This document shows positions 1 to 64,000 of a stretch of 64,000 nucleotides of DNA, piece after piece. The first letter of the stretch is position 1. The number at the start of each line of letters is the position of its first letter. The stretch is taken from NCBI GenBank assembly GCA_020152595.1, contig JAIGNY010000589.1, positions 1,146,001-1,210,000 on the forward strand, read 5' to 3'. The notes beneath the pieces are model-generated. The model was not told the origin of the DNA, searched no databases, and worked only from the letters and a program-made list of their open reading frames with translations. The translations under genes and the position numbers were made by a program. The stretch comes from Chiridota heheva (lineage: Eukaryota > Echinodermata > Holothuroidea > Apodida > Chiridotidae).

Positions 1-356
1 ATTTACAAAGATCCAATCCAGAAATGTAAATTTCCCATTCAAGTGTAGAATAACATTTACAAAGACCCAATCCAGAAATGTAAATTTCCCATTTAAGTGT
101 AGAATAACATTTACAAACATCCAATCCAGAAATGTAAATTTCCCATTCAAGTGTAGTATAACATTTACAAAGATCCAATCCAGAAATGTAAATTTCCCAT
201 TCAAGTGTAGAATAACATTTACAAAGACCCAATCCAGAAATGTAAATTTCCCATTTAAGTGTAGAATAACATTTACAAACATCCAATCCAGAAATGTAAA
301 TTTCCCATTCAAGTGTAGAATAACACTTACAAAGACCCAATCCAGAAATGTAAATT
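1..356. repeat. 54-bp minisatellite with three-unit higher-order period
   Basis: About 6.5 units of 54 bp. Neighbouring units differ (AGATCC, AGACCC, ACATCC variants) and the order of variants repeats, giving a 162-bp higher-order unit. The array starts at the window edge and ends about 25 bp from the exon 13 donor. Confidence 0.92.
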
Positions 357-380
357 CAAAGAGAAAAGTAAATACATTAC

Positions 381-532
381 CTGCTCTGCTTGCAGCCTGC
401 TTTTGAATGTCTCTATGTGATGGTTAACTGCATTATACACAAATTTATACTGTGCCTCTGTCTGCACCAAACCTGACCTTTGACCTCTGACCAGCCTGAT
501 AGTGTTGCATATATCTATTTCACAGTCCAAAC
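381..532 (-). CDS. PTPN11-like: SHP2-like exon 13: Q-loop and end of PTP domain
   Basis: 152 nt, phase 1 in and phase 0 out. It reads [20 protein letters not shown], then [20 protein letters not shown], and ends RLQAEQ. QTEAQ holds the Q-loop glutamines that position water during phosphoenzyme hydrolysis. Acceptor TTGTTTAG/G, donor CAG/GTAATG. A 54-bp array starts about 25 bp beyond the donor and runs off the window, so the tail exons are not visible. Confidence 0.96.
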
Positions 533-3500
533 CTAAACAAGAAGATTTAGACCAAGTAAAAAAATTAATTGTGTGATTCACGCAAAAACAAAAGCACAGA
601 CTTGAAAAACAGTGACAGCCCTGCAGGTTTTATCAACAAGACTTTTTTTAGCACCAGCATTAGAAAAAGATAAGATTCTCCAATAACGATAAGTATTTCC
701 AACAACGATAATAACTGAAAGAGTGCAAAGAGACACAAAACTGCTAAAACCTTTATTTCATAGGATAGAAGATTACAGTCGAAACTCAACTACCAGAAAC
801 AGCTAAACAAAATCTTATTCCTATCTTAAGTTATTCATGTTTAAAGTCGACACATGGGGGGCTGCCATTTTGTTCAATTCTGTATTGAATTCTTGTGCAT
901 AATTCTGTATTGAATTCTTGTGCATGATGAAACTATTTCCCCTATAGCGACAAGAATTCTAATGTATTTCTGTAATGAATTTGTATAAAGTTTTTATTCA
1001 AAAATGATGTGACACAAAGTTTTAACAGCATGCATATTTTCTATATAAACAAAAATATTATTGACCCTTACAAACTAGAGATAGATTATGAAATAAAGAG
1101 GCTGACCAGGAGCTGAATGATAACCCTGGCATTGTGGGCAGAAGTAAGCTGACCAGGAGATGACTGATAACCCTGGCATCATGGGCAGAAGTAAGCTGAC
1201 CAGGAGATGACTGATAACCCTGGCATCGTGGGCAGGGACCAGGAGATGACAGATAACCCTGGCATCCAGAAAATGACCAGGAGATGACTGATAACTGAGA
1301 ACCCTGGCATCATCAGAAGTAAGGACCAGAAATGACTGAGAACCCTGACCAGCTGAGATGACTGATAACCCTGGCATTGTGGGCAGAAGTAAGCTGACAA
1401 GGAGATGACAGATAACCCTGGCATCGTGGGCAGAAGTAAGCTGACCAGGAGATGACTGATAACCCTGGCATCGTGGGCAGAAGTAAGCTGACCAGAAGAT
1501 GACAGATAACCCTGGCATCGTGGGCAGAAGTAAGCTGACCAGGAGATGACTGATAACCCTGGCATCGTGGGCAGAAGTAAGCTGACCAGGAGATGACTGA
1601 TAACCCTGGCATCGTGGGCAGAAGTAAGCTGACTAGGAGATGACAAATAACCCTGGCATCGTGGGCAGAAGTAAGCTGACCAGGAGATTACAGATAACCC
1701 TGGCATCGTGGGCAGAAGTAAGCTGACCAGGAGATGAATGATAACCCTGGCATCGTGGGCAGAAGTAAGCTGACCAGGAGATGACAGATAACCCTGGCAT
1801 TGTGGGCAGAAGTAAACTGACCAGGAGATGACTGAGAACCCTGGCATCGTGGGCAGAAGTAAACTGACCAGGAGATGACAGATAACCCTGGCATTGTGGG
1901 CAGAAGTAAGCTGACCAGGATATGACAGATAACCCTGGCATCGTAGGCAGAAGTAAGCTGACCAGGAGATGACTGATAACCCTGGCATCGTGGGTAGAAG
2001 TAAGCTGACCAGGAGATGACTGATAACCCTGGCATCGTGGGCAGAAGTAAGCTGACCAGGAGATGACTGATAAGCCTGGCATCGTGGGCAGAAGTAAGCT
2101 GACCAGGAGATGACAGACAACCCTGGCATCGTGGGCAGAAGTAAGCTGATCAGGAGATGACAGACAACCCTGGCATCGTGGACAGAAGTAAGCTGACCAG
2201 GAGATGACTGATAACCCTGGCATTGTGGGCAGAAGTAAGCTGACCAGGAGATGACAGATAACCCTGGCATTGTGGGCAGAAGTAAGCTGACCAGGAGATG
2301 ACTGATAACCCTGGCATCGTGGGCAGAAGTAAGCTGACCAGGAGATGACAGATAACCCTGGCATTGTGGGCAGAAGTAAGCTGACCAGGAGATGACTGAT
2401 AACCCTGGCATCGTGGGCAGAAGTATGCTGAGTCACCTTCTCCTCATCCAGCCATTGGGAGAAATGGACAGCAACATTGGACTGTCATCGGATGAGGATG
2501 TTAAATGGTGCTCCCAACGGCAAGACAGTCACCCCCTGGCTAATTCTCTGAACACTTCTCAAAAAAACCAGGATATTAACCCTGTGTTCATCCACTTTCC
2601 ATTCTGGCAAATTCCTTGGGTACACACTGAAAACAAGTCAAATGTGACTTATGAGTGCATTCCCTGGCATGTGCCTAAAGTGTAAATAAAGTTCATGATG
2701 CAAGAGTGGCTGCTGGAGAGTTTGACTGGTCATTGTAAAGCGCTTTGATTATGCATGTTGTAGAAAAGCGCTATACATGAGCTCTGTATTATTATTAGAC
2801 TGCATTGTAATACGACGACGACAATGACGACGAGTGAACACACAATTACAATGACGGGGTCGTCACCTGCGTAATCGGTTATGATAGTAACAATGCTATC
2901 ACGAAACGCTTAATACGACCCAGACGAGAACACAGGTACGACGTACGGACAGACATAACATCGACAACCAAGTCAATGTCCACGGCCTTTGATAACCAGT
3001 TGTGGTGCACTGGCGTGTCTACCCAACCCAGGCTTGAACCCAGGACCTCGTGGTCTGTAGACATGTATGATAACTGCTACACCACAGGAGGTAGATAGCA
3101 TTATAATAATAATAATACATCAATTTATATAGCGCTAATTTTGTAAAAACATTCAAAAGCACTTTACATACAAGGAAATTAGATACGAAAACAAAAATAA
3201 GAATACAGAAATGACAACATAAATAGAAATACAATGGATCAAGCTGCACATTAGATTAATGTCTTTTTAAACAAAAAAGTTTTAAGCTTAGTTTTGAAAA
3301 AGGTCAGGGATACATTATCAATACATTTGAGTTCAGTTGGGAGTGAATTCCATAACCAAGGACCTTTATAAGCAAAGGCTCTTTCGCCAAGAGTTTTATG
3401 CCTAATACGGGGAACAAATAGGGACTTGAAATGAAAGTCATAGCGAGATGGTTTTTCAACTACCATTTCACATAAATATTTTGGAGCAAGGCCTTTAATG

Positions 3501-6500
3501 CACTTGAAAACTTGTAACATAATTGTATTTTATTATGCTTACCATGCTGTTTGATGAGATTTAACAAAATATCGATTACAATGAAAGTTCCTGTTCTTCC
3601 GATTCCAGCACTGCAATAAAGAGAATAAAATGCCAAAATATCAGCCTGAAATGATATTTGTAGATTCACAACAACAGCAAGTCAATATAACTCTGCTGCT
3701 GATTCTTTTAAAACGGGTTAAGACTAGCTATAAAAAACATCAAAAATTAGCATGCAAATCTTAACCCTTAAACGTCAGATGAATATGATTTTTTTATTTG
3801 GAAGTGCATTTTTCAAAAAATAATTTAGGGACCATACCAAACTGATACGGGGGTAAATTGTATATCATTATTCTAATCGTTTTTGATGGGGTCATAAAAT
3901 TCCTAAAAATTGATAAACATTCAGGATAAACTTTAAAAACAAATTCTAACTTTATTTTGGGTGAAAGTCATTCATGAATATAAAATACTGTAATTCTAAT
4001 CAAATTTTGCCAAAACCCATCTCAAATTTGAAATTTTTGGACATTTTGCACTGTTATTTACCATTTTTGGTACATTCTACACTGTTATTAACATTTTTTG
4101 GTCCATTTTACACTGTATTTACAATTTTTGGTCTATTTTACACTGTTACTTACCATTTTTGGTCCATTTTGAAGTATCATTTTCAAAAACATCTAGCTCT
4201 TGAGTAAAAAATCAGAAATATTTGTTCCGCCATCTGATACACCATGAAACCAGCTTTCAAATGAGCTACTATGTTGATGCATAGCCCCCTCACCAAAAAA
4301 GAAATGTCATTACAACTTTCCGAAGATACGCAACTTTGCAAAAATTTTGATTAACGAGAAGAATTGACCAAAAGACACATTTTTTACTAAAAAAAATTGT
4401 GTAAAAAACATAATTGAACGTGTACATGTAGGGTATATGATAAAATAGTTTGAAAGAATTGAACACTGAAGGAGACAGTCTCAAGTAAAGGTAAATCAGT
4501 ATGTTTTTTATTCTTTTCAGGCCTGTTGACTAGTATGTGTATATCCTTTATACACGTTGTGCGAAATCATGACCATACACAGCATTGCATACATTTCTAC
4601 AGTAAATAATGGAGTATATTTGACTTATTTTACAAATAAATCGACTATCTTGGGTGAGAATACAGCATGTATATATACTTTTTAGAATAAAAAGTTTATC
4701 TGAGTCATGAAACTCCTTTTTATAAGAAAATGAGTAAAATTTGGGATGATATTTGCATTTTTCTAACCATGAAATCATTCTCATATCTTATTTCATTCCT
4801 TATTTTGAGGTAATTTGCATATCAATTAGTGAGCAAAATATAATTAACAACCTTATATCATACAATTGATTTTCAATATTTTCAAGAGCCCACAAACAAG
4901 AAAACTTCATTTTCAGGTTATAGCTTTCCCACAAAATTGTAAGAATTAATAATAATGGGTCATGGTATAGGTCAAAATGTGACATTATGAAGTAATTTGC
5001 ATATTCCAATATTTCCTACTTCCAAAAAAGTCGTGAGTGGTATCCTTGAAAATAACTTTTCATCAACATTCACAAATTCGATCAAAAATGCCGCGACTGC
5101 TTACCACAAGACAGTAGTACATAAACACAAAGTTAGGCAGTTTTGTTCACTGGGCATGCATATTAAATGAGCTAATTTGCATTAATTTCCATATACCAGT
5201 GTAAAATAATAAAAGCCATAGCGAAGATCAAAGTATTACCTTTCAGTTAACACAATGTGTTAACTTGTAATCATGGCAAAGGAAAGGAAATTGTGGAGAT
5301 AATTGTTTTTATCTAAAATGTTTCTCAAAAATACAGATTCTAAATGGGAGGCGCAGGCGTTTAAAGGTTAACTACCTGAAAGAAATAAACATTTTTCTGT
5401 GGTGGAATAAGTTTGAATGTGGGGGTACAGAATTTTGATGGGTACTTGCTGATCTGATTTGAAAGTACTGTAGGTATGACAGAAGTGCATGGCTTTTTCT
5501 TTACCATTATGTGACCTTTGTTTGTCCATGAGATGGACATGATTTAAAGCACCCACCAGTGCTTATAAGTATCCGCTTATGCTTGGAAGCACCAGTACAA
5601 ACACCCACCAGTGCTTATAAGTCTCCGCTGGTGCTTGAAAGCACCAGTCCAAACACCCACCAGTGCTTATAAGTATTCACTGGTGCTTGGAAGTACCAGT
5701 CCAAAGACCCACCAGTGCTTATAAGTATCCGCTGGTGCTTGGAAGTACCAGTCCAAACATCCACCAGTGCTTATAAGTATCCGCTGGTGCTTGGAAGTAC
5801 CAGTCCAAACACCCACCAGTGCTTATAAGTATCCGCTGGTGCTTGGAAGTACCAGTCCAAACACCCACCAGTGCTTATAAGTATCCGCTGGTGCTTGGAA
5901 GTACCAGTCCAAACATCCACCAGAGCTTATAAGTATCCGCTGGTGCTTGGAAGTACCAGTCCAAACATCCACCAGTGCTTATAAGTATCCGCTGGTGCTT
6001 GGAAGCACCAGTCCAAATACCCACCAGTGCTTATAAGTATCCGCTGGTGCTTGCAAGCACCAGTCCAAACACCCACCAGTGTCCTAAGGACCCACACATC
6101 ATTAGAACCTCCTGCTGTTACTTAAAAGCACCAAATAGCCCTTTGAGTGTACAATGTAAACTTCGTCATCCCTTTCATGTTTGTTGTATTACATAATAAT
6201 AATACTACTAATACTAATAAATGTTACTTAAATACGCCATTCACCAAAGTACCATGACGCTTCAACCTACCTGGTGACCTTCGCCAACAATCTTATAGCA
6301 TTTCATCTTCACATGTACTCTGTTCTTATGTTGCAAACAAAATTACCCTCCCTCCCCATACACACACACACACCTACATGGCAGCAGGAAGTATTGGCTC
6401 CTTAGTATATCATGCCAAATAATCTTTATTATGAATATGTCTTGTATGGATAAAGGCAGCTACTGTATGCTAAGCTTTACCTGCAGTGCACTACAATGGG

Positions 6501-9500
6501 TCCAGCCCCCTCCTCTTTGACATCCCCTTCATCCTCTTTTTTGCACACTTCATCTTGCTTCTTGTTCACCTCCTCTAAGAAATGCAGCACTCTGCTTGGA
6601 TCCGATGGTACACCGTGATCAGGCCAACTCTTGAAGTGAAAATGGTAGACGGTCCTCTCATTCTCATCAGGCTGTAAACCAAATCACAATAGAGTATCTA
6701 TCAATGCTACCATCTAAACCTTGAAATACATTATTGCGATCATATACTTAAATAGAATATGAAACAACACAATTGATGTGACAAGTTGGCACAATGTAAA
6801 AAGATCTTTTGCTGATATGAAAAGGTCTAAGGACAGATACAAAGGTTTTCTGTTCAACCACATACTGAAATGAGCATTCGATCATTTCTGAGTGTAAGTC
6901 ATTGAATTTTGAAAATACAGTGGTATGTGTACCGTAGTTTTAAACTTTTGAGTAATCAATGATTCAAATTTGCTTAATATACTGGGGTATGGAAAAGATA
7001 AAATTCCCTCCATTGCAATTATCTTCCCTTTTTCAAAGAGAAATGGCCAGCTTAAAAAAACAATGGATTTACATTTAAACAACTAGAGGCTATGTCCTGT
7101 TCATACATCACAACGGTAACACAAATATTTGCATAAAAATCTTCAAGAAGCTGTACAACTTTTAATAGATTTTGATGAAAAGGTTTTCTTTCTTCATGTT
7201 TTTTAGTGGATTTTACATCAATTTAGCAAATGGTGCCTCAACATGTTTGTTTGATGAAGGTTTAATGGCACCACAACAAAAAGGGTCAAATTGTGCCCAA
7301 GAGCTTAGATCATGCCAGAGGAAGGAAAAAATGATAATTGGGGAAATCTGATAGAAGGACGGGGGTTAATAGCAAGGAAGCTGGGACCGAAAGAGGAAGT
7401 GGAGGGGTGTAAAAAAAAAGAGAGAAAAGGTGAAAGTAGGTAGGGGGATGGGGGTGGAGGACTAAATATGGCTGTAGAGGGAGTTATGGTGAAGGAAGGA
7501 GATCATTTTATCTAGGGAGTTATTTCGGAAGAGCTCGGCTATGGAGTTGTGAGGGGTGAAGAAAGCTCTGGGGAAGTTGAACACGGGGCAGGTAGGGAGG
7601 ACATGGTGAATGGTGAGGGGGCAATGGCAATTATTGCAGAGGGGTGGGGGAGTCAGTAAGGAGGGAGTAGGCGAGGTGGGTGTGGCCTATTCTGAGGTGG
7701 GTAATGTTGACCTTGTCTATTCGGGAGAGGTTGTAGATGATGGGTTTGGTTGGAATGGTGGGCTGGATGTTGTGGAGTTTGTTTTCAATTTGGAAGTCCC
7801 ATGAGGTTTGCCAGTGGTCACGAACAAGGGAAGCGATAAGTGGTTTAATGTCAGAATGAGATTTGGGAAGGGGGAGGTTAAGAGCAAGCTTAGCAGCTGA
7901 AGCAGCTCTGCCATTGCTGAGGATGCCAACATGGCTAGGTATCCAGAAGAAAAGAATACTTTTCCTACAAAGGGGCTGAGGGGGCAGGGGGCAGGGATGG
8001 GGGCGAAAAGAGTTTGTGGAGGAGGAGGTGGGACGTGGGGTTATCCCACTTGAGGTTGAGTAGAGAAGTAAGGACAGACTTGAGAGTCTGAGAAGATGGC
8101 AAAGTGTCTGTACTCAATATAGTTGAGGGCAAGCAGGATGGCCTTGGCCTTAGCCGAGAAGATGGATAAGTAGTTGGAAAGCCTGCTACTGAGGGTGATG
8201 TCTTGGATGACGGCAGCAGCAGCTGTCTTGTCGCTTTCCTTGGAGCCTTCAGTATAGATATAGGTGTAGTTGGAGAGTTGGTCTTTAGTTTGGTTGTGGA
8301 GGTTGATGATGAGGTTGGGGAGGGTTTGTGCTTTGTAATGAGTGGAGAGGTCCAGGCGGATGGAAGAGGGCAGGGTGACCAGGAAGGAAAAGTGGAGAAG
8401 GTGCCGAAAGTGGCGGGGTTGATGTACAGACGATAGAAGTCGGATTTGATGTGTATGCTAAAGGACAGGAAAATGGTTATAGTCCTATCGGAGAGGGTGG
8501 AGAAATTGGGATACCTAATGAGGTTGTAGACAGAGTTATGGATGTTGGTAGGGGCTCTAAACCATAGGAAAGGCTAAGGTTTCTACACATTAGCAGAAAG
8601 GGGGGGTTCGTTGGCTTCAACGTGAGGGCTGGTGATGGGTGAGGTCCTGTAGGCACCCAGGCAAAGCCTGGGGCTTTATTTTGGATGGTGTTGATGTAGT
8701 TAACTCGTAAGAGTTGTGAGCCGCACAGTAGACACTATTGCCATAGTCGAGCTTGGCACGAATGGTGAGCTTCAAGATTTTGGGAAGAGGCGTGGGCTCC
8801 GCACCCCAAGTAGTCTTGGAGAGGAGGCAGAGAATGAATAGGGAGCTGTTGCATTTGTGTTTCAGGTTGGTGATGTGTTGCTTGTAGGAGAGCTTGGGGT
8901 CTAGGGTTAGACCCAGGAATTTAGTGTGGTCAACTTTTGGGATGTGATTGCCATTGAGCATGAGGTTTGGGTTGGGATGGAGGTTGTTGAAATGACAGAA
9001 GTGCATGCAGCCTGTCTTATCTTTGGAGAATTTAAAAGCGTTATTGTTGCACCAGTCTTGCAGCCAGTTGAGGTAAAGCTGAAGCCTATTTTTGACAAGA
9101 GTAAAGCTGGGGAGGAGTAGAAGATGGTGAAGTTGTCCATGTAGAGGGCACATTTGATGTTGGGGCTGAGGTTGTTCACAATGTTGTTAATGCTCAGGTT
9201 GAAGAGAGTATGGGAGAGGATGCTGCCTTGGAGGACACCCTCTTCTTGGGGGTAGGGGTTGGAGAGAGTGTGGCCAATACAAACTTGGAACTGTCTGGAA
9301 GAGAGGATGTTTTGAATAAAGATGGGGAGGTGGCCTCTTGAGGCTGATGGTGTAAAGCTTGCAGGTAATTCTGTTTTTCCAAGTAGTGTCGAAAGCTTTC
9401 TCGAGGTCCAAAAAGATGGCAATGAGGTGTTCCTCTATTGCACAGGATTCCCTGATGGCAGTGTCGAGCATGATCAACTGGTCAAAGGTATTGTGATGTT

Positions 9501-12500
9501 TCCAGAAGTCACTTTGGTGAGGGGAGAAGATTCTGTTGGTCTCAAGGAACCAGTTAAGTCCCTGGTTGATGATCCTTTCCATAATTCTGCAGAGACAGCA
9601 GGTGAGGGCAATAAGACGGTAACTGGAGGGATCAGTGCTGTCCTTCACTGGTTTGAAAATTGGGGAGATGACAGCTGTCCTGCAGATAGGGGGAAAGGAG
9701 TGTGAGGACAAAATGTGGTTGAGGATGGTGAGTAGGGTAGCGCTGGTCTTGCTGGGGAGGTGTTTCAGGAACTAGTAGGGATGTTATCTGGGCCCTTGGA
9801 GTTGCAGCCAGCGTCGTTGATGGCTTGCTTTAATTCAGATAAGGTGAAAGGGGTGTTGTAGCTCTCGGTGTTGTCAGAGGAAAAAAAATTCTACAGATTT
9901 CGTCACAAACTTTTTTGGAATTGAAAGCATCAGAGTAAATGACCAAGGATGAGATGTTGCTGAAAAAGGCGGCAAGGCAGGTAGCGATATCACTTTTCTT
10001 GGTGAGTAGATTGTCATTTCAGAGAGATGGGAGATTTGACCACCCTGCCAAGCGCCACCCTGTCCCACGTGCCACCCTGTCCCACGTGCCACCCTGTCCC
10101 ACGTGCCACCCTGTCCCACGTGCCACCCGGTCCCACGTGCCACCCTGTCCCACGTGCCACCCTGTCCCAAAGCCATCCTGTCCCACGTGCCACCCTGTCC
10201 CACCCTGTCCCACGTGCACCCTGTCCCATGTGCCACCCTGTCCCACGTTCCACCCTGTCCCAAGTGCCACCCTGTCCCACGTGCCACCCTGTCCCACGTG
10301 CCACCCTGTCCCACGTGCCACCCTGTCCCACGTGCCATCCTGTCCCACGTGCCACCCTGTCCCACGTGCCACCCTGTCCCCAAGCCACCCTGTCCCACGT
10401 GCCGACCTGTCCCACATGCCACCCTGTCCCACGTGCCACCCTGTCCCACGTGCCACCCCTGTCCCACGTGCCACCCTGTCGCACGTGCCATCCTGTCCCA
10501 CGTGCCACCCTGTCCCACGTGCCACCCCTGTCCCACGTGCCACCCTGTCCCACGTGCCGACCTGTCCCACGTCACACCCTGTCCCACGTGCCACCCTGTC
10601 CCACGTGCCACCCTGTCCCACGTGCCACCCTGTCCCACGTGCCACCCTGTCCCACGTGCCGACCTGTCCCACGTACCACCCTGTCCCATGTGCCACCCTG
10701 TCCCACATGCCACCCTGTCCCAAGTGCCACCCTGTCCCAAGTGCCACCCTGTCCCACATGCTACCCTGTCCCACATGCCACCCTGACCCCCATGCCATTC
10801 TGTCCCACGTGCCACCCTGTCCCCTGTCCCACCCTGTCCCATGTGCCACCCTGTCCCAAGTTCCACCCTGTCCCAAGTGCCACCCTGTCCCCTGTCCCCC
10901 CTGTCCCATGTGCCACCCTGTCCCACGTGCCACCCTGTCCCACATGCCACCCTGTCCCCAGTGCCACCCTGTCCCGCATGCCACCCTGTCCGGCGTGCCA
11001 CCCTGTCCGCATGCCACCCTGTCCCGCGTGCCACCCTGTCCCGCTTTCCACCCTGTCCCGTGCCACCCTGTCCTGCATGCCACCCTGTCCCGCGTGCAAC
11101 ACTGTCCCGCATGCCACCCTGTCCCGCGTGCCACCCTGTCCCGCTGTGCCATCCTATCCCGCATGCCACCCTGTCCCGCGTGCCAACCTGTCCCGCATGC
11201 CACCTTGTCCCACGTGCCACCCTGTTCCACATGCCACCCTGTTCCACGTGCCACCCTCTCCCACGTGCCACCCTGTCCCATGTGCCACACTGTCCCATGT
11301 GCCACCCTGTCCCACATGCCATTCCAAACTGTTCCACATTTCATCCATCATGCTATTCATTTGCAAGACACTTCATTATAAATTCCATTCAGTCATCACA
11401 TCTATTATTAAACTTTTTTTTCATCCCAGAACAAATCCTTTAATTGCTGCTATTCAAGTCTAGAATGCATTTGTTCTCCTTTATACAAATTTCTTTTCAT
11501 AAAAATAGTTGGAAATCCTTTCCCAGGGCAGCAATATTTTGTTCCATAGTAGCTGAACAATGCATAATGTTGGACAAACGATACATGTGGACAGATGAAT
11601 GGACGGATGAACGGACGAATAAACAAACGGAGGAAGGGATGGTAAAGATGCTACATCCCCTCTTCACTAACTTTTTTGGCGAGGGGATAATAAAGATAGA
11701 CAAATACACATCATTTGGCCAAGATGCAAATTCGCAGAACCTATATGCCCCCTCAGCTTTCAGCTAGATAATTTCAGTGCTTGCAATCTACTTTTCTACT
11801 ACAGCGCCGCTAATCAGATATTTGAACACAAAAGATCTTTTTGTTAGCCAAATGACTTCACAGTGGCTATTACTCTGTGCTGATCCTGTGGCTGCTAATT
11901 TACATCAAGATGCATCCAGCGTTTGGCGCGACCAATTGATAGGCAAATGCAAGAATTGTGGAATACAGTCAAGCTTTGCGACACTGTCCATACTTCTTTT
12001 AGTACAGTAGTATGTTGCGCAATCAAGATTCCAGCTTAAAAGCCTTGTGTTTGATTTGTGTTACTTGTGATATATGATTACTAATGATTTCAAAGTTCCT
12101 ACTCTCTTCTGCTTCCTCTTCACCTTTTCATTGTGTATGACAAAATGAAAGTGTGCAAGGATTTGTCATCATTTCATGAATAAACAGAAACAAATAGTGT
12201 TCAAACTATGCTGTTCAATTCAACCAAGCGGTACATTAATAATGCTTTTACTTGTTTTAACGTAATGAATTGGTTTTGGAGAAACAAACTATGTCATGTA
12301 TCATGCAATGTACAAAATTGTTGATCTCAGAAATCTACCTTTCAGACCCCACTCCCCCCCTCCCCCCCTCCCTATTCCCACCTGTGGCTATACCAAGCCA
12401 TATTACCATGATCAATAACGTCTACAAGGAAAGAATGATTTGTGCCACACTCACAAAGTCTTCATGGTAGACAGAGAACTCTTTGAGGTCAAAGTCCTGC

Positions 12501-15500
12501 CCTCTGGATTCATCCGTGTGCATTACGGTAATCTTCCCATACGTTTCTGTGCCGTCATTACCTGAACGCACAGGCCAGTACTTGGCACACTTATTCTGTA
12601 AAAACAAAAGATTTTCAATTTTATTTAAAGCCATAGTAAGTCAGTTCATCCCTTCTGGAATGTAAACAAGAAAAACATATTTTGAAAACAGATAATGCGC
12701 CCTTCTTATGTACCCCTCTTGATTTTCCAAGAATAAACTACAAATTAGGTCAAAATAACAAGTCCTTGCATCATAATCATCCTTTCATCTTTACATCAGA
12801 TAGTGCATCCCCAAAATATATACTGTAACAAGGAGAAACAAATATCACACTTCAAACACAAATGCATCATTGTAAAAATAAAAAAGAGATAAGAAATGAC
12901 TAATTTACAATAATGTTTGGAGTAAATGGAAAAAACTGAAATGCAGGTCACAAATTTGAACCACATCAAGCATTTGCCTGGTTGAAGTATCTCCTTTAGT
13001 ATTTAGTTTGGATCAAGATTATTTGAAAAATAATGTTTATTACTTTGACCAAACAACTAATTGCTGTAAATTCTACCCACATAAATGCTAGTGTCCTAAC
13101 ATTTGAATCTGTTATTAGATATGAGATCGGGCTTTAACCTGGCCTATTAATCATAAAACAAAACACACAATGAAGATTTGTTTTAAAAACAAACGATAAT
13201 GATTTCATTGCAATGCGCTTTGATTATGTATCACTTGCATGGAAAAGTGCTATTTAAAAATGAGTTTGTTTGTTTGGTGAGAGTTTAACGGCACCACAAC
13301 AGCAATGGTCAGATTGTGCCTGAGAGATTAGATCATTCCAGAGGTAGGAAGGAGAGTAAACAGGGGGAGATTGAGAGAAACACGAGAACTAAAAGCCAGA
13401 AAGCTGGGATCGAGAGAGGAGGTGTATGGGTGGAAAAATAATGTAGAGAGAGAGGGGGTGAGGAAGGAGGACTAACTATGGTTGTAGAGGGAAGCATGAT
13501 AAAGGAAGGAGATAATTTTATCAGAGGGTTTTCCTGGAAGAGCTCGGTAACGAATTGTGGGCAGCGAGGGAAGCTCTGGGAAGGTTGTACGGGGGCAAGC
13601 GAGGAAAATGTGATGGACTGTGCAAGTACAATGGCAATTATCAATTTAGGAGTCCCATGAGGTTTGCCAGCGGCCACGAATAAGGTAAGTGATAAGTGGT
13701 TTGATGTCAGAAAGGGTTTTGGGAAAAGGGGTAGGGGGAAGGGTGAGGGCAAGCTTAGCAGCTGCATCAGCCCTGTCATTGCCTGGGATGCCAACATGGC
13801 TGGGTATCCAGGAGAAAAGAATATGTTTCCTATGGAGAGGGGGCGAAAGGAGTTTACGGAGGATGAGGTGAGATGTGGGGTTATCCCATTTAACATTGAG
13901 TAATGAAGTAAGGACAGCCTTGGAGACAGAGAAGATGGCAAAGTGGCTGAGAGGAGAGTATTCAATAAAGTTGAGGGCGAGGAGGATGGCCTTGGCCTCG
14001 ACCGAGAAGATGGATGAGTAGTCGGGAAGCCTGCCACTGAGGGTGATGTCTTGGATGATGGCAGCAGCAGCTGTCTTGTCGCCTTCCTTGGAGCCATAGT
14101 ATAGATGAAAGTATAATTTGAGAGTTTAAAAATGAGTATTGTTATATAACTATTTATAAGAGCATTGTATAATATACAAATCCACTGACCTTGCCCTGCA
14201 CACATGTCTAACTGCCCGTTACCACTATAACTCCTACGCTCACCTTTCAACCTGCCTAGCTCTCCTCGCCCTTCCATATCTTGCCAATTCCCCATCTCCC
14301 ATGCACCATATCATTGTCTACTTAACATTCTTCCCTCAAACTTCCAATACTTACCCCATAAAAACCTTTACCCCACCACACAGTCCCAATCACCATTAAT
14401 CACCGTCTCTCCCAAACTCACCTGAAAACCCTCCCCAATCCCTTCTGAACCCCCTCACCCTACCCACCACACCTAGTCTATTTACCTACCTTACCCAATT
14501 CACCTATCGTTTGTCAGACTAACACCTCTCACCTACCTATTACCTGCTATTCCCAGGCACCCACTATTCTCCATCCCTGTGAACCTGCCACCCTTACCCC
14601 ACTCTCACCCTTGTCTATTCACCTGCCATCTCCATGCATACTCCTTCCTTGCTTTTACCTTTATAATGTGCCCTGACCAATGATGCAGTAGGTTTCACTA
14701 TAGCAACCAATAAATATTCAAATTATTCTGATAGATGAAATAATATACACACCTTGCCTCTCTCCACCTCTTTGGTTGTCATGACGATAACCTTTGATTT
14801 CTCCTGCCAAACCATCCTCCAGAAGTCTTTGACGGTGTCCTTAAGGCATCCCTGTGTTGCTATGTAGCGCTTCTGGTGCTCCCAGCTCATGTCCATCTTC
14901 TCCACATTCTCCCCTGCTTGGTGAGCTTGCATGTTCGATTCCCACGCCTTGGCAAGCTGTAAATACAACAAATCCTAGCTGTTATAAAACAATGAACATT
15001 ATGCATATCAATGTGATTGCGCCTGTTAATGCAATTATGCATATTAATGGATATTAATGCAATTATGCATATTAATGCAATCATGCATATTAATGCAATT
15101 ATGCATATTAATGAAAATATGCATATTAATGCAAGTATGCATATTAATGCAATTATGTATATTCATGCAATTATGCATACTTATGCAATTATGTATATTA
15201 ATGCAATTAAGCATACTAATGCAATTAAGCATACTAATGCAATTATGCATACTAATGCAATTATGTATATCAATGCAAATATGCATATTAATGCAAATAT
15301 GCATAATAATGCAATTATGCATACCAGTTATCATCATAATGCAAACCAGTTATCATTATAATGCATACCAGTTATCATTATAATCATATCATTATAATGC
15401 ATACCAGTTATCATTATAATGCATACCAGTTATCATTATAATGCATACCAGTTATCATTATAATGCATACCAGTTATCATTATAATGCATACCAGTTATC

Positions 15501-18500
15501 ATTATAATGCATACCAGTTATCATCTTAATGCACACCAGTTATCATTATAATGCATACCAGTTATCATCATAATGCATACCAGTTATCATTATAATATAT
15601 ACCAGTTATCATTATAATGCACATCAGTTATCATTATAATGCATACCAGTTATCATTATAATGCATACCAATTATCATCATAATGCATACCAGATATCAT
15701 TATGATGCACACCAGTTATCATTATAATGCATACCAATTATCATCGTAATGCATACCAATTATCATTATAATGCACACCAGGTATCATTATAATGCACAC
15801 CAGTTATCATTATAATGCATACCAGTTATCACTATAATGCATACCAGTTATCATTATAATGCATACCTGTTATCATCATAATGCATACCAGTTATCATTA
15901 TAATGTACACCAGTTATCATTATAATGCAAACCAGTTATCATTATAATGCATAATAGTTATCATTATGCATACCCCAATATGTAAGTACAGAATAATGTA
16001 TTTCTTTATAATTCTTCATAAACTTTTCTATTTAGGTACGCTTTGACATGAAGTTCTAAAGGCTTGTATCAGTAAATATCATGTACAAACAAAATGTCAG
16101 AGAGCTATGCAAAGGAAAAATTATTTTTTGTAGGATAGAAAATACATTAAATTTTCATCAGGAACTGGGTTGATTATGTCATCTTAAGAAGTCAGTGTGA
16201 AGAAAATCGCTACTCCTATGTAAATTTATCTTGACAGAATCAATGCTACAATAAATTGACAAATTTAGATTGTTTTGAAAGATATGGGCAAATAAAATTA
16301 TATAATTTTTAATTTTTGTTTCCATCATAAAAAAAAGAAGGAAAAAGCCAGACTTGATGTCTCCTTTAACCCTTACTCTACCACGCGGTGAAATTATTGC
16401 TGTTTTGGGTGCCCCATCTTTGACCCCGCCTCCCAAGTGAGTTTCAAAAAGGTGCTAGTGGAGTAAGATTTAATTAGCCGGCTACAAGTTTTCCAACTCA
16501 AAAATATATGCAGCATGGTCCCGGTGGGCGGCCCACTGGGTTACTGAGGCAGAACGAGCCCGACTCTGCTGCTCAGAAGACACAGGACCCTTCAATAATC
16601 AGCCTGTGCTTAACCCCTACTCTACCATGCAGCGATATTATCGCCGTTTTGGGTGCCCCATCTTTGACCCCGCCTCCCAAGCGCGTTTTCAAAAAAGTGC
16701 AGGTAGAGTAAGGGTTAATATTTTTCTTAATAATTTACAAATATCCAAATCAAATGTAATTGGCAGGAAATAATTAAACCAGTTTAATCTTGTCTTAAGC
16801 AAAATATAATGCATGGGTTTAACAACTCTCTTTGCAGTGTAGCACTACCATCCTGTGCAACATGCTTTCCTTTCATGAAATGGGGAAAATGGCCTTGAAA
16901 TGTGACGGAACAAAATTTCAAATATGTCAAATAAAGGTCTCAAATGTCACATCCTTTTGCAGAGAATGTCACGTCGGTTTTTCCTTTTGTCACCTTTGAT
17001 TTCTTTCACGAAAAATGGAATCCACCACTAAAATGCAACATCAAATTACCAATGAGTGTGAGTAAAGGGGTAAAACATGTCACAAAATGTCAGACAAATA
17101 TTAATACATCTGTTTATGTTCAATTTGTCACATTTTGTCACAAAGTTTTTAAAATATCACAAAATGTCACAAATTTTTGGACGATGAATTTTTGTCACAA
17201 AATGTCACAGACGCTCCATTCTCTGTAACTGGTACAGGCATTCAAGGGTGTAATTCTCCTACAAAGAGAGGAGGGGGGGGGGGACATGTGGCTATAGTTT
17301 TCCTCCACAAAGTGCAGGGACAGTGCTTTTCATAACTATAATTGGTGCCAGCAATGATGTAGTTTGCGTTAATATAATAGAGTATACGCATGTCACACAC
17401 ACTCGACAACTTACATGTAGCTACCGGAATTAAGGGCTTAAATCAGTTTAACTCGCCAAAATTTGCAGCGTTATTAATCATAGAACTTCAAGTCATGCAT
17501 ATATGCATGACGTCCGCATTGACAACAGTATATCTCCGAAGAATTCCGAAAATGAATAAAGGAATGTCTATTGTGTACTTGACATCGTGCTAACAAAAAA
17601 AAAAAATTACATGCAGAGGTTCTGGTTCTTATCTATTATACTTGTGTTGTTAGTAAAATCAGTAAGTATGGTTAATACAAGAAATATGAATGTAAAACTG
17701 ACTTATCATGTGGGATAGTATAACAATGCAAAACGCATCATACATATAATATGGCCACACACATCATGTGAAAGCATTTCCTGGTTATCATTAGGAACTC
17801 AACGAGCCCCTTTGTGCAAGTGATAGGCTTATCTGCCTATCCTCCAAGTGCTAGGATATAACTGTAAACACACTCGGGGGTTTTCGGAGGTTTTGTTGAG
17901 TAACTTTCTGGTACTACTAATCCTCATTACGTCGCGGATTTCAGCTAGTAAAACTGAAATAAGCCCTAGGTTTTTATGTAATGCTCACTGTACACAAATT
18001 AAGCATGTGAAAAATAAACAGATAAGTAATCAAAAACAAAATAAAAATGCAAAATAACAAGAAATGAATGTTTTTCATTTTAGCAATGTTCAGTTTTGAT
18101 ATAAAAGATGCCAACACATGGAGGCAAACCAAGAGCATATTTTGCTGTGCAATCTTCATTTGTTTACTATTTTGCTGTGCTTTCTTTGTTTGTATACTAT
18201 TCCTTGACCAGTAATTGAGCATATTTTGCTGTGAGCTCTTTGTTTGTATACTATTCCTTGACCAGTGATTGAGCATATTTTGCTGTGTGCTCTTTGTTTA
18301 CTATTCCTTGACCAGTGATTGAGCATATTTTGCTGTGAGCTCTTTGTTTGTTTACTATTCCTTGACCAGTGATTGAGCATATTTTGCTGTGTGCTCTTTG
18401 TTTGTGTACTATTCCTTGATCAGTGATTGAGCATATTTTGCTGTGTGCTCTTTGTATACTATTCCTTGACCAGTGATTGAGCATATTTTGCTGTGTGCTC

Positions 18501-21500
18501 TTTGTTTGTGTACTATTCCTTGATCAGTGATTGAGCATATTTTGCTGTGTGCTCTTTGTATACTATTCCTTGACCAGTGATTGAGCATATTTTGCTGTGT
18601 GCTCTTTGTTTGTGTACTATTCCTTGATCAGTGATTGAGCATATTTTGCTGTGTGCTCTTTGTATACTATTCCTTGACCAGTGATTGAGCATATTTTGCT
18701 GTGCTCTTTGTTTGTATACTATTCCTTGACCAGTGATTGAGCATATTTTGCTGTGTGCTCTTTGTATACTATTCCTTGACCAGTGATTGAGCATATTTTG
18801 CTGTGCATTCTTTGTTTGTATACTATTCCTTGACCAGTGATTGAGCATATTTTGCTGTGTGCTCTTTGTTTGTGTACTATTCCTTGACCAGTGATTGAGC
18901 ATATTTTGCTGTGCTCTTTGTTTGTGTACTATTCCTTGACCAGTGATTGAGCATATTTTGCTGTGTGCTCTTTGTTTGTATACTATTCCTTGACCAGTGA
19001 TTGAGCATATTTTGCTGTGCTCTTTGTTTGTATACTATTCCTTGACCAGTGATTGAGCATATTTTGCTGTGCTCTTTGTTTGTATACTATTCCTTGACCA
19101 GTGATTGAGCATATTTTGCTGTGCATTTTTTGTTTGTATACTATTCCTTGACCAGTGATTGAGCATATTTTGCTGTGAGCTCTTTGTTTGTTTACTATTC
19201 CTTGACCAGTGATTGAGCATATTTTGCTGTGAGCTCTTTGTTTGTTTACTATTCCTTGACCAGTGATTGAGCATATTTTGCTGTGTGCTCTTTGTTTGTA
19301 TACTATTCCTTGACCAGTGATTGAGCATATTTTGCTGTGCTCTTTGTTTGTATACTATTCCTTGACCAGTGATTGAGCATATTTTGCTGTGCTCTTTGTT
19401 TGTATACTATTCCTTGATCAGTGATTGAGCATATTTTGCTGTGCTCTTTGTATACTATTCCTTGACCAGTGATTGAGCATATTTTGCTGTGAGCTCTTTG
19501 TTTGTTTACTATTCCTTGACCAGTGATTGAGCATATTTTGCTGTGAGCTCTTTGTTTGTTTACTATTCCTTGACCAGTGATTGAGCATATTTTGCTGTGC
19601 ATTCTTTGTTTGTATACTATTCCTTGATCAGTGATTGAGCATATTTTGCTGTGTGCTCTTTGTGTACTATTCCTTGACCAGTGATTGAGCATATTTTGCT
19701 GTGAGCTCTTTGTTTGTTTACTATTCCTTGACCAGTGATTGAGCATATTTTGCTGTGCACTCTTTATTTGTTTACTATTCCTTGACCAGTGATTGAGCAT
19801 ATTTTACAGTGCACTCTTTATTTGTTTACTATTCCTTGACCAGTGATTGAGCATATTTTGCTGTGAGCTCTTTGTTTATGTACTATTCCTTGATCAGTGA
19901 TTGAGCATATTTTGACCAGTGACTTGAAGAGCATATTTTGTTGTGCTCTTTGTGATTCCTTGCAGTGATTCATATTTTTTCTTTGTTTACTATTCCTTGA
20001 CCAGTGATTGAGCATATTTTGCTGTGAGCTCTTTGTTTGTTTACTATTCCTTGACCAGTGATTGAGCATATTTTGCTGTGCATTCTTTGTTTGTATACTA
20101 TTCCTTGATCAGTGATTGAGCATATTTTGCTGTGTGCTTTGTGTACTATTCCTTGACCAGTGATTGAGCATATTTTGCTGTGTGCTCTTTGTATACTATT
20201 CCTTGACCAGTGATTGAGCATATTTTGCTGTGCATTCTTTGTTTGTTTACTTTTTCTTGACCAGTGATTGAGCATATTTTACAGTGCACTCTTTATTTGT
20301 TTACTATTCCTTGACCAGTGATTGAGCATATTTTGCTGTGAGCTCTTTGTTTATGTACTATTCCTTGATCAGTGATTGAGCATATTTTACGGTGCGCTCT
20401 TTGTTTACTATTCCTTGACCAGTGATTGAGCATATTTGCTGTGCTCTTTGTTTGTTTACTATTCCTTGACCAGTGACTGGATGAAGAGCGTATTTTGCTG
20501 AGAGCTCTTTGTCTGTTTACTATTCCTTGACCAGTGATTGAGCATATTTCACTGTGAGCTCTTTGTTTGTTTACTATTCCTTGACCAGTGACTGGATGAA
20601 GAGCGTACTTTGCTGTGTGCTATTTGTTTGTTTACTATTCCTTGACCAGTGACTGGATGAGGAGCATATTTTGCTGTGCTCTTTGTTTGTTTACTATTCC
20701 TTGACCAGTGACTGGATGAAGAGCATATTTTGCTGTGCTCTTTGTTTGTTTACTATTCCTTGACCAGTGACTGGATGAAGAGCATATTTTGCTGTGTGCT
20801 CTTTGTTTGTTTACTATTCCTTGACCAGTGACTGGAGGATTTCCTGCACCATGCAAGTCAATGCACATACTCTATTGGTGTAAAGGTGATACTACTTACA
20901 TAGATGCAGTTTGCATTAATATAACTGGTGAAGGCATTGATACTACTTATATCAATGTAGTTTGTATTTACATAAATAGTGAAGGCATTGTGATACTACT
21001 TACATCGATGTAGTTTGCATTAACATAATCATCCCCTTCCTCTTCTCCGTCTAATAGCATAACTCGACTGTGGTCAACTGCAGAAAAATGAAAATAATTT
21101 CAATCAATTACAAAATGTCTGCATCAGCAAGGGTAGTGTTTGGGCTTTGGTTGAATGTAAAATTTCTAAAAGAAAAGGAAGTTGGTGCTATGTCCAAGGT
21201 TCTATTCTTTGCCTACAACATACACACATATCTTAGCATTGCTTGCCATACTCACATGGTAAGATGTTCTTGTATCTATTCTTATTCTTGTTGATGTTAT
21301 GACCAAGGTTTTATTCTTTGCATACAATGTACATGCATATCTAAGCATTGCTTGCCATACTCACATGGTAAGATGTTCTTGTATCTATTCTTGTTAATGT
21401 TAATATTATGACCAAGGTTCTATTCTTTGCCTACATCGTACACGGATACTTAAGCATTGCCTGCCATACTCACATGGTAAGATGTTCTTGTATCTATTCT

Positions 21501-24500
21501 TGTTAATGTTAATATTATGACCAAGGTTCTATTCTTTGCCTACATCGTACACGGATACTTAAGCATTGCTTGCCATACTCACATGGTAAGATGTTCTTGT
21601 ATCTATTCTTATTTTTGTTGATATTATGACCAAGGTTCTATTCTTTGCCTACAACATACATGCATATCTAAACAATGCTTGCCATACTCACATGGTAAGA
21701 TGTTTTTGTATCTATTCTTATTCTTGTTGATTGGTTTATTCCCCTCTTCTCTCGGATACAGGTGTTTGCTGTCTTGTTGTTGTAGTGACTGTGAATAGAA
21801 ACAAATGTTAAATTATACAACATGACAACCACAAGTCAACATACCATCACATTAACACAACATTTGCAGAATATTGCACAAGAAAAAAATCAACAAATAT
21901 AGCAGATTAAATGTACAAGACAATACTATACATTATTATACAAAACTATATCACATGTACTACAAAACATTGTGCAACATTATATCACATGTATATACAG
22001 AAAGGATAGTACATCACACAAGCTATACATATTTATCACATATATACAGAAAGGATAGTATATTACATAAGATATACATATTTATCACATGTATATACAG
22101 AAAGGATAGTGCATCACATAAGATATACATATTTATCACATATATATACAGAAAGGATAGTACATCACATAAGATATACATATTTATCCCACATATACAG
22201 ATAGGATCGTACATCACATAAGATATACATATTTATCACATATATACAGAAAGGATCGTACATCACATAAGATATACATATTTATCACATATACACAGAA
22301 AGGATCGTACATCACACAAGATATACATATCTGACCTTGTGAAAGTATGCAAATTTGAAAGTGAAGAAAAGCCATAAGAACTGATAAGAATCAACAGCCA
22401 TGTATGAGATATTAATTTCCTGGGAGATGGAAGTCTATTGTTAACTTACCTCAAACTCCTCCTCAAACCCATCCTTCTTGTTCTTGTCGTTATCTTTCTT
22501 GAGGGCCTCGACACGGCTCTGGATGCCAGACGCTGCTATCCTGGTGGCGTTGTAGGGCTGTAAGGGAATGAAATACATTAGCTTAAGTATATATTAAAAA
22601 AATAAAACCGTGAGCTTAGAAGGCCTTACCACCAATAGGCATGGTCCTACATAGTCCACTGAATCCTTAACCACATCTTACACTCGTATTTAATAATAGC
22701 GAGAATTCACTTCCATTGGCCACATTGTACATGGTCTGATATCATAGCCTAACATTCTTGAATTTGTGGGCCTTTTTGATGTAGTATGTAAAGAACTATA
22801 GCATGTAACCAATTATAGCATGTAAATAAACAATTATAGCATGTAAATAATTATAGCATGTAAACAATTATAGCATGTAAACAATTATAGAAAGCCGCAA
22901 AATTCATCTTGTCAATTATTAACACTTTTTCTTCTAATAAGCCCAAGAACAGTACTGAGAAGGTTTGCATATCATCATAAACTTGTAATTTCATTTTAGA
23001 TTGTTAAAACTTTTTCTTCTGAATATCACAAAAAACTTACTGAGAAATAGTGCTGTTAATGATTAGCGATTAATCGCTAATCGCTCGCAACTCTTCAACA
23101 AGTCAAGTTAAACTTTAGACTGATTAATCGCGAACATGCTATGTGGGTTACCTTGTGTACAAAAACCATACCCAGAAATATGAATTCCACTAATTGTTGG
23201 CGCACTTCTAAAACAATACTGGCTTTCTGGGTGAGAGCATTTGCATATCATTATAAACTTGAAATTTCATTTTAAATTGTTAACACTTTTTTTTTTTTAA
23301 TATCACAAGAAGGGTGTAAATAAATTATTGTGTAACAGCTCTGTCATATACCAGGAAAGTGACACTTCAGCAGTGCAAATAAGCTTCCAACATCGGCAAC
23401 ATTTTCTTCTGATATCTTATTTTTACACCTGTTTAAAGTTCACGTATACATTGTTCACTTTAAACATATACATTGTTCACAAACACTTTCTGTTGCTAAT
23501 AATTATAATCATTGTCTTTACAAAGTCTTTTTTGTTATTTAACCCAGGATCTTTATTTTCAACTAGCTTTATCAGCCTAATAGTTAATTTTAAGGCATGA
23601 TATTTGCATTTTGGTGAGATTCTTTGCCTATTGGTTTTCCAAAAAAGCATAGTGTAATTGTGTGGGAACTGTACCAGTTCCACAAAAGTTTCATTACTTT
23701 TATTGAAAACTTAGAAGTTTGTTCTTTTTTCCTGATGTTTAAATAAAGCTTTGTTGCGAGTAATCACAAAACGCTCACAATTTTTGGCAATTAAATGATT
23801 AGTGAATTAATCACAAATCCACAGCACTACTGAGAGCATTTGCATATCATTATAAACTTGAAATTTCATTTTAAATTGTTAACACTTTTTTTTTTTAATA
23901 TCACAAGAAGGGTACTAACAAGTTTGCATATTATCATACAATATAGTCATGAAACCAATGTTTATTCACACAATAAAAAAGATACATGAACAAGTTTGAC
24001 AAAGTGGGGCAATCACCTGTTTTAAATGCACCACATATCCTGTACTCTCAACCATAGGGTTCTTCCTGTAGTGTTCAACCAGCTCAGTCAGGGTGTCAAA
24101 TTGCTCTCCTCCACCAATATTGTACCTGTTGTCCTGTTGGCAGAATACACAAATGATGAAAATATGTAAATTTCTTTATAAAATGAATATTCACATGATG
24201 AAAATATGTATATTTTTTGTCAATGTATATTCACACCAGCTCAGTCAGGGTGTCAAATTGCTCTCCTCCACCAATATTGTACCTGTTGACCTGTTGGCAG
24301 AATACACAAATGATGAAAATATGTAAATTCTTTGTAAAATGAATATTCACATGATGAAAATATGTATATTCTTTGTCAATGCATATTCACACCAGCTCAG
24401 TCAAGGTGTCAAATTGCTCTCCTCCACCTATATTGTACCTGTTGTCCTGTTGGCAGAATACACAAATGATGAAAATATGTAAATTCTTTGTAAAATGAAT

Positions 24501-27500
24501 ATTCACATGATGAAAATATGTATATTCTTTGTCAATGCATATTCACACCAGCTCAGTCAAGGTGTCAAATTGCTCTCCTCCACCTATATTGTACCTGTTG
24601 TCCTGTTGGCAGAATACACAAATGATGAAAATATGTAAATTCTTTGTAAAATGAATATTCACATGATGAAAATATGTATATTCTTTGTCAATGCATATTC
24701 ACACCAGCTCAGTCAAGGTGTCAAATTGCTCTCCTCCACCAATATTGTACCTGTTGTCCTGTTGGCAGAATACACAAATGATGAAAATATGTAAATTCTT
24801 TGTAAAATGAATATTCACATGATGAAAATATGTATATTCTTTGTCAATGCATATTCACACCAGCTCAGTCAGGGTATCAAATTGCTCTCCTCCACCGATA
24901 TTGTACCTGTTGTCCTGTTGGCAGAATACACAAATGATGAAAATATGTAAATTTCTTTAAAAAATGAATATTCACATGATGAAAATATGTATATTTTTTG
25001 TCAATGTATATTCACACCAGCTCAGTCAGGGTGTCAAATTGCTCTCCTCCACCAATATTGTACCTGTTGTCCTGTTGTCAGAATACACAAATGATGAAAA
25101 TATGTAAATTCTTTGTTCAATGAATATTCACATGATGAAAATATGTATATTCTTTGTCAATGCATATTCACACCTGCTCAGTCAGGATGTCAAATTGCTC
25201 TCCTCCACCGATATTGTACCTGTTGTCCTGTTGTCAGAATACACAAATGATGAAAATATGTAAATTCTTTGTTCAATGAATATTCACATGATGAAAATAT
25301 GTATATTCTTTGTCAATGCATATTCACACCAGCTCAGTCAAGGTGTCAAATTGCTCTCCTCCACCAATATTGTACCTGTTGTCCTGTTGGCAGAATACAA
25401 AAATGATGAATATATGTAAATTCTTTGTAAAATGAATATTCACATGATGAAAATATGTATATTTTTTTGTCAATGCATATTCACACCAGCTCAGTCAGGA
25501 TGTCGAATTGCTCTCCTCCACCAATATTGTACCTGTTGTCCTGTTGGCAGAATACACAAATGATGAATATATGTAAATTCTTTGTAAAATGAATATTCAC
25601 ATGATGAAAATATGTATATTCTTTGTTAATGCATATTCACACCAGCTCAGTCAGGGTGTCAAATTGCTCTCCTCCACCTATATTGTACCTGTTGTCCTGA
25701 TGGCAGAATACACAAATGATGAATATATGTAAATTCTTTGTAAAATGAATATTCACATGATGAAAATATGTATATTCTTTGTCAATGCATATTCACACCA
25801 GCTCAGTCAGGGTGTCAAATTGCTCTCCTCCACCAATATTGTACCTGTTGTCCTGATGGCAGAATACACAAACGATGAAAATATGTAACTCTTTGTAAAA
25901 TGAATATTCACATGATAAAAATATGTATATTCTTTGTCAATGCATATTCACACCAGCTCAGTCAGGGTGTCAAATTGCTCTCCTCCACCAATATTGTACC
26001 TGTTGTCCTGTTGGCAGAATACACAAATGATGAAAATATGTAAATTCTTTATAAAATGAATATTCACATGATGAAAATATGTATATTCTTTGTCAATGCA
26101 TATTCACACCTGCTCAGTCAGGGTGTCAAATTGCTCTCCTCCACCGATAGTGTACCTGTTGTCCTGTTGGCAGAATACAAAAATGATGAATATATGTAAA
26201 TTCTTTGTAAAATGAATATTCACATGATGAAAATATGTATATTCTTTGTCAATGCATATTCACACCAGCTCAGTCAAGGTGTCAAATTGCTCTCCTCCAC
26301 CAATATTGTACCTGTTGTCCTGTTGGCAGAATACACAAATGATGAAAATATGTAAATTCTTTGGCAATGCATATTCACACCAGCTCAGTCAGGGTGTCAA
26401 ATTGCTCACCTCCACCAATAATGTACCTGTTGTCGTGTTGTCAGAATTAATACACAAATGATGAAAATATGTAAACTCTATGTAAAATGAATATTCATAT
26501 GATGAAAATATGTATATTCTTTCTCAATGCATATTCACACCAGCTCAGTCAAGGTGTCAAATTGCTCTCCTCCACCAATATTGTACCTGTTGTCCTGTTG
26601 GCAGAATACACAAATGATGAAAATATGTATATTCTTTGTCAATGCATATTCACACCAGCTCAGAAAAGAGGTCAAATTGCTCCTCGCCACCTATATTGTA
26701 CCTGTTGTCTTGTTGGCAGAATACACACTCCAGTAAACACTGTAGTCCGTTATCATAATATAGAGTATATCATGGTGTTAAGGCAACGAATGGTACAATT
26801 CAACGAACCATTCTACAATCTTAGACAAACCTTATTGGAATGCTTTGTGAAATTTTGTAATGCTTTTAAAAAAATTCCTAACTAAACTATATTATTCAAC
26901 ATTCATACCACTCTTTATTAGTGGTTATTTGATCTGATATTCTAAACTAGTATTGCTTTTATTCTTAGGACATTTGCATAATTTGCTTTACTTCCTCAGG
27001 GCCCCTCCTACCTTAATATCTTATCGCCTCCCCTCCCTGCCTCACTCCAATCAACAGTGACCATTCTTAATAGGTTTTTTTTTCCAAACAAGGCTTAAAA
27101 AAAGCACAATCAAATCCAACATTGGAATGTGTGAGGGGGAGGGGGAAGAATTAAAAATTGAGGAGAAGATGGTGAAGTCGTCCACGTAGAGAGTACGATT
27201 GATGTTGAGGCCAAGGTTGTCCACAATGTCCTTAATGCTCAGGTTGAAGAAAGTGGGGGAGAGGATGCCGCCCTGGGGGACGCCCTTTTCTTGGGGGTAC
27301 GGGTTGGAAAGGGTGTGGCCAATACGAACTTGGAACTTCCTGGGTGAGAGGAAGTTTTGAATAAAGATGGGGAGGTGGCCTCTGGGGCCTCTGGTGTAAA
27401 GTTTGTGAATAATGCCGTATTTCCAAGTAGTGTCCAAAGCTTTCTCTACGTCGAAAAAGATGGCAATGAGGTGTTCCTTTTTTGCAAAGGATTCTCGGAT

Positions 27501-30500
27501 AGCAGTGTCGAGCGTAATTGACTGGTCTAGGCTACTGCGACGTTTCCGGAAGCCGCTTTGGTGAGGGGAGTTGAATCTGTTGGTCTCAACAAACCAGTTT
27601 AGTCTCTGGTTAATGATCCTTTCCATAAGTTTACAGAGACAGCAGGTGAGGGAGATGGGGCGGTAGCTGGAAGGGTTGGTACTGTCTTTCACCGGTTTAG
27701 GGATGGGGGTGACAATAGCTGTCCTCCAGATAGGGGGATAGGAGTGTGAGGACTAAATGTTGTTGGGAAGGTGTTTCAGGAACTGGTAGGGGATGTTATC
27801 TGGGCCCTTGGAGGTGCAGCCAGCATTGTGGATGGCTTGGTTTAATTCAGAAAGGGTGAGAGGGGTGTTGTAGCTTTCGAAGTTGTCGGAAGGAAAGGAG
27901 GTACTCCGGGCTTCATCGCAATCTTTGTTGGTTTTGAAAGCATTGGGGTAGTTGGCGGAGGACGAGATATTGCTGAAAGAGGCGGCAAGGTGGTTACCTG
28001 TGTCCTTTTTTGCGGTAAGAAGGTTACCATTCTAGGGGAAATGGGAGATGGGAGACTTGCCCACCCTGCCATGGAAGCTGTTAACCATTCTCCAAATCTT
28101 CTTAGTGGAGGTGTTGATGGTTAGAGAGGAGATGAAGTTGTTCTAAGTGCTGGTTTTACTGTCCTTGATAGTGCGCCTGGCCTTGGCACGGCTGATGCGA
28201 AAGAGGTTGAGGTTGTGGGAAGTCGGGTTAGTTTTAAAGTTCCTGAGGGCCCTTTTCCTGTTCTTGATGGCGGTTTCAAATAGTAAAGCAAAGACATAAG
28301 AGATCAACTTCAACATAAGAGAACAAATATTGGTGTTGTGCCCAATGTGTCTCTTCAATGCTTTATTTACAACTGAATCTCAGATTACATATATGCATGT
28401 CCTCTATCCCAATCTGTAGATAGAATAAGTGAGCCAAAAACAACAAAGAAGAGTAAAAGGGACAATTCATATTTGGTAAGGGGCACTTGTCAAATGGGGA
28501 CACATTCCTGCCATACACGGAATCAACAATAGTCTGCAGTTTCCTACTATTGGGTCAGTAATTAAGGGGTACTTCATTTTGAAAGGGGCACTTTTGTAAT
28601 ATTTTTGTAAAACGTTTGTGCACATCCTACCAGTTCTTGCACCTTTGACAGTAATTGAGGAGCACTTTTGTGTGTGGGGGGGGGGGGAGGGGGGGACATG
28701 TGCCCCTCGGTTGCTACACTTGTGCCTCTGGTTGCTATACCTATGCTTACCTGATGTTTAATCATGACATGCGTCACTTTGTTTTCTGGTCTGTTTTCAG
28801 TTCTCACTGATAGGACATAATCTCCAGGATTACTTTGACTCTCACGAACCAGGAAGCTGCCGCTTTTGGCTTTCTCCTTCACTTTATCTTTGGTTAACAC
28901 CTTCTCTGCCTCTTTGCCCGTTATGTGTCCATGAAACCATCTACAGGGAGGAAGTAACCAAAGGGTTAACAACAGATGGGGGGTCCTGAAATACAGAGTG
29001 GTGTTGATATGGGGAATCCTGATATACAGTGGTGTTGACATGGGGATCCTGATATACAGTGGTGTTGACATGGGGATCCTGATATACAGAGTGGTGTTGA
29101 TATGGGGATCCTGACATAAAGAGTGGTGTTGATATGGGTGGTCCTGACATACATAGTGGTGTTAATATGGGGGATCCTAACATACAGAGTGGTGTTGATA
29201 TGAGGGATCCTGATATACAGAGTGGTGTTAATATGGGGACCCTGACATACAGAGTGGTGTTGACATGGGGACCCTGACATACAGAGTGATGTTAATATGG
29301 GTGGTCCTGACATACAGAGTGGTGTTAATATGGGGATCCTGATATACAGAGTGGTGTTGATATGGGGATCCTGACATACAGAGTGATGTTGATATGGGGA
29401 CCCTGACATACAGAGTGGTGTTGATATGGGGATCCTGATAAACAGAGTGGTGTTAATATGGGGATCCTGACATACAGAGTGGTGTTGATATGGGGATCCT
29501 GATATACAGAGTGGTGTTGATATGGGGATCCTGATAAACAGAGTGGTGTTGACATGGGGACCCTGACATACAGTGTGGTGTTAATATGGGGACCCTAATA
29601 TACAGAGTGGTGTTAATATAAGCCCTAATATACAGAGTGGTGTTGACATGGGGGACTTTGACATACAGTGTGGTGTTAATATGGGGACCCTGATATACAG
29701 AGTGGTGTTGATATGGGGATCCTGATATACAGAGTGGTGTAAATATGGGGGATCCTAACATACAGGGTGGTATTGACATGGGGAATCCTGACATACAGAG
29801 TGGTGTTAATATGGGGATCCTGATATACAGAGTGGTGTTGATATGGGGATCCTGACATACAGAGTGATGTTGATATGGGGACCCTGACATACAGAGTGGT
29901 GTTGATATGGGGATCCTGATAAACAGAGTGGTGTTAATATGGGGATCCTGACATACAGAGTGGTGTTGATATGGGGATCCTGATATACAGAGTGGTGTTG
30001 ATATGGGGATCCTGATAAACAGAGTGGTGTTGACATGGGGACCCTGACATACAGTGTGGTGTTAATATGGGGACCCTAATATACAGAGTGGTGTTAATAT
30101 AAGCCCTAATATACAGAGTGGTGTTGACATGGGGGACTTTGACATACAGTGTGGTGTTAATATGGGGACCCTGATATACAGAGTGGTGTTGATATGGGGA
30201 TCCTGATATACAGAGTGGTGTAAATATGGGGGATCCTAACATACAGGGTGGTATTGACATGGGGAATTCTGACATACAGAGTGGTGTTAATATGGGGGAT
30301 CCTAACATACAGAGTAATGTTGATATGGGTATCCTGATATACAGAGTGGTGTTAATATGGGGATCCTGACATACAGAGCATTACCAACTTATCATGCTAA
30401 TGCTTTTACCTCACAAGTCCCGACTGTTTACTACATTCTGGTCAGGAGATTATATTTCCAATCCCGATATACAATATCCTTTTCTTAAATCAGTAACACA

Positions 30501-33500
30501 AAACCACAACTGCTACAGTGACAGGTCATACACAAAGCCACAGTGTTATGTGAATTGACCACTTATCAACTTATCCTGCTGCATACATGGAGCTTTTGTG
30601 TAAAAAGTGCACTCAAGCAAAGTGAGGGTGAGATTGTGCTGAATAAGGCCTATTCATGCAGATTATTTGCAACTAAATCTTCAGTGGATTTGAGGGTTTC
30701 ATTTTTAATATTTTCATGAGAAGGGATTGGAAGACCAGTTTTTAATAGCTTTGGAAGTTCATCATGGTGGTGTTGACATGGGGGATCCTGACATACAGAG
30801 TGGTCTTAACATGGGGATCCTGACATACAGAATGGTGTTAATATGGGGACCATGACATACAGAGTGGTGTTGAGATGAGGATCCTGACATACAGAGTTGT
30901 GTTAATATGGGGACCCTGACATAAAGAGTAGTGTTGATATGGATGGTACTGACATACAGAGTAGTGTTGATATGGGGAATCCTGACATATAGTGTGGTGT
31001 TAATATGGGAAAGTCTGACATATAGTGTGGTGTTAATATGGGGGATCCTGACATAAAGAGTGGTGTTGATATTGGGTGGTCCTGACATACAGAGTGGTGT
31101 TGACATGGGGAATCCTGACATATAGTGTGGTGTTAATATGGGGGATCCTGACATAAAGAGTTGTGTTGATATGGATGGTACGGACATACAGAGTAGTGTT
31201 GATATGGGGAATCCTGACATATAGTGTGGTGTTAATATGGGGAATCCTGACATATAGTGTGGTGGTAATATGGGGGATCCTGACATAAAGAGTGGTGTTA
31301 ATATTGGGTGGTCCTGACATACAGCGTGTTGTTGACATGGGGAATCCTGACATATAGTGTGGTGTTGACATGGGGACTCAGACATACAGCATGGTGTTGA
31401 TATGGGAGATCCTGACATACAGAGCGGTGTTGACATGGAGACCCTGGCAATCTAAGTGATGTTAGCATGGGGATCCTAAAAGACAGTGTGGTGTTGACAT
31501 GGAGACCCTGATATACAGAGCAGTGTTGACATGGAGACCCTGACATACAGAGCAGTGTTGACATGGAGACCCTGATATACAGAGCGGTGTTGACATGGAG
31601 ACCTGACATACAGAGCGGTGTTGACATGGAGACCCTGATATACAGAGCGGTGTTGACATGGAGACCCTGACATACAGAGCGGTGTTGACATGGAGACCCT
31701 GACAGTCTAAGTGATGTTAGCATGGGGATCCTGATATACAGTGTGGTGTTGACATGGAGACCCTGACAGTCTAAGTGATGTTAGCATGGGGATCCTGATA
31801 TACAGTGTGGTGTTGACATGGAGACCCTGACATTCTAAGTGATGTTAGCATGGGGCTCCTGACATACAGTGTGGTGTTGACATGCATGACATAATTTGCT
31901 ATGATCTACTGCAAGTACTAAAACATTTAGTTAATGTCATGATTGCTGAAAGTAAATTAATTAACATTATAATTGCATCAAGCACTGAAACATACTGACA
32001 TTAATTATGTTATAACTGCTGCAAGTATTGATACATACAGACATTTATTCATTGTCCTGATACCCGTACAAATAAAATACAGGGATGCATCCCACTCCCA
32101 ATATCTTTCAAGCGTCATTTCCTCTCAAGGAAATAGAAATGAAAAGTGGTGGGTGTACAACAAGTTTCATGGACTATATGGAGTTTGAGATGCCCAATTA
32201 AAGTAACATAAATGATGGTGATAAAAACAGATGTGTCAAGTTTCTTTCAGTTCACTAATTTGATTAACAACAGTATGTGTACATAGGAAATATGTGCACA
32301 TAGAAAATATGTGTACATAGGAAATATGTGTACATAGGAAATATGTGTACATAGGAAATAGGTGTACATAGGAAATATGTGTACATAGGAAATATGTGTA
32401 GATACAGTAGGAAATATGTGTACATAGGAAATACTGTATGTGGGAGTCACATTCTAACTGAGGTGGTTATTTTACATCCCTTTTTCAATTACAGCTAAAG
32501 CTATATAAAGGTGTTTGATGGTTGTAAAGCACCGATAAATAAAGACCCATTAAGTAATTTCAAATCCCAAAACTAAAATTCATTTTACTTCACAAAATGT
32601 CATCAAATGACATTTAATGTGCAGCTTGATCCATTGTATTTCTATTTATGTTGTCATTTCTGTATTCTTATTTTTGTTTTCGTATCTAATTTCCTTGTAT
32701 GTAAAGCGCTTTTGCATGTTTTTACAAAATTAGCGCTATATAAATTTATGTAGTATTATTATTATTTTTAATATATCTCAATTCTGTCAGCCTTTTTGCC
32801 TGTTCAAAACCCACATATATTTGAGCTTGTTCCGAATTGTGATAAAATAATAATGAAGTTGACTAATTTAATGACTTGACTAATCATTAGTTGTTATATG
32901 CTCCTTCAAGTTTCAAACAGTCAGACCTGACCTGATACATATAAGCAGGTCGTGTCAGACTTTTCCCCTTTATTTTCTTTATATTGAAAACCACAAGCAA
33001 TTATGATCAAATTTTCCTTATCAATGGCTCCATTGTACTAGTTCTCCTATTGGTCCTGGGTTGTTGTGGAAGTTGGTGTTAAGTATCAAATTAGCAATAG
33101 ATGGAGTCCTGATTGTGTGGTTGAATGGTTATTTTACGTAAGATAAGTGGTCTCATTATTTGCTTCAGTAAGTTTAAGGCTATGATTTGCTGGAACAAAT
33201 TTTTAAGGAGAAGGACAAGTCATGATTTTATGAGTTGACTTTATTAGTTTGTGGAACTTTTGGGATTATTATTTCACCACCTCTGCAAAAATGTTGATTT
33301 TCTCCAATTGAAAAGGTTTTTACTTCCAGGCACTAAAGAAAACTGCAAATTGAGTGGGTACATTAGCTGGTCCTGTCCTTAAAAAAATAAACACTCAGAC
33401 CTGATGTCAAAGTTAAGCAGATCGGGCCAGACATTTCCCTATCAAGTTTCTATCTTTTTCCTTATTTTGAAACCACAAGCAATTAAGCTCAGGTTCCACT

Positions 33501-36500
33501 CGCTGATAATATTTCAGACACCAGTTACTCAAATTTCACCCACGTGTCCAAAGACAATTGCACACAGTAAATACAGTTCATAAAAGTTCACACAGTAGTT
33601 GTAACTAGGTCTGGCAATAAGGGAACCATTGTTTTCTTTGATAACCCTAACTGACCTTTTAATTAAGCAAGGTGTTTCATTACATGCATGCCATATGAAC
33701 TGTCAATCATTTAGCAAGAGGTTTATTTTAGAAAGGATAAGTGCTTATATTAGTCACAATATTTAGGTTTGTGGTTTGGACTGGCTGGAACAGAATTTTA
33801 AGGAGAGCCACAGCTAATGATAAATACCATGCCACATGATTAACAGATTGCAGGTACTGTATGTCAGGGTCCCCATGTCAACACCACTCTGTATGTCACA
33901 TATATGACTGTTTTGCACTATAAATGATTGGGTCAATCACTATATCAAATAATGACTCTAGGAATAAATGTAACATTTATGTCATCTTTTCAAAACAATA
34001 TTATATTGCCTTTGTAGTTTCTTAAGATTAGAAATAAAGCAAAAAACTAAATTATCAATTTGAAGTTTTAATCACTTGTATAATAAATTTGATTACAAAA
34101 TGGTCTGAAAATCAAAAAGACAACATTTTGTACCATTACTCACAAGAATAACTTGCATGTTAGTAAGAAAATTTCACAATTTGAAGAAACAAAAATCGCA
34201 GTTGTTCAACCATGAGCATTTCAAAATGTTTACATTTAGTCCCGCCTACTACTTAATATGCATGACATCACTACCAAAAGAAAAAGCAAAGAACTATTGA
34301 CTCTGAGATATCTGAAACTGTGTACCATATATGACATCAATCCAATGTATTGTCTTGGCATACTGTGTTTACAAGCTCTTTTGGCAGAACAACATTTAGC
34401 CCGGTCCACTTTGCATACTGTACTAATCAATAATGTCAACATTTTCATACCATGAACATGTACACAGTACTAAGCTAACAACATAAAACAACATAAGTAT
34501 ACCAAACATAAACTAAAACAGAATATTCAGTCCATGTTTGAGTACTGCATTTCAAGATAATCTATGTTGAAATTCACATCAATATCACAAATTTCTGTTG
34601 TAAAAAAATTTGAGCACGAAATTATTTTGTTGTACTTGGTCAATCATCTACTGTTTTTCATGAATTTGTTTCATACCTTTCATTTGTAGGGTCCGCCAAA
34701 TTGATGGGCACTCTTTATACCTTTCATTTGTATAATCTGCTGAATTGAGGGGGCACTCAAGGAGGTATTTAAGCAGTCCTTTATCCCTACATACCTTTCA
34801 TTTGTATAATCTGCTGAATTGAGGGGGCACTCAAGGAGGTATTTCAGCAGTCCTTTATCCCTACATACCTTTCATTTGTAGGGTCTGCCAAATTGAGGGG
34901 GCACACAAGGAGGTATTTAAGCAGTCCTTTATCCCTACATACAGTACGTTTCATTTGTATAATCTGCTGAATTGAGGGGGCACTCAATGAGGTATTTAAG
35001 CAGTCCTTTATCCCTACATACCTTTCATTTGTAGGGTCTGCCAAATTGAGGGGGCACTCAAGCAGGTATTTAAGCAATCCATTATCCCTACATACCTTTC
35101 ATTTGTAGGGTCTGCCAAATTGAGGGGGCTCACAAGGAGGTATTTAAGCAGTCCTTTATCCCTACATACAGTACGTTTCATTTGTATGGTCTGCCGAATT
35201 GAGGGGGCACTCAAGGAGGTATTTAAGCAATCCTTTATCCCTACATACCTTTCATTTGTATAATCTGCCGAATTGAGAGGCACTCAAGGAGGTATTTAAG
35301 CAATCATTTATCCCTACATATTTTTCATTTGTATGGTCTGCTGAATTAAGGGGGCACTAAAGGAGGTATATAAGCAGTCCTTTATCCCTACATACAGTAC
35401 GTTTCATTTGTTTGGTCTGCCGAATTGAGGGGGCACTCAATGAGGTATTTAAGCAGTCCTTTATCCCCACATATCTTTCATTTGTAGGGTCTGCCAAATT
35501 GAGTGGGCACTCAAGCAGGTATTTAAGCAATCCTTTATCCCTACATACAGTACCTTTCATTTGTTTGGTCTGCCGAATTGAGGGGGCACTCAATGAGGTA
35601 TTTAAGCAGTCCTTTATACCTACATACCTTTCATTTGTAGGGTCTGCCAAATTGAGGGGGCACTCAAGCAGGTATTTAAGCAATCCTTTATCCCTACATA
35701 CAGTACCTTTTATTTGTATGGTCTGCCGAATTGAGGGGGCACTCAAGGAGGTATTTAAGCAATCATTTATCCCTACATACCTTTCATTTGTATAATCTGC
35801 CGAATTGAGGGGGCACTCAAGGAGGTATTTAAGCAATCCTTTATCCCTACATATTTTTCATTTGTATGGTCTGCTGAATTAAGGGGGCACTAAAGGAGGT
35901 ATTAAAGCAGTCCTTTATCCCTACATACAGTACGTTTCATTTGTTTGGTCTGCCGAAATGAGGGGGCACTCAAGGAGGTATTTAAGCAATCATTTATCCC
36001 TACATACCTTTCATTTGTTTGGTCTGCCGAATTGAGGGGGCACTCAATAAGGCGTTTAAGCAGTCCTTTATCCCTACATACCTTTCGTTTGTAGGGTCTG
36101 CCGAATTAAGGGGGCACTCAATAAGGCATTTAAGCAGTCCTTTATCCCTATATACCTTTCTTTTGTAGGGTCTGCCGAATTGAGGGGGCACTCAAGGAGG
36201 TATTTAAGCAGTCCTTTATCCCTACATACCTTTTATTTGTATGGTCTGCCAAATTGAGGGGGCACTCAAGGAGGTATTTAAGCAGTCCTTTATCCCTACA
36301 TACCTTTCATTTGTATGGTCTGCCGAATTGAGGGGGCACTCAAGGAGGTATTTAGCAGTCATTTATCCCTGCATATCTTTCATTTGTAGAGTCTGCTGAG
36401 TTGAGAGGCACATCAGGGGGCACTAGAGCAATCCCTACATACCTTTCATTTGTAGGGTCTGCTGAGTTGAAGGGGTAATTTAGGAGGTGGAAGGGGTACT

Positions 36501-39500
36501 GAGGGGATATTTATTGGGGTACTAAAGTAATCCCAACATAACTAATTTGTAGGGTCTGCTGAGTTGGGGTAGGGGGGGTAATTGAGGGGGTCTTAAGTAA
36601 TCCCTACATACCTTTCGTTTGTAGGATCTGCAAGAAGTGAGGAGGTATTTGATGGGTGGAGGGGGTACTCAAGTAATTCCTACATACCTTTCATTTGTAG
36701 GATCTGCTGAGTTGGAGGGGTAATTGAGAGGTGGAGGGGGTACTAAAGCAATCTATACATATACCTTTCATTTGTAGGATCTGCTAAGTTGAGGGGGTAT
36801 TAAAAGGTGTGGAGGGGGTACTCAAGTAATTCGTACATACCTTTCATTTGTAGGGTCTGCTGAGTTGAGGAGGTAATTGAGGGGTGATGGGGTACCAAAT
36901 CCCTGTATACCTTTCATTTGTAGGATCTGTTGAGTTGAGGGGTATTTGAGGGGGTGGAGGGGGCACTACATACCTTTCATTTGTAGGGTCTGCTGAGTTG
37001 AGGAGGTAATTGAGGGGTAGAGGGGTACTAAAGTAATCCCTACATACCTTTCATTTGTAGGGTCTGCCGAGTTGAGGGGGTATTTGAGGAGGTGGAGGGG
37101 GCACTACATACCTTTCATTTGTAGGGTCTGCTGAGTTGAGGGGGTAATTAAGGGGTGGAGGGGGTACTAAAGTAATTCATACATACCTTTCATTTGTAGG
37201 ATCTGCAGAGTTGAGAGGGTACTTGAGTTCAATGATTTGTCCATTCTTCTCCTTCAGCTGGTTTCCCCGCTCTGTAAAGTGATGAATGAGTTCGGCAAGG
37301 GTTGCAAACTTTTCACCTCCATAGAGGTCAAAATAATCTCCTGTGTTCTGGATCTTGATGTGAGTAACTTGACCATTTCTCCTGATGAAAGCAACATACA
37401 AATAATTCAAAGCATTTAGTATAATTAGACTGTTAGTATAATTAGTATAATTAGACTGTTAGTATAAATAGTATAATTAGTATAATAAAACTTAGTATAA
37501 TTAGACTGTTAGTATAATTAGTATAATTAGACTGTTAGTATAAATAGTATAATTAGTATAATAAAACTTAGTATAATTAGACTGTTAGTGTAATTAGTAT
37601 AATTAGACTGTTAGTATAAATAGTATAATAAGTATAATAAAACTTAGTATAATTAGACTGTTAGTATAAATAGTATAATTAGACTGTTAGTATAAATAGT
37701 ATAATTAGACTGTTAGTATAAATAGTATAATTAGTATAATTAAATTTAGTATAATTAGACTGTTAGTATAATTAGTATAGTTAGTATAATTAGACTGTTA
37801 GTATAATAAGTGTAATTAGTATATTTAGACTGTTACTATAATTACAGTAGTATAATTAGTTTAATTAGTATAATTAGACTGTTCAAATTACAATTCAAAC
37901 ATGATTCAAAACAAATAATTTCAACTATATCTCACCCTGACATCATACTTGTGGTCAAGGCAGATACAGTACTGACCTACTGTATTTTCTCTAATAAACG
38001 CCCCCGGGGGGTTGCATTTGGAAAACAGGGGGGCGTTTATTAGACGGTAAAGTATGAAGAAAAAAATGTAACTTACAAAAGAACGGCAATTCCTTTTAAG
38101 CCTATGGTATTAGTTTCTTTAAGCGATTTTTGTGTTTTTAGCATTATTGTGCATGGATTTTTAATGGAATATACTCTTTGCATATTTTCTGCTTGGCTAC
38201 GTTCGACTTACAGCCTTTTTAAGTCACATTTGGTAAGTTAAACGTACGTTGTTACATTCTGAAAGTATGCAAAAGACGGGGGCGTTTATTAGAGGGGGGG
38301 CGTTTATTAGAGAAAATACAGATGTGATTAGGCATGGAATATTTATTACCAGAAGATGATTTAATGGTGCACTGAACTGATACATGAGGGTTTATTCTAG
38401 CGTCTCCAGAACATTTGAACACACTGTCCTTGCACCTTGCACATGATGATAGATATAAACTTTTGATATAAATATGCAAATCATCCAGAATCATTTGTAA
38501 TGACAACTCAATTCTTCATCATCTGTGGTGAAAATGACACCTGGTGTCAATTTTAGCATTTTCATGAATTGGCAACAAATATGTCTTTACTTTTAACTAA
38601 AAACTAAATGACACCTAGCAAAGTCCTCCTTTCCAGTGAGATTTAATTGACATCTAGCAAATTCCTCTTTTCAAGTGAAACCTAAATGACACCTAGCAAA
38701 TTCCTCTTTTCAACTGAGACCTAAATGACACCTAGCAAACTCCTCCTTTCCACTGAGACCTAATTGACACCTAGCAAATTCCTCGTTTCAACTGAGACCT
38801 AAATGACATCTAGCAAATTCCTCCTTTCAACTGAGACCTAAATGACACCTAGCAAATACCACATTTTAACTGAGACCCAAATGACACCTAGCAAATTCCT
38901 TCCTTTCAACTGAGACCTAAATGACACCTTAGCGAATTCCACCTTTTAACTGAGACCCAAATGACACCTAGCAAATTCCTTCCTTTCAACTGAGACCTAA
39001 ATGACACCTTAGCGAATTCTCCTCTTTTCAACTGAGACCTAAATGACACCTAGCAAATTCCTCTTTTCAACTGAGACCTAAATGACATCTAGCAGATTCC
39101 TCCTTTCAACTGAGACCTAAATGACACCTAGCAAACTCCTCCGTTTAACTGAGACCTAAATGACACCTAGCAATTACCACCTTTCGACTGAGACCTAAAT
39201 GACACCTAGCAAATACCACCTTTCAACTGAGACCCAAGTGACACCTTAGCAAATTCCTCTTTTCAACTGAGACCTAAATGACACCTAGCAATTTCCTCCT
39301 TTCAACTGAGACCTAAATGACACCTAGCAAATACCACCTTTCAACTGCACCTAGCAAATTCCTCTTTTCAACTGAGACCTAAATGACACCTAGCAAATTC
39401 CTCTTTTCAACTGAGACCTAAATGACACCTAGCAAATACCACCTTTCAACTGAGACCTAAATGACACCTCACAAATTCCTCCACACAAGTGTAGTCAAAT

Positions 39501-42500
39501 TCTAAGTAGAACATAATTTCATTTCTGAGAAAATTGAACTTCACCATGTGTTAAATGAGGGGGAGGGGGGATTTGCCACTGCAGCATGTGTTAAATGGGT
39601 GGAAAATTGCCACAGCAGCATGTGTTAAATGGGTGGGCAATTGCCACTGCAGCATGTGTTAAATGTGTGGGAAATTGCCACTGCAGCATATATTAAATGG
39701 GTGGGAAATTGCCACTGCAGCATGTGTTAAATGGGTGGGAAATTGCCACTGCAGCATATGTTAAATGGGTGGGAAATTGCCACTGCAGCATGTGTTAAAT
39801 GGGTGGGAAATTGCCACTGTAGCATGTGTTAAATGGGTGGTAAACTTCCAATGCAGCATTTGTAAATGGGTGGGAAATTGCCACTGCAAAATGTGTTAAA
39901 TGGGTGGGAAATTATCACTGCAGCATGTGTTAAATGGGTGGAAAATTGGCACTGCAGCATGTGTTAAATGGGTGGAAAATTGCCACTGCAGCATGTGTTA
40001 AATGGGTGGTAAACTTCCAATGCAGCATGTGTTAAATGGGTGGGAAATTGCCACTGCAGAATGTGTTAAATGGGTGGAAAATTACCACTGCAGCATGTGT
40101 TAAATGGGTGGGAAATTGCCACTGCAGCATGTGTTAAATGGGTGGGAAATTGCCACTGCAGCCTGGTTAATAGGTGGGAAATTGCCACTGCAGCATGTGT
40201 TCGATGGGTGGGCAATTGGCAATGCAACATGTGTTAAATGGGTGGAAAATATTAACTTCACCATGTGTTAAATGGGTGGGAAATTGGCACTGCAACATGT
40301 GTTCCTTAAGAGGAAAATATTCACAGCAGCATATTCTAAATGGATGGAAAATATGAACAACATGCAATTCATTTTAAAAAAAACAGTGATTCAATATGAA
40401 AAACAGACAAAAACAACTGAAAGTGAAACTTTAAAAAGGAAACCAGCAGTAAAACATTTACATTTACAAACAGTCTGGTTGGGAGATCTCCCAATTGGGA
40501 GTGACCATAATTCAAACTGTTCAAAATTGCAGCTTTTAATTTTTCTTTTGCTTTTTAAATTCTGTTATTTTAAAGTTGTGTACTTTTGAAAATGATATTG
40601 AAATTAATATTTCTGAACTTTCTTTGTATAATTTGAGCTTTTGCTGGTGACTAAAATGTTAAAATCTGCTTTTCAGAAACTATTGCAATGAATTTTTAAA
40701 GATTACTTTAAATTCCCTGGTGAAAATCAAATTTGCACCAGTGAAAATGGAGAAAATAATTTTATCCTTCTGTTGCACCAATAAAATTAGAATACTTCGC
40801 ACATATTTTTCTTACCTTTGGCTTAAACCTATCTTACCATTATGTATTACTTTAGAGAGATTTGAATTTGGAAAGATGTAGTGTGGGTTATAATGACAAG
40901 AAATCTCCCAATCAGGAGATCTCCCGATTGGGAGATCTCCCAATCGGGAGCATGATCCTGACTGTACAAACATACCAATGAGGAAACATCATTCTTTTAT
41001 GTAATAACTGTATCTTAATGGTTTGGTTTGGTTTGTTGATGTTTAACAGCACCACAACAGCAGAGTCAAATGTGCTAAGAGGGTGTTAAAAAATTAAGGT
41101 GTAAGAGTCAGGAGAGAGGAGATGGAGGATTAAGAGGGAAAAAAGGAAGAAAATAGGATGAATTTAGGAGAAAAAATTAAGGTGAAAAGAAAGGGGTGTG
41201 TAAGGTTAGGTGTAGAAGGGAAGAGAAAGGAAGATTAGATATGGTGGAATAGGTTCTTGTTGCTGAGGAAGTTGATAATGTTGGAGGAAGGATTGTTTTT
41301 GAAGAGATTCGAGATTAAGGTGGGTGAGGAGAGAAGAGACCTAGGGTTCAGGTATAGGGGACAGGTTAAGAAAATATGCTTGATGGAGAGGCTGGTGTTG
41401 CAGAGAGGGGCAGGGGAGCCGGAAAGGAGATAGGAATGGGTGAGAGAGGAGTGACCAAGGCGAATGCTGGCGATGTCTTTCCTGCAATTGTGACTGTGCA
41501 GGGGATGTTGGTCCCAATTTTGGCTTTAATGGTGTGAAGTATCTTAATGCAAAAAGGTTTAAAGGTATATGGACAGGTAGAGATTTTATCCAGATAAAGA
41601 AGCATTAACTCAGAACAGTTTTGAAACAGTCACAATAGCACTTTACTTTTTAAGTTATGACAGATCAAAGTTTGTATTTGATTTTCAGTCGGTGAAAAAG
41701 TGACGATGTATTAAAGGAATAGAGCAACAGCTAAAATTCCTTCGTGTAATTCTTTACATTTCTTTCCCAAATTTCAAATATCAAAGGTTATCAAATTGCC
41801 TTCTGCTGATAACCCTTACTCTACCACGCAGCAAATTATCACCGTTTTTGAGTGCTTCATCTTCAACCGGCCTCCCAAGCGCGTTTTTAAAAAAGTGCTG
41901 GTAGAGTAAGGGTTAATCAACCCGCGACAAGTTTGCCAATTCAAAAATATATGCAGCATGGTCCCAAAGGGCAGCCCACTGGGTCACTGAAGCAGAACGA
42001 GCCCGACTCTGCTGCTTGGAAGACACAGGACCCTTCAATAATCAGCCTGTTCTTAAACCTTACTCTACCACATGCCCCATCTTCGACCCTGCCTCCCAAG
42101 TACGTTTTCAAAAAAGTGCTGGTAGAATAAGGATTAAATTTGGGTCAAGGTTACAATAATACCCAATTTTTTGTTCGCTGTGTCCAACTTCTTCCATTCA
42201 AAACATTTTGGGGAAAGGAACAAAAATGAAGAAATAAGCAATTAATTAACCAGTCGCAAGAAATTGCACAATTCATGTTAATTATAAATATTATATCATA
42301 TACTAGTAAAATGCTGTAAAATGGTCAATTCTTAAGCAATTTTACACTGACTGTTTGCATGATTTTTCATTTAAACCCATGTTGTTGCTACCTGTTCATA
42401 TAACTTTAACCTATAGCCATAACATATTATGCAAAAGATATGATACAGGCCCGTCGGAGCCAATGCAGCTGGTGCAGCGCTCGCTGCACCACTTTTGCGC

Positions 42501-45427
42501 CGGGATTATGAAAATAAGAGTACTTCAGGGAGCTTCACCCTCTGCTCCTCAAACGCCACCGCACCACTATCAAGACCATCCCCGCACCACTAGCAACTCT
42601 AGTGCTACGGCATATGGCCTTCAGCTTAACTTATAACAGAATGGTAACCAAATGTTGACAGCTCCATGCTTTCATACTGTACCACACCATTCACAATGTA
42701 AGGATCCTTTGTGAGTCTCTGTGCAATGAGCCCACACTGAGGATTTACCCAAACACACCTACTGCAGTCACCCTCAAAGTTGAAGGTTTTCTTTAAGAGC
42801 TATATTGCAGTAACTGTCAAATTTGTCATCTTGGAAGATGGAATTAACTATTTACACCTTAAGGTTCATAGGGACAAAAGCTACTACAGTATAATTGTAT
42901 CTTTTTTTCTTCTTTTTTTTTCTTTTTAGATGATCACATACATGTAGCTTGGTGTAATGAGTGTATGATTGTAGCAAGATTTCAAAAGGTGTTTGGAATA
43001 TTGGTCAGTCTCCAATTTCCTCCCTCATATAGTATTTTGATGAGACTTTTACAATCATTTAACATTGTATCTTTCCTGAGGTTTCACTTGTCATCTTAAT
43101 ACAATGTTGGTACTCCCCTATGTGGGTTTGTTCCCATGCTGCTTTTAATTCCCACTCAGCCCCCTCATTCCCACTCAGCCCCCCTCATTCCCACTCAGCC
43201 CCTCTCATTCCCACTCAGCCCCCATCATTCCCACTCAGCCCCCTCATTCCCACTCACCTCCCCTCATTCCCCTCAGCCCCCTCATTCCCACTCAGCCCCC
43301 TCATTCCCACTCAGCCCCCCATTCCCACTCAGCCCCTCTCATCCCCACTCAGCCCCCATCATTCCCACTCAGCCCCCTCATTCCCCTCACCTCCCCTCAT
43401 TCCCCTCAGCCCCCTCATTCCCACTCAGCCCCCTCATTCCCACTCATTCATTCCCACCAGCCCCCTCAGCCCCCTTCTTTCTTGATTTACACATGTTCAA
43501 CATCTTTCTTTGATTTTATAATTACAATAACTTGATTTTCATGTTTCAATTAGGGCACTCTTCCATATTTTGTCCAACTTTTTACTTGTGCCATTTTCAT
43601 TCCTACAGAACCCATCGCGGCAACAAACACAATTACCTCTTTCTACAGGTAAACCCGAGATATTTTATTAGTATAGAGTGGGGTGAGTACATATCTAGGC
43701 ATTAATGTAGGAAATTCCTTGCCCTTATTATCAAGCAAAGCCTTTAACTTAGTTCCTTATAAAGAATAATCTTAGGCATTAATCAGGGAAGTAAAGTGGT
43801 ACTTCCTCTAGTTAATCGTTTCATAATGAACAAACTACATGTACATAATGCATAACTACAGTATGTTACTGTATTTTCTTACTATGTTGTCATTTATAAT
43901 ATTTTGTCATGTACATGCAGTAAGCAGGATTTGTGGGTTGAAAAGGAAGCTTTTTTTTCATATTTATATCTTTTGTGTGGTAATGTTGGTGAAGTTTTGT
44001 ATTTTTTAGTGTGATTTTATAATTTAGACCCCCCCCCCCCCCTCCCCTATTTTTCACTAAGCAACATTCATTTGATGACAATGCCTCCCCCACCCCCACT
44101 TTCGGTGGGAAAATCCTGCCCATCATAATGTACATATTTATTTTTCCCTCCTCTCTTGGTTCGGGTGGTTTGATGTTTTAGGTTCTTTTCTGTGGACCTT
44201 TCAATATTAATGTCAAAGGACCTTAAATGAATTAACCAATCTATGATAAGACCTTAAATGAACTAACCAATCGATGATAAGACCTTAAATGAACTAACCA
44301 ATCGATGATAGACCTTAAATTAATTAACCAATCGATAGTAAAGTTTCAGATCAATAAAAGAATAACAAGTTTAAAATATTTTATGGCTCAATTGAAACTT
44401 CTATACTTACAACTCATAATAATTTATTATAACAATTGACTATAAATTAACTATATATCAGATGAACCTTATTTTCCTTTATTGATCATCTTGATCATAA
44501 CAAGGGAAAATATACGAAGGACAATGTTGAACAGTGGATGCAGCAATGCTTAAGTTTGCTAAAAGAGAAACTGGCTGGGATTATGTGTCAGAGGAGTAAG
44601 ATTTGATAGGTTGGCAAAGGAGATCCTTAATTAGTATCAAGAGGATGTTGCAGTTAATACAAGATTCAGAAGGAAACATTTTCAGCAAAATGATGGGATT
44701 ACCTTAGAGAACATAAAAAAGCTAAATCCATCCAAGCCATTAGGCTCATTGAGCCGGTGTTTATTCCCGGTTTCCATGGCGCAAGCGGATGAGAGTATAT
44801 GACTACCCCTGGATGGGACACCAGTGCATATCGCAGAGTAACTCCCCAGTGCTGGTACTCATTTTACAGCTTTACAGGACTGAAGCAAGTAAAGTGTCTT
44901 GCTCAAGGACACAATGCAGCGCTCACGACGGGAATTGAACTCTGTACCTCTCGAATACGAGAATGACTCCTTAACCACTGAGCCACTGCACCTCTTAGAG
45001 AACATAAAACTTCATAAAAGAACAATATACTGATAACAAGCATCCATGGCCATGAGTCCTAAGGGGACGGGGAATGTCTCTCCCCAAAACTTTCCGCAAA
45101 ATTACAAAAACATTTTTGAAAATGTTGTCCCTCACGATTGTAGAGGAAAAGTGTGGCCAAATGTTCCTCCCCCCCCCCCCTGCTATCTTTTGTGAAGGAG
45201 AATTAAGGCCATGGAAGCATCAAACTAACAAGATGTTAATGAGCTATGTTTTAAAAAGCATCACCAGCTAATCAAGCATCAGCCCTGAAGTGATGAATGC
45301 TTACCTGACTGATAATGTGAAATCCCCTGGGTTGCTTTGGCTTGGACGGCATAAAAAGCTTCCATCGTATCCTCTCTCTAGCAACAGTTGTTCAGCTTTC
45401 ATGCCCGATATACTTGGGTGAAACCAT
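381..45427 (-). CDS. PTPN11-like: SHP2/PTPN11-like tyrosine phosphatase, 12 exons (5' and 3' ends not in hand)
   Basis: Cytosolic SH2-domain protein tyrosine phosphatase. By family knowledge it binds phosphotyrosine adaptors through two SH2 domains and promotes receptor tyrosine kinase to Ras/MAPK signalling. Coding exons, in transcript order: 45427-45305, 37381-37187, 28940-28751, 24133-24017, 22557-22450, 21788-21692, 21077-21004, 14956-14753, 12595-12455, 6671-6481, 3610-3543, 532-381. Every junction is AG/GT and every phase joins, giving 1660 nt (about 553 codons). Seen motifs: two SH2 arginines ([16 protein letters not shown]), [19 protein letters not shown] (general-acid Asp), [10 protein letters not shown] (Cys nucleophile and Arg), QTEAQ (Q-loop). 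The N-SH2 residues matching SHP2 D61, A72 and E76, which hold the closed form, are kept. The SH2-SH2-PTP order also fits SHP1, but a single invertebrate homologue is the simpler reading. The first exon (a few codons ending in AG) and the C-terminal tail were not identified. Introns are large and repeat-packed. Confidence 0.96.
533..1085. other. Intron 12 part without recognised features
   Basis: AT-rich intron sequence. The only local structure is a short direct repeat of TGTATTGAATTCTTGTGCAT near 880-925. No coding or RNA gene seen. Confidence 0.6.
1090..2430. repeat. 47-bp minisatellite, about 28 copies
   Basis: The unit contains GCTGACCAGGAGATGACTGA then TAACCCTGGCATCGTGGGCA. Copies are 90 percent or more alike, with indels near 1240-1360. 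The unit has no stop on the minus strand in any frame and 47 is not a multiple of 3, so each minus frame cycles through all three phases and stays open (up to 410 codons). Those frames are repeat translations, not genes. Confidence 0.95.
2431..2800 (+). mobile_element. Possible LINE 3' tail (AAGCGCTTTG...ATTATTATT)
   Basis: Region 2735-2797 has GTAAAGCGCTTTGATTATGC and AAAAGCGCTATAC followed by an ATT run, the kind of 3' end found on CR1/L2-type retrotransposons. A similar segment occurs at 13205-13262 and related tails at 3093-3160 and 32700-32770. A 97-codon plus-strand frame (2392-2685) begins in the minisatellite and I do not recognise it. Confidence 0.4.
2812..3091 (-). mobile_element. 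tRNA-derived SINE, full copy
   Basis: Read on the minus strand from about 3090, the head has a tRNA-like A box (TGGTGTAGCAGTTATC) and B box (GGGTTCAAGCC) about 35 bp apart, then a body and a GTC-rich tail near 2812-2830. It lies next to the LINE 3' end at 3093. Part of the same body recurs at 48010-48095, which supports a dispersed family. Confidence 0.7.
3093..3525 (-). mobile_element. 3' end of CR1/L2-like non-LTR retrotransposon
   Basis: The minus strand encodes a typical C-terminal RT tail: [12 protein letters not shown], then [42 protein letters not shown] short 3' UTR follows with AGCGCTATATAAATT and an (ATT)n end. 5' truncated. The 3' UTR part is repeated in the opposite orientation at 32618-32770. 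Confidence 0.8.
3543..3610 (-). CDS. PTPN11-like: SHP2-like exon 12: catalytic P-loop
   Basis: 68 nt, phase 2 in and phase 1 out. With the split Ser codon it completes [10 protein letters not shown] and continues [15 protein letters not shown]. The catalytic Cys is in exon 11 and the phosphate-binding Arg is here. Acceptor TTTATTGCAG/T, donor CATG/GTAAGC. A LINE 3' fragment begins about 18 bp past the donor. Confidence 0.97.
3761..5371. mobile_element. Candidate TTAA-bounded non-autonomous element, about 1.6 kb
   Basis: The left end is TTAACCCTTAAACGTC. The right end, reverse complemented, is TTAACCTTTAAACGCC. TTAA duplications with CCY/RGG termini are the piggyBac signature. The interior is AT-rich without a transposase frame. 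The inverted ends are short, so this remains a candidate. Confidence 0.4.
4030..4165. repeat. ~31-bp tandem repeat, 4 copies
   Basis: Repeats of TTTTTGGTCCATTTTACACT with TGTTATTTACCA spacers. Degenerate. Confidence 0.75.
5545..6085. repeat. 52-bp minisatellite with internal palindromes, about 10 copies
   Basis: Each unit contains CACCAGTGCTTATAAGTATC then CGCTGGTGCTTGGAAG. CACCAG and CTGGTG within a unit can pair, and CTTATAAG is itself palindromic. Unit length is 51-52 bp. Confidence 0.92.
6086..6480. other. Intron 11 part, no gene
   Basis: Short AAT/ACT microsatellite near 6185-6225 and a (CA) tract near 6360. Nothing else recognised. Confidence 0.6.
6481..6671 (-). CDS. PTPN11-like: SHP2-like exon 11: WPD loop and start of P-loop
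   Basis: 191 nt, phase 0 in and phase 2 out. It reads [20 protein letters not shown], then [19 protein letters not shown], an acidic and basic stretch ([15 protein letters not shown]), and [14 protein letters not shown] carries the general-acid Asp. The stretch before GPIVVHC is about 12 residues longer than I recall for vertebrate SHP2. Acceptor TTTACAG/CCT, donor CAG/GTAAAG. No stop interrupts this exon, although it lies in a region with few open frames. Confidence 0.95.
6672..7242. other. Intron 10 part, no gene
   Basis: AT-rich intron with no repeat array or recognisable element. Confidence 0.6.
7243..10045 (-). mobile_element. Decayed RNase H-bearing non-LTR retrotransposon (I/Jockey-type), copy 1
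   Basis: Minus strand, broken by frameshifts. From 5' to 3': RT palm near 9710-9100 ([15 protein letters not shown], then [14 protein letters not shown], then YMDNFTIF where YxDD is expected), thumb near 9060-8640 ([32 protein letters not shown]), RNase H-like region near 8260-8080 ([14 protein letters not shown], where YTDGS is expected), and a terminal segment near 7710-7590 ([11 protein letters not shown]). The 3' end is near GTTTGTTTGATGAAGGTTTA. The catalytic changes (YMDN, TEGS) and frame breaks show it is dead. The 5' end is cut at the 17-bp minisatellite. It lies in intron 10 in the host gene's orientation. Confidence 0.88.
10046..11325. repeat. 17-bp minisatellite rich in CACGTG, about 75 copies
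   Basis: The unit is CCACCCTGTCCCACGTG. Many units hold the CACGTG E-box palindrome; others have CACATG, CGCATG or CGCGTG. Right-hand units drift towards CCGCATG and CCGCGTG. Because 17 is not a multiple of 3 and the unit lacks stops, frames of up to 487 codons stay open on both strands and are spurious. The array abuts the 5' edge of LINE copy 1, whose own sequence CCACCCTGCCA resembles the unit. Confidence 0.96.
11326..12454. other. Intron 10 part, no gene
   Basis: Contains a decayed GGACRGATGAAT-type tandem stretch at 11585-11640. Otherwise plain intron sequence leading to the exon 10 donor. Confidence 0.6.
12455..12595 (-). CDS. PTPN11-like: SHP2-like exon 10: PTP domain
   Basis: 141 nt, phase 0 to 0, 47 codons. 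It reads [20 protein letters not shown], then [20 protein letters not shown], and ends YHEDF. KCxxYWP is the conserved PTP strand. Acceptor TTTTTACAG/AAT, donor TTT/GTGAGT. Confidence 0.96.
12596..13194. other. Intron 9 part, no gene
   Basis: AT-rich, with no array or element recognised. Confidence 0.55.
13195..13264 (+). mobile_element. LINE-tail-like fragment
   Basis: GCAATGCGCTTTGATTATGT and GAAAAGTGCTATTTAAAAAT match the 2735-2797 segment. It directly adjoins the 3' end of LINE copy 2. Confidence 0.4.
13265..14125 (-). mobile_element. RNase H-type LINE, copy 2 (RNase H and 3' UTR)
   Basis: Minus strand from about 14100: [47 protein letters not shown], then [20 protein letters not shown]. 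This is an RNase HI fold. The Glu of SVEAKA is kept, but FSDS is changed to FSVS, removing one catalytic Asp. The protein part runs to about 13670, then the 3' UTR to a GTTTGTTTGG end at 13265. 5' truncated. Confidence 0.88.
14126..14752. other. C/T-rich intron 9 stretch
   Basis: 14200-14660 is strongly pyrimidine-rich on the plus strand (CCCACC, CACCTACC, CTCACC words) without clear periodicity. It may be a decayed retroelement end. No gene seen. Confidence 0.5.
14753..14956 (-). CDS. PTPN11-like: SHP2-like exon 9: PTP domain core
   Basis: 204 nt, phase 0 to 0, 68 codons. It starts [19 protein letters not shown] and continues [17 protein letters not shown], then [13 protein letters not shown]. 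The IATQGC...DFW...VMT block is standard PTP core. The part before YIATQ is about 30 residues, roughly twice what I recall for vertebrate SHP2, and may be a surface loop. Acceptor TTTACAG/C, donor AAG/GTGTGT. Confidence 0.96.
15000..15335. repeat. 18-bp ATGCATATTAATGCAATT array
   Basis: About 18 units of 18 bp, starting about 45 bp upstream of the exon 9 acceptor on the minus strand. The unit is near-palindromic, so frames such as MHINAI repeats open on both strands. These frames are repeat artefacts. Confidence 0.94.
15325..15968. repeat. 22-bp ACCAGTTATCATTATAATGC array, about 29 copies
   Basis: Directly follows the 18-bp array and shares the AATGCAT word. Units differ mainly by CAT/CAC and CAGTT/CAATT changes. 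Confidence 0.95.
16366..16718. mobile_element. Composite TTAA-flanked MITE, copy 1
   Basis: The left end is TTAACCCTTACTCTACC and the right end GGTAGAGTAAGGGTTAA, a near-perfect inverted repeat with TTAA at both ends. Inside are two related ~105-bp modules (16366-16478 and 16610-16718), both with GGTGCCCCATCTTTGACCCC, flanking a ~135-bp spacer with GCAGCATGGTCCCGGTGGGC. The same three-part structure recurs at 41810-42137. TTAA and CCC...GGG suggest piggyBac-type mobilisation. Confidence 0.78.
16719..18129. other. Intron 8 part, no gene
   Basis: Holds a cluster of TGTCACAAAATGTCAC words (17080-17215) forming an imprecise inverted and direct repeat, and a G run at 17268-17282. No gene recognised. 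Confidence 0.6.
18130..20835. repeat. 46-54-bp minisatellite, about 50 copies, 2.7 kb
   Basis: Unit core TGACCAGTGATTGAGCATAT then TTTGCTGTG, with a variable CTCTTTGTTTGTxTAC part. Units differ by small indels. From about 20460 rightwards a longer variant with GACTGGATGAAGAGCATATT takes over, giving a clear subfamily at the right end. Confidence 0.95.
20885..20990 (-). repeat. Two extra copies of the exon 8 3' edge and donor
   Basis: At 20887-20920 and 20939-20976 the minus strand repeats the end of exon 8 and its donor (TTAATGCAAACT.CAT..AT/GTAAGTA type) at ~53-bp spacing, followed by the real copy ending at 21004. The middle copy has changes that weaken its donor (ATAAGTA). Confidence 0.85.
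21004..21077 (-). CDS. PTPN11-like: SHP2-like exon 8: PTP domain
   Basis: 74 nt, phase 1 in and phase 0 out. With the split codon it reads [17 protein letters not shown], then YVNANYID, matching the conserved PTP segment FDHxRV...YxNANxI. Acceptor TTTCTGCAG/TT, donor GAT/GTAAGT. The last ~20 nt plus donor occur twice more just downstream (20885-20990). Confidence 0.95.
21190..21691 (-). repeat. Four extra copies of the exon 7 3' edge and donor, ~110-bp period
   Basis: Copies of GAACATCTTACCATGTGAGT lie near 21248, 21358, 21467 and 21577, before the real donor at 21691. Each carries about 40 nt of exon 7 (coding [12 protein letters not shown]) plus ~65 nt of intron. All four keep a consensus-like donor, CCAT/GTGAGT. 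Confidence 0.92.
21692..21788 (-). CDS. PTPN11-like: SHP2-like exon 7: start of PTP domain
   Basis: 97 nt, phase 0 in and phase 1 out. It reads [19 protein letters not shown], then [22 protein letters not shown] is the conserved PTP phosphotyrosine-loop lead. Acceptor TTCACAG/T, donor CCAT/GTGAGT. The exon is too short to stand out as an open frame and was found by protein similarity. Its last ~40 nt plus donor are repeated four more times downstream (21190-21691). Confidence 0.95.
21955..22335. repeat. ~50-bp AT-rich minisatellite, about 7 copies
   Basis: Unit AGAAAGGATAGTACATCACA then TAAGATATACATATTTATCA. It lies in intron 6, between the exon 6 donor and the exon 7 acceptor. Confidence 0.92.
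22450..22557 (-). CDS. PTPN11-like: SHP2-like exon 6: linker from C-SH2 to PTP domain
   Basis: 108 nt, phase 0 to 0, 36 codons. It reads [19 protein letters not shown], then a charged stretch with [10 protein letters not shown], and ends FEEEFE. Acceptor TTACAG/CCC, donor GAG/GTAAG. It starts the helical lead-in of the catalytic domain. Slightly shorter than I recall for the vertebrate exon. Confidence 0.95.
22795..22892. repeat. 17-bp ATAGCATGTAAACAATT repeat, about 5 copies
   Basis: Short array in intron 5 with small indels. Confidence 0.85.
23048..23829. mobile_element. Candidate hAT-like non-autonomous element
   Basis: The ends are TAGTGCTG and CAGCACTA, flanked by CTGAGAAA and CTGAGAGC (6 of 8 bases alike, as for an aged 8-bp target duplication). 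Near the left end is a perfect 22-bp palindrome centred on CGATTAATCG (23058-23079). An ~80-bp segment (GCATTTGCATATCATTATAA...) occurs inside (23233) and just outside (23836), so the flank similarity could instead come from local duplication. No transposase frame. Confidence 0.45.
24017..24133 (-). CDS. PTPN11-like: SHP2-like exon 5: second half of C-SH2
   Basis: 117 nt, phase 0 to 0. It reads [19 protein letters not shown], then [14 protein letters not shown], and ends HLKQ. Acceptor CCAACAG/GAC, donor CAG/GTGATT. The first 18 to 19 codons together with the acceptor are repeated about 17 times in the upstream intron (24134-26735). This is the only copy that continues into the rest of the SH2 fold. 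Confidence 0.97.
24134..26735 (-). repeat. 156-bp array made from the exon 5 5' edge and acceptor, about 17 copies
   Basis: Each unit (minus strand) has intron sequence, the acceptor TTCTGCCAACAG, then 18 to 19 codons of exon 5 reading [19 protein letters not shown], then TGA. The copied part ends where exon 5 would continue as EHY. Exon-like starts recur every ~156 bp from 24240 to 26269, then less regularly at 26385, 26545 and 26660. A few copies have GTTGTCAG instead of GTTGGCAG on the plus strand, or single changes. All lie upstream of the real exon in intron 4. Confidence 0.96.
26736..27049. other. Short intron 4 gap
   Basis: AT-rich sequence between the exon-derived array and LINE copy 3. 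Nothing recognised. Confidence 0.5.
27050..28335 (-). mobile_element. RNase H-type LINE, copy 3 (linker and RT part)
   Basis: Minus strand. A linker near 28290-28150 reads [19 protein letters not shown], then [18 protein letters not shown] near 27690-27120 reads [60 protein letters not shown] and [10 protein letters not shown]. All three RT catalytic-core Asp positions look intact, unlike copy 1. Frameshifts separate the linker from RT, and the element stops after YVDD, so RNase H is absent. Confidence 0.88.
28336..28750. other. Intron 4 end next to exon 4 donor
   Basis: Contains an interrupted G run at 28675-28697, a C run on the transcribed strand, about 55 bp from the exon 4 donor. No element recognised. 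Confidence 0.6.
28751..28940 (-). CDS. PTPN11-like: SHP2-like exon 4: first half of C-SH2
   Basis: 190 nt, phase 2 in and phase 0 out. It reads [19 protein letters not shown], then [19 protein letters not shown], and ends [10 protein letters not shown]. The second SH2 arginine (FLVR) is present. The acceptor is CCTCCCTGTAG/A and the donor CAG/GTAAGC. A long G run lies about 60 bp inside the following intron, and a 32-bp minisatellite starts about 35 bp beyond the acceptor. Confidence 0.97.
28975..30385. repeat. 32-bp minisatellite block 1, about 44 copies
   Basis: Unit GTGGTGTTGATATGGGGATC then CTGATATACAGA. A stretch from about 29325 is repeated almost perfectly 481 bp later (from 29806), that is, 15 units copied as one block. 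It starts about 35 bp from the exon 4 acceptor. Confidence 0.96.
30386..30761. other. Spacer between the two 32-bp blocks
   Basis: About 375 bp of unrelated intron sequence. No gene. Confidence 0.6.
30762..31885. repeat. 32-bp minisatellite block 2, about 35 copies
   Basis: Same family as block 1 but more diverged, with subfamilies: CCTGACATATAGTGTGGTGT to the left and GACATGGAGACCCTGACATA to the right. Confidence 0.95.
31886..32274. other. Intron 3 part, no gene
   Basis: Weak direct repeats around ATTAACATTATAATTGC... / TTAATTATGTTATAACTGCT. Nothing else. Confidence 0.5.
32275..32440. repeat. 17-bp GGAAATATGTGTACATA array, about 9 copies
   Basis: GTGTACATAGGAAATAT repeats with one insertion near 32400. 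Confidence 0.93.
32618..32770 (+). mobile_element. CR1/L2-like LINE 3' UTR fragment
   Basis: Reverse-complement match to 3100-3245: GCAGCTTGATCCATTGTATT ... GTAAAGCGCTTTTGCATG ... AGCGCTATATAAATTTATGT then ATTATTATTATT. Plus-strand orientation, 5' truncated to the UTR. Confidence 0.75.
32771..34675. other. Intron 3 stretch without gene
   Basis: Unique-looking AT-rich intron. Two loosely related segments start near 32927 and 33398 (CAGACCTGA ... GTCAGAC / GGCCAGAC). One inverted minisatellite unit sits at 33860-33899. No coding frame recognised. Confidence 0.55.
33860..33899. repeat. Single inverted unit of the 32-bp minisatellite
   Basis: TATGTCAGGGTCCCCATGTC then AACACCACTCTGTATGTCA is the reverse complement of one unit of the arrays at 28975-31885, about 2 kb away. 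Confidence 0.88.
34676..37186 (-). repeat. ~74-bp array made from the exon 3 3' edge and donor, 30 or more copies
   Basis: Each minus-strand unit contains CCCCCTCAATT.GGCAGACC then CTACAAATGAAAG/GTATGT, matching the last 33 nt of exon 3 (coding [11 protein letters not shown]) plus donor, followed by ~40 nt of intron. Left units (to ~36400) are regular at 74-78 bp, some with an ACAGTAC insertion that alters the donor. Right units (36400-37186) are looser and closer to the exon, with CTCAACTCAGCAGACC. The array ends at the real exon 3 donor. Confidence 0.95.
37187..37381 (-). CDS. PTPN11-like: SHP2-like exon 3: second half of N-SH2
   Basis: 195 nt. It reads [20 protein letters not shown], then [11 protein letters not shown], and ends [15 protein letters not shown]. 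The Asp and Glu matching SHP2 D61 and E76, which plug the active site in the inactive enzyme, are present. The acceptor is CATCAG/G and the donor AAAG/GTATGT. The last 33 nt plus donor are the seed of the large array at 34676-37186. An AT-rich array lies about 25 bp beyond the acceptor side. Confidence 0.97.
37405..37885. repeat. AT-rich TTAGTATAATTAGACTG array
   Basis: Repeats built from TTAGTATAATTAGACTG and TTAGTATAAATAGTATAA in changing order, starting about 25 bp upstream of the exon 3 acceptor, where the branch point should lie. Confidence 0.93.
37978..38322. mobile_element. Foldback MITE with TACTGTATTTTCTCTAATAA ends
   Basis: The left end TACTGTATTTTCTCTAATAA then ACGCCCCC pairs with the right end GGGGCGTTTATTAGAGAAAA then TACAG. 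Each end is doubled: the left carries a second inverted GGGGGGCGTTTATTAG and the right a second direct copy. About 345 bp, no coding. Confidence 0.85.
38323..38589. other. Short intron 2 gap
   Basis: Unique sequence, no feature recognised. Confidence 0.5.
38590..39480. repeat. 39-40-bp minisatellite, about 22 copies
   Basis: Unit ACTGAGACCTAAATGACACC then TAGCAAATTCCTCCTTTCA. Variants have TACCACC in place of TCCTCC. Confidence 0.95.
39545..40320. repeat. 34-bp minisatellite, about 22 copies
   Basis: Unit GCAGCATGTGTTAAATGGGT then GGGAAATTGCCACT. It degrades towards 40320. Confidence 0.95.
40461..40972. mobile_element. Foldback element with GGGAGATCTCCC termini
   Basis: The left end has TACAAACAGTCTGG then TTGGGAGATCTCCCAATTGG. 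The right end has three alternating copies of CTCCC/GGGAG and ends ATCCTGACTGTACAAAC. Ends are inverted and each is itself palindromic. The interior is ~400 bp of AT-rich sequence. Confidence 0.7.
41030..41600 (-). mobile_element. RNase H-type LINE, divergent copy 4 (3' end)
   Basis: Minus strand near 41470-41340 reads [35 protein letters not shown], the zinc-binding-like terminal segment after RNase H. The 3' end at 41030 (GGTTTGGTTTGTTGATGTTT) resembles that of copies 1, 2 and 6, but the body is clearly diverged, suggesting a sister family. Confidence 0.78.
41810..42137. mobile_element. Composite TTAA-flanked MITE, copy 2
   Basis: Starts TAACCCTTACTCTACCACGC and ends GGTAGAATAAGGATTAA. It has the same module-spacer-module order as 16366-16718, with the right module shortened. 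The spacer keeps AAAAATATATGCAGCATGGT and GCAGAACGAGCCCGACTCTG. Confidence 0.78.
42138..43139. other. Intron 2 part with a GC-rich hairpin
   Basis: Mostly AT-rich. A local GC-rich island at 42449-42500 contains GGTGCAGCGCTCGCTGCACC (42471-42490), a perfect 9-bp-arm inverted repeat. A plus-strand frame of 93 codons spans it but I do not recognise it. Confidence 0.6.
43141..43480. repeat. 19-bp CCCACTCAGCCCCCTCATT array, about 18 copies
   Basis: C-rich on the plus strand. The minus strand, which is the SHP2 sense strand, has repeated GGGGG and GGG runs suited to G-quadruplex formation. Confidence 0.95.
43481..44214. other. Intron 2 part with poly-C tract
   Basis: C run at 44028-44046. No gene or element recognised. 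Confidence 0.55.
44215..44340. repeat. ~31-bp tandem repeat, 4 copies
   Basis: GACCTTAAATGAACTAACCA then ATCGATGATAA. Confidence 0.9.
44722..45000 (-). mobile_element. tRNA-derived SINE, second family
   Basis: Minus strand from about 44998: GGTGCAGTGGCTCAGTGGTT (A box TGGCTCAGTGG) then AGAGTTCAATTCCCG (B box) about 45 bp on. The body has GGTGTCCCATCCAG and GCGCCATGGAAACCGGGAAT and ends in AGCTTTTT. No similarity to the SINE at 2812-3091 beyond the tRNA boxes. Confidence 0.8.
45305..45427 (-). CDS. PTPN11-like: SHP2-like exon 2: first half of N-SH2
   Basis: 123 nt, phase 2 in and phase 2 out. It starts [16 protein letters not shown] after a TTTTTCAG acceptor and contains [19 protein letters not shown], with the phosphotyrosine-binding arginine of the SH2 FLxR motif. 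The donor is CAG/GTAAGC. The first base completes an Arg codon whose other two bases come from the missing exon 1. Size and phase match vertebrate exon 2. Confidence 0.96.
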
Positions 45428-45544
45428 CTGAAAAACCACAAATAACAGTTTGCATCAGCATTCACATATGTTCTACATATATGAAAATGAAACAGGAATG
45501 CAGCTCAAATTCTTTCATTTTAGTTATTCAGAATATCTTTCCCA

Positions 45545-46455
45545 TATCAAAGCTTCTCAAATTGCATTCTACTCCTAAATCTGGTTCTCAAATTGCATTC
45601 TACTCCTGAATCTGGTTCTTGAATTGCATTCTACTCCTAAATCTGGTTCTCAAATTGCATTCTGAACTGTTGAATCTGGTTCTCTCAAATCTGCATGCAT
45701 TCTACTCCTGAATCTGGTTCTCTGCATTCTACTCCTGAATCTGGTTCTTAAATTGCATTCTACCTGAATCTGGTTATCTAAATCTGGTTCTCAAATTGCA
45801 TTCTACTCCTGCATTCTACTTCAAATCTGGTTCTCAAATTGCATTTCTGAATCTGGTTCTCAAATTGCATTCTACTCTTAAATCTGGTTCTCCTGAATCT
45901 GGTTCTCAAATTGCATTCTACATTCCTGAATCTGGTTCTCAAATCTGGTTCTCAAATTGCATTCTACTCTGAATCTGGTTCTTATATTGCATTCTACTCC
46001 TAAATCTGGTTCTCAAATCTTGCATTCTACTATTCTCTGAATCTGGTTCTCAAATTGCATTCTGAATCTGCATTCTAAATCTGGTTCTCAAATCTGGTTC
46101 TCAAATTGCATTTTACTCCTGAATCTGTTCTCAAATTGCATTTCTCCAGAATCTGGTTCTCAAATTGCATTCTACTGAATCTGGTTCTCAAATTGCATTC
46201 TACTCCTGAATCTGGTTCTCAAATTGCATTCTACTCCTGAATTCTGCTCTAAATCTGGTTCTCATGCATTCTACTCCTGAATCTCCTGAATCTGGTTCTC
46301 AAATTGCATTCTACTCCTGAATCTGGTTCTTAAATTGCATTCTACTCCTAAATCTGGTTCTCAAATTGCATTCTACTCCTGAATCTGGTTCTCAAATTGC
46401 ATTCTACTCCTAAATCTGGTTCTCAAATTGCATTCTACTCCTGAATCTGGTTTTA
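45545..46455. repeat. 31-bp minisatellite, about 28 copies, partly scrambled
   Basis: Unit AATTGCATTCTACTCCTGAA then TCTGGTTCTCA. Many units are partial or fused (for example AATCTGGTTCTCAAATCTGG), unusual for a head-to-tail array. Confidence 0.93.
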
Positions 46456-46812
46456 CGTTGTAGTAATATCCAACTCAAGCAAGAGTAGTTGTACTGAAAA
46501 ACTTAATGGGAGAAGTTTGTTAGTTGAAATGAGCAGAAATTAAGTTAATAATAATTTATTTGGCATTTCTGAGGGGAAAAAATACAGCGATCTTAAAAAA
46601 ATTGCTGTTCCTGATAAAAAAATATAAAAAACACTGTCCTTGAAAGAGTGAAAATTTTGACCCCTGCCTTCATGCATAACATGTTAAGACATATTGACTG
46701 TACTCTGACTGCACATAATCAGATTTACTAGATGTCCCTTATCCAGTCGATAAAAAGTACAAAATACCCTAGGGTAAAAGAATTTGACAGAACTGACACC
46801 AAGGTTATGCTT
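46456..46812. other. Probable intron 1, no gene
   Basis: AT-rich, nothing recognised. Confidence 0.5.
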
Positions 46813-46817
46813 GCTAA

Positions 46818-47105
46818 TGCACTTGTCAGTTGTTTGACTCACCCCTACTACCCCCGGCAATGTATATCAAACAGTGACTCACATGTGCATCATTGTACCA
46901 AATTGTCCATCACCACAGTCAGGCCTGACCAGAGTGACTCTGGGGTGAGTCGAGTCAATTTACTTCAGACCCATTCACTTTGTACAAAGGCGAGTGATTT
47001 GGGTTAAGTCATTTCAAAAGTAATGTCAGTCACCTAAGTGACCGAGGGGTGCATCAATGTACATGTTTTGGTCATCCACCTTGGTGCAATGACTCACCTT
47101 GTGTG
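46818..47105. mobile_element. GACTCACC-type MITE, copy 1 (right end decayed)
   Basis: Starts TGCACTTGTCAGTTGTTTGA then CTCACCCCTACTACCC and runs through GTGACTCACATGTGCATCAT to GCAATGACTCACCTTG. The right terminal inverted repeat is lost. Confidence 0.75.
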
Positions 47106-47596
47106 AGGGTGAATAAGGGTGTTTCAGCTGATTCATTAGTTACACAAATAGATGTGTGCGAGGAAATAAAGAGACATTTTCTCGATTTCCATCTGATTGT
47201 GATCGACGTTCGAAGTGGGTTTCTGCTGTACGACATGATGGCTTTCAACCTATGGTTCACACTAGGATTTGTAGCAAGCACTTTATATCAGGTATGTAGG
47301 CTTTGTCTGAGTATAACAAACAATCAGATGGCATTAACGTAAAAGTGACTCTTCATATTCCTGGTGAATATACAAAGGTTTAAGAAAATATGAAGTAAAA
47401 TCGGAAGTTAACAAAAAAATTGCAATCAGTAAAATTTGCTGAAGTGGTAAGGTAAGTTAGCATGCAGTATGTTTGTTTATACATGTGATGTGACTGAGCT
47501 GTGTGAAGACACGTGAAACACAATGACTGCTGCCCTGCAAAATGGCTTCCAGTGGAGTTAAGAGTCACGTGATAAAATCCCTCTATAGGGGTATTA

Positions 47597-47920
47597 TGCA
47601 CTTGTTACTTGTATGACTCACCCCTACTACCCCTGGCAATGTCAGTCAAAGGTGAGTCATTGATATATGGTATAGTGACTCACATGTGCATCATTGAACC
47701 AAATTATCAGTCACTGAGTGACTATGGGATGGGTCAATTTACTTCAGAACCATTGACTTTGTACAGAGGTGATTGATTTGGGGTAAGTCATTTCACAATA
47801 AATGTCAATTACCTTAGTGACTGAGGGGTTCATCAATGTACATGTTTTGTCCACCCACTTTGGTGCAATGACTCATTTTGTCCAGGGGTGTAGGGGGGAG
47901 TCACACAATTAACAAGTGCA
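47597..47920. mobile_element. GACTCACC-type MITE, copy 2 (both ends)
   Basis: Ends TGCACTTGTTACTTG and CAATTAACAAGTGCA are inverted, with TTA/TAA outside. The inner part holds several CAGTGACT/AGTCACTG inverted pairs. No coding. Confidence 0.85.
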
Positions 47921-48009
47921 TAAGAGTCAAACCTCACACCTACAGCAATTCGTTCATGCTCATAACTAAACATTTCTGAGAATCATGCAGACAAGAACCT
48001 ACAGTGTGA

Positions 48010-48095
48010 AGACGAGTGAACACACAATTACAATGACGGGGTAATCACCTGTGTATTCGGTTATGACAGCAACAATGCTATCACTATACCACAAC
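48010..48095. mobile_element. Fragment of the 2812-3091 SINE body
   Basis: GACGAGTGAACACACAATTA then CAATGACGGGGTAATCACCT and GTTATGACAGCAACAATGCT match 2830-2900. The tRNA-like head is missing. Confidence 0.75.
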
Positions 48096-48263
48096 CTTAA
48101 TACAAACTTCTTATACAAATATTTCCTCAATAATATGCACCATTGATTCCTATTATGTGGTCTTTGACATATCAGGACAGAGTTTGAAAAAGTTTTAATT
48201 TGGAATTTAAATTTCCCACGGTTCTGAATAAAGGTGTCAAAAGTCTACCCACGAAAATCTGTA

Positions 48264-48610
48264 TCAAGAATTGCTTCATTTCGTTAATCCATACACCAAT
48301 TTGTGTTGATCTTCATCTGAACAATTTTTCCATGTTTTAAAGGAATATTCCTTTGAATTATCATTATCATATATTCACTTGGTTAGATTTGTGACCCAAG
48401 GTCAACAGACCGCATAGTAAGTGCAAGCTGCTGGAGTAAAAAGAATTGATTCATTTCGTTAATCCATACACCAATTTGTCTTAATCTTCATCTGAACAAT
48501 TTTTCCATGTTTTAAAGGAATATTCCTTTGAATTATCATTATCATATATTCACTTGGTTAGATTTGTGACCCAAGGTCAACAGACCGCATAGTAAGTGCA
48601 AGCCGCTGGA
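48264..48610. repeat. ~177-bp tandem duplication
   Basis: The segment beginning TTCATTTCGTTAATCCATAC at about 48273 recurs at about 48450, nearly identical, ending AGTAAGTGCAAGC.GCTGGAG in both. Confidence 0.92.
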
Positions 48611-49019
48611 GTAAAAACAAAGCTGTGTTTGTTTACATATCATATGCCATACGTAGCATGGTAGGCCCGAATTTTAGCCACTTAAGGAACAAATTTGCCT
48701 TTCAGACAATGTATGATGATCGATTCGGGATATGCGGCATCGCTTTGTTGAGTTTTCGGTAGAAATACATCATTGTTTTTGGTCAATTCATCATTTAAGT
48801 GACTGACACAAATTTCAAGCATGGTGTGTTAAACATGCCTACCCAGCAGGTGTACAGTAAAACGTACAATGTCCGATCGTCCATAATAATCCATATAAAC
48901 TTTAATTAATTGTTATTCTTCACTGCACAATCAACTAACGAAGTAGTTAGTAAAAATGGAGTTTAACTAACAATTAATAATCGTAAACATTTTGTCCGAC
49001 TTTGCATACCACATGTAGA
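48611..49019. other. No gene seen
   Basis: Unique-looking sequence between the 177-bp duplication and the CpG patch. Confidence 0.5.
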
Positions 49020-49505
49020 CACAAACGGACTGTAGGGCCGTTGTAACACACCGAATGCGACGCGGCGAGCGATAATTTAGATCATGCAGGAAACAAATAT
49101 TATAAGATGCTTTTACTTTTTGCTTACACACAACAAAGTTTACAATTAAGGCTTTCTGGTGATACTGGAAAATTTGCTACAAATGCTTTTTTGTTCAAAG
49201 TGTGGAGAAATTCGCTTTAGTGGGGCGCGTTTTTCTGTCGCTAAGCGAATTTTGCTATAATGGGCGTAGAAACGCCCTTTCAATCAATTTTCAGTTATCA
49301 TCTGAATAGTCATGCGATGACCATCCATCTATGAAAACAAGAGTTCAAAATGTTTATTTTCCTTTGTTTTATTATATTTTCTTTTGAAATCGCTCGCCGC
49401 GCCGTGTTCTGTGAGTACCGGCCTTTACCGTTCGCCATAACGCGCAAAGCTTTGTTTACACTCCAGCAAATAACGTCATCTCCCGGAAGTGACGTCGCAC
49501 CAACC
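49020..49505. promoter_or_regulatory. Possible CpG-rich promoter with ETS/CRE composite site
   Basis: An unusually CpG-dense patch for this window (GACGCGGCGAGCGATAA near 49058, CGCTCGCCGCGCCGTG near 49391). CCGGAAGTGACGTC at 49483-49496 is a composite ETS plus CRE site typical of housekeeping promoters, with a second CRE half (AACGTCA) just before. Two small hairpins lie at 49211-49275. It could start SHP2-like exon 1 on the minus strand or another gene; no first exon with the right phase was found. Confidence 0.35.
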
Positions 49506-50235
49506 AAGTGAATATGATAGAGTGAGGACTTTTGTTAAAGAAACAATTTGGTGTAAAAATCATATTGATGTCTTTTGTGTCATTTAATAGTTATTGCATT
49601 TCAAAGATTGCACAAATGTGTTGAAAAGTGGCCTCACAGTGTACAGTGTGATGTCATAAAAGCAAATCCAGGACTATTTTTGTTTTTCTTTGAAAATTAC
49701 TTCCTCCTAAATTACTGGAATTATTGTTATATTATTTAGATGGGGTATAACATGCATTTTACGAAAATTGTACTTTGTCCTCCTGCCGGTGAACCTTACA
49801 CTCTAAATATAAGAGAGACATTGTTTACCTTTAAAAATACCATAAGATTTGTCTTGGACCTGATATCACATTTTATGACGTGACACTTGGTTTTTACACC
49901 AAATTGTTTCTCTAACAGTATTAGCTCTATCACATATATTATTATGAAAATTAACAGGAAATTCAATTCACAAATTTTTTGTTTACAGTACCTCGATAAC
50001 CATTTCACATAATTCCTTCCGATTCCTTTTGGTTTTGAAATGTCTTAAATTGCTGTGCATACAATATGATAGTCGACCAACTAAATGCAACAACTTCTTG
50101 CAATTTTTGAAATTACTGTATTTATAATTTTTCTTTACTATTTTGGGGGATTTTTGTGGTGTTTTTGTACCTGAATGCTTTGATAGAATCATGTACAAGC
50201 AGATGACATTTACCATCACATCACCCAAAGTGTAT
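49506..50235. other. No gene seen
   Basis: AT-rich. GTGTAAAAATCATATTGATG near 49550 and the inverted TTTTTACACCAAATTGTTTC near 49890 mark a loose inverted repeat around 49520-49910. Confidence 0.5.
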
Positions 50236-50424
50236 TAAACATTGTCATCGCTAAAGGATTAGTTCAGGGGTCAAGAAAGCATTTAAAAATCTTATTCCGT
50301 TAAGGAGATATTCAAGTTTGGTATCATTTGTGTAGAAACGACTGAAATCAGACAAGTCGTGATGTCACTGCCTCAGATCCCTCTAATTCTTTATGTATTC
50401 TATCATACATCAATAATTGTTAAG

Positions 50425-51040
50425 AATGTGAGGATAAGGATGCCAACCTTCTATATATAGTAGACTTATTACACCAGTCATTTCGTATAGATGAGACAGA
50501 GCTTTAATCTTGATATCTTCTTAACCGAATAAGATATTGAAGTAGTTTCTTCACCATTTTGTTTCTCTTGAAGTCCTCTTTCATACAAGATAACTTGCTT
50601 GAACACTGAACTAATCCAATAAAAACTATTGAGCACATTAAAATATGGGCACAACATGTTCATATTTATTATACAGTATATCTTACCTCAGAATCATAAA
50701 GAATGTTTTCAATCTTTTCGTTAGAGAGAATTACGTGTCAAAGAAATACAAAATAATTGTCATGAACCTGGATCTATTACATTTACATATCATACTATTA
50801 TTAGACTTACAACATGAATGCAATATCATGAAAATTCTCAAAGGATTGTAGTCAAGCAAGTTTATCTTATATGAAAGAGGAACTTACAGGAAAAAAATGG
50901 TGAAGAAATTACATCAATTTCTTATTCCGTTAAGAAAATATTCAAGTTGATAGTTAGATCGGTCTTATCTGTGTAGAAATGACTAGTGTAGTAAGTCTAC
51001 TATGGAAGCTTGGTACGTGCCCTTATCCTCACATTCTTCA
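50425..51040. mobile_element. Large foldback element (~200-bp arms)
   Basis: The left arm starts GAATGTGAGGATAAGGATGC and runs GTAGACTTATTACACCAGTC ... CACCATTTTGTTTCTCTTGA to about 50625. The right arm is its inverted copy from about 50850 to CCTTATCCTCACATTC. The middle is ~225 bp. A second, weaker inverted pair lies outside (50240-50400 and 51205-51430). Confidence 0.82.
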
Positions 51041-51440
51041 CAATTGTTAATGTATTTTAAAGAAAATTTATTTAACTTTTTTACAATCTAAATTATTTTT
51101 CGTTTGAATTTTCTTCAAGTGGTAAATTCCCTAACTAGATTCTGTTTTACTACTTTCCTGACAAACCCGGTGGTTTTTAAGGCACAAAATCACAGCAAAA
51201 AATATGATAAAATGCATAAAGAACTTGAGGAATCTGAGACTGTGACATCACAACTAGAGGAATCTGAGACTGTGACATCACAACTAATGTGATTTCAGTC
51301 ACAAATGAAGATAACTTTAAATTCAATTATCTCTTTGGAATACGACTTTTGAATGATTTCTTTACCATTTTGTTTCTTTTGAAGTCTCTTTGATGGACTT
51401 GAGGGACCCCTGAAATAATCCTTTAAATGGAAAATAAAAA
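51041..51440. repeat. Outer arm sequences and a short direct repeat
   Basis: 51218-51287 holds two copies of GAGGAATCTGAGACTGTGAC ATCACAACTA. 51330-51430 (TTTACCATTTTGTTTCTTTT ... CCTGAAATAATCCTTTA) is an inverted relative of 50240-50300 and of 54240-54400. Confidence 0.7.
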
Positions 51441-52110
51441 CATACTGTATTCAACGTATCAAGTGCCCCTGCTCTAATAAGTGCCCACCCAGCTTTTTTT
51501 CTGACTGATTACATAAATTTATTTGATTAATTTGAAGATTAAAAAAGTTTTGTTACATTCTTTATTTTGCATCTGATGCTCACAATGTTTTTGTGGTGGT
51601 GGTTATTGTGTGGCTAGTATACACCCAGTCATATATGAGCCCCTGAGAGGCAAAGTGAGATGTCCCACAAAATCACAATTTTGACAAAATGAGGTTTAAA
51701 GTTGGAATATTATAAACAATCTGCACAGTTCCTATAGAACAATTAAGGTTCTTAATATAATTTTTCTGAGGGCCATCATTTCAAAACAGCTTTAATCGTG
51801 GGCCATTCGCATGGCAAACCCAGCGTCATGTGACCAACAAAACCCGTCAAAACATTCCTGAATACAAACAAGTTGAGAACGTGAGCGTTTAGGATGTACG
51901 CCAATTGTCAGCAGTTCTCTTATCCACCTTCCTTTGACAAGCCGCAAGCCATAGCAGAACTAAAGATAAGATTTTTATTTGATAAGCCGCAATGTTTTAG
52001 TGAGCTGATCTGCCTAGGTAAAATCAAAATAAATGAGTATTTTGCGATTTTTACCGATCTCATTCGGATTGATCTTACATGCAATGCACTGTATTGCATT
52101 ATAAAATAAC
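51441..52110. other. No gene seen
   Basis: Contains TACTGTATTCAACG with CTCTAATAAGTGCCCA (51446-51486), resembling one end of the foldback MITE at 37978. A 71-codon plus-strand frame near 51894 is not recognised. Confidence 0.45.
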
Positions 52111-52190
52111 TAATGTTCACAGGCCAGATTGGATTGCCTGGGGGGCAGATCTGGCCCGCGGGCAACCTATTAAGAATCACCACTATAGAA
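52111..52190. mobile_element. Possible hAT element terminus
   Basis: GGGGCAGATCTGGCCCGCGG then GCAACCTATTAAGAATCACC resembles the subterminal GGCCCGCGGGC motif common in animal hAT elements. No partner end located. Confidence 0.3.
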
Positions 52191-54239
52191 GAAGGATCCT
52201 GTTTGATACTTGTCTGTAAATGAATTATATTTTGGAAAATCTCACATGAAATATTTTACCCAAAATCACGAGAAAAAAAGAAAGGAAAAGTGCTAAAATG
52301 GGATAGCCCACTAGGGACAGCCCAATATACCTGCATACTGTGGCAAATTATTTGCATAATAAGTTTGGGTGTAAAATAGTCTACCCCTACTTATCCCTTA
52401 TTAGGCTTTTGACAAACAGATTAATGAAATCACAAGATAATTACAAAATTGTAGAAGTCCTTCTGATGTGTAGAAACACAACATCACCTTTGAAAATCTG
52501 ATTCAAGATTGTGTCAGCTGAAATCCATCTGGGTGGGGCCCGGGGGAATCTTAGCTTGCGGGATATCCCACTTTATCTCTCAAAGCATATCTAAAGATGT
52601 TAAAGGCAATTTCAAGAACTGTCAATAGAGGGCAGTAGAGTACATTCCTGGTAATGCCTGTGGGATCAGGACATGCATTGACCCTGAAGCTATAGTGTAG
52701 TGTATTTATCTCATTTTTGACCTACATGTGGGATATAGCTCACTTAGTCACTTTGTCTCCCAACAGCTCATACTGTATGTACAGCAGTCACAGTTTTGAA
52801 TATCGCACTATAGCCTACTTGGCCCCTGAGCATGGGCGCTTATTAGGAAGTAACTTTGGGCCTAAAAAGTGATACCCTTTTTCTTAGTAAGCGCCCCAGC
52901 GCTTATTACGTCAAATGTGGTAGTTGTTCCTTCACCAGTATGTTCCTGCTGTTGTCCTATCATATTGCATTACATTACATTACACTTCAACAAGCATTTA
53001 TTATGTGACTTTCCCTCAGGTTTAAAGAGCGTTACATTTACAAAGAGTAAGAAACATGATGTAAACATATATATCATATGACAGGAATATTCCTTTAATC
53101 TATGACCCTCATTGGTGATAAGTGACGAGGGTTGATTGATGGGTGATTCCATGAAACAAGGAATTTCCTTTATAGAATTAGCTCATCCTTGAAGCAGGAT
53201 ATATATCCAGGAAAGGATCAATGGAGTCACTTTGGCAATGTACGTCCAAATGCATTCATGCCACTATAGGAAAGAGTTAAGGGGAACAAAGGGAAACCAC
53301 TTTTCTTCTTCAAAATATTTTGTTTGGGATTTCTTTGTATCTCATCATGTTCCCCCTCCCCCTTTCCCCCTTTCTATTATCTAGCTTAAATTGAAACCTT
53401 GTTGGAATGTACCAGCTATAAACCGTGCAGTGCCCACGTAGGGATATCTCTCTACCATTGATTAAAATCATATTATCAATTCAAAAAAAAGTATTTGCAG
53501 TGTCATGACCTGTGAATTCCATCCCATAATGCACTACTTTCATAATATGGTTTGTTCCATTTTAACAACCGGTTAAATTTTTTTCTAAGCAAAAAAATAT
53601 AAATACTGTAGGGGAAACTTATCTTATTTTTCATTCTGTTTAGATGTTTCTATGCATTTTAAACAATCTATCACAGAAATTTTATAAAAAGATTCAAGTT
53701 TTGGCATCGTGTTAGTACTCATTTAATGTACGGTTCAAAGTACTTTCCACTCGCGAATGACCCTCCTCAAGTCAGGTCATTCCACTCAAGCCAAAGTCCT
53801 TTGCCCAGTGCATTATGGGTATAGAAACACTGTGCCTCAACACTAATTTTTCATTAATCATCATAATCATTCACTTGATTCATAGAAATAGTACAAAGGC
53901 TTTGAAAATCATCCAGCTGTGCTGTCTAAAGCAATCATACATCACATACAAATAGATTTGAAAAGGAAGGAAACAGCACAAATTAAATTCCATTGTATTC
54001 ATTGGTGGCATCAGGGAGCCTCCGTGTGCAATGATGCTTAGTTATCAAATTTACATTAATGCCATAATTTGATTTAATAATTGTAACTTGCAAAGCACGT
54101 ATAAGCACACAGAACCTACAGTGTATCTGTGCTTAACATCCTTTGAAAGAGTTTGCCCAAAATCACCACCCACCATCCACATCAGCACTTCCCCAGCTGC
54201 CAGCCATCCCCTTCTTACCAGTTCATCCCGCTGGAACTT
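52191..54239. other. No gene seen
   Basis: Unique-looking AT-rich sequence. GGGCGCTTATTAGGAAGTAA (52832) and GCGCCCCAGCGCTTATTACG (52892) form a weak inverted pair. A CATTACATTACATTACA run is at 52968-52984. Confidence 0.5.
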
Positions 54240-54400
54240 AAAAGGATTAGTTCAGTGGTCAAGCATGTCCATCTTACATTAGGAGGACTTTGAAAGAAAC
54301 AAAATGGTGAAGAATGCATTCAAAGATTACTTCAGTGGTCAAGCAAGTCCAACGTTTATGAAAGAGGACTTCAAAAGAAACAAAATAGTGATGGGTGAAG
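54240..54400. repeat. Two tandem copies of the foldback outer-arm sequence
   Basis: AAAGGATTAGTTCAGTGGTC ... GGACTTTGAAAGAAACAAAA and TACTTCAGTGGTCAAGCAAG ... GGACTTCAAAAGAAACAAAA are related to each other and to 50250-50280 and 51370-51430. Confidence 0.75.
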
Positions 54401-55020
54401 GTGTAGTTTGAGAGTTGGTCTTTGATTGGTTGTGGAGGTTGATGAGGTTGATATTAGGGTGGGTTTGGGTTTTGTGATGAGTGGAGAGGCCCAGGTGGAT
54501 AGAAAGGACAGGGGTGGCCCAGGAAGGAAAAGTGGGCCAGGAAAAGGTGCCAAGAGTGGAAGGGTTGATGCCAAGATGGTAGAGGTCTGGTTTGATGCGT
54601 AAGCTGAAGGGAGGGGGTAAGGTTTTAGTCCTATCAAAGAATGTGGAGAAATTGGAGTACCTAATGAGGATGTAAACAGGGTTCTGCGTGTTGGTGAGGG
54701 CTTTAAAAGGGTAGGAGGAGGCTAAGCTTTCTACACCTTAGCAGAAAGGGGGGTTCGGTGGCTTCAACCTAAAAGCTGGTGATGGGGGAGGTCCTGTAGG
54801 ACCCAGACAAAGCCTGAGGGCTTTATTTTGAATGGTGTTGATGTGGTTGAAGTAAGAGTTGTGAGCGGCACAGTAGACAATATTGCTGTAGTCAAGCTTG
54901 GCACAAATGTTGAGCCTGAAGATTTTGAGGAGAGCATGGGGGTTCGCACCCCAAGTGGTATTGGAGAGGAGGCGGAAAATGTTGAGGGAGCAGTTGCTGA
55001 AGCACAGTTTACCCCCAAAG
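54395..55020 (-). mobile_element. RNase H-type LINE, copy 5 (RT thumb and linker)
   Basis: Minus strand: [35 protein letters not shown], then IQNKALRLCLGP. Homologous to 8255-8870 of copy 1. Better preserved around NKALRLCLG, but truncated at both ends. Confidence 0.85.
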
Positions 55021-55317
55021 TACCCTGCTTGACTACACCACGTAATGTACTTCAAATTCAAAGGTAAGATTATTTACGCTGTGCTGGGAGCATCTTTAAC
55101 ATGCGGAGATAGTAAGAACGTGTACAATTGGTCAAACCAGGAAGTATACAATTTTTCACTGCAAAGACTCTGAGAAACATCAATCTTCAGCTTAATTGTG
55201 TGCATAAATCTTCAGCTTCCTTGTGTGCATCATGTGTTTAAGAAAACTGTATAGCAGTGTGCTAGAATATGTAGTGATTCAGAATAGGGTCAGCTTGGGA
55301 AGACATGTACTGTACAG

Positions 55318-57790
55318 TGTGTTTGAATAGATTATGATTTAGATAGGATCGCACAGTGTGTTTGTATAGATGATGATTAAGATAGGATCACACAGTGTGT
55401 TTGTATAGATGATGATTAAGATAGGATCACACAGTGTGTTTGAATAGATTAAGATTTAGATAGGATCGCACAGTGTGTTTGAATAGTTTAAGATTTAGAT
55501 AGGATCGCACAGTGTGTTTGAATAGTTTATGATTTAGATAGGATCGCACAGTGTGTTTGAATACATTATGATTTAGATAGGATCGCACAGTGTGTTTGAA
55601 TAGATTATGATTTAGATAGGATCGCACAGTGTGTTTAAATAGATTATGATTTAGATAGGATCGCACAGTGTGTTTGAATAGATTATGATTTAGATAGGAT
55701 CGCACAGTGTGTTTGAATAGATTATGATTTGGATAAGATCGCACAGTGTGTTTAAATAGATTATGATTTAGATAGGATCGCACAGTGTGTTTGAATAGAT
55801 TATGATTTAGATAGGATCACACAGTGTGTTTGAATAGATTATGATTTAGATAGGATAGCACAGTGTGTTTGAATAGTTTATGATTTAGATAGGATCGCAC
55901 AGTGTGTTTGAATAGATTATGATTTATATAGGATCGCACAGTGTGTTTGAATAGATTATGATTTAGATAGGATCGCACAGTGTGTTTGAATAGATTATGA
56001 TTTAGATAGGATCGCACAGTGTGTTTGAATAGATTATGATTTAGATAGGATCGCACAGTGTGTTTGAATAGATTATGATTTAGATAGGATCGCACAGTGT
56101 GTTTGAATAGATTATGATTTAGATAGGATCGCACAGTGTGTTTGAATAGATTATGATTTAGATAGGATCGCACAGTGTGTTTAAATAGATTATGATTTAG
56201 ATAGATCGCACAGTGTGTTTGAATAGATTATGATTTAGATAGGATCGCACAGTGTGTTTGAATAGATTATGATTTAGATAGGATCGCACAGTGTGTTTGA
56301 ATAGATTATGATTTAGATGGGATCGCACAGTGTGTTTGAATAGATTATGATTTAGATAGGATCGCACAGTGTGTTTGAATAGATTATGATTTAGATAGGA
56401 TCGCACAGTGTGTTTGAATAGATTATGATTTAGATAGGATCGCACAGTGTGTTTGAATAGATTGTGATTTAGATAGGATCGCACAGTGTGTTTGAATAGA
56501 TTATGATTTAGATAAGATCGCACAATGTGTTTGAATAGATTAAGATTTAGATAGGATCGCACAGTGTGTTTGAATAGTTTATGATTTAGATAGGATCGCA
56601 CAGTGTGTTTGAATAGATTATGATTTAGATAGGATCGCACAGTGTGTTTGAATAGATTATGATTTAGATAGGATCGCACAGTGGGTTTGAATAGATTATG
56701 ATTTAGATAGGATCGCAAAGTGTGTTTGAATAGATTGTGATTTAGATAGGATCGCACAGTGTGTTTGAATAGATTATGATTTAGATAGGATCGCACAGTG
56801 TGTTTGAATAGATTAAGATTTAGATAGGATCGCACAGTGTGTTTGAATAGATTATGATTTAGATAGGATCGCACAGTGTGTTTGAATAGATTATGATTTA
56901 GATAGGATCGCACAGTGTGTTTGAATAGATTATGAGTTAGATAAGGTCGCACAGTATATTGGAATAGAATATGATTTAAATAGTCCGGGGGGTCGCGAGG
57001 TGTACTTGAATGGATTATGATGTAGATATATATAGGGTCACACAGTCTATTTGAATAGATTATGATTACGTTAGGGTCGCACAGTGTAATTGAATAGATT
57101 TTGATTACGTTAGGGTCGCACACTGTGTTTAAATAGATTATGATTAAGGTAGGGTCGCACACTGTGTTTAAATAGATTATGATTAAGTTAGGGTCCCACA
57201 GTGTGTTTGAATAAATTTTCATTTTGATAGGGGAGCACACATTGTCAGGCTGGGGAAGACAGTGTAGGGTCTTACAGTGTGTTTGAATAGATTGTGATTT
57301 AGATTGGGTCGCATAGTGTTTGGGGAGACAGTGTAGGCATAGTGTTTGAATAGATTGGGAGACAGTGTTTGGGAGACAGTGTAGGGTCGCACAGTGTGTT
57401 TGAATAGATTGTGATTTAGATTGGGTCACATAGTGTTTGGGGAGACAGTGTAGGGTCGCACAGTGTGTTTGAATAGATTGTGATTTAGATAGGGAGGGTC
57501 ACACAGTGTTTGGGGAAACTGTGTGGGGCGGCACATGTGTTTGAATTTATTGTGGTTTCAATAGGGTTGCATAGTGTTTGGGAGAACTGTGTAGGATAAC
57601 ACAGTGTATTTGAATAGATTGTGATTTACAGTACATAGGGTCACATGGTGTTTGGGAAGACTGTGTAGGGTAACACAGTGTGTTTGAATAGATTGTGATT
57701 TAGATTGGGAGGGTCGCACAGTATTTGAGAAAATTGTAGGGCCGCACACTTTGTTTGAATAGATTGTGATTTAGACAGTATTTGAGAAAA
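55318..57790. repeat. 39-bp satellite, 42 or more regular units then a degraded tail
   Basis: Unit GGATCGCACAGTGTGTTTGA then ATAGATTATGATTTAGATA. 39 is a multiple of 3, so the minus strand reads as 13-residue repeats (RSYLNHNLFKHTV), up to 410 codons through the degraded part. Regular to about 56960; beyond that units are mixed with GTTTGGGGAGACAGTGTAG words. Confidence 0.96.
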
Positions 57791-58139
57791 CTGTAAGGCC
57801 GCGCACTTTATGAAGCAATATCTTTCCTTAAGAGAAATGGTCCGTCAATAATTCACAGTTAATGCACATTATTACCTCTTCTCCCACTAAGACACCTAAC
57901 ACGGATAAGTGATTTCAATCACAAAAGTGCCTTCATTATTTAACTCTGGCTTTGTGTAATCTTATACACACAAATAGCCTTGAGCTACTTGGCTGTGTTG
58001 TGCATGGGAATGGCAGATAATCATTGTTTGGAGTGGAAACGCAATACACTGAACAGGAAGTCAGGTTGGTCATTGTCTACCTGAGTTTTCAACAAAAAAA
58101 TCGGGTGTCGGGTGTGGGTAGGCTTAAAGAGAAAATTTC
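57791..58139. other. Spacer between related satellites
   Basis: About 350 bp of unrelated sequence, no gene. Confidence 0.6.
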
Positions 58140-59615
58140 ACAAGTCTGTTTAAATAGATTGTGATTTAGACACAGTATTTGAGAAAACTGTAGGGCCACA
58201 TACTGTTTGAATAAAATGTGATTTAGATAGGGAGGGTCGCACAGTGTTTGGGGAAACTGTAGGGCCACACACTGTTTGAATAGATTGTGATTTAGACACA
58301 GTATTTGAGAAAAACTGTAGGGCCGCATACTGTTTGAATAGATAGTGATTTAGACACAGTATTTGAGAAAACTGTAGGGCCACACACTGTTTGAATAGAT
58401 TGTGATTTAGATAGGGAGGGTTGCACAATGTTTGGGGAAACTGTAGGGCCAAACACTGTTTGAATAGATTGTGATTTAGACACAGTATTTGAGAAAACTG
58501 TAGGGCCACATACTGTTTGAATAGATTGTGATTTAGATAGGGAGGGTTGCACAATGTTTGGGGAAACTGTAGGGCCAAACACTGTTTGAATAGATTGTGA
58601 CTTAGACACAGTATTTAAGAAAACTGTATGGCCACACACTGTTTGAATAGATTGTGATTTAGACACAGTATTTGAGAAAACTGTATAGCCGCACACTGTT
58701 CGAATAGATTGTGATTTAGACACAGTATTTGAGAAAACTGTATGGCCGCACACTGTTCGAATAGATTGTGATTTAGACACAGTATTTGAGAAAACTGTAG
58801 GGCCGCACACTCTGTTTGAATAGATTGTGATTTAGATAGGGAGGATTGCACAATGTTTGGGGAAACTGTAGGGCCACACACTGTTTGAATAGATTGTGAT
58901 TTAGACACAGTATTTGAGAAAACTGTAGGGCCACACACTGTTTGAATAGATTGTGATTTAGACACAGTATTTGAGAAAACTGTATGGCCGCACACTCTGT
59001 TTGAATAGATTGTGATTTAGATAGGGAGGGTTGCACAATGTTTGGGGAAACTGTAGGGCCAAACACTGTTTGAATAGATTGTGATTTAGACACAGTATTT
59101 GAGAAAAACTGTAGGGCCACATACTGTTTGAATAGATTGTGATTTAGATAGGGAGGGTTACTGTGTTTGGGGAAACTGTAGGGCCAAACACTGTTTGAAT
59201 AGATTGTGACTTAGACACAGTATTTAAGAAAACTGTATGGCCCACACTGTTTGAAATAGATTGTGATTTAGACACAGTATTTGAAAAACTGTAGGCCAGC
59301 ACACTCTGTTTGAATAGATTGTGATTTAGATAGGAGGATTTACAATGTTTGGGGAAACTGTAGGGCCACACACTGTTTGAATAGATTGTGATTTAGACAC
59401 AGTATTTGAGAAAAACTGTAGGGCCGCATACTGTTTGAATAGATAGTGATTTAGACACAGTATTTGAGAAACCTGTATGGCCGCACACTCTGTTTGAATA
59501 GATTGTGATTTAGATAGGGAGGGTTGCACAATGTTTGGGGAAACTGTAGGGCCGCACACTGTTAGAATAGATTGTGATTTAGATAGGGAGGGTTGCACAA
59601 TGTTTGGGTAAACTG
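58140..59615. repeat. Composite 57/68-bp satellite related to the 39-bp array
   Basis: Two unit types share CACTGTTTGAATAGATTGTG. Type A continues ATTTAGACACAGTATTTGAG. Type B continues ATTTAGATAGGGAGGGTTGC then ACAATGTTTGGGGAAACTG. They alternate irregularly in blocks. Confidence 0.94.
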
Positions 59616-59966
59616 AAGCACAAACACGAACAATTTACAAAGGTAGATTCTTTAAAATAGCCGGCAAATCTATTGATCTTCGATTACATGTGTACACTCG
59701 TGTCAATCATACACTTGGTTTAATGCCATTCTCCTGTTATTCAACCATTTTGAGTGAAATTTTGTCAAAAACCATAATTTGTTTCTACTTTTGAGGAACA
59801 ATTTGTTTTGATAAGTAGCCTACCAGGTTTTTGAACATCCTAATAGTAATCTAATTTTTGTAACATTTGGAGGTTGTATAGGAAAGCCAGAGTCACTTGA
59901 AAAAAACTTTGAGATCATCGGTAACTTTGCACAGAGAAGTCAATGAAGATTTCCCTGTCTTAGCTA
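59616..59966. other. Short gap, no gene
   Basis: Unique-looking sequence before the AT tract. Confidence 0.5.
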
Positions 59967-60527
<561 letters not shown>

Positions 60528-60960
60528 AAGGTGAGTCAACCTCCTACCGTGACTTTTAACCGTATATGAAAATTCCTCTTTTTGACTACTCATGAATCTT
60601 AATTACATTTTTTTACTCAACTCACATTTGCTGGAGACTCCCTTCTTTGTTTATAAGCCACAGTATTTGTTAAGATTTTTCCGATGAGATGTACAAAGGA
60701 TTAATATTTTACCCCATTACATGACCAACGCCCGACAATTTGCTACAAACCAAAGAAATGTCCACTATGATGTCATGAAGAAGCACATCAGTATTACTTT
60801 GACAAGAACAAACCGGGTGAAGATTACGATGACGTCATGGTGAATACAAACAAAATTTGATCCGATTGGTCGAAAGTCAAAAAGAGCCTATATTAACATT
60901 AACAATGCAAACACAAACTTTGAAATTGTGTATATAAGTTAAGAGAGGATGATCAATCCC
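60528..60960. other. Gap upstream of the PHD pseudogene
   Basis: Contains a full CRE palindrome TGACGTCA near 60832 and a near-match TGATGTCA near 60769. It could be the former promoter of the pseudogene. No other feature. Confidence 0.4.
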
Positions 60961-60964
60961 ATGT

Positions 60965-61225
60965 TGAAGCAAATTCAGATGCACCACCTTCCTCCTCAAA
61001 ATCCAAGGGAGGGAAAAGTAAGGCACACGGTCAAAAAGAGAAAGAAAAAAGCAAACAAAAAAAACAATAAGTGCTAGAATGGCCTTGCAGAGAATGTGGT
61101 CACAACTGTGCTGCTGGTTGTGTCTGCTGTGATAAGTGTGACGTATGGTTTCATTACAAGTGCATTGGGTTGAATGGGGATGAAGAAGAGCTATAGGGTA
61201 GAGCAGTGGTTTTGTTCTCACTGCC
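60965..61225 (+). pseudogene. Broken PHD-finger protein fragment
   Basis: Plus strand, one frame: VEANSDAPPSSSKSKGGKSK, a Lys-rich stretch, a TAA stop, then WPCRECGHNCAAGCVCCDKC, DVWFHYKCIGLNGDEEEL and a TAG. After a one-base frame change the text resumes EQWFCSHCHK. Cys/His spacing (CxxC ... CxC CDxC xxWFHxxC ... CSHC) is that of a PHD finger, which reads histone tails. Such fingers also occur in ORF1 of some CR1-type retrotransposons, so this may be a gene relic or an element relic. Two stops and the frameshift make it non-functional. Confidence 0.7.
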
Positions 61226-61394
61226 ATAAGTAACTGTTTGAGAGAGTATATAGTAAGCAGGGTGAGCACAAGTGTCAAAGCTAAAGTGATTCATGCATGC
61301 TATGAAGGATATTTCCCTCAATAAAGTATATTCGTCATTTGCAAGAGACAAATAAGTGAATACATGTAAATGTTAACTCTGCATTTTTAACTTT
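61226..61394. other. Gap, no gene
   Basis: Nothing recognised. Confidence 0.4.
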
Positions 61395-61575
61395 AATTTG
61401 TTTGTTTGTTTGTTTGATGAGGGCTTAACGGCACCCACGACAACGAGGGTCAAATTGTGCCTGAGCGGTTAGATCAATCTAGAGGTAGGAAGGAAAGAAA
61501 ACAGGGGGAGATTGAGAGAAATACAAGAACTAAAAGTCAGAAAGCTGGGATCGAGAGAGGAGGTGCATGGGTGAA
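61395..61575 (-). mobile_element. RNase H-type LINE, copy 6 (3' tail only)
   Basis: TTTGTTTGTTTGTTTGATGA then GGGCTTAACGGCACC matches the 3' end of copy 2 (13265-13440), with similarity through GGGGGAGATTGAGAGAAA and AGCTGGGATCGAGAGAGGAG. The (CAAA)n tail lies at 61398-61414. Confidence 0.85.
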
Positions 61576-61689
61576 GAAAAAAAAAGTAGAGAGGAGAGGT
61601 GGGAGAGGATTTGTAAATTTTTCATGTTCTTATCCTATGAAAGAATAGAACAAGTGCAAAGAGTATCAGAAATATTATAAGATGACTGT

Positions 61690-62450
61690 ACTACTAGTGT
61701 ACATTTAGGAATTACAAAGAAGAAGAGTTACTGAAGGAATTTTTTATTTCTTTATATTTTGAACATAATATTTAAACTGTGGATAATATTACTATATGCA
61801 TGAGATATTTAATAACCATGGTAACATGGGTATTCAAAACTTTTCAAATTTTAGTTTTAGATGATAATTATCTCTATGTCAAGTGCCACGGTGTAATGTG
61901 AATTACAAAGAAGAACTAGTTAAAGAAATATTTATTCCTTTAGATTTTAAAGAGACTAAGTATTTTAACTTGATGACATAACTATTGAAATTACAGACAA
62001 GAGTAAAGGATATATGTTTTCCTCTATATTTTGAAGAGACTATTTTAATTGGTTAATATTGTCTTGAGATGTAGTACCATGATACACACTATCTAAAAAG
62101 TTGACTACAAAGTTTAGTTTAAGATGTTAATCATCAGTCAACTGCCACAGTATACAGTGGACTAGAGAAAAGTTACTTAATGATATATTCATTTCTTTAT
62201 ATTCTAAAGAGACTATTTTGGATGATACTGGCTTGAGATGTAGTAACATGGGTATCTTATTTAAAAGATTACAAAGTGTATAGTTTATGATGTTGATTAT
62301 CTATGTCAACAGTGTAAAGTGAAATACATAGAAGTTTTACTGTAGGAAATATTTGTTCTTTATTCTTTGAACATACTATATTTTACTTTGAATAAATAGG
62401 CATCTGATGTTTTAACATGAAAATTCAACGGTTTATATGAGATGGTAGGC
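61690..62450. repeat. Ancient degenerate tandem repeat, ~155-200-bp period, 4 to 5 units
   Basis: The word order GAATTACAAAGAAGA / TTTATTYCTTTATATTTT / GARGAGACTATTTT / TTGAGATGTAGTAACATGG / AAGATGTTAATYATC / TGTCAA.TGCCACAGT recurs near 61700, 61905, 62010, 62160 and 62315 with many changes. Confidence 0.65.
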
Positions 62451-63097
62451 CTATACTGTATACCAACAACTTAGAGGTACAGACATGTGATTAAAGTAAG
62501 AGCCTCTTAGCAGTATCTTCATCATATCATTTTAAGCTATGATTTACATAGAATAATTTAGAAAATATTATTCTCCTGTGAGAAAATGAATTATGTGAAA
62601 CATATATTTTTTGCACCATCTTGTTTTTGCAAACATTTACACAAGATACATCACAATTAAAAAATTTTTTAAAAACACAAAGTATTGTTCTTATTCTAAA
62701 AAGTATGGGTCAAGAAAATGTTTAGGTCAAGAAACTGGCCAGTATCCCAAAAGTGGCAAAGGATCTCCTAAACTATATGTAAGTCTCCCAATTGTTGGGC
62801 TTGTCATCTGGAAAAGAATTTTGCTGTATTTTGACTTCTGTTAGCATGTCCCAAATTATTTTACGTCAATGAAATAAATATAATTCGATTCTGAAGTTTG
62901 ATGAAATTTGTCACTGCACACAGTTTGATGTGCATTTTATATAAGGCCACAAGAGTATAAGGGTGGTATTAGCTCATAATACTCATCCAAACATTCGGTC
63001 ATATGAGACAAATTAACTCCAAAAGTGTACTTTCCCTGCCTGCACGAATGACAGATATTCTCCAACCGTTCTCTTGGGCCCTATACAGTACATCTAA
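62451..63097. other. No gene seen
   Basis: AT-rich sequence with a 77-codon plus-strand frame at 62611 that I do not recognise. Confidence 0.5.
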
Positions 63098-63410
63098 TGC
63101 ACTTTTCAATTGTGTGACTCATCCCTACACCCTCAGACAAGGTGAGTCATAGCACCAAAGTGAAGGGACAAAACATGTACATTGACGTACCCCTCAGTCA
63201 CTTAAGTGACTGACATGCTTTGTGAAATGACCTTACCCAAATCAATCACCTCTGTACAAAGTCAACGGGTCTGAAGTAAATTGACCCACCCCAGAGTCAC
63301 TCTGGTGACTGACAATTATGTACAATGATGCACATGTGAGTCACTATTTCATACACCTTTGACTGACATTGCTGGGGGTAGTAGGGGTGAGTCGTACAAA
63401 TGACATTGCG
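63098..63410. mobile_element. GACTCACC-type MITE, copy 3 (inverted)
   Basis: Begins TGCACTTTTCAATTGTGTGA and ends GGGGGTAGTAGGGGTGAGTC then GTACAAATGACATTGC. Inverted relative to the copies at 46818 and 47597. Contains AGTCACTTAAGTGACTGAC, a near-perfect palindrome. Confidence 0.8.
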
Positions 63411-63479
63411 AAGTACCTGAAAAACCCTCCATTGTTTCCATAATGAGGCAACCGTTATGGTGACAAATCTTTCACCTAC

Positions 63480-64000
63480 ATGTAACTGTACCTAAGTGAC
63501 ATTTCATTCATGCTACCATCTGAACCTAAAACTAGGCATTTTCTATGGAGTACCCAAATTACACAAACTCCCTCAATTAGTTAAAGACACCATTTGCCGC
63601 ACCCCAATTGCAATTTCCCAAAGAACTCCACCACCCCCAGTAAAATATTTTGTGCCGCGAGAGAGCTTAATGTCACGCCATCTATGCGTCCCATAGTATC
63701 ATGCAGAGGCACTATCACAGAGATGTCTGGTCACGTTGACTCAGTCCTCCAACCCCTTTTGCATCTTATCCCAAGTTACATTCAAGACACCACCCACTTC
63801 CTCCGTAAATTGGCCGAACTTCCCCCCATCCCTCCCACATCCCTTCTGGTCACCATGGATGTCACTCCCCTATACACCTACATTCCTCATCATGAGGTCA
63901 TTAAAGCGTGTCGCCCCTTCCTTAATTCACACCAGCACTCAGTCCATACGGTCAATGACTTAACCACACTCATCAAGTCTATTTTAACCCACAATTAATT
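63480..64000 (+). mobile_element. Penelope-like element reverse transcriptase (partial, frameshifted)
   Basis: Plus strand. One frame reads LGIFYGVPKLHKLPQL; a frame change near 63650 leads to ELNVTPSMRPIVSCRG, HVDSVLQPLLHLIPSYIQD, TTHFLRKLAELPPIPP, SLLVTMDVTPLYTYIPH, EVIKACRPFLNS. The order FYGxPKxHK, RPIVS, QD(T)THFLxKL, LLVTxDVxxLYxxIPH is that of Penelope-like RTs. The Asp of TMDV is kept. The element runs off the window, so its GIY-YIG part, if any, is not visible. Confidence 0.85.

Follow-up and report, generated by a model that had tools for sequence, protein, structure and literature searches.

Introduction

Tandem copies of exon/intron boundaries have been described in the amphioxus Adh3, globin, troponin C (TnC) and PGBD5 genes, where they were named mirages and are said to leave regular splicing undisturbed (PMC3087553 among the sources). 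In the globin gene BflGb6, the repeated unit of 150-160 bp joins the 3' end of an intron to the 5' part of an exon; RT-PCR results are reported that suggest regular splicing, and units at the cluster boundary escape homogenisation (PMC3087553). Boundary repeats have also been linked to altered splicing in human segmental duplications, in which internal tandem repeats at exon-intron boundaries are reported to change splicing and to be able to create new introns (PMC2812944). At the earthworm metallothionein locus, large intronic minisatellites are described together with extra exon-4 copies that are absent from transcripts, different clones being involved (PMC12783039).

Here we describe arrays of exon edges in an SHP2/PTPN11-type gene of the holothuroid Chiridota heheva, contained in a stretch of 64,000 nucleotides that we refer to as the window. 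These arrays appear to be a large instance of the phenomenon already named mirage in amphioxus, and they may extend it to another animal. No match to COX1 or GFP was obtained from this genome; the empty GFP search hints against amphioxus, although its controls gave no signal. The array at exon 5 resembles that of BflGb6 in combining an intron 3' end with an exon 5' part, but it lies in an SHP2 rather than a globin gene and holds 17 decoy junctions, whereas 6 and 3 units are given for two BflGb6 haplotypes. The mirages of Adh3, BflGb9, TnC and PGBD5 share with SHP2 the copying of boundaries, which in BflGb9 also affects an exon 3' boundary; the SHP2 gene differs in having four arrayed edges with up to 34 decoys. 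Human boundary minisatellites occupy the same position as the SHP2 arrays, but they average ~30-bp units in ~4 copies over the whole set, and the splicing changes and new introns reported for them, in recently duplicated genes, are unlike what a mirage reading implies for SHP2. The earthworm case, with two exon-4 duplications of which one is inverted, is not described as an edge array.

An SHP2-type gene with four arrayed exon edges

The gene and its arrays comprise the following features, given as positions in the window and all on the minus strand.

381..45427, minus strand: SHP2/PTPN11-type gene, coding exons E2-E13 (exon calls, frame and co-linearity with human SHP2)
37187..37381, minus strand: true exon 3 (exon call)
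34673..37227, minus strand: exon-3 donor-edge array, 34 decoys downstream of the true donor, in several TRF rows with a gap at 36476-36515 (TRF and sequence)
28751..28940, minus strand: exon 4; splicing from its donor would need to bypass the E5 decoys (exon call)
24074..26727, minus strand: acceptor-edge array, 17 decoys that each join the exon-5 acceptor to 54 nt from the start of exon 5; the true edge forms the last unit (TRF and junction search)
24017..24133, minus strand: true exon 5, 117 nt, phase 0-0, coding for part of the C-SH2 domain (exon call and alignment)
21692..21788, minus strand: true exon 7 (exon call)
21189..21731, minus strand: exon-7 donor-edge array, 109-bp unit, 4 decoys, GTGAGT in 4/4 (TRF and sequence)
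21004..21077, minus strand: true exon 8 (exon call)
20886..21028, minus strand: exon-8 donor-edge array, ~52-bp unit, 2 decoys, GT in 1/2 (TRF and sequence)

All 12 coding exons, E2-E13, are preceded by AG and followed by GT, and together they form a single open frame of 553 residues in which a domain search finds SH2 (in two stretches) and then a tyrosine phosphatase domain. The frame is co-linear with human SHP2 and aligns from one end to the other with PDB chains of human PTPN11, which gives the gene the layout of SHP2/PTPN11, two SH2 domains and then a tyrosine phosphatase domain in co-linear order. A preliminary description, made from the letters alone, had noted that the gene looks intact and had placed the exon 4 donor at 28751; both statements agree with our exon calls. 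The coding parts at the two ends of the gene were not located; a human SHP2 query of the 20 kb flanking the window on either side (5 kb of it unsequenced) returned nothing convincing.

Four of the 24 exon edges are arrayed, namely the E5 acceptor and the E3, E7 and E8 donors, with 57 decoy junctions in total, every one in the sense orientation; the remaining 20 edges have no second junction copy at the threshold used for E5. The arrays show the two features by which a mirage can be recognised: a tandem unit that spans an exon/intron boundary, and retention of the AG or GT in many but not all copies (15/17 at E5, 29/34 at E3, where the count includes the unit at 36612, 4/4 at E7 and 1/2 at E8). 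We consider it probable that they are mirages, meaning intronic minisatellites in which the repeat unit has by chance taken in an exon edge. Such arrays would originate through the usual processes of tandem duplication and unequal exchange, and those that swallow an edge would persist because splicing would keep picking the true site.

A comparable but unrelated array was found in a kinase gene.

L024 1-712: acceptor-edge array, 96-bp unit, 7 decoys

Its repeat comprises the acceptor and ~4 exon bases, with AG in 6/7 decoys and the exon start placed by the reading frame. It was the only acceptor-edge array at 40 kinase exons hand-picked from 134 scored genome matches, mostly short open frames, a frequency that is a rough lower bound, with match ends only approximating exon ends. 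Two further candidates in this sample were rejected as edge copies: the weak self-matches of L032 are A/T-rich low complexity, and L052 offers one 20-mer at 3 mismatches.

The exon-5 acceptor array

At exon 5, TRF reports a 156-bp array at 24074-26379, which continues irregularly to 26727. A 30-base query across the acceptor, with up to 7 mismatches allowed, matched the sense strand 18 times (17 decoys and the true junction) and the antisense strand not at all, while 30 shuffled queries gave a mean of 0.00 matches, which rules out chance as the source of the copies. The search bears out the preliminary description in its main points, that about 17 tandem copies of the acceptor and the first 18 codons of exon 5 are present and that in sense order about 17 decoy acceptors come before the true exon. 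Other points needed adjustment. The 156-bp unit holds for 14 of 17 intervals, which measure 155-157 bp, but three intervals at the far end depart from it (115, 160 and 115). The acceptor motif CCAACAG, thought to be kept in every unit, is exact in 11/17 decoys, with AG lost in two; likewise, 19 codons followed by TGA occur in 17/17, but the exact 19-residue peptide in only 11/17. The array had also been said to have grown out of an exon edge and not intron DNA: the repeat does take in the exon edge, but the unit consists of ~102 nt of intron and 54 nt of exon (18 codons), so that about two thirds of it is intron.

The outermost copy is the most diverged in its exon part, with 45/54 positions identical against 51-54 in the others, a common feature of terminal minisatellite units. 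This bears on the possibility that the repeat number was inflated, or the array misplaced, during assembly. The E5 repeat number comes from a single assembly, nearly identical units in tandem are difficult to assemble, and units U15 and U16 do not differ at all; nevertheless, most units differ from one another, the outermost most of all, and the same pattern recurs in four arrays and in L024, so that we find an artefact hard to credit. When the 1.1-Gb assembly (3744 contigs) was searched with a piece of the array, in a search that scored just the best candidates, 9/9 of the matches listed fell at the E5 locus.

A function for the array as a splicing regulator, for instance as an acceptor decoy that delays removal of intron 4, would fit the AG kept in 15/17 copies and the ~2.6 kb of decoys transcribed ahead of the true acceptor. 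We nevertheless judge selection for such a role very unlikely, given that donors have eroded at E3, where the array is more diverged (GT in 29/34, GTATGT in 18/34), and that exon edges are not enriched for arrays.

Donor-like sites in the decoys and the proposed choice of the true exon

Units of the exon-5 array meet at the duplication joint GAGCTG/GTGTGAAT, where the slash marks the boundary. In 17/17 decoys the 54-nt exon part is followed directly by a GT, as CTG/GTGTGA in 15 and CAG/GTGTGA in 2. It had been proposed that the decoys are ignored for want of a paired donor, a proposal that finds no support here: on a donor weight matrix, the in-register sites score 5.9 (CTG/GTGTGA) and 7.9 (CAG/GTGTGA, two units), within the range of the 12 true donors (5.4-11.7; 8.5 for E5) and above one of them, that of E10. 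Decoys devoid of a donor are thereby ruled out, and, because the GT is present in all 17, a missing donor alone cannot account for the skipping of the decoys, if they are skipped. The usable-looking decoy donor, with its score above that of E10, would also make exon definition less clear-cut as an explanation.

Local sequence at the acceptor does not explain site choice either, because 9/17 decoys match the true site at every position between -22 and -1, and 1/17 does so between -22 and +54; most also resemble it in pyrimidine content (0.56-0.75 vs 0.69) and in branch-like motifs. What the true exon 5 alone possesses is the remaining 63 nt of the exon, with a GGAAGAAC purine stretch, followed by the donor CAG/GTGATT. 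We therefore propose that the true exon would win mainly through exon definition, by virtue of these 63 nt and the higher-scoring donor, whereas a decoy could provide no more than a 54-nt mini-exon and a lower-scoring donor. If the decoys are indeed skipped, their lack of the 63 nt and the higher-scoring true donor would be the likelier cues.

The consequences of decoy use would depend on the GT. If it is used, the TGA falls in the intron and the mini-exon adds 18 in-frame codons; if no donor is used, reading stops at the TGA. Misuse of a decoy would thus be expected either to end translation early or to insert 18 codons without shifting the frame. Since the 54-nt frame is stop-free in all 17 units and the phase is 0-0, any number of mini-exons would keep the frame, and it is conceivable that the decoys are in fact used, either as frame-neutral cassette mini-exons that lengthen C-SH2 or as poison exons that lower SHP2 output. 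The stop-free frame with its terminal GT in 17/17 units points in this direction, and human boundary minisatellites are reported to alter splicing (PMC2812944). Against it stand the loss of AG in 2/17 decoys, the low score of the decoy donor on the weight matrix and the likelihood that an 18-residue duplication within an SH2 domain would break it. We regard such use as improbable, a judgement on which the coding bias described below also bears.

Under the mirage interpretation, in which the decoys are ignored, the locus would be a natural test of how the spliceosome chooses among sites, with 17 upstream acceptors between exons 4 and 5 and 34 downstream donors at exon 3. The E5 decoys, with their matching GTs and preserved frame, allow the need for a donor to be separated from other cues of exon definition.

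A synonymous bias in the decoys

Pooled over the four arrays and read in the true frame, the distinct differences between decoys and exons comprise 25 synonymous and 27 nonsynonymous changes, against 13.0 synonymous expected (P 0.0002, with the transition bias fixed at 2 and all 17 E5 decoys counted), although the pooled differences are partly interdependent and some sites may reflect change in the exon and not in the copies. The wrong frames show no bias, with 8/49 synonymous (13.0 expected) and 9/51 (11.0 expected). This synonymous bias is, in our view, a new result. By array, the ratio of synonymous to nonsynonymous differences is 9 to 8 at E5, 10 to 13 at E3, 4 to 2 at E7 and 2 to 4 at E8, the last without a clear synonymous excess; E5 alone, minus its outermost unit, gives 6 to 5, with P between 0.010 and 0.074 according to the transition bias assumed. 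A coding bias among exon-part variants is what used cassette or poison exons might leave, but donor-side arrays, which are unable to be such exons, are among the sources of the pooled excess (E7, 4 to 2; E3, 10 to 13).

Two further comparisons gave no significant difference. Variants shared among copies show no significant synonymous surplus over single ones (P 0.30), and at E5 the frequency of variable sites does not differ significantly between the exon part (11/54, 17 units) and the last 48 intron bases (14/48, 15 units after two indel units were dropped; P 0.36).

These statistics suggest that the copies retain a coding footprint because the exon edge seeds the array or exchanges with it; either exchange or seeding, the latter if repeated, would be enough to leave such a mark. 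Two intron variants limited, among U02-U18, to U13 and to the true-exon unit U18 suggest an exchange involving the exon-adjacent unit. This reading is weak, because in substitutions over the whole unit it is U06 (2) that lies nearest to U18, with U13, U02 and U04 at 3. It is tempting, if speculative, to go further and regard the exon edge as one unit of a living minisatellite with two-way exchange, in which selection on SHP2 marks the decoys and the array can feed variants to the exon; we hold this to be possible but doubtful. The locus further illustrates how minisatellites within introns could give rise to new exons or introns.

Minisatellite abundance and the placement of arrays

Arrays, defined by a score >=100 and a period >=15, occupy ~43% of the intron sequence from E2 to E13. 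When they were slid against the exons by rotation, edges fell inside arrays less often in the observed arrangement (4/24) than on average (8.95; P(<=obs) 0.052), and the outcome was similar at score 200 (4 vs 8.75, P 0.064) and score 400 (3 vs 8.57, P 0.018), a deficit that is partly built in, with arrays overlapping just 166 of 1660 exon bases. The idea that exon edges attract arrays is rejected by this comparison. Because intron cover is so high and edges lie in arrays below random placement, the pattern looks like a general birth of minisatellites that sometimes catches an exon edge, with abundant birth filtered by selection at exons. Minisatellites make up ~38% of the window, above each of 13 sampled 10-kb stretches elsewhere, in which they cover 2-36% with a mean of ~16% (four adjoin the window and one is half unsequenced). 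Arrays are thus common wherever this genome was sampled.

Several other repeats lie within the window. At 28979-31884, ~90 copies of a 32-bp repeat with CAGGATCCCC end ~40 bases before the exon-4 acceptor, the edge itself being excluded. A 54-bp repeat at 1-356 begins ~25 bases past the exon-13 donor, and its units contain donor-like GTAAATG/GTAAGTG but no exon sequence. A TA dinucleotide run of ~560 bases extends over 59965-60527. Finally, two RVT_1 pieces and a weak RNase H match, all intronic, are located at 27054-27752, 9190-9771 and 13649-14125 on the minus strand, and are probably degraded retrotransposons.
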